Of a stretch of DNA of 64,000 bases, positions 1 through 64,000 are shown in pieces. Positions within the stretch are counted from its first letter, which is position 1; each line of letters opens with the position of its first letter. Source of the DNA: Rhynochetos jubatus (Eukaryota; Chordata; Aves; Eurypygiformes; Rhynochetidae); the NCBI GenBank assembly GCA_027574665.1, contig CM050676.1:6128157-6192156 (forward strand), in the 5' to 3' direction. The notes below the pieces were generated by a model. The model did not search any database. It was not told the DNA's origin and saw only the letters and a list, made by a program, of their open reading frames with translations. A program made the translations under genes and the position numbers.

Positions 1-22372
<22,372 letters not shown>

Positions 22373-22379
22373 GGTCACC

Positions 22380-23864
22380 CTCAGCCGCCCAGGTGATGCC
22401 CCTTGGAGCAGCTCCTGGCCGCACTCATCGCCCCAGGCACTGCTGCACGGCCAGACCCCTGCCCTTTGCTGGAGCCAAGCACGATGGCAGCTAATCCCTG
22501 GGACGAAAGGCTTCAGGGCTATTTGAGAGCCTTTCCCGTAATGGAACGTGACGTCTTCAACTGGTTAATCTAGGCTTGGCATCCGGCCGGTCCCAGTGCT
22601 GGTGCCAAACTCTCCACCCCTGGGATCAGGGCCACGTGCTGCAGGCTGAGAGCAGGGATTCAGCCCCAGAACTCCCCATCACAGTTCCTGATCCAAGAGG
22701 ATCTGGATCCTGCCACTGGAGACTGCCACAGGATTTGTGCTCTCACCAGCTGTGAGTGCACCCCCTTCCTACCCCACATCTGTAGGGGCGTCATGAGGGC
22801 AAAGCTTGCAAAGGAAGACTGTTTCCCTGTTAACTGAAGAATTTCCTGTGGTAATCTGCACAGACCATCAGCCCAAGGCACTGATGGATGATGCTGCATA
22901 TACCCACAGGAATATCTACCCCAACATATCCAGCCCCCTGCCAGCTCTGCAGGGAAGCTGCCCCAAGGCCATGGGATGCTGCTGGGATGCCTGTCAATCA
23001 TCATCACTGCCCACAATATTTTAGAGTATTTCTATGTTCAGTTGACCTTGGCTCAAGCCAGGAGTCTCACTGGGGCAGGAGAGCAGTGCAGAAGGCTAAG
23101 GACAGGGTGGGTGGGTTTAGGGACACAGCACTGTTCTCAGGCTGAAGGTCTCTGGGAATGGGGAAATACTAAAACCTCTCCAAGTTACAACCTCTCTGGC
23201 CCAGGTGTTAAGACACGCCCCCAAATAGAACCATGAGACCCTCTCAAACCATTGCTGTATTTTACACAGAGAAAACAAAGCCATGGAGAAGGCCTGACTT
23301 GAGATCCATTGGAGTGCCCAGCCCCTGTGGGACAGGGTGCTTGCAGCCCCACAGTGTGCTGAATGGCCTGGCTGCAGTTTTAGCAGGGACACGGTGGCTT
23401 TTGCAGGCTATCTCAGAGGAAGCGGAGCTCCTTCCAAAGCAGGAGTGTGACATACTGTGCTTTCCATGTTTCGGCCCTTGGGGAGGTCTCTGTTAGTGCT
23501 GTCTTGTGCCTTTGGCTTCAGCATGACTCGCTCAACCTGCCAAGCAGAATTAGATAAAATGTTTGCTCATCGACACAGCTAAAATACAGTTGTCTCTATT
23601 CAGGCCCATCTTCAGAGCCATATCTGAACTGGGAGATGAAATTTGCATGCTGGGAGTGAGCAACTGCTTGGGAAAGGGCATCCCAAGTTGTCTGAGTGAT
23701 CAGGGATATCTCAAAGGACATTGAAGGGTCCCTGGGGCTGGTGGCAAGCGGAAGGAGCAAGCTGAGGAGAGAAAGAGTGTGGTGAAGTCCAAATAATTGG
23801 GAATGGAGGAACATGAAGACCTGTGGTCAACTGAGAGAAAGGGAGGGATGTCCCAGAGAGAGGG
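22380..23864. other. Upstream region of the SLC1A-like gene, no gene seen
   Basis: This should contain the promoter and 5' UTR of the SLC1A-like gene and the 3' flank of PRAM1. No splice-compatible coding exon, TATA box at a convincing distance, or repeat was recognised. Confidence 0.35.
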
Positions 23865-24452
23865 TGTGCTGGTTTTGGCTGGGATAGTTTATTCTGTTCA
23901 GAGCAGATGGTATGGGGCTGTGTTTTGGATTTGTGCTGAAAGCAGCATTGATAGTACAGGGATGTTTCAGTCACTGCTGAGCAGTGCTTGCACAGAGTGA
24001 AGGCCTTCTCTGCTCCTCAGCCCATCCCACCAGCAAGGAGGCTGGGGGTGCACAGGAAGTTGGGAGAGGACACAGAGGGGACAGCTGAACCCAACTGACC
24101 AAAGGGATATTCCAGACCATGTGACATGGTCAGTATGTAAACTTGGGGAAGAAGAAGGAATGGGGGGATGTTTGGAGTGACGGCATTTGTCTTCCCAAGT
24201 CACTGTTACGCATGGTGGAGCCTTGCTTTCCTGGTGATGGCTGGACACCTGCCTGCCCAGGGGAAGTGGTGAATCAATTCCTGCTTTTGCTTTGTTTGCA
24301 TGTGTGGCTTTTGCTTTGCCTGTTAAACTGTCTTTATCTGCACCCACAAGTTTTCTCACTTTTACCCTGGAGATTCTTTCCCACCATCCCACTGAGGGGG
24401 AGTGAGCAAGCTGCTGTGTGGTGCTTAGTTGCTGACGGGTTAAACTATAACA
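23865..24452 (+). repeat. Solo LTR of an avian ERV
   Basis: It begins TGTGCTGGTTTTGGCTGGG and ends GGGTTAAACTATAACA, the ends of a very common avian endogenous retroviral LTR family. Typical internal landmarks are present: the AAGGGATATTCCA block and the polyadenylation-side segment with AAACTGTCTTTATCT. No internal retroviral sequence adjoins it, so it is a solo LTR. The 5-bp flanks (GAGGG and GAGAC) match only in part. Confidence 0.85.
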
Positions 24453-24599
24453 GAGACAGAGGAATCACAGGGAAGGGAGAGAGGGAATGTGGTGAAACAA
24501 CAAGGGGACAGGAGGCCCCAGAGCTGGCATGGAGATTGCTGCTGCCTGCCAATGCCACAGAGGCGAAGGGGCTCCGCAGCAGCAGTTCACTGCACCTAC

Positions 24600-27500
24600 C
24601 GTAAATCTCAACATCATCATAGATGTCAGCATCCCTGCAAAGAAAAAGATGGTGTTGTAAGCAGTCTGGTCTCCCATGTCCCCACCACCTCCCAGCCTGA
24701 GGCAAAGGCTAGCTCCTGCTGCCACATCTGTCCCATCTCTCCTAACAGGTCTACAGGCTCTGGTGTCCACCATGCAGCCTCCTCCCAGCCTCATGCTCTC
24801 CCTGCTGAGACAGGACCCTCTGGCACGGGGTGAGCATGGCTCTGGCCCCCCTCGCATTGTGAATGGACAGTGGCCCCATCCCAGGCTGCCGGGAGCCGCA
24901 AGCCTGTCACACCATGTCACCATCTGAACAGTGTCTGGGCAGGTGTCAGGTGAGAGATCACAGCTTGGGGAGGGCTCACAGCACCCCAGAAAGCTGCTCC
25001 CAGTGCCAGAACCCCTCCTGACACCAGAAATGGCAGATTCCACCCCCAAGGTAACTAGCCCGTGTTATGGTCACTGCTTGGGCTGGATGGTTTTGAGCTG
25101 GTACCCAACGGCCAGGGCTGGTTCAGTGCTGGCACTCGCGGGGCAATTGCTACAGCTCATGGAGTGGGGAGGAAGGGGCTGGGGAAGAGGTACTCACAGG
25201 TGTAGCATAACGGCCCGGGGCACGTAGCCGTCTGTAAGAGAGGGAGGAAGAGCATGTCAGGTTGTGCCAGGAGCTGGGGCATGAGCGAGGTCTCATGCCA
25301 GCACCTGCCCTGCCCAGGATAGGCAGGGGTTAGCAACATCTCACATCCCCAGGGAGAGCTGCAGCAAGGAGAATCCCAGCTCTGGGAAGCTGACCCGGAG
25401 CCTTGGGAGGAACCTGCTTGGAGCAATGCAGAGAAGGCTCATGCCACGCTGGGTGGCAGCTGGCTGGGAAGAGCCTGATCCCCATCTCTCTGCCTGGGGC
25501 ATCCGCAGCCCATTTCACCTGAGCATCCTTCGGTGCAAACCTGACTTGTGGAGTCCGTGCCTATGGCAAAGCCTGATGTGCTGGGCTGGTGGCTGAGAGC
25601 CTCCACGGAAAGCAGAGACAAACCCAGCTAATAGTAGAAATGCTGCGGCTGAGCATGAGGAAGAGCAGGACATTTGTGCAAAGAGAAGCGGGAACATTTG
25701 AGACAGGGCACATGACAGGTCTGTCTAACAGCAGGGGGATGTCTCCTGCTGCCTACTGGGGTGTGTGCGCATGAAGAAACTTGGTGCCAAACCTTTGTAT
25801 GCTGTGATCCCCGCTGCGGGCCCTCAGCCCCCACAGACTTACACCTCCTCTGGCTGTTTCGGCAAAGGATTTGCTCCTGATTTGTAAACTGAATGACATC
25901 AAGAATTTCTCCTCGTCTCAGTGGCAGGTTCTTCCCTCCACCCCTCTTCTCCATTGCTGCCGGGTCGACCATCATCTGAGTCAGGACATTGATGCTTCCT
26001 TCGAACTAAAACACAACAGCAGTGCTGCAGCTCGGCAGCCACCCCAGGGGAGCGTGAGCTGGGCAGCTCCAACTGCTCTCCCTTCTTGGATGAAGCACAT
26101 CCCTCTGTAGCCAAATGGCCTATGGGACTGATCTGATCTGGGGATGTTTCAGTGGGGAACAGGGCAAGTATGACGTGTATCACCTGGTCTCTGCAGAGCA
26201 CAGCTTCTCTCTGCCATTGCGTTGTGCCCTTCCTGGGAGGTGAAGGGGGAGCTTAGAGGGATAAATAATTGCTTATTTCTGCTCACCTTGAATTTCTTTT
26301 GAAACTCCCTGTCTGCCTTGTCTTCCTTCTTGCATTCCTTGAGTGTCATTGGCTTCATCTTCTGTGGGACTTGGGCTTCTCTGCAGAGTCGTTGCGAGTC
26401 ATGGGAAAGCTCAGGTAACCCTATGCTCTGCTCCCTCCCTTCCCCTTCTCCCCCACCCAGCTGCTGCCCCATCGCATTTCCCTGCACCAGCATCCCCCAG
26501 TGCCCAAAGATGACTCCCTCCAGGGCTGCTGGGGCTCTGGGGTCAGGTTTAAACCTGTCACTTGTGCTCTTCACCATGGATGTTTCTATCGCAAGCCCAG
26601 CAGAGACCATTAAACCGCCAGCTTTGTCAAAGCAGCAAGGAGCCCTGGATGTTCTGGGATCCATAGAAAAAGTAAATACCCCTGTTACCTCTGTGCAGCT
26701 GCCCGCAAGGCAACCCTGTTAGAGGCTCGACCAGCATCTCCACCTGTAAACCCAAACCCCGGGAGAGGTGCTGCCATGAGGCTGCTGTAAGGTGCAGGCA
26801 CCCACTGAGACAGAACACAAGTCTGAAACAGTGGCAAGAGCTTTCTCCTCCTGGGATCCTGAGGCTGCTCCTTGAGCACACAGGGCTCAGGGTTTCCCCC
26901 CCGCCTTTACAAGGCATCAGAGAAACCCATTGCCCTCGCGTGCACGGGAGCAGCAGGCTCAGGGCAGGCTCCGCTGCTGCCCATGGCTCACGGGGGCCTT
27001 GAGGCTCTTGAAGCTGCAGCACTCACCCCAACCAAGCAGCACAGCCCCTCCTATACCCACCTCCTCCAGTGCGGGGATGTGCTGGTGGCCGGGACACAGA
27101 GGGCGGCAGAAAGCCCTGGCCTCTCCTGAGCTGTCCAATGGGCTCTACATCATCGTATATCTCATCTTCATTCCTGCAACGAGGCAGACAGTGGTTAGGA
27201 AGCCCTGTTGCAGTGACAGCACTGGGGACCAAGGGCAGGACCAAGGCTGCCAGAAGGAGGGTGGGCAACAGGCAGTTGGGCTGCCTGTGGGTTGGCCCTG
27301 GGTCAGGGGCAGAGGGGGCAGCAGCTCTGTGTCACATGCCAGCAGCTCCTTGCAAGGCTCAGCAACGCAGCGCAGCAGCCTGGGGTGCAAGAGATGGGCA
27401 GTGGGGTGTGATGGCAGCAGCCAGACCCATGCAGTAATGCAGCCCATGAAGGATGGTGCTTTGAACCACAGGAGCTGCCTGCACAAGGTGCCATTCCATG

Positions 27501-30500
27501 CTGGGCTCCAGGAGCAGGCAGGAAAATGCAAGGACCCTCTAGCTGTTTCCTCTCGTGTCATTCTCACTGGGTTGAGACAGTCTGGAAGCCACCTAGAAAG
27601 GAAGCACTGCTTTGGTCCTTACCCCATTACACTTGGAGCATCCTGCAGTGGCAACTGCACTGGGGCTGACATCACGTAGCCTGGTTTCAGGTAACCTAAG
27701 GCAAAAAGAGGAATGGGAGGGAGCAGCAAGGGATTATTTCACATTTTCTCCTTGACTCCATCACCCACCAAGAGGATCTGAGCCTCCCTGGGCTGGATTT
27801 AGTGCACAGGGATGTGGGGAGATAAAACTGGCTGCACATTTGGATCTGGTAAGGATTTTTTACTCCATGGCCAATCTGGGGATTTTCTTTCTTTCCCAGC
27901 ATGCTGGAGCACAGCTCACTGGGGAGATTTAACATGTATTTTCTTATTCTTATGTCCCTCATGTTACTTTCTCCCTGGACAAGTGACAAAAGGGAAGAAG
28001 CCAAAATGAGTATTTTGAGTGCAATGAAAACCCTAAACTCCAGATTTGTGCCAGAGTCACGGCAAGTCCTGGATATCTCCATGTACTCAGGAGCATCATC
28101 AGGCAGAACATACTGCTGCATCCATGTGATCACTGGCATTCCTAAATCCCTGCTAAGATCCCCTTGTTTTTATCACCAGCCTCAGAGCTGTCACCACCCT
28201 GGTCAACAAGACCAACCAACAGCTGTCACAAAGATCCGTGGAACAACATCACAGCTTTGCTGGGTTATTGTACCAACTAATGCGCAATCATATACCAGGC
28301 TATAAAAATTGTAAGATTGCCCTAAAAATTAACAAAAATAACCAAATCAGGGTGGGGGTGTAATTCTAGGTGTTCAAACTTGCCTCATTCATTACCTATG
28401 AGACAAATAAATAGGTGAAAACTGGTGGTTTGTACGACATGCAGAGACCACTTCCTCCTCTGCCAGGACCACTGAGCCCAGTCTCAGTGGGTGAACATCT
28501 CCCAGCACAGTGGCACAGCCGGGCTTGAGAAAGGCCTCCGAGTGCTAATACATTAATGACATAATAATAAACAGGCTTGGATTTGCAGTTCTCATAGAAA
28601 AGGAAGCAAGGCTCTAATCTCAGAGTTGCCCTCTACCCCACAGCTATGGCATGAGCTGGTTAACAAGGAACCACCCTTTAAACAGGGTGTCAAACAAGAA
28701 CTTAGAGGAGTTGAGAAAGAAAGAGGGTTTGAAACAAGTTTCATCACCCAGGGTGGATTAACAGAGTGGCAGCTGTTAGCAACCAACAAATCTGCCTAGA
28801 TCTGGAAGGCCACCGTGGAGTGGGACAGGGCTCATGTCACGTGGAGAACCACCACATCCAAAAGGCATCAAGCCCTGCACCCCACAGATGGAGGTAAGGA
28901 GGGCACACCAAGCCAGCACCATAGCCCCAGTGGCCACAGCTCTGGTTGTGCCTGGGGGGTCTCAGCAGCTCACTCAGGCTTGGAGGTAGATGGTGTTGCA
29001 GGCAATGTGCTACCACTTCAGAGAGCCTCTGCCCCCTGGCCAAAGGGTGTGTCAGTGTTTCTTGCCCATGGGATGGAGCCCAGCTTTGCTTCCCACCAGT
29101 CAGGCTTGTCTGCTCTTACAGCCACACAAGGGTGGACAGGTTGGGAAGGACTCTCTGGAGTGTCATCCAACCTCCTGCTCAGAGCAGGGCTGGCCTCAGA
29201 GCTAGAGCAGGTTGTTTAGGCCTCATCCAGGTGACAACCGAGTATCTCCAAGGATGGCAATACCCGTCTCCCTTGTGCCTGCCACAGAGCTGCACTGCTT
29301 TCACAGGAAAGAAACTTCCAACATCTAACTGGAATTTCCCCTATTCCTGCTCATGCCCATTGCCTCTGGTTCTGCTCCTGGACATCAGACATCACTGGGA
29401 AGAATCCGGCTCCATCTTCTCCTCCCACCTGGGTCTCAGCCTCTCTTTCCCCATATGCTCCAGCCCCCAACCATCTTAGTGCCCTGCACTGGGCTCACTC
29501 CAGTTTGTCAGCATCCCTCACATTACTTACTTCAACACTACTCCCAACAAGCACTCTGGAGCCTCATACCTGTCCCTAGTCAGGGACAGGGCACTTAGTC
29601 CCCTTTGTTCCTTCACCTCCTGTTCTTCTCTCTCATTCCTTTCTGCATGCTCTGCTTATAGAAGCCCCTTTCCCATTATGAGCCCTCACCTCTCCATCAG
29701 TCCCCCCAGTATTTTCACCTCCCAGGAGCTCCAGACACTGGCTGGGGAGCTTTTCCTTCCTGAACAAGCAGCTGCCTTCCCTGAGGGACTTACTTGCAGG
29801 TGCCTGGCCATACCTGGTTTAGCCCTTCTTGGTGGCTCCATGGCAGGACAGATGGGCGTCCCAGGACATGCAGCCACACTGAACTTCTCCAGATCCACAA
29901 CAGGAGGGCGCCTGGGCTTGGCCGGCCTCACTCCCAGTGCCATGATGTGTGGCAAAGGTTTTCTTCGAGGCCAAGCTGGGTGCTCTGTCCCATGGGGGCT
30001 TCCCGCAGTGTCCAGGGGGGCTGCAACAGCTGCACCTTTGGCAGGAGCCACTGTAGCACTCTTGTCTTTGGTGGGTGGCCATGTCTGCTGGGCTGGGTTT
30101 CTTTGGGGAGGACTGGAGGTGGATCCCACCTCCTTGCCCAATGCATCTTTCCCTCCTGGCTTTGTAGGGACTGGGTGGCAGCTGGTGTCTTGAGCAATCC
30201 CCTTCTTCAGTCGCACCATCCATCCCGGGGTCTCACAGATGGGATGAGGAGGCGAATGCTCTCCCACACTCTGACCTTTACTGTGAGATGGAGAAGCCCT
30301 GCTGAAGTCCACCCTCCTGGTCCAGGGGGGCTCAGGAGGTGGCTCGCCCTTGGAGCCGGGTGCAGAGGTCTGTCCCGGCTCTGTTGCAGGGGATGCTGCA
30401 GAGCGACTCTGTGGCCAGCCACCCACTTCAGGAGGGTCTTTCCTGTTCCCTTGGAGCTTTGCCCGTAAGTGCCTTACCACAGCCTCTTTCCCCTCCAGAT

Positions 30501-30504
30501 GTGT
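24600..30504 (-). CDS. PRAM1: PRAM1 adaptor protein (5' and 3' coding ends unresolved)
   Basis: PRAM1 is a cytosolic adaptor of myeloid cells related to FYB/ADAP. Phase-consistent exons are 30504-29794 (237 codons, basic and proline-rich, with PAKPRRPPVVDLEKF), 27695-27623, 27173-27061 (DEIYDDVEP), 26378-26287 (ADREFQKKFK), 26005-25843, 25231-25198 and 24634-24600 (DADIYDDVEIY). Exons from 26378 onward form the helically extended SH3 domain, with RGGGKNLPLRRGEILDVI and GYVPRAVML. Exon 30504 ends in phase 0 and 27695 starts in phase 1. A small exon at 28115-28061 would bridge them, but its acceptor and donor are weak. Residues EGKEAVVRHLRAKL near the start resemble the first residues of FYB, so the start exon should be tiny and just upstream. 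The long KPP repeats of human PRAM1 are absent. Confidence 0.85.
29125..29620 (-). mobile_element. CR1 LINE fragment
   Basis: CR1-like sequence in minus orientation runs from GTCATCCAACCTCCTGCTC through the TTTCCCCTATTCCTGCTC and ATCACTGGGAAGA segments. It is diverged and 5'-truncated, in an intron of PRAM1. Confidence 0.7.
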
Positions 30505-30892
30505 CTGCAACCATTAAAAAAAGCTCCAGTTAAAACACCATGGAGGGAAACGAGTCAAAGAGCCCTCTGGGGAATTCAATTTCTCTTCAACATGGCCTGA
30601 CACTAGACCTCCCCCATGAAATGTGTTCTTGGCTCAAAGTGGTCCTGGTACAACACTGACCTGCACCCGATGGGAACAGGGTGGCATTTCACAGGGTCTT
30701 TTGATCTGATCCACCCTTCATCCACTACCAGGGACAATCAAAGCAGAGGGGTGGGGTGGGGGGTTAGACCCTACTAGCAGAAAAACTGAGGGCAGAATCT
30801 GAGTTCTGAGATTGCCCAGGGCTCAGATGGGAGCAACCTGCCTTGCCCTGCTCCTGGTTTCTGTGAAGTCCATGGTGAACCCAGGCCTGTCA

Positions 30893-30950
30893 TGGAATTA
30901 TACAATCATTTACATTTGAAAAGACCTCTACGACCATCCAGCTGGGTGGG
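30893..30950 (-). mobile_element. Short CR1 remnant
   Basis: GAATTATACAATCATTTACA followed by AAAAGACCTCTACGACCATC resembles the extreme 3' end of CR1 in minus orientation. Only about 50 bases remain. Confidence 0.5.
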
Positions 30951-33330
30951 AGTTGGTGGGACAGACCACACAGAGCTGCCAGCATCCCTCACCAGAGGAA
31001 AACCCAGGATGGCACTGCTGAAACTCATCCTGTCAAAGCCTGCGTGCAAAAAGAGGCCAAAGAGGCAGCAGATCTGCCCTACTTTTCTGACCAGTGTGTT
31101 TCCTGTGCAGCTCACATCGTGCACATGTGAACTGGGACACGCCAGCCCCAGCACAGAGCTGCCCACAGCTTTCTGAATGACCAAAAGCACCTTCCTCTGA
31201 AGCCTCCAGAGAAAGGCTGCCAGGAGGAGTCTGGATGACTTTCGGAATAAAAAAGTATGGCACAAAGGTCAGGTGGGATGGGAACACATTTTTCCTAAGC
31301 TTCTCAGATGGACCTTAATGAGAGGGGAGGCATTATCTTGCCCTCCCTATCTTTCTCCCGCCCCCTTGTTCCCAAACTGCAGTGTCCCTTTGCACCGGAG
31401 CTGGCTGCTCCACTTGCTCTTGATGAGCCATAGGCTTTGATGTTAAGTTCTCCTCCCTCAGGGATTCCAGTTTGGGTTTGTGCTTGTGTATTTTTTTCTC
31501 TTTCATAACAGAAGGGCTAGTACGCAATGAAGCTAGTGCAATACTTGTAGACATAAGTGCTTAATAAGTGAAGTTCTCCTCATATCCCCAGGCAATCACC
31601 CCAACTTCCCCAGTAAACGCTGCACTCTGAGCGGTGCCTGTGGTAGAGTAGTGCAAATTTACTGTTTCCTGCACACAAGGCAGTGGAGCTTTCACCCAAA
31701 CTAGTGAAAAAAAGCAACTTTTTCCAGATTCCCAAACATACTGCTGAGATTTTTGGTACCTGAGTGATTCAGGGGTTTGTAACTATCAACTCTGGAGACA
31801 TTCCATGAGCTGGAACTTGCACAGAGCCCCCAGGTGTACCTGTGGGATACAGCACTGCTGCCACTGTGATCAGTTCCAGCTTTTTCAATACATTTCGCTG
31901 GCTGGTGCTCTCCTGGACTCAGTGGCAGAGTGTGGTCTACCTCTTTCACAGATTTTACATCAGCCTAACTTCACCCAGGAACTCTTGCACTCAGCCCAGG
32001 AACTGACCAGAGACCTGTGAAGCTCCGACCAGCTCAGATGTACAGGAGGACTTTGTCTTCCAGGAGGAGTGAGGGTCTCAGCAGGACCCAGCCCCTCACA
32101 AGGACACCACCAAGCTGGAGACTCAGCTCCTCTGTGTCCCCACACCCTGTCCCCAGGTCCAGTGCAGCTCAGGTCCAGTTCTTACTCACCATTTTCCATC
32201 AGCAGAAGCTTTCCTGCATGCTCGCCTCCTTTCTAAAGGCCACTGCAGGCATCCAAGCAGAAGGACTTGTGCAAGGTGAGCCTCTCCGAAGTCCCCCTTG
32301 TCTGAAACCAGAAACTCTTTCCTAATGGTTGGTGAGAAGCTGTGTGCAACAGCAGGAAGTCACTGCAGCCTGACGTTGAAACAGCATGACGAGGAGGAGG
32401 AGAAGGAGGAGCAGTTGCAGCTCTTAGTGCACCACTAGCTTGGACTCTGCTGCTGTTGGGAAGATGGAAGTCCACCAAGCCCTGCTGCCTATGGACAGTC
32501 TCACCCAGAAAAGAGCCTAGGGTTCAGGGAGCGATGCCAGGATGCGAGGGACAGGCTGCCACAAGGACCAGGGAGGTGGGTTGTGTTCTCATCTGATGGT
32601 GGCCAATGTGAACCCACGGCAGGTCAGGTCTTTGGAGCCCCGGGGGACCTACAGACAGTGGAGACAATTTGCAGAGCAACACCAGCATGGCCCCATGCAG
32701 CCACGCTCTGCAGGAGCGAAGGAGGGTTGGGATGAGGGCTGCGGCTTTCCAGCGTCTCCAAATCCAGGGCATGTTTCCTACGTTCAGGAGCCGAGCTCCA
32801 CTGGGAAGCAGGGGAAGTTCTCTGCACAGCGTGGTGCTGAGTTGGGCCATCTCTGTGTTGAAACGTTGTGGTTTCACAGTTTATTGCCTCAGAGGCAGGA
32901 AAGGTCTGAGAGGTTGAGTCAAGCCCTGTGGCAGGGACGCTCTTGTGGGCACTGATGTCCCTGCTCTGGGGTGGCGTGTGCCTCCACTCCTTTGGGAAGG
33001 TGTCCCAAGAGCAGTGCCCGTGGGGCTCCTGCCTGATAAGACAGCATGTCACGGATATGGGAAAAGCTGCAACGGCCACGTGTTGGCCACGGGTGGTGGC
33101 CCCGGGGTCCGGTGGAGGGTGGTGGGTGCCTACGGTGGGCACTGGAGGTTAATCCCATCAGCAGGATGTGGGACAGAGAGGGGGGTGTCAGGAGGTCACA
33201 CCGGCGCAACAGAGAGCCAACGTGGGGGCACAGGGCCAGTGGCCTGCAGTGGCAGCCACCTCCTCAGAGAAGGGGGTCCCCATTACCACCTGTCCCACTG
33301 CTCCAGTGCCGCTGCCACGGGGCGAAGGAG
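30951..33330. other. Region between PRAM1 and POLE4
   Basis: The first exon and promoter of PRAM1 should lie here. An ATG with a canonical donor occurs on the minus strand at 32199-32190 (ATGGAAAATG then GTGAGT), but its phase does not fit the next exon. ATG 30873 with a weak donor at 30838 does fit. I could not choose between them. Nothing else was recognised. Confidence 0.35.
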
Positions 33331-33539
33331 GCCGAAACGCCGTGTCTGGGAGACAAGGGGTGACAGGGCGGCCTCAAAGGTCACCTTCGAGGACAGGGAT
33401 GATGGGGAGCTCACGGCCTCGAGGGGGGTGGGGTGACGAGGCGGAAGGGCTGTGTTTAGGGGAGGATGAGGGTGACTGGAAGCCTAAGGCTCGTGTGGGG
33501 GTGGTGGGGGTGACGGAGAGCTCAAGGCCCGTGGGGGAC

Positions 33540-34640
33540 AGAGGGCTGAGGCCCCTGGCTCTGCAGGCAGCCCCGCTCCCGACACGGCCGCTCCGCGGGC
33601 TGCGGGCCCCGGCGGGCCGAGATTCCACGCCTCCCGCCCGCTCCGCGGGGCCGGGTCGGGCCCTCCCCCGTTCGGCCGCCCCCGTCCCCACCTCGCGGCG
33701 GCCCCGCGCAGGCGCGGCCCTGGGCACGGGATGGCGGCCGTAGCAGGGGCAGTGCCGGGGCCGGTGGCAGGCGCGGAGGCAGCGGGGCCGGGGGAGGAGG
33801 TGGCGGGTGCGGGACCGCCGTGCCCGGGGCCAGCTCGGTTGGCCCGGCTTCCGCTGGCGCGGGTGAAGGCGCTGGTGAAGGCGGACCCCGACGTCAGCCT
33901 GGCCAGCCAGGAAGCTGTTTTCGTCCTGGCGCGGGCCACGGTGAGGGGCGGCGGCCGCACTCGGGTGGCGCGGGGGGCCCGGCGGCCTGTGGGGCAGCTG
34001 GCCTGGCTGGGGGGCCGCCCCCGCCGCGCTGCTGCAGACCCGGGTTCCCGGGCTGAGGGAGTCGGCAGGGCCGCACTAGGCCGGCCGCTGGAGGCCCTGG
34101 GGACGGCCGCCCCCGGCGCTGCGTTCCGCTCGTGCGGGGCGTGGAGCCGCTCGCTTGGCATTTTGTACGAGGCTCTTTCCTGGAGGGTCCGAGGGGTTTT
34201 CTCTGCCCACTCTCCCAGCCGGTCAGCAGGCAGAGCTGCCGCGGGCGGCGAGGGTGGCTGCATGCCGAGCTCTCCCGGCGTCCAGCGGGACGTCAGCTCC
34301 TGTCCTCGCCCTGCCGCCCGTCGATCCACCCGGACCCCTGGGCGGCGGCGGAGCGGGTGCCGGGTGTGCTGCCGCGTGGGGAGGCGCCGCCGGCCGTGCT
34401 GCCCGCAGGCTGCGCGTCTCCCTCGGCGGGGCTGCGCGGCGGCGGGAGGAACGAACACCCGCGGTTGCCGCCGTCCCCGCAGCGCGAACGCGGCAGCGGG
34501 AGCCTGCTCTCGGCTGGGCAGCTTCCCACGGGCGCTGTATTCCGGGCTGCGGCGGGGAAGTGCTGGGGCTTTGTGTCCACCAGCCGGCCCTGTGCCCGCT
34601 CGGGTGGATCCAGCTCCTCCTGAACGCTTAGGGTTTGCGA
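33540..34640. promoter_or_regulatory. CpG island over the POLE4 start
   Basis: This is a strongly G+C- and CpG-rich block of about 1.1 kb around the first POLE4 exon, typical of a housekeeping promoter without a TATA box. The long open frames seen on both strands here are composition artefacts. Confidence 0.8.
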
Positions 34641-35962
34641 TGCGCAAATCCGAGCAACGTGTAACAGAGGGATGCTTTCCTCCTTGGGAAAGCGTTTCCC
34701 GCTGCACAGGCGAGGTGTGTTTGGTGGGATGGCTTTGGCATGGTGTGCCAGCATCCGTGTGCAGGCTCTGCTCTCTCCCTTTTGGCATCTCCCTAAGCCT
34801 GCTGCTGGGCATCCGCTTCCCGCAGCTGAGGTACCCGCTGGGTGGCACGTGAGGACGACCCTGCCCAATCCGCCTCACCCGCTGGGCACAGGACACCTTT
34901 CCTCCTTCAGAAGGTGCCTGGGAGCGCTGGCTGATCTCCCAGATGTGTTCACAGGAACTCTCTGTCCAATGCACACTCAGCCTTCTCTCCTCCCTTGTGA
35001 CTTCTCGTGTACATCATTGCCCAACCATTTCATTTGTTATCTGCAGAGCTATTTATTGGAAGGGAGAGATTTTAAGATGAGAGGTTCTGGTTTCTTCCTC
35101 AAGTTTTGTAGAACCTTTCCTCAGAATATTCTCTCTCCCCTCTCATCCCTTGTGTGCAACTATCTTGTTTTTGCTTTGCAGGAGCTGTTTGTTGAAACCA
35201 TAGCCAAAGATGCTTACGTGTACGCTCAGCAAGGAAAGAGGAAAACTCTGCAAAGGAAAGACCTGGGTAGGGGAACATATTCTGTGTATCCTTAGCAAGG
35301 CTTTCCTAGGATGGAGGATTTTTCCACCTGTCCTGTTATGATGAAGCAGTCGTGTGCTTCTCTTTCTTTCTCTGAAGATGGCAAAGAAAAACTACTCTTC
35401 TACCAAATATTATGCTAATAATTTCACATACCAGCTCCAAAACAAGTAAATCTCTTTGCAATTGGTCACTGTACTGTGATGTAAATTCAAATACTGCTGT
35501 TTGAAGCAGATGCCAATATGGAGTCGTTTATCTATGTTGATTATTTTCAATTTACATTGTAGATAATGCCATTGAAGCTATTGATGAATTTGCTTTTTTG
35601 GAAGGTGAGTTTCTACTTGGTTTCACTTGGTTTCAAAATTTTGTGTAATCTTCTTGGGAGAGAAAGAACTCGATCATTTGCAGAGCCCTCTGTTTCCTCG
35701 TCTTCAATAATTAGTAGTGGTGTAACTTGTTATGCTCCTCTGAGTGGTGAAACACAAATCGAATGAACCCTGAGACACATACGATGCTTTCTAGCTAGAT
35801 TTGGTTTCACTTGTGTGTGATTTGCTTAAAGTTTAAAGAGTTACTGCATGGTCCTTTGGCAGCTTGTAAACAGGTGTCATTTTTTCACATTACTGCATTT
35901 CTGATTCCTGCAACACTCATTTATGGTTGGGATTTTTTTCATTTTTAGGTACCTTGGACTGA
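33731..35962 (+). CDS. POLE4: DNA polymerase epsilon subunit 4
   Basis: POLE4 is a histone-fold accessory subunit that pairs with POLE3 in the nuclear leading-strand DNA polymerase epsilon. Four exons are in phase: 33731-33940, 35182-35266, 35563-35604 and 35949-35962 (TGA at 35960-35962), giving 116 residues against 117 in human. A variable Ala/Gly/Pro-rich N-terminus of about 37 residues is followed by the histone fold: RLPLARVKALVKADPDV, ELFVETIAKDAY, QGKRKTLQRKDLDNAI and EFAFLEGTLD at the C-terminus. All splice sites are GT-AG. The last exon holds only four codons and the stop. The ATG lies inside the CpG island. Confidence 0.97.
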
Positions 35963-37500
35963 GCTGGACAGAGACATAGCTCTCTAGAGAAAGAGACTGT
36001 AGAGATGGACATGGGGTGGAAAACAGGACATTGAGAGTTCAAAAATACTTCCTAGAATCGAAATGCTGAAATAGCAACCGTAATATTTTGTATAAATCTT
36101 AAGTTGTTGTAAGTTCTTTATTTAAAATGCATATTTTTTCATAAATATTTTGCATGTCACTGAACTGTGCCCTGCTGCCATGGAGCAGACTGCTCTCCAG
36201 CTTTGGCCAATGACAGCAGTTGCTCAGAGCAGTGGTCCCTGCCTCTCCAGGTGCTCTGTAGCACCACAGTGATATGAATGGAGAGTGGCCTGGCTCAGAT
36301 GCCAGACATGCTGAATATTTTTTTTACGGAAATGTATTTTTATTTGTATATGTTTGGTTTTTTTCTTGGAAGAACACAATTAAATTTTGGGGTTGTTTTT
36401 TGTTGTTGAACAGCTGTCCTGATTTCTCCTCTGTTGTGAAGGGGATGGTGTTCTGTAGCACTGTGGTAAATGGCATAGTTTGGACAGGATGCCTTCTAAT
36501 AGTATTTTGCTTTTGCTAAATGTTTCCTCAAGGCACCTATCCCAGTGAAGCCTAGCTGTCCTCCAGGAACTACTCTGAGCTACAGGGAAACTTGGCTTGT
36601 TCCTAGGGGCATACAGCTTCCATAAATTTGTGATTGGTGCACCTGTAAGTAATTGTAGCCAAAAAAACCCCCAAAGCCAAACCCCCTCTTTTGAACACAA
36701 GTGGTGTCAGATGCATTACACTGCCACCCCTGTTCTCGTGTGCACTCTGTTTCCTGAATCTGGCCAAAAAAACCTCCCTGGGAGTTGGATCTCTTCCCTT
36801 CCACATGCCCAGTGGGTGCAGAGATCCCAACCTCTGTAATTCAGAGCCACAGGCAGCAAGTGTTCAGCACATACTTGGCGGGTGTGTCTGCAAGAGTCCG
36901 TTAGGGCACACAAGCAACCATCTGTGCCTCTGCAGTTTCCAGGACTTGGGACACTAGTCCTTCCCTATGTGGATTTAACACACTAGGAAGAATGATGCCT
37001 TCCCTTGGCTCCAGGGCTCACTTGGCAAACCCAGAGCTGCAGGCCTCTCTCTCTGTGGGGTCGTGGGGAGCATGCTGTCATTGCTGATGAGGCTGAGTCC
37101 TACCGTGTTGTCATCTCTATCAAAAAGCCAGCTTTGCCTTCGTTCTGGTGGTGTGAGGGACAAAAGAGGGTTGGCTCTAGATAAAAAGGTCATTGAATGC
37201 AATGAGTGAGGGTGAAGGGTGCATGTTCTTTTCAAAGGGGGGGACTTGAAAGTGACTCCAAGTCACCACAAACTAAATTCGTTTGAAAGTGGAGGTAGGA
37301 ACAAAGACTCCCAAAGGAGCTTCCCCAGGCTGGGAGCAAAATCAGTTGCTCTCATGAAGCACTTTGAAGTTTGGTCCAAGCTGATCCCCACAGACACGTG
37401 GGAACTATGCCATCACTGCCCAGGCTGCTAAGGTGTTTGTTCAGTTCACAATCTGGAGACAGATGCTGGCGATATGCAAACCAATTTGTCTCGAGCTGTT
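35963..37500. other. POLE4 3' UTR and intergenic stretch
   Basis: An A+T-rich 3' UTR with several near-consensus poly(A) signals (for example ATAAAT near 36140 and ATTAAA near 36380) is followed by about 1 kb without a recognised feature. Confidence 0.5.
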
Positions 37501-37566
37501 CACCTTCTCACCTGCTGAGGGAGGGCCCTGGATAAGTATCGGGGATACTGAAGACCAAGGTGCAGT

Positions 37567-40500
37567 ATGCAGCACCCGCTAGCCACAGTCTTCTTCGCAG
37601 GGCTCTTGCATGCTCCCGTCTTTGCCGGTAAGTTCCTTTTTGCCTTCTGGTTGTCTTTGGCGCTGCTTTGGCCTCTTGCATAGGAGAGAAAAGGGCTTGC
37701 GTTGTGGGTGTGTGGTACGATGCTGTGTGTGGGCTTCGCTCGTACCTGGTGCTTCTGTATAGGCATGGTGTATGTTTTGTATGGTGCCTCAGTGTGAGCA
37801 GCACGGAGGATTGTCAGCATGGGGGTTTGTCTTGGAGGAAGATGCCGTGCAGAAACCTTTGGTGAGTTTAATGCCTGTGAGCTGCTTTGTGCTGTGTGGG
37901 ATTACTCCCCTTACCCGAACTCACACTGCAGTACTGTGGAAGTAGAAGAGAGCAGGGGACTGATGTCCTAAGATAAAACACTGCTGAACGCAGCCTTTTC
38001 TTGGAGTAATGAATCTGATAGGGTGTTTGGCCCAACTAGCAGGTCTGAGAGGTCAAATGGGTCATGTCCATTTATAACTACTATAAACCTCTTCCTTGTG
38101 CTGAAGCCTTTTGGTTCAGGGTGGCAGGTGGCTGGAGACCTTGTGCTCGGCGTGCAGTGCTTCCTCTCAGCTCAAGCAGGAAAGATGAACTGTTATTGGA
38201 GTAGGCTGGGCTTGATGGTTTGTGACTGCAGGTGCCAGAGCCATCAACAGAGAGGACAAGCAAGTGAACCTGTTTGCAGAGAGGGGCTGCTGCAGGAGGC
38301 AGAGCCATTTCCTCCACGTTGGGCGCGGTGAGTCTGGGCCCTTCAAGCTTCCCCACTCATGTCCTGCCCATCATCCCTCTTTATGATATTTCTTTATGTT
38401 GAAATTATGGTAGTGACTTCTCCCTCAGGGGGTTAAGGACAGAAATACTCTGGGGACTTGTCACCCACATAACACAACACTTAAAGCATGTTTTGTAGAA
38501 TAGGAGCTGATGAGTAGCCTGGCCCCTGGGTTTGTTCATCTGCACAAAAGAGCTTTCATTTCCTTTACCAGCGGGCTGCAGTGTGGTTGAATTCTGTGTT
38601 TGCCTCTGTCTGATACTGCATGAGTTAAAGACTACCGCAGACTTGTCGTTCCTAGGATTAACGTTAGAAGGTCTGTCAGAAAGACAACTGGCTTTACTGT
38701 GCGGAGAAAGTCAGAAACGGCTCCATTTATTCACCAAAGTCTGTGGCCTTCAGGAGCAGCCTTCAGTCTCAGTTCCCTTCACAGCAGTAGTAAGGCTACT
38801 TAACACGAGCTTCAGCTGCTTTTAGTGCAGATATGTGAAAGTGCCCTTAAACGGTCTGGCTGAAAGTCTGAGGCTTTTTAGGGTTTTTTTCAGTGCATGA
38901 GAGCAGTACTTGTACACATTTAGCATTCAGTGTTTGCAAAATATCAGGTTCTTACATGAATAGTAGGAATTATAAAATTATAAGCAAATTAAGAACTGTC
39001 AGAAGCAGTGACAGCTTGTCACCTCCAGAGGAAACAACTTCAAAACAGTAAATAATGATGAAAATAAGAAAAATAGTGATGAAATTACTAAGTATTGCCT
39101 GTATTGCTGTGGAGATGGGAGAACAGGGGTTAACAGTGTCTTCAGCTGGCAGTGTAGTGTCCTTTGAAAAGTGACCAGCTGTCTTCGCCCTTGCTGCCGG
39201 TGAGGAGCGTCCACAGGCATCACCACCTGGGAAGGGCTGATAGCAGTTTGGAGTGTATCTGGCTTACTCCGCACTCGCTTGCCTGGACAAAGAAATCCTC
39301 AGGCAGCTAGCAGGAGCTACAACCGGAATGTGAGTTTAAAATGCCCCTCCGTATTTCCTGGTGTCATGCAGCATGGTGATGATGGTGGCTGTCTTTAGCA
39401 CTGACACTGAAAACAAGTGTTTAAATCAATGCAGAATTAAAGTTTTGCAGCACACACTGGGTCTGCGACTCCAGCAGGCTAAAGCAAATTACAGTGCTGT
39501 TAAACTACTCAGTGGGCATTTTTAAGGCCAGTTTTGTTCCCTATTATATGGTGAAGTGAGTATTTACATCAGACAACCCTTCAGTATGGACAGCACTATT
39601 GAGGAACCAGCTCACTTTAGACAGATTTTCAGATGGAACCTCCATTAGGCAGTGACCACTGATAGTTCACAAACTCAAAATGTAGCAGAGTAAACCGATT
39701 TAACCCTGGATGCCACGGTCCAGCATTTCTCCCGGCCCCCCACCCATTCTCACCTTCCTGCCCTCTGCCCTTAGCGCTAATGTGGCAGTGCCACAGGTCT
39801 GGGGACCTGTGAAACTGGGATTTGGCAGGGGGAGGGGCAGAATTGTTTCAGCTGAAGCAGCTCCATGAACAGGTTCATCAGGCTCTAGGTAAGGGGGGCT
39901 GTGTTTCTCTTCCTGCCCTGAGTCCACTGGGTGCTCAGGCCGGTTTGGTACATCTGAGGTCTGCAGTTCAGCAACAGCTGAGTATTCACATTTTCCCTTT
40001 GCCAATCTATGTACTCATCTATTCTCACTCCATCCTTCATGAGCTCAGTAAATAATATAAACCCTACTGTTTCCTAGTGAATTTTTAATGGCATTCTTTT
40101 TATTCTGTAGTACACTTACAAGTCTGTTATGACTACTGAAGGGCTTTCTGGGATTTCCGCAGGTGCTCAGGGTGGAGGAATGTCCCTTGCAGACAGGCTT
40201 TCAGGGCAGACCATGTCTTTTTCTTCAGTGTTAGTGTTCTACTTGGCCCTGGTTTGAACTTGGGCCTCCCCAGCATCATGTAAGTAGTGAGGAGTGATCC
40301 TTTTGTCAATCCTGTGTTTCACAGACGTCTCTGGCAGTCCTGTCAGCATGGATGTTGGAAAGTGCTGGTCCAGTTGCCTGTCCCAGCAGATCATCTCCCC
40401 AAGCCCTGGCCTCCTAGGGCTCTCCAGACACTCCTCCATGCTTGATTTCCTTAGAAGCAAGAAGGTGAGAAAAGTGTGTTTGTGTCATCCCCATGACAGG

Positions 40501-41754
40501 AGCAGCTGGGTCTAGGTGGAGGTCATACACTGGTGCCTGGAGCTGTGATTTTTGTACATATTTTAAAATACTTGTTCTTGTCTTCTGCCTTGCAGAAAAC
40601 CCATCCCTGAGCCTCTTGTCCTCCCTTAGCCAGCAAGCAGTGCGATATGCAGGCTAGACAAATGGAAACTACCCAGCAATGCTGGATACCTCGAGGCAGA
40701 CGAAGGGTCAGAGTTCAGCTGAAGGGCTATCACAGCTGCTCCAGGCATCAATCAAGCATATTTCTGCCCTCCCCAGCCCAGCAGCAAGACCAACTCAGCC
40801 ACATATGCTGTATCTCCAATATGTGAAAGCTGGTGTCCTATATGTAGAGGGGTTGGAGGCCTTTTTTTGCCTAGTTGAGCAAAACTGGCAAGACCAGTGA
40901 TTTCATGATGAATATCTGGCCTTTGAGGTGCTTATGTCGTTCCCTTCTTACATGCTATGTGTCACTCCTAGGAGGACTAGAAGGAGCCTGTGCATTTGGG
41001 GCACAGCTGTGCACAGACTGTGATCTCTCCTTATCCTGGAAGTGACATTGCCTAAAGTCCCACCTCCACCAGGATAACTAACTCTGGAGAGGGAATGGAA
41101 ACAAACTCTGCATAGTGCTTGCACGTGTGTGTCCTGTGAGTGTTCACCTGGGTAACTGTGAAAAATCCTGTTGCCACTTGTCCCACTGTTGTCACCATTG
41201 TGGCATTGGTGGTGCAGCATCTTCCAGGTGGGCAGGTCCATATTCATTCCCTGGAACTGTCATCACACGGGTCTTCCCAGTCAGGAGCCTGGGCTGAAAC
41301 AAGGGCTGCTTTAGCCAGTACAGTTCTGAGGTTGTAGCAGGGGTTTGAGGAATAAACAGTTTTGCTATCACTGTGTCACTGGAAAGAGCACCGCCACAGC
41401 AATGCATCGCTGCCAGGCAGGGAGAAAGGAGTAAAAGCTGAGTCAGCTCTAGGTCAGAAGAGGTTTTTATCAGGGAGCTGGTGGTGGAAGTTGTTCTCCG
41501 TGACCTGTTTTTACCAGTGTGTATGCCACTTGCCGCCTTCTGCCCAGCTCCAGGTCCAGCACCCCAACTTGTCACTGCGGCCGGGAGCCCCACGCTCCTG
41601 CCCTGTGGGTTCCTGCTGCCAGCCTGCCCGCGTGCATGTGGAGTGTGTCGTGCTCTTCCAAGGCACTCGGGAGGTGGAGGTGATCAATGGCTGTCACTGC
41701 AGCACATGCTCTGAAAACCTTCTTTTGAGACTCTCCCTGGGAGGTCACAGTTGA
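37567..41754 (+). CDS. Small secreted cystine-knot-like protein (candidate Pinhead-type gene)
   Basis: Five exons keep one open frame: 37567-37627, 38232-38327, 39829-39888, 40325-40464 and 41548-41754, with GT-AG sites and phases 0-1, 1-1, 1-1, 1-0 and 0-stop (187 residues). Exon 1 is a signal peptide (MQHPLATVFFAGLLHAPVFA). The mature part is basic and cysteine-rich. SMDVGKCWSSC and the C-terminal VEVINGCHCSTC are the spacing seen in C-terminal cystine-knot growth factors and antagonists. An AATAAA lies at 42046-42051. It stands about 6.5 kb upstream of ADMP on the same strand. I do not recognise the sequence as a specific named protein. Pinhead is the family I would test first, because it is a secreted cystine-knot protein linked to Admp in other chordates. 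Confidence 0.65.
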
Positions 41755-42045
41755 CGTGGGGAAATGCTCCAACCTGACCTACAGTGCAGGTGTGGGAATG
41801 ACAGAGAGCTCCCTCCCTCCCTCCAAGAATATGAGGATGAGCCCTTCTGTGTCACCAGCACCAACATCAGAGCTCAACGTGATCTAGCAACACTCCAGCC
41901 TGCTGCACAAGCCCTCCTTGCCTTCCGTGGGAAGGGGATTGTATTGTATCCTGTCAAGGTCTGGGTTTTCTTTCCCCTTCTGTTGCAGGACAGGTCTGCA
42001 AGTGAAATCTTAATTCTCTGCCCCTGTGCATGGTGTGAGGAGGGA

Positions 42046-42051
42046 AATAAA
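42046..42051 (+). terminator. Poly(A) signal AATAAA of the upstream cystine-knot gene
   Basis: Canonical AATAAA about 290 bases after the stop at 41754, fitting a short 3' UTR. The 215-codon open frame across this stretch is therefore not needed as a gene. Confidence 0.6.
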
Positions 42052-42097
42052 ACCACCTTGCGTTGCAGGAAAGGGTCTGATCATATGAACTCTGATC

Positions 42098-42175
42098 ATA
42101 GCATCAGAATAACCAAGACTGGGAAGGACCTCAGGGGCCTCCACTCCAACATCCCCACTGAAAGCAAGGAAAACA
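42098..42175 (+). mobile_element. CR1-like remnant
   Basis: AGAATAACCAAGACTGGGAA followed by GGACCTCAGGGGCC resembles the diverged CR1 3' region. Only about 80 bases are recognisable. Confidence 0.4.
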
Positions 42176-44580
42176 ACCTGCGGATAAAACCTCTACTGGA
42201 AACAGACCACTTAGCAACCACTAAAAAAATTGGTTTCCTTTCTGGTAGTGTGAACTGCCCTTTCATCTCAGCACCAGTGAATGACACTGATGTTTCAAAA
42301 ATCACTCAGAAATGGGAGCTCCAAGCTAAATCGTTCCAGACAGGTCAGGGCAAACCTTCCACTGGGATAAAGCTGAATTGGTTTGCCCTGAACTGGTGTG
42401 CTGTCTTGTGAGTTCACACATAAAATAACCCAAGAGTCACATCAGTGAAGATAAGCTGATCTCTTTCTATCGGAATGGAAAGTCCTCTGGAAATGATTTT
42501 CCACAACGGCTTGATAGAATCAGTTCTCTTGGAATTTGTTGATGTCATTTTACTGGCATTTCTGCATCCCGTTCAAACCTTCCCGGCAGCTCCTGTGACA
42601 GGGCTGTGCAACAGCCACTAGAGAGGGACAGAGACCAACGGGTGTCCCAACGTGAGCCGAAAAGGCAGCCAAGTGGCCTGACCTAGAGAGGCTAGGGCAG
42701 CCGGATGGGTGGCTGAGGGAACAAACCCCAGGGGCTCTGCTTGTGGATCTGCGTCCCACCCTCCAAGAACTGGAGGAGGGTCCGCACCCAGGCATCGGTG
42801 CTCCCGCAGCCCTGCGGCTCGTGTAACCCGGTGGCAAGACACGGCAAGTGGAAAAGAAAATTAGTCAGTGTGAAGTGCTTTTTTCTAGAGGTGGGAGAAT
42901 CAGCATTTACTTCCCAGACGTGTGACTGGAAGGTGCTGGACGATGCTGTTGTCCCCAGGGTGGCTAATGGACTGTGGCTTATTCGGCGATAATGGCTCGG
43001 GGCTGGGAAATGTGGACTCGCCCCCAGTTTTGCCTCTGCCCTAGGGCAGGTCTCTGCACTTTCCCCTGTAAAGTCAGGCTGACACTTGAGTGTCATGTTA
43101 AAGACTGGACACATCAGGGCAGGGAGGGCTGGAGAAGGACGTTAAAATCTCACCCAGAAATACTGGTTTCCAGAAATCAGTTGTCATCTTGTGTCCCCCT
43201 CTTCAGGCATCCCAGAGAGGTTTGCTTTCAGTAACCACTTTTCAGTGTACTGACAGCGCAGCCCCATCCTGTAAGAAAGAAATCTCCAGCAGCTGATGAA
43301 GTAGCTGGGAAGGGGCAGGAAACTCTCACAACCAAACACAAACCCTGAAGGACCCACACCCAGGGCCTGGGACAGGGCCAGACTAGGTACTATTTAGAGC
43401 CAAAACTAAGGCTGATTTAGCGGTCAACCTAGCAACCCTCCTGCCCTGCCATGCAATGGAGATTTTAATCCTAATTTACTTGGTGGAAAGAAAAGCTGAG
43501 AGGTTTAGCAGATAAACTGTTTTTTTCTACGCAGATCATACATTCAAACTGTCCTGTCGGGCAGGACAGCCTGTGCCTGTTTCCTTCCAAGTAGACAAGA
43601 GTCTTTGCTGGAGCAGCCTCTGTCTGTTCTCTTGAGCTGCTGAGCTCCTGCCTGGGCCAGCTGGGACCTGCCACGGAGGTGATGTGTCCTGGCCTGGAGG
43701 CGACATGTCAGCGAAGATGTGGGGTTTTGGTCTGTCCACCCAAAACTCCCCTTCACCCTGATCTGTGCATGGCTCCTTAACTGTCAGACAAGGTATGTCA
43801 AATCCGAATGTGACCTATTTTTGCCCAGAGAATTTTTCATTGAGTTAGAGCTTGAATAGGGAAAGAAAAGGCAAAGCAGGACTTGGTCCTGCACCCCCCA
43901 GAACCAGGGCCATTGCCTGCCCTCCCTTTCCTTCCCTCTGATACCAGCCTTCCTCAGTCCCACAGCGAAGGGACACAGATGTAGTAGCTCATGCAGCCTC
44001 CATCACCCCAGCCCTAGCCAGCTCTTCTTGCAGTGGAGAGCTAAGAGCCCAGCCCAAAGCAAGTCCCTGGGAGGTGCCTGGGGGAATATCTCCAGGAGAG
44101 TCATCTGGCTTCAGCATCCAAGAAGACCCTGGCAAATCCAGAGAGAAATGCTGAATTAATTAATGTTATGTAATGTTCCGCAACTCCCTGGTGTGAGCAT
44201 GTGTCTCTGGAAAAAGTGCTGCCGTGAGCATTTTACGTTCCAAGATAATGTGTAACAGCTCAGGCTGTCTCCCCAGAGATGGGGCTTTCACAGGGCCAGG
44301 TACAGGACTCACAATTTGCGCCCAGAATAACCTCACTTTGCTCTGTGGTCTGAAACCGAGATGGAGGAACAAAACCTATCACTGAGGCCCTGAGCTGGTG
44401 AAGGACTGAGCCCCAGACTCTCAGCTGGGGACCCTCACGCAGAAAACAGCATTTCCCACACCAGGTGCTGGATGCCGGAGCCTGACGCTGTCTGCACTGC
44501 ATGGCAGACAGTGGTGAGGACACTGCAGCCACGGGTGGCCTACGTGCAGCCCCAGCTTGTATTTTCTTCTTTCCTTGCAG
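42176..44580. other. Intergenic stretch between the two cystine-knot genes
   Basis: The 5' exons of the second cystine-knot gene probably lie here. An ATG with a hydrophobic start (MEILILIYL at 43457) could be a signal peptide, but its splice donor is not convincing. A cysteine- and Trp-containing frame on the minus strand near 42700-42810 is discussed among the rejected items. Confidence 0.35.
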
Positions 44581-46510
44581 GTGGACTTTTCTGTGTGCCC
44601 ACGAAGTTCAACACTGCTCTAGTCAAAAGCCCACAAGGTGAGGAGATGCTGAGAGAACAGTGAAATGAAGGAAAAATGCTATCGAGTTTCCCAGGTGGAA
44701 TATTATTATGAAATTGTGCACAGCTCTGCGGGATACAGAGAGAAATGGCTCAAGGTTGGTTTCCCAAGGCTTGGCCTCCTCTGTGGTAGGCTCAGCTGAG
44801 CTGGTGGGTCCACATGTGGGATTTGAACAGCAGGTGGATGCCCTGACATGGGAAGTTTCACCCTGGTAGAGCTAAGCACACACTGGCTACTAACCATGGT
44901 GGAAAAAATCTTACATTCATATTATTTTATGCTATAAAATATACTGCCACTAATTTGTGTATGCATCAGTGCCATAAATTAGCAAATGGCCTTTTCTTTG
45001 GGGTGAGGATTTCTTTAAAAAATAAGGGAGTAATGAGATAATTATTAAAAAAATTATTTAATCATTCAGTATGTCTTAAGCTCAGTTCAACAGAGACTGT
45101 ACTCTCTCCTTCAGCATAGCTTTTGTGCACAGGAACCTCTGGCTCAGAAAACACTGGTGTGCCCCCAAAATACTGTTCCTTAGAAGCTCTGTGGCGCTGG
45201 TACCCTTTCGCAGGGGTGTGCATTCAGGCTGAGGATGCAGGGTGGGCAGAGGGCAGAGTGACTGGCATCTACCCTGGGGTGTCCCCAGTGAAGGGCTGCA
45301 GGGGATTTTCGTGCCTTTGTTTTGCAAATCTTTGCAGGAAATTGATGTGGGAAGGTGCTTGGGCAGCTGCTCCTCGGGGGATCCCTGCTTGCTTAGGTAA
45401 GCACAGCTGCCACGATCCGGCAGTTCTCATTCCGGGGCACATCCGCACGCATCCAGTGGAAGGTTTGAGCTGTTCCTGTTCCTCTCAAGTAATGCATCTG
45501 CTGCTCCTGGGGCAGGACCTGGGAGGGTAACACAGGAGCAGATTCTGGGTAGCACCCACAGCTCAACCTCTGGGCTGTGTCTGACAGAGAGCGTAGGGAG
45601 GCATTGGGACACGTTGCCCAGAGAAGCTGTGGATGCCCCATCCCTGGCTGTCTTCAAGGCCAGGGTGGATGAGGCTTGGAGCAACCTGGTCTAGTGGAAG
45701 GTGTCCCTGCCCATGTCAGGGGGTTGGAATTAGATGATCTTTAAGGTCCCTTCCAACCCAAACCATTCTGTGATTCTATGATAACCATGTAAGGACAAAG
45801 CTGAAGCAGAGCAGCAGTTGCAGTGGTGTTGCAGTAGTGTCGCTTCAAGGGATAAAGAATAGCCTGCCAACGATGATGTTGAATTCAGCCTGTTGGGCAG
45901 CTGGTTACAGAGTCTGTGGTCCCCCATGAGAGCAGACACAGATGAGAAGGGGGTCCTGGCAGTGGCTTTCTCTAGGCTGGGATGTGCCATTCCTACTCCC
46001 CACCTGCAATGCTGCCAGGCAGGAGGAGCAGGAGGAGGAGGGGGATGCTCTGGGGTAGGGTTGGTCCAGACAGTTGTTTCAGGCCAGGGAGGCAGCACTT
46101 TGTGTCACTTGCAGACACAAAAGCATGGCAAATGCAAAGGGAAGCAAATAAAACAACAAAAAAAGACATAATCCCTGCTTTGCACAGGCAGAGAGGGAGG
46201 AGACAGTTCACTGAGTTACACCAGGAGTAAGGAATAGATGCTGCTGGGAGAAAGCTGCCTTCCTTCCCACCCCCCTGCTCTGGGGCATCGGCCCCGTTTC
46301 CAGGTGATGAAGCACAGGGCCCCTGATCATGGGGGGCAAGGGACACACTGGATTTGTCCATCTGCAGGGAGTCACAAGGAGAGAGATGTCGGATTTGGTC
46401 AGAAGCTGCCTTCAGCCTCTGCGCCTCACCAGTACGACGTACACACATTCAGGAGCTGCCGAGACTGTGTTCGCATCGTCATTGTCATCCGCCAGTGCAA
46501 GTGCCAGTAG
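44581..46510 (+). CDS. Second cystine-knot secreted protein, partial exon set (Pinhead-like candidate)
   Basis: Three exon candidates face the same way as ADMP. Exon 44581-44637 (phase 1-1) codes GLFCVPTKFNTALVKSPQ. Exon 45338-45396 (phase 0-2) codes EIDVGRCLGSCSSGDPCLL after a strong acceptor (TTTTGCAAATCTTTGCAG). The terminal exon, probably 46368-46510 (phase 1 to stop), ends YDVHTFRSCRDCVRIVIV then IRQCKCQ-stop. Codon third positions in the last exon are mostly G or C in this frame, and AATAAA lies at 46599-46604, about 90 bases past the stop. The C-x-G-x-C and final C-x-C spacing is that of a C-terminal cystine knot. The exon phases do not join as listed, so at least two linking exons or different splice sites are missing, and the start exon is not found. 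Confidence 0.5.
45590..45784 (+). mobile_element. CR1 LINE 3' end
   Basis: Plus-orientation CR1 sequence with CATTGGGACACGTTGCCCAG upstream and the standard end TTAGATGATCTTTAAGGTCC, then CATTCTGTGATTCTATGATA. It is a short 5'-truncated copy of about 190 bases lying between exons of the second cystine-knot gene. Confidence 0.9.
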
Positions 46511-46598
46511 CAGGGCTGGAGAGCTGCAGGTGGGGCTCCTGCAAGACCCTCGCCAGACTGTCTGTAGTATATGTAAATGAGAGAAGGCTAGTTTTTTG

Positions 46599-46604
46599 AA
46601 TAAA
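46599..46604 (+). terminator. Poly(A) signal AATAAA of the second cystine-knot gene
   Basis: Canonical AATAAA 89 bases after the TAG at 46508-46510. A second AATAAA follows near 46664. This supports the reading frame chosen for the terminal exon. Confidence 0.6.
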
Positions 46605-46669
46605 AGCTATTTAAACAGCGCTTGTATAAATGAACCCTCTACAAAATGTTTAGCGGCTTGTAAAATAAA

Positions 46670-48140
46670 CATCATGGGCAATTCACAGCTCCTTGGGGCT
46701 CTGCTGTGCAGCTCCCTCACCCCTCGGTCTGCTGAGCATCCCCGGAGGATGTGGAGGGATGCGGAGGGATGCCGCTGTCTGGCATGGGCTGGGTGTCGTG
46801 TGGACCTGCGCTGCTCCCATTTGCAAAATGTGGAGCAGGAGTCGGCGAGGGGAGGGAAAGAGGTAAATGGGCATCTTGGGACAGAGATGTCACGTCTGCA
46901 GGCAGCCCCAGGCCCACCAAGCCTTACCCTGTAGGACGCGCCTCTGCAGCTTGTGAGTTGGCAAGAGGAAGGAAAGGATCCAGAGGATACAAATAGTTTC
47001 CTCTATCAATTAACTCAGGCCTGTCATTGCCTCTCTGTCTATTCTGGATAATTAACAGGTCTTTCACCCACTGAGAACTGGGTTAGAATAAATTACAGAC
47101 ACCAGCTGGGCAAGTGGTGTTCAGCTTGTCTCCTGTCGTGTTGGCCTGAAAGTGCTTTGGCCAAGCACCTGCAGGTCTGGGCAGTGCAGCTCCGTCCCTG
47201 CCAGCAGGACAGACGGGCGGTACTGGCTCTGCTCCTGCACCTTCTCTCTGTGCCCAGCTGCTCACAGCCCGTACCCATGGGCCTCCTTCGCAGGTGTCCC
47301 TGTTCTCTCTAAATTCTAAGAGGCTTTTCTAATCCCAATCTTTCTGTCTGATGCACGGGCAGGTATTGTGTAATGCTAGTTTTTTCCATTCAGTCACATG
47401 GCATTGGAAGAAACAGCAAATGCAGAGTCCAAGTGTCAACATGTCCACCCTCACCAACCCAGTTTCTCCATGATTGGGGAACAAAAGGAAAAGCGTTGGC
47501 TTTTATCCTGTCACCCGCAGTCCATAGGGTTCATTAATATCAAGCATTCAGGAATTAGCAGTAAATGCCTTTTAATCCCCAGGAAGCCAATTAGCTATTA
47601 AAAAAAAAAAGGCAACTTAATTTCAGTTGGGTGCCTTCTGCTCCTGAGCCCTCACCATGGCCCAGCAGCACTGTGGGCAGAAGCTGCAGCCCCCATGCTG
47701 CTGGTTCTCTGCTGGAAATGTGCCTTGCACTCCGGGATCGGCTCACCCGGCTCCTTTCCACGGGTGTTGCACTGGGGAGCACTGGGGGAGGCACAGCCTG
47801 GGCTGCCCTGCTGGTCCAGCCCACTCCAGCGGCCTCATTCCTCCACACAAAGGTCCTCCTGTTTGTCCCATTAGTGCCATCATTACAAACCAGTTAGTCT
47901 CCTACGAAGAGCAAACGTAGCCCAGCCTTGCCGAGGCACCCCCCATGGGCCCAGACCCCCGTGTCCCCTGCCAGCCCCGGGGAGCGCCGGGGTGAGCCGT
48001 CCTCCCGTCCGCTTGTGTACTGGGGCTAATTGGTGCAGGGGGCCCCGGAGCCCAGCTTCGCACCTTGTTAACATGGCAATTAGCTCTTTTTACCCTCCTG
48101 ATCGCTCATGTGCATATTTGACTCCACTCCACCTTTCCAG
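46670..48140. other. Upstream region of ADMP
   Basis: About 1.5 kb between the poly(A) signals of the second cystine-knot gene and the ADMP TATA box. No coding exon is supported. The last 100 bases hold A+T-rich motifs (GCAATTAGC near 48074, ATGTGCATATTTG near 48109) that could bind homeodomain or POU factors; this is only a suggestion from sequence. Confidence 0.35.
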
Positions 48141-48144
48141 TGAG

Positions 48145-48152
48145 TTATAAAT
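48145..48152 (+). promoter_or_regulatory. TATA box of ADMP
   Basis: TTATAAAT lies 52-59 bases upstream of the ADMP start codon, within the run CCAGTGAGTTATAAATGCAG. This predicts a transcription start near 48175 and a very short 5' UTR. Confidence 0.7.
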
Positions 48153-48203
48153 GCAGCGCTGGGGCGGCAGGAGGAGTCAAGCTGGAGCAGGGATAGCAGC
48201 ACC

Positions 48204-50621
48204 ATGCTGGGGATTGTCCTGCTGCTGCTGGCCCTGGCCAAACTGGCGTGCCCGAGTCCAGCTGGTGTGGCCAGTCAGCGGGCTGAGGCGCTGAAGAGGC
48301 TCTTGGAAGTTTTTGGCATGGAAGACCCTCCGCCCCCCCCAGCTCACTTCAAGCAGCCACCCCAGTACATGGTGGACCTATTCAACACTGTTGCCAACGC
48401 GGATGGTGTCACCAAGAACCCCGACATCCTGGAGGGCAACACGGTCCGCAGCTTCTTAGATAAAAGTAAGGGTGCTGCCCTGCAGTGCTGGGGGTGGGGC
48501 TGCAGGAAAGGGCCAAGCATAGCCAGTAGAGGGGCTGCCCCCAGTTTGGCTCCGCTTCCCAACCTGTCCTTCCCTGCAGCTCACAGCGAGAAGATGCGTT
48601 TCTTCTTCGTACTCTCCAGCGTGGCCAAGAATGAGAAGATCCTGACAGCAGAGCTGCACCTCTTCCGCCTCTGGCCAAGGGTCACTGATGGGCACAAAAG
48701 GCACCACTTCTGCCAGGTGAGGAGGGGACAGGAATGGGATGGGGATGGGAATGGGGATGTGCCCCAGCTGGTGCCTGGGGATGCCACTGCAGTCACTCAT
48801 CTGCAGCAGCCCAGCTCCATCCAATTCGTACGACCCAAGTGTCTCTGCATTGCCCAGAGAATCTCAATGATTTAACTACAGCGGTTTCTTAAATAACACT
48901 CTGGTTTGTGCACACACCAACCAAGGCACCCACAGGTTTGTGACAAATCCAAGCTGAAAAATCCCATCTCCCACCTTTCTTTTTGCCTAGTACCTACGTC
49001 CGGGGTCTTTTCTCTCAGGCAGGACCAGCTGGTGGTAACCATCCTTTGCTGCCTTCCCCAGGTCAGCGTCTACCAAGTGCTGGAGAAGAGTGAGCCGGAC
49101 GCCCCCGGAGGGAAGAAGCTCCTGGCAGCCAGGCTCATCTCGCTGCAGGGCTCGGGCTGGGAGGTCTTTGCTATCACACAGGCTGTGAGCAGTTTTCCCC
49201 TCATTCGGGTGGCACGGGGTGGGGGGCCCAGGGGCTTGCATGCTGGAGGTTTTTTTAACTTGTTTTGCCCCCAGCGGCCTTTTGGGCTCTGATGCAATTT
49301 GCTGTCATACTCTCTGCAGCAACGTGGGGTGGGATACAGCCTCTGGGAGGGGGGTAAGAGCCTTGACAAGAGCCCCGAGGGGCTTCTCTGTCCTGCTCGA
49401 CACCGGTCCCACTGCTCCACACGTAACACCTGTGTTGGCTCCTGCCACACTGTTCCCTGTGCCACAGCCTTGGAGCAGCATGGCCCCTTCCCACAGCTGC
49501 CAGGACAGTGCCCAGGGCTGGGGGATGGAGCGTGGTGGTGAGGGGTCCTGTTTCAGGCTGCTGCGCTGCTGACAGGGCACCAGGTCTGCTGGCCTGGCAT
49601 CTGCCATTGGGACACTGGCCTGGGGCCTGGCCTGTGGTGCCATGGTGACACCGGTTTGGTTCCCCAGGTTCATGACTGGACCAAAGATGAAAGCAGCAAC
49701 CAAGGTTTGCTGGTGACAGTCCAGGACCTGGGCGGGAGCCCGCTTGACCCTCCCCCACTGCAGTTTGCATCAGGCAGGGACCACCATGAGAGCAAGAAGC
49801 CGATGTTGGTCCTGTTCACAGATGACGGGCGCCGGGGAGCGTCCCTGCCCATGGCTGGCTTCCCAGGTAGGTCCCACATGCCCTGGCATAGCTCCCTTGG
49901 TACTGCCATCCCCTAACCTGAGGGGGACTGTCATGGGCTGCTTCAAGTCCAAAGCTCCTTCTTCAGCCAGAGGAAGAGGCCATCTCCTTTGCTAGCGTAA
50001 GTCTGGATTTTGCTTGCCCTGATGAGTGTGGCCATGGGGCTGTGAGGTTGTCACCTCCTGTGGCTCTGCCTGGGCTGGTGACAGGCTGTGACCAAAGGAC
50101 TCGCTACAGCAGATGGCCACAGACAAAAGCTGCAGGGAGGGGCGGCTACGATTCTTTCTCCCTTCTTCCAGGCTTATGCAATGGTTAATGTCATTGGGTC
50201 TTCATTTCTGGCAGATGTACAGTCTCAGGCTGCCATTTTGCCTGCCAAGATGCCAGTGCCCAGGTTGGCTGGGCCACGCAGCACACGCTCGCTAGACCGA
50301 CTCCAGCCGTGCCAGAGGCATCCCTTATCTGTGGATTTCGAGGAGATCGGCTGGTCTGGCTGGATCATCTCGCCGCGAGGGTACAACGCCTACCACTGCA
50401 AGGGCTCCTGCCCCTTCCCACTGGGTGAGAACATGCGGCCAACGAACCACGCCACTGTGCAGTCCATCATCAATGCCCTCAAGCTGAGCGAGGGCGTCAG
50501 CAGCCCCTGCTGTGTGCCCGACAAACTCTATTCCATCAACCTGCTCTACTTCGACGATGATGAGAACGTGGTCCTCAAGCAGTACGATGACATGGTGGCT
50601 GGGAGCTGCGGCTGCCACTGA
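48204..50621 (+). CDS. ADMP: Anti-dorsalizing morphogenetic protein (BMP-class ligand)
   Basis: ADMP is a secreted TGF-beta superfamily ligand expressed in the organizer that signals through BMP receptors and balances dorsoventral patterning. Five exons are in phase: 48204-48465, 48580-48716, 49062-49184, 49668-49866 and 50215-50621 (375 residues). A signal peptide (MLGIVLLLLALAKLACPSP) starts the protein, followed by a prodomain of about 250 residues. A furin-type site RSTR precedes the mature domain, which carries all seven knot cysteines (PCQRHP, YHCKGSCPFP, SPCCVP, GSCGCH-stop). VDFEEIGWSGWIISPRGYNA and the VLKQYDDMVAGSCGCH tail fit ADMP better than BMP2/4/7. In exon 5 the acceptor at 50214 keeps phase; the AG at 50172 does not. 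Placental mammals lack this gene. Confidence 0.93.
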
Positions 50622-52950
50622 GACAGGAGGGGCCGGAAGGCAGAAACGTTGCTCCCTCTGGAGCATCTCTGCAGGGGTCTCTGCCCCGCAACCCCCTGCA
50701 AAAGGTTTGCAGGGTGAGCAAAGCAAGGGGTTGTCCAGCTCTGCCCTGGGTGGCATCAGCCTGGTAGTGCCTGGGAAGGCTCAGTGCCGACCTCTGACTG
50801 AATCAACCTGAGTGAGCCCGCGCGACTTGGCAGCCTCAGGGCAACAGCTTCATTTTTGGGTGCCCTGTGTGAGGTGCAAGTTTCCTTGACCCTGTGGAGG
50901 CTTCCCACAGGCTGTACTATATATATATGTATATAGCAAGAGCACTAATATATGACAGAAACTGCCTGTACAGTGTCCTGTAAATGTCTGTACATTTCTG
51001 CATTGTTGTGGCATATAAAATGAATTCAGAGGAACTACTGCACGTGCCACTGCGGGCAAGCAAACACCCTGCGGGCGTAGGGAAGGGTGTTGCAAGCAGG
51101 GATGATGATTTGCTGGATGCTGAGCCACATTCCTTGGAAGCTGAATGATCTCAGAATCCATCAGTGTGTGTGTGTGTCCCCAAGCAGGCAATGGGGGCAC
51201 GTGAGGGGATGCAGTGCCAGGGTCTGGGGGTGAGGAGTGTGGAGGTGATGCTGCTGGGGCGGGTGGGTGGCAGGGAAGGCCGGCTCTCCATGAAGATGGC
51301 CAGAGGAGGCTGCACCATGCACAGAGGGAAGGTTCCTTGTGGGAGAGAAATGGCGCGGAAAACAGAGCTGACCAGTGTTGTGGGGTTGGGCTGGGGCATA
51401 CAGAGGAGGGGTGTCCGTATGCGTACCAGAGAGCGGGTGGAGGTGCTGGGGACCAGGGCAGGGCTCCCTGTCTCATGCCCACTGGCACAGTCCCCTTGTC
51501 CCCTGCAGACCAGGACTCAGTGGGAGCATAACTATCCCTGCCAGAAGGCTCAGTCCCTCCAAGCCTCTTTCCAAGAGTTTTCAACTGCAGCAGCTTAACT
51601 GTGGTCCCACGTTGACACCACGACCATTCTGCCCTACACCCCCAGCAGCTCTTCATCTCCTGGCCCAGCTTGCAGGTGACCAAATCCCACCCTGACCAGC
51701 TGGGTACCACTTTCCTCCCACTCTTTAGCCAAAAGCAGCAGCCACCGCTGTAAGCCCTTCCCCATCACAGGCTGCCCTGCAGCCTGGGGTCTCTCTCCGC
51801 ATGCCACCCAGGGGAGGGTTGAATCCCCCCTGGGAGCCCATTGACTGGATATGATTCCACACCAGAAGGCCCCACAGACGTGTCCCCCACTGCCCTCCCC
51901 CCCCCCACCTCCCCCCCACCCCCTGCCCCGATGTGAACACAGGGCAGAGCCAACCAGTATGTCCTGAGCACATGCAGATGCCCCAGCTCCTTTTCGAACA
52001 CACTCAGGGCCAGGCACCTCATGGTTGGCCAGGCACCAACATGCAAGGCAGGCTCACCTGCATCCCACCAGAGCCCCCTCTTCCCATCAATGGGCAGGAG
52101 AGGTGATTGTGAGCCCTGGGGAAGACGTTCCTTCCTCACCCCTGAATTATGAGCGGTTTACTGAATTACACAAAGTGGCTGGCCAATAATCCAAGACAAT
52201 GAAAGGTTTTGGCTTGGTTTATTAAATGCCTGTTCCTGGGGATGCTCTGGCTGCCAGCTCTGCACCCCCAGGGTGCCATGGTTCCCTTCACAACAGCATC
52301 CCAAGCCAGGACCATAGCCCAGGCTCCCAGGGCAGTGGGAAGGAAAGTGGGTTTTGCTGGAAGGATGCACGGCTGCAGTCTTTTCTGTGGACCTTCACTG
52401 AAATCCCTATGCTGGTGTCAGCCTGGGCTGAATGCCTGCCCAGCTGGGAAGGACTTGTGGGAGAGCCTGTGTATGTCCCACTTAACCCAGGAGCAGAGAA
52501 GCGCCTGTGCAGGTGTCACACAGGGCTTCATCTCATCATGGGTGTCCACTTCTGCCATCCTCAGGAGGGTGACAGAGTCCAGCTCCATGCATCCCTGTGT
52601 CCTCAGGGTGCCCCATACCCCAGGCCATGACAGACAGACATCCTGCCTTTTCCATACAGTGTGGTCCTTAGCTGGACCTTTATTGACTGCTCCGCAGGAC
52701 AGCAGGCTCCAGCATGCAATAGTCAGGAAGGTCCCAACACCGTCATGGGCACATTTCCTCCCTCCAAACAGCTTGAGCTGGCAGCGGCACCTGCATGGCA
52801 GCAGCCCCCCACAGATGCTGCTGTGACTTGCTGCTCTCTGCCCAAGCCGTGGAGCCTTCCCAGGGGACAGGAGCTGCTGGAGGAATGGACAGGCTGGAGG
52901 GCAGGACACATCATGGTAGAGGGGGTGTTGGGGAGGTGAAGGGCTGGTGG
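50622..52950. other. ADMP 3' UTR and convergent intergenic region
   Basis: ADMP and the KCNV2-like gene converge here. It holds a TA-rich run (TATATATATATGTATATA near 50919-50936), a short TG repeat near 51164-51176 and a C-rich run near 51894-51925. No gene was recognised. Confidence 0.5.
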
Positions 52951-55855
52951 TCAGTGGTGACAGCGAGGGTCAGCTCTGCAGCACCCCAACAACTTCCGCA
53001 GGACTCGCTCCTTCAAGCGGATCCTCCTGGATAGCTTGAGTGAGTGGCTGGTCTCATTCTCATGGGCCTTCAGCTTGGCATAGTAGTCAGAAAACTTGTT
53101 GTAGAGGATAGAGATGGGCATGCCATTGAGGATGATGCCAAAGGAGATGCAGCCAAATGCCACCATCCTGCCCAGCACTGTGTCGGGCACAATGTCTCCA
53201 TAGCCCACAGTGGAGAGGCTGACCTGGGCAAGGAAGGGAAAGGATAAAAACCTGCATGAGCAAGCCCTGCAGACCCTTCCTAATAGTGCTGGGATCCATC
53301 TTCCTCTGCCCCTGCGTGGGAGCCGGGTATCACCTGAGAACAGCACTGTAGCTGCAGCCAGCTGGGCTGTCCCTGCTCCAGCAGCCTGCACAGCCAGGGC
53401 TCAGTTTCCTGGGCTGCACCCAGAAAGGGCTGGATGAGGCCCCACCAGCAGAGACCAGAGGGAAGCCTCCCTGCTCCCTCCCCCCCTTCATGTCTGCCTC
53501 TTCAGAAACTGGACATCACTGGGCTGAACTTTCCCCAGCAGCCAGACTGTCTGCTGGAGCTTCCTGCCCCATGGAGCAACAGCTCCGGTGCTTCCTGGCC
53601 CTAAGCTGCCCGGTCACACAGGAACGAGGCTTCCCGGACCCTCCCTCCAAGGGAAGCACTACCCAGGAATGCAGCCAGAGGAACGGCGTTTGGATGACAG
53701 GCGAGCAGGACTATGGGGACAGGGGGAGAGCCGAGGCAGAGGGGTTTGGGCTTTGCATGGAGCCATGCTCACCAGCGACAGGATCAGCCTGTGACATTTA
53801 AATACTCAAATCTGGTGATTTTGCTAAGTGATTTTGTACTTCCTTGAGGAGGGATGAATTTGAGGCAGGCAGCCTGTGGTGGCCAAGGGAGATTATAAGA
53901 ACAGAAATGATCTGTAGGATCATTTCAGCTGCAAATCAAAATGCCCTTGTAACCCCTGGCTTTCAAGTGCTTTAGCTGCTCCTCATCTCAGAGTTAATCC
54001 CAGGTTTATTATAGCACTCCGCTCAGCAGAGCTGCCAGCTCCCAGCACAAGCAGGGCAGCAAACAAGGGCACCTATCTCCAGCTGCAGCATGCTGCAGTC
54101 TGTGACCCCACCTGGGACAGGGGCTGAGGCACGGTACGATGATGTTTCTTTGGTTCTCACAGGCAGCCCTGGGTCCATCGGGTCAGCCTCACAAGCTCTG
54201 ACCCTCTCATGCCTCCTGAGCCCAGCTGGGCTGCAATGCTGCACTTGCACCAGGCCGTCCCACACGGCTGTCCCCATACCCATGGGTCTGAACTGCATCC
54301 ACTTGGGTCCCATAACAGACAAAACCTGGTCTGAGTCACATCCCCCTTGTCACTCACCCAGGCCTGGAGATTCCTAGGCCATCACCTCTGTCCCACCATC
54401 CTACCCCAGCACCAGCTTTTGAGCCTCTGAGCTCTCTGATTTTTCTTAGAGTGTGTGGGTCTCTTGGTTTCCCATTATTAAGCTGGTGGGAAGACTGGGC
54501 CCTTTTCTGCCTTCTAGCCAGCAGCAGTGGTGAATCCCTTGAACACCAAGGCTGCCTCTACTCCCCACCACACCCCTGTCTGGAAGAAGGTGCTCACACC
54601 TTACCGCTGCCCACCACCATGCGTAGGGGATGCTGGTGAAGTTGGTGCCTGGGACGTCGTGTTCCACTGAGTGCATGAGAGCGGAGAAGGTGAAGACCCC
54701 CATAGCGATGAAGAGGAAGAGGCAGCAAACTTGCTGGTAGCACTGGCGTAGGGTGAAGCCAAAGGCCCTGAGGCCAGTGGAGTGGCGTGCCAGCTTGAGG
54801 ATGCGGAAGATCCTCATGAGCTTGATGAGCTTGAGGACTTTGCCCAGCTTGCTCACATTCTCCACCTTGTGCAGTTCCTCATGGTAAAGCGTGTCCCCTT
54901 CATCCAGATTTTCAAAGAGGATCTGGATGTAGAAGGGTAGGATGGCTACCAGGTCTACAGCATTAAACGCTGCCCGCAAAAAATTCTGGAAGCTGGAGGA
55001 GGATATGAGCCGCATGAGGTATTCAGAAGTGAAGAAGATAGCACAGATCATCTCCAGCTGCTCCATCCATATCTTCCCTGTCTTGTGTTTCATCTCCTCC
55101 ACTGTGCTCAGTGTCATGCCCACGATGGAGATAAGCACAAAGAAGCTTGACATGACAGCAATGATCTTGGCTGGGACAGAAGAGTATGGGTTCTCAATGA
55201 GGTCCCAGACTGTCTTCCGAAACCGTCCCAGAAATTTGCCCTCAAACTGCTCTGCTGAGTCCAGAGGCTCCAGTTCTGCCTCCAGCTCCTTCTGTATTTT
55301 CAGGTACTCACTGAGCTCATCTTGCTTTTCCTCAAACAGGATCCGGCAGCAGTGTTGGGAGTATTTCAGATGGATTCCCCAGTACTCAATTTCCTCCACA
55401 AAGTTACTGGGGCATATCTCATCCATTATCCACAGGACCCCGCTGCAGTAGAAGTGGAAGATGTAGTGGAAAATTGAAGGATCTCTGTCAAAGAAGTACT
55501 CATTCTTCTGCACTGAGTAGTCATCACAGAGCTGTAGCTTCTTCATAGGATCTGTATAAAGGGCCAGCTTCCCAAGCCTGGTGATGGGATATCGGGCCAC
55601 TACCTTGTAAGCTATCTGGAACAATTTGCCACCCACATTAATGTTGAGCAAGTACTTATTCCTTTGGATGGGAGCCTCACTTTTCTCCTGGTTTCTGTCT
55701 GTCACATTCTGCATGGAGCTCCATTGCTTTACCAGGCTGTCCTGTGCAAATGGGATGTGGACTTCTTCTTCCTCCAGCGTCCGACAGCAGCTCTGGCGAT
55801 CTCCTATCTTCAAGCTGGCAGAGAGACTTGCACGCCTTGTCCCCAGCTGCCTCAT
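52951..55855 (-). CDS. KCNV2-like: KCNV2-like (Kv8) modulatory potassium channel subunit
   Basis: Two exons, 55855-54605 and 53223-52951, join in phase 0 to give 507 residues (human KCNV2 has 545). The product is a plasma-membrane Kv subunit expected to be silent alone and to modulate Kv2 channels. Visible parts are the T1 domain ([22 protein letters not shown]), S1-S3, S4 ([20 protein letters not shown]), the pore with TVGYGD split from S5 by the intron, and S6 [18 protein letters not shown]6 lacks the Pro-x-Pro hinge of conducting Kv channels and matches the Kv8.2 pattern. The start is ATG 55855; a GTG four codons upstream is not used. Human KCNV2 lies on 9p (bird Z), so in this neighbourhood a paralogue is more likely. 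The last residues RADPRCHH are unusual. Confidence 0.9.
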
Positions 55856-55869
55856 TGTTCCTGACACAC

Positions 55870-58180
55870 TGAAGCAGTGACTTCCATTACAGGTTGAGGG
55901 ACAGCAGCTCTCACTTCATGGGAATTCTCCCACCAGGCATATGCTGACAGGAACAAGTGCTGTGAGCTGAGAGGAGCAGTGGTGAGCTGCTGCCTGAGCG
56001 GCACTGGCTGTGTCATGGTGCCATGTGGCACCTGCCAGGTTCCCAAAGCCGATTGCTTATCAGATTGTGGTTTGCATCGTAGGAGTCAGAGGCAGCTAAG
56101 TGTCCGCTCCTTAAGACAATAATGAGATTGAAGCACTAGCCCTTTATGTAAGGAACTATTTCCAGCTCTGCACTTCTCTTGTTCCTTATTCCGTTCCTAT
56201 TAGCTGTTTGTGTTTGTCACACCCTACCCTGTTTCCAAGGAAAGCATCCATGATAGCAAGCTGAAAAGAGGGCATAAACTTGCCTTGATTTAACCCTGAA
56301 AGACCTCCCTTGCCAGGCACAGAAAGGTGCAGACACAAAGGATTTGTATCAGCTTTATACCCTCACAACAGATGCTGCTCTTGGCACCAGTCACTCATTA
56401 AGCACGAGTGCTAATGCAGCTGCCTGTGCATTAGCTAAGATGCCATCAGCACAGAGAAGGGAAATGGTTGTTACCTCCCAGCTCATCCCTCAAATCTCCA
56501 CAGCACAGATTTGCAGGGGAAGAGGTGAAGGAACCGTCTCACCCTTCACGCAGTGCCTGAGCAGATCCTCAACGTGACAGACTGCTCCTGCACCGCTGCC
56601 CTGTGCCACCTGCTCAGGACACCAGCCTTCAGCCCCATCCTTACCACAAGCAGTAGCGGGGACACACACTGGGACACCAGAAATGCAAGTATGCACTAAA
56701 AGGTCTCCTGAACCCCAGGAACTGAAGAGGAGGAAATAATCCTCTGGTTTTGCAAGTAACAGGGAAACCAAAATTAAACAGATTGATCTTTGATCTTACC
56801 CTGAAACTCAACGCTACCTCAGCGCTTAAAACATTGTATTGATTTCTGTAAGGTGATATAATTAAATACAGAGACCTGGGGCACAAAGCTGCTCCTAGGC
56901 TGAAAAGCAGCTCAGGCTCCACTACAACTGAAGTCTCTGAGCCTGGGGATTAGGACAACAAAAATGTTTCTGGCACCAGACAGAGGAAGGGAAATTGCTG
57001 TCACAAACAAAGCCCCAGGTTTTGGCATAAGACCCATAGAAATGTGTTTCAACCCTGAAACACTCAGCTGGGGGATCAGTAAGCAAAATCCACATGACTT
57101 TGCATGGGGAAGAGGCTGTGACTAAGTTTACCTGCTGCCTTGCTCCCTGTCAAGCAGACATCCAAGGGGCTCTGCCCCATGTAGCAGAACAGCACATCTC
57201 AGCTCAGCAGCTCGAGCAAAGAGGATGATGCGGGACAGGCTAGTGACAGCTGACCTCTGCCACACGGCCCTGACGGCACCAGCACTTCTGTCAGCCTGAG
57301 CTCAGGCCTGTCCTGCAGCGATTTCTGAAGCACCTCTCTGCTCTGCTGGGCACCCCACTCCTTTCACTTGCTCTAATGAAGGAACAAGCTCACACAGTCT
57401 GAAGTTTTTCACCTTGCTCTCAGCTGAGCTTGCCACTCTATCTATTCTACCCCTGGTGCCAGTGTCAGCTATGTTTTGTCTCCATTCACTCTGCTCCCTG
57501 TATCTCATTTTTTCTGTGCCAGCTGACATGCTGGAGTCACTTCAGTCCCAGGCAGGCACAGCAGCACTTGCTTGCTTTATGTCCCCAAGCCAGTCCATCC
57601 ACAAGTCCTCTTTCCCAGGACACTATGATCCAAAGGTGATACAGCTCCCAGCCTCCCAACTACAAAATTCAAACAAATGCACAAATCCAAGTAAACCAAA
57701 AAATCCAGAACTCATTAGTTTCAAGTTCTTTATTCTCCTGAGTTGTTCACCAACAGCTATCTCCACTTGTCCCAGTGGAAACAGAAGCAAGGTTGCGTTC
57801 ACCCTCGTAAGTGTCCTCTTGTTACTGAAAATAGCAGCAGGAATGACCCAGCGCTCCATACCACATTCAGAAGTTTCTCCTGTGGGGTACAGCAGCACAC
57901 ACACACACTATCCTGGAGTGAAATACTCCTGCTCTAAGGCTGATGACTGGTGTCTGCTCGGCAAGCCAAGTTCTCACATTCAAGGCACAGAGATCAGCAG
58001 CTTTCTATCCTTTGTGCACTAAGCGAACACTCATGCAAGGAATACATGGTCAACACTGTACTGGAGGCACTGGTCAGAATCTTCTTCTGAAAAGTGTACA
58101 GCACCAAGCTGCTGGCAAAGAGTTACACACACCATGACATACAGACAGTGTTAGACCCAAGACATGAGTTATTTCAAGCT
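55870..58180. other. Region upstream of the KCNV2-like gene
   Basis: The promoter and any 5' UTR exon of the KCNV2-like gene should lie here. No TATA box, CpG island or coding exon is convincing; the open frames have no splice context or family motif. Confidence 0.35.
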
Positions 58181-58197
58181 AAAAAAAAAAAAAAAAA
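58181..58197 (+). repeat. A-rich run
   Basis: About 17 A with one G interruption, next to the 3' end of a minus-strand CR1 copy. Confidence 0.6.
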
Positions 58198-58217
58198 GAA
58201 AACTAAAAGCCCAAGAC

Positions 58218-58760
58218 TTCATAGCCTCATAGAATGGTTTGGGCTGGAAGATACCAAAGGCCCTCTGCCATGGGCAGGGACACCCTCCATTAGTCCAGGT
58301 TGCACAAAGCCTCATCCAGCCTGGCCTTGAACACTTCCATGGATGAGGCATCCACAGCTTCTCTGGGCAACCTGTCCCAGTGCCTCCCCAGCCTCATCAT
58401 AAAACATTTCTTCCTTATGCTTGGCAAAAAGCCTCTCTCCGTTTCTTACAAGCCCCCTTTATGTATAGAAAAGGCATAGTAAGGTCTCCCTGGAGCCTTC
58501 TCTTCTCCAGGGATTGCCTTGACTCAGGTGCAGGACCTTGCACTTGACCTTACTGACTTCATAATGTTCACATGGCCCCACACACCCAGCCTGAAGGTCC
58601 CTCTGGATGGCATCCCCTCCCTCAGGGAATCAGCTGCACCACTCAGCTCACTGTCATCCACAAACTTGCTGAGGGCACACTCAATCCCACTACACACGCG
58701 ACTGGTGAAGATACTACATAGCATTGGTCCCAGTGTGGATCCTTGAGAGACACCACTCAT
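58218..58760 (-). mobile_element. CR1 LINE fragment
   Basis: Minus-orientation CR1: CATAGAATGGTTTGGGCTGG at the 3' end, then CTTCTCTGGGCAACCTGTCC and the ORF2 tail up to the TGAGAGACACCACTC block. The coding part is interrupted and the copy is 5'-truncated. Confidence 0.9.
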
Positions 58761-59909
58761 GTCAAAACTGATTTAAGGAAGACACCCTTAACTGTTAGAG
58801 GAGCAACATCCAGAGACCAGCACTGGGGTGGCAAGTGCAGAGATCCTTGCTGGAAGGGAGTGTGCTGAGAAGCTGCTTGGCCCATGCTGACTGAGGGATG
58901 GTAGCACAGCAAAGCCAAAGCAGACAGGAAGCTTTTCAACTCTCACCCCTGCAGCTGAACCGTCCAAAAAGCTTCCTGTACATCAGATTGAGCAGCATGA
59001 AAACACTAGGCAAACACGGAGTACGTGTCTGGTCTGTGAGCTCCTCCTGAAACGGATGAGAAAGTCCCTATTCCCTGACAAAATCCAGGGGCAAGAATGG
59101 TGCTGGTGAAAAACATCTCTTGGCTGGAAGATAACAGTTGAGTAACACCTAGCACCTGCTATTTCATGGAGACTAAAATCTTTGGATCTGAGGCCACACT
59201 GGTGAAAATAAGCACTAACAACCCCATGATGCAAGAACAATGAAGTTTCTACCACCTTTGTGAGGAGCGATTTCACAGCACCAGGGAAGATCCTGTTCTA
59301 TTTCGAGTGCCAAAGTAGTCCCACAGTCAAAGACTCATTTCCAAGGGGGGCATCCTCTTGTTATTCCAGTGTAACAACCCAGATCTGAGCTTATGTCCAA
59401 TTCAGTCAGGTTTTGTGGCGAGCAGGAAGGAGACCAGGCTAGTCCCACCTTACCACTTCATGATAAAGTTCCCTGTTACAAAAACAGAAAGACCCCTGGT
59501 TAACGACAGTCCTTTGGGCAAAAAATGGTTTGACTTCAGTTTGCGCAATGCGGTGGAAAACAACCTGCACAAGAAGATTAGTATCTTCGTATGAGCACTC
59601 AGTGTCCTTGGCAGAGGAGGGACAGAGACCAGCACATAAAAAGAAGAGAGCACCTTCTCAGATTAGGCTGCGCAACCATCCCTGCTGTCAAGCAAGAGCC
59701 CTCATGCCTGATTGTGAGGAAGAAAGGTAAACAGGAGAGTTCTGCTGCTTCAGGGCAGACTGAAACTCCAAGCATGTGGCTGACCAGCAGCAGGAACAGC
59801 TGGGAAAAGCTATCCCCAGAGGTGAAAGCTCTAGAGGCTAGAAGTACAGGGCAAGAAGGCATTTCTGCCTCATGCATACAGAGTACAACGTGTTCAAGAA
59901 ACCTACCTT

Positions 59910-61955
59910 TCAGGGAAATGGGTGTGTCTGGCTCTTGTCAGGCATCAGCTGCTCCCTGGATGCTTTTTCAAGACTGAAGATGTCAGATTTGCTCTTTGCT
60001 TTGGATAGACCCCACACAACAACAGAAGCCACAGCTGCCAGGATGCTCAGGAGCACTAGAGAGGAGAGCGCACAGAGAACTACTCACTGCACCTTGTCTG
60101 GACATCAGTATGGTGCTCTGCTGCTCAACAGCTTCCCTCAAGGATGAAGGACAAAGAGAGGAAGTGAGTTAGTGCCAGATCACATGGAATGGCCTTTCCA
60201 AGGACATGGTGTGTCCAAGTCACAGGAATGATTAAGCTGCAGTGTAAGGCCTTCCCTAGCCCTTCCAGTCCAGTGAAAGCAGCTGCTGACACAGGCTCAG
60301 AATTAACTCCATCAGGATACTCAATTTATAGCCAAAGACAGGACCAAGACCATGTGCACCACCCTGAGTCTCACATACCTGCAATAATCGAGATCCACAT
60401 GTGGCCTTGTCTCCTTGATGGCACAGAGTCCCCAGGCACAGATGTAGCTGAGGCCTCTGTGATGAAAGAACAAGAAGTCCATTGGGCTTCCAGCTCACCT
60501 TGTGGTCAGAATCAAAGCAGTCTCCAATCCAAACTTGGCTAAGTTCCCAGCTCATCTCAAGGGTGCCAACAGGCCTTTTTCAATTTAAGCAAAACCTTAC
60601 CTGCTGTTACTGCGATTAGCCCATACCAGAGGAAAAAGGTCCTACTGGAAATGTATAATAAAGCTGGAAAATTTCCCAGCTGTAGCTACAGCATCCTAAC
60701 CTCTCCTCCTGGCACTGGGAAGCCCCAGGTACAACCGAAATACTACTCATCTCCTCACCTAGCACCTGAACTGCTGCAGGCATCAAATCCAAACACAGCC
60801 TCTCTCGCCTGCAGTAGTCTCCCTCCTCTCCACTTCCACTGCGTTTCAGCTGCAGAGGTCACAGAAAGGCAAGAAAAGCTGAAACAGCACTTTCAAGCAC
60901 CTCAGACAGTCAACAAGTCCGTGACGAAGGAAGCTCCAGAGATCTCAGAGCAGAGCAGCAGATATGAACAGTCCTGGGGATGCAGAGACACCCTTCATCT
61001 TGACAGATACCAGTGTCTGCTACATGGACCTCGTCTCTACGGCCTAGAAGTGCTTCCCTTTTCCCTCTGGCTTGCCCACTCTGCCGAGATCACAGGAGCT
61101 CAGAAAGGCTGACAGACTCCAATGTCACTGGCTTGGTGAAAGGAAGCAGCCAGAGTTGCACGCTCTGGAAGAAGGTACTTCAAAGGCGCTTCCCGAGGGA
61201 GCCCTGGCCTGGCTCCACAGGAGGAAGCCTGAGGTGGGGCTGGCCCTACAGCGCTTCCTCTGCCCAACGCAAATCGCGATGAGTGCAACCCTCGCAGGCT
61301 AGAAACGACGCAGATGAAAAGCTCCAGCGTGGCAGATCACCCTCCGAGCACAGCGGCCACCAGCCGGGGCTCCGGCACCGCCTCCCGCAGGCACCTGTCC
61401 CTCGCGCCCCCACCCCTCCCGGCCGACCCACGGGGCCGTGCCAACAGCCACACCCCCCGCACCTGCGCCGCCGGTGGCCGGCACCGCCGAGGTCCGCAGC
61501 GGGGTCACCCAAACGCCATCAGGACTCGGGTCCGCCGGGGTCGCCGTCCCACAGCCCCGCTCGTCCCCCTCATCCTCGCAGTCGGGGTGTCCATCACAGC
61601 GCCACTCCCAGGGGAAGCAGATGGCGCCGGGCTCACACTGGAACTGGTCCGGGGGGCAACCGGACAGGGACTCTGCAGGGAGAGGACAGGGGGTGAGGAG
61701 CCGCGGAATGCCCGCGCCCCGCCGTCATGGGCGGTGTCCCGCCGGGATCCCCACCGCGCCCCTCACCGGGGTGAGCCCGCGCACAAGGGCGCACAAGGGC
61801 ACCAGCCAATGAGAGAGAAGGGCGTGTGTGGGGAGCCAATAGAACGGTCGAGACACGGTGCGGCGGCGCCGCGTCCCGGGCCCCACCCCCCACTTACCGT
61901 TCCCTGGCGGAGGGAGCAGCAGCACCGGCAGCAGCACCGGCAGCAGCACCAACAT
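59910..61955 (-). CDS. CD320: CD320-like single-pass receptor with one LDLR class A domain
   Basis: Four exons keep phase 1 at every junction: 61955-61898 (signal peptide, [19 protein letters not shown]), 61672-61463, 60456-60379 and 60055-59910, giving 163 residues. Exon 2 holds one LDL-receptor class A repeat: [11 protein letters not shown], a Cys in AICFPW, then [20 protein letters not shown] with the acidic calcium-binding residues. A Thr/Pro/Ser-rich stalk follows, then a transmembrane helix ([17 protein letters not shown]) and a tail of about 30 residues ending HPFP. The order matches CD320, the receptor that takes up transcobalamin-bound vitamin B12, but human CD320 has two such repeats and no second one was found in the introns. 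PRAM1 is a near neighbour of CD320 on human 19p13.2, which supports the name. Confidence 0.75.
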
Positions 61956-62310
61956 ACCGCGGCCCTCACGCGTGGGACCCACCACTGCTGCCGCACCGTT
62001 ATAAAGCCGGCGGCACGCTGGCAAGGCGCATGCGCACGGGTGTGACCTCCACCAATGGGATGCTCGGGGGGGCGGGGTACAGGCGCGTGTCCTTGAGGAG
62101 GCAGCGCCCGCCCGAGAGACCCTTGGCCGGGGGCGGGGAGGGGCATCGCCGCGGGCTCGCGCGTGCGCAGCTCCGCGGGGAGCACGCGCAGCGGTAGGGC
62201 CATCTCACCTGCGCTTCGCGGGAAGGCAGACGCAGCCCCGATGGAGGAGGGCGGTTTGCTCAGAGCCGGTTCCCCGCTTGCTTCGGCCTCCACGGAGCCA
62301 AGCCGACGCT
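61330..62310. promoter_or_regulatory. CpG island and promoter of the CD320-like gene
   Basis: A G+C- and CpG-rich block covers exons 1-2 and upstream sequence. On the minus strand CTTTATAAC (62006-61999) is a TATA-like box 44-51 bases before the start codon. CCAAT motifs occur near 61804, 61837 and 62052. A divergent plus-strand gene may start near its right edge, but no exon is visible. Confidence 0.6.
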
Positions 62311-62874
62311 TACCCGGGTGACTTTTTAAGCTTTCCCCTAGAGCCAGTGGTTGAAAACCACTGCCAGCAGGCAGCCGACCACGCAGGGGCTCAGCCTAAC
62401 TACATCGGCACTCCTCCTGTGACCCCCACAGCTCCGGGATGCTGGACACACTGTCCTGCAGGTCGCTGAGAAATAATCCACGTAGCTCCCAGCAGTTGCT
62501 GGGTCACTGCAGTGTGAGTCCAGGTGACCTGCTGTTATTGGGAAGGGACCAGGCTATGGTGCTCAGCGTCAGGAAAAGCACGTAGCTATCAGGGCAGGCT
62601 GCCCCAGGTATCAGACACTTAAGGTAAGAGTGCCGTGGGGTACTTAACTCCTGTCTCTCATTGCAAAATCAGAGCATGAGGTCCTTTTTGGCCAGGGTGC
62701 GTTTTATTCAGCTCTGTCCATACGTGGTACCTCAGGTGTATTTTTGGGTCTCACCTTGAAGTAGGATCACAGACAGCTTACAGAGGCACTGAGCCTAAAC
62801 TCAAATGTGTGTACTATGTTGCTATTCCCTGAACGAAAGCTTACACCCAAAACAGCACTGAAGAGTAGTAATTT
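62311..62874. other. Intergenic, nothing recognised
   Basis: About 560 bases between the CpG island and the putative LTR. I see no splice-compatible exon or repeat. Confidence 0.35.
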
Positions 62875-63890
62875 TGTGGTGGTGCATTTCTTCCCCTCTT
62901 AACTCCTGGAAAGTTTTATGGCCTTGGAGATTCCTGTCAACCCTTGGCCATTGTGCAGGGAGTTTGGTCGTTAAGCACCCCTTATCACATCAAAACACTC
63001 TTGCACTACCAAGGTGGGGAATGGCCACACTAGGGGTCAGTTGCCTGGTTACAGTGTGGGATGAGAGTGAAATCATCCCCTGCCAGCCCTGAACCTTATT
63101 GCAGTCTGGATAGATCGGTACCTGCTGGAAATTCCAATGACAACCTGCCCCAATTAAGGCCAGGATGTAAAATTATTTATGCCTAAAGTCAATTATCTCG
63201 CGACCCTATAAATAGCAGTTCCAGGGATGACCCTTGGAGCTCTCCTGGACCGCAACAGGCTGTGCCCAGCATCTCCCTCTGAGTGGGACGTCTCTCAGAG
63301 TTCGCAAACTCTCAAGTTTGTGAAATCAGAGAATAGTCAACACAAACTGGGCTGAATAAACTCTCCTTGAGGCTCAACTCTTCGCCCGTTGAGAGATGCA
63401 CAGACATCCAACGTGAATATTTTCACTGAACTCAAGGGGAAATTTTCACAGGTACCTTCATAAAATATACGTATATCTCTCTCTATTTCTGTATCTGTCT
63501 GTGTGAGTGTGTGCGTGCAGCTTTATGTTGATAACCTTGTTAAGTCTTTGATTAAGTTACTGTGCTGATTTGTTGAAAGTTAAGTCCTGCTGAGTAATTG
63601 TGTGATCTAATTGTGTGACATACCTGAATAGTGTTAAGGAACTTTGAATCATTGCTGCCCCACATTGTTGCTATCCTCAAGTTTCACACCAAGCATGAAA
63701 GTTCACACACTGTGATCCTTTCCCTGATTCCTTAGACATAAACCGTTGACCAGGTCTGGGACTAGGGGTGGATTCAGCCGCACCTAGACTTCTCTCTCGA
63801 GGAGTTTAGAAAGCAAGGGGGTCCACTCTGAACCTCGTGACCGAACGGGAGGAAATTCCTTGCCCCTTTTCCCTAATCCATGTCACAACA
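62875..63890 (+). repeat. Putative ERV LTR
   Basis: It begins TGTGGTGGTG and a matching inverted end CATGTCACAACA lies at 63879-63890. Between them are a TATA box (CCCTATAAATAGCAG near 63205) and, about 140 bases further, a poly(A) signal (GAATAAACTCTCC near 63353), the order of U3-R-U5. No target duplication is visible at this right end, and CCATGTCA recurs at the window edge (63993-64000), so the real end may lie outside. Confidence 0.5.
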
Positions 63891-64000
63891 ATCCAATCCT
63901 GCCTTGATTTCCCTTACTCTGTAAATAATTTTTACTTCATGTACCGACTACTTTAATCTGTTGCTAATTTGATTTTGCCTTTGTATGTTTTTCCATGTCA

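Follow-up and report, generated by a model that had tools for sequence, protein, structure and literature searches.

In Ciona, Imai et al. are said to have described, in 2012, a repression of Admp by Pinhead that acts in cis. In zebrafish, loss of pinhead results in more admp, and vice versa, and strong dorsalization occurs in the pinhead/admp double mutant only (PMC8034876, PMC8753366). A 2021 review states that no expressed Pinhead homologue has been found in birds (PMC8753366), and in chicken and finch KCNV2L has been described to share synteny with ADMP/CD320 (PMC3711925). Here we compare with these systems a stretch of 64,000 nucleotides from the bird Rhynochetos jubatus, referred to as the window, which carries Pinhead (PNHD) exons next to ADMP.

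A Pinhead gene between POLE4 and ADMP

The part of the window around PNHD contains the following features (positions are those of the window):

35176-35621, plus strand: exons of POLE4, the histone-fold subunit of DNA polymerase epsilon, the upstream neighbour (tblastn, Pfam)
37567-37627, plus strand: PNHD exon 1, containing the start codon and encoding a putative hydrophobic leader, MQHPLATVFFAGLLHAPVFA; donor gtaagt
38232-38327, plus strand: PNHD exon 2 (NLFAERGCCRRQSHFLHVG)
40325-40464, plus strand: PNHD exon 3, DVGKCWSSC, the first DVGxC segment
41548-41789, plus strand: PNHD exon 4, end of module 1 and second DVGxC segment, weak donor gtgtgg
42046-42051, plus strand: AATAAA within PNHD intron 4, 292 nt beyond the premature stop
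44581-44754, plus strand: PNHD exon 5 (GLFCVPTKFNTALVKSPQG...ENSEMKEKCYRVSQVEYYYEIV), weak donor gttggt
45338-45396, plus strand: PNHD exon 6, EIDVGRCLGSC, the third DVGxC segment
46368-46510, plus strand: PNHD exon 7, C-terminal hairpin ...RQCKCQ* (asterisk, stop)
46599-46669, plus strand: two AATAAA signals (46599, 46664) 3' of the last PNHD exon
48146-48151, plus strand: TATAAA upstream of ADMP
48204-50621, plus strand: ADMP, five exons, 375 codons, intact
52951-55915, minus strand: exons of a KCNV2L-like voltage-gated potassium channel, the downstream neighbour

The initial annotation had proposed an avian Pinhead-Admp locus in which two cystine-knot genes, marked by DVGKCWSSC at about 40355 and DVGRCLGSC at about 45350, precede ADMP, and had suggested that transcription of ADMP may be dependent on its neighbour or interfere with it. 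Both signatures lie in open exons of the plus strand with GT-AG borders (40325-40464 and 45338-45396). When exons 1-4 were joined and used as a query (167 residues, matches limited to at most 1.75 times the query length), ten proteins were matched, from birds and frogs and including one unnamed, and eight of them were 257-290 residues long. The profile A2, built from six relatives of this first exon set, retrieved 217 proteins with the X. laevis 'pinhead L homeolog precursor' as best match (E 4.0e-162); the best 120 of the 217 also included numerous fish proteins under the names pnhd or Pinhead. The search could have led to unrelated families; it placed the knot exons in the Pinhead family, which supports the proposed avian locus. 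At the level of single exons, exon 3 shared 80% identity with Falco and 82% with Nipponia across 49 residues, and exon 6 was 95% identical to Nipponia over 21 residues (tblastn). Exon 1 was matched by bird leaders only and aligned with the first residues of the Falco, Apteryx and Theristicus Pinheads.

The same comparison replaces the two proposed genes by one. In the tblastn matches listed, the predicted Pinheads of Falco, Nipponia, Apteryx and Anser matched both exon sets and the connecting pieces in order and on one strand, and X. laevis pinhead gave eight in-order matches across 37.5-46.5 kb (E 7.7e-15 to 4.3e-5). The connecting exon sequence is present in shifted frames at 41711-41789, with an extra DVGKC at about 41756, and at 44653-44754. 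As single bird Pinheads are colinear with both sets, the two sets form one gene: the second matches a part of Pinhead further along the chain than the first and provides neither a start of its own nor a complete knot protein. Judged from its sequence, the interval 37567-46510 is a single seven-exon gene, the PNHD ortholog, located between POLE4 and ADMP. GT-AG borders are retained on all seven exons, and the three DVGxC segments that members of the Pinhead family carry per chain are all present. The AATAAA signals previously assigned to each exon set do occur, at 42046 and at 46599/46664; as evidence of two 3' ends they are weak, since this signal is common here: the two strands of the window together contain 30 copies, compared to a mean of 13.3 in shuffled sequences.

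ADMP was found downstream as claimed, with five exons, a start codon 1.7 kb past the last knot exon and the predicted TATA box, TATAAA at 48146. Its last exon matched Pfam TGF_beta (6.2e-36), and the protein was 70% identical to the named ADMP of Latimeria and 66% identical, over the whole length, to that of X. laevis (P0236). By domain and homology it is an ordinary ADMP ortholog in which nothing unusual was seen. It also shared 93% identity with a Fregata protein that carries the label BMP2. In a tree of 56 bird sequences and alligator, the window ADMP grouped with two rails (support 0.865), and by distance Fregata was as near to it as the rails (0.117 vs 0.119); by this measure the bird may stand somewhere near cranes and rails. 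Bird ADMP-like matches (P0125-P0200) are mostly labelled BMP2, BMP2B or BMP4, and none is named ADMP among the bird rows listed.

On the upstream side, the predicted Nipponia POLE4-Pinhead fusion (P0014) matched the window at 35176-35265 (30 residues, 93% identity) and at 35559-35621 (21 residues, 76% identity) in tblastn, and both POLE4 pieces joined (44 residues) reached Pfam CBFD_NFYB_HMF at 1.7e-5. Such fusion models, named DNA polymerase epsilon subunit 4, occur in three birds, Nipponia, Phaethon and Fulmarus (P0002, P0014, P0025), and may reflect an annotation error or read-through splicing. On the downstream side, 366 residues of the large KCNV2L-like exon (54446-55915) matched Pfam Ion_trans (1.2e-27) and BTB_2 (6.7e-22), and the exon at 52951-53228 was assigned by eye; a neighbour of this kind agrees with the arrangement in chicken and finch. 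Further along, an LDL-receptor class A domain (61299-61724, minus strand, Pfam 5.7e-10) has a placement that fits CD320, the neighbour of ADMP according to PMC3711925. An exon of an SLC1A-type sodium:dicarboxylate symporter is located at 3828-4172 on the minus strand (Pfam SDF 1.3e-23). A search for RNA families in 36000-52500 gave none reaching gathering scores.

The linkage of PNHD and ADMP looks old, as the longest contigs carrying the two genes were equal in size, and hence taken as one contig, in 8 of the 11 cases with both genes among the matches listed. These were Falco (where the PNHD and ADMP cluster names denote different species), Fulmarus, Alligator, Eublepharis, Gekko, Heteronotia, Bombina and Rhinatrema; the sizes were unequal in Ascaphus, Anguilla and X. 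laevis (L versus S copy).

Lesions in the PNHD reading frame

A frameshift-aware alignment of exon 4 gave the same result with Apteryx and Nipponia as references. Following the codon that ends at 41709, 26 nt are lost (the PEECLRLPA codons, with one T left), and a TGA is present at 41726-41728 (LKTFF*DSPWE), where the references have Pro (LKTFFPDSPWE). Exon 5 bears a net loss of 8 nt near 44650, the placement of which differs slightly between the Apteryx and Nipponia references, as well as a conserved Cys replaced by Ser. Exon 7 lacks one codon plus a further 2 nt, with the same result for Apteryx and Balearica as references. Among the cysteines that are invariant in the alignment A3, the window copy has one Ser and one deleted residue. 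Neither a frameshift nor a stop interrupts codons 1-153 of the aligned frame, and all lesions were found beyond them.

The window copy has no open frame through all PNHD exons: joined as they stand, the seven exons run into a stop after 167 codons, at 41752-41754. Exon junctions follow at 35, 209 and 268 nt past this stop and, as two of them are more than 50 nt away, the spliced message would be expected to be degraded under the general rule of nonsense-mediated decay. The damage to the frame hid the connecting exons and made PNHD look like two genes. Added up, the losses that shift the frame in exons 4, 5 and 7 amount to a multiple of three, by which the last exon ends in the ancestral frame again, and the second exon set therefore looked open.

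We consider it quite probable that PNHD in the window is a fairly young unitary pseudogene, with three frameshifts and a nonsense codon, beside an intact ADMP. The lesions would destroy the part of PNHD that holds the second and third DVGxC segments and leave the adjacent ADMP untouched, so that full-length Pinhead protein would no longer be made. The embryo would then have lost the Pinhead side of the Pinhead-Admp pair and would depend on ADMP together with other regulators of BMP. A bird lineage with broken PNHD and intact ADMP, and with Pinhead whole in the predictions for other birds, would represent a natural single loss and may serve as a natural test of embryo patterning by ADMP alone.

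Age of the damage and alternative readings

Across 109 non-bird Pinheads, 64 positions are the same in 97% or more of the sequences. The window copy has 61 of these positions and departs from the consensus at 3, and seven clean birds depart from it at 1-3 of the 64. Its terminal branch (0.172) is the longest of 10 birds, the others ranging from 0.055 to 0.147. The few changes at conserved sites together with the longest branch suggest that PNHD was lost recently in this bird and that the pseudogene is fairly young. The closest match of the first exon set, Balearica regulorum LOC104643316 (P0001, LOW QUALITY PROTEIN; 77% identity over 80% of the query), is also flawed and is without the second DVGxC segment, yet it retains the residues removed by the losses in the window copy. 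The 26-nt loss is thus not common to Balearica and the window copy; for the 8- and 2-nt losses this is no proof, since annotators may have repaired a model of low quality.

Several observations count against a pseudogene. Differences at only 3 of 61 conserved positions are slight decay for a dead gene, the GT-AG borders are kept on all seven exons, and the restriction of all lesions to the second half also fits a retained truncated protein. We give a small chance to such a protein of 167 codons, consisting of the leader and the first cystine-knot-like segment followed by a short tail of new sequence, being still made and used. Its message would perhaps end at the AATAAA in intron 4, 292 nt beyond the stop, a signal that may be there by chance given its excess in the window. 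The undamaged first 153 codons speak for this reading; against it, four independent lesions would all fall into the last 52% of the frame with a chance of about 0.07 (hand arithmetic).

We compared both parts of Pinhead in 10 birds including the window copy, with 3 reptiles for comparison; the counts leave out the aligned Theristicus, Morphnus, Tyto and Prinia, and Phaethon and Alca were not in the input. The window copy showed 7 private residues among 121 in the first part and 16 among 150 in the second, compared to 63 and 58 for the nine other birds together. This skew fell short of significance (Fisher p 0.07, and 0.06 when the two low-quality models were omitted), and Nipponia and Balearica had ratios similar to that of the window copy. 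Its second-part branch (0.174) was the longest of the 10 birds, but its first-part branch (0.171) was also among the longer ones. A smaller comparison of first and second part agreed in direction, with 14 and 24 for the window, 13 and 14 for Falco, 16 and 15 for Apteryx, 23 and 9 for Fulmarus, and 24 and 16 for the duck family. The result leans towards some constraint on the first part without being significant. It is possible, though doubtful, that the broken PNHD has been kept in another role, either as a transcript that restrains ADMP in cis or as a short, secreted one-module Pinhead. If so, decay would spare the leader exon, the splice borders and the first module and affect the remainder, and the Pinhead-Admp see-saw would lack one arm as a full protein, not as a locus.

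An intact PNHD in the bird, with lesions that arose as errors of assembly or sequencing, appears improbable. The few substitutions at conserved Pinhead sites and the preservation of every splice border would agree with it, but losses of 26 and 8 nt, a TGA and a Cys-to-Ser exchange are atypical of read errors. In addition, the clean ADMP within the same window and the KCNV2L-like large exon, which is open for several hundred codons, argue against a generally poor assembly. Two separate cystine-knot genes, arisen by duplication in birds, are hardly credible in spite of two open exon sets with DVGxC motifs and an AATAAA after each, since single Pinheads of birds, reptiles and frogs hold both sets in order along with the connecting segments, these segments are present here in shifted frames, and no start exon was seen for the second set.

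Pinhead in other birds, its fold and its rate of change

Predicted full-length Pinheads with frames open throughout are found in Falco (P0012), Nipponia (P0014), Apteryx (P0019), Anser (P0028) and Neopelma (P0024). The window Pinhead can be aligned to them exon by exon, with 76% identity to Falco, 74% to Apteryx and 71% to Anser over aligned residues. X. laevis pinhead (P0011) belongs to the same family and shares the segment order and the three DVGxC segments per chain; it is complete (319 residues), whereas frameshifts interrupt the window copy in exons 4, 5 and 7. Among the matches listed there were 15 bird Pinhead rows. Seven were judged full-length and clean (Falco, POLE4-fused Nipponia, Apteryx, Pithys, Neopelma, Anser and Myiozetetes) and eight were incomplete, of low quality or unusual (Balearica, Fulmarus, Phaethon, Morphnus, Alca, Tyto, Prinia and Theristicus); the absence of a bird group from the best 120 of the 217 matches carries no meaning. 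Being mostly gene predictions, these entries indicate genes and not expression. In databases, the predicted full-length Pinheads appear under the names 'uncharacterized protein' or 'DNA polymerase epsilon subunit 4'. Birds do carry a Pinhead gene, unnamed or merged with POLE4 in annotations, which corrects the picture of its absence. Odd or missing segments were seen in the models of Tyto, Prinia, Alca and Theristicus (P0008, P0010, P0006 and P0091, respectively), hinting at further independent Pinhead damage in birds.

Pfam searches with exon set 1 and with exon set 2 in three frames returned nothing relevant. We also considered Pinhead as a TGF-beta domain protein by sequence and rejected this, as none of 40 members of A3 reached TGF_beta at 0.01. 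Stegastes P0051 matched TGF_beta at 1.6e-5 with 26.1 bits, below the cut-off of 27; P0051 and P0112 carry a precomputed PF00019 label, and A3 contains neither. A predicted model of Apteryx Pinhead was of middling quality (pLDDT 69, pTM 0.45). Its structural matches were cystine-knot growth factors and antagonists, some for each third of the chain (Z at most 7.0, Foldseek E at least 0.09). When the chain was split into three modules at borders hand-chosen from the model, DVGxC fell on columns 24, 24 and 26, and module-versus-module comparison by hhalign gave E values of 0.001-0.002, compared to 0.17-0.6 in column-reversed controls, with aligned cores of 8-19 columns and probabilities of 13-21%. 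A triple tandem-knot architecture of Pinhead is plausible from these models, as a lead only.

The ratio of PNHD to ADMP distance was 1.86-2.71 among Falco, Apteryx, Fulmarus and the duck family, and 2.61-3.27 between the window and these four. Alligator and turtle gave 1.02, a pair of geckos 1.90, crocodile or turtle versus gecko 1.60-1.80, and two amphibian pairs 1.34-1.60. In some cases Pinhead and ADMP were taken from different species within a group (Anser with Aix, Dermochelys with Lepidochelys, two Falco, two Apteryx). By these distances, bird PNHD is faster relative to ADMP, clearly so compared to crocodile and turtle, and this is not unique to birds.

The window also holds remains that resemble mobile elements. 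Retrovirus-like open reading frames (gag-, protease-, reverse transcriptase-, RNase H- and integrase-like by eye) are present at 13333-18491 on the plus strand, and an open reading frame at 1650-2618 on the minus strand resembles, by eye, the reverse transcriptase end of a CR1-type element. Within PNHD intron 6, positions 45590-45790 resemble, by eye, the 3' end of a CR1 element, with the CR1-like motif ATTCTATGAT at 45773.
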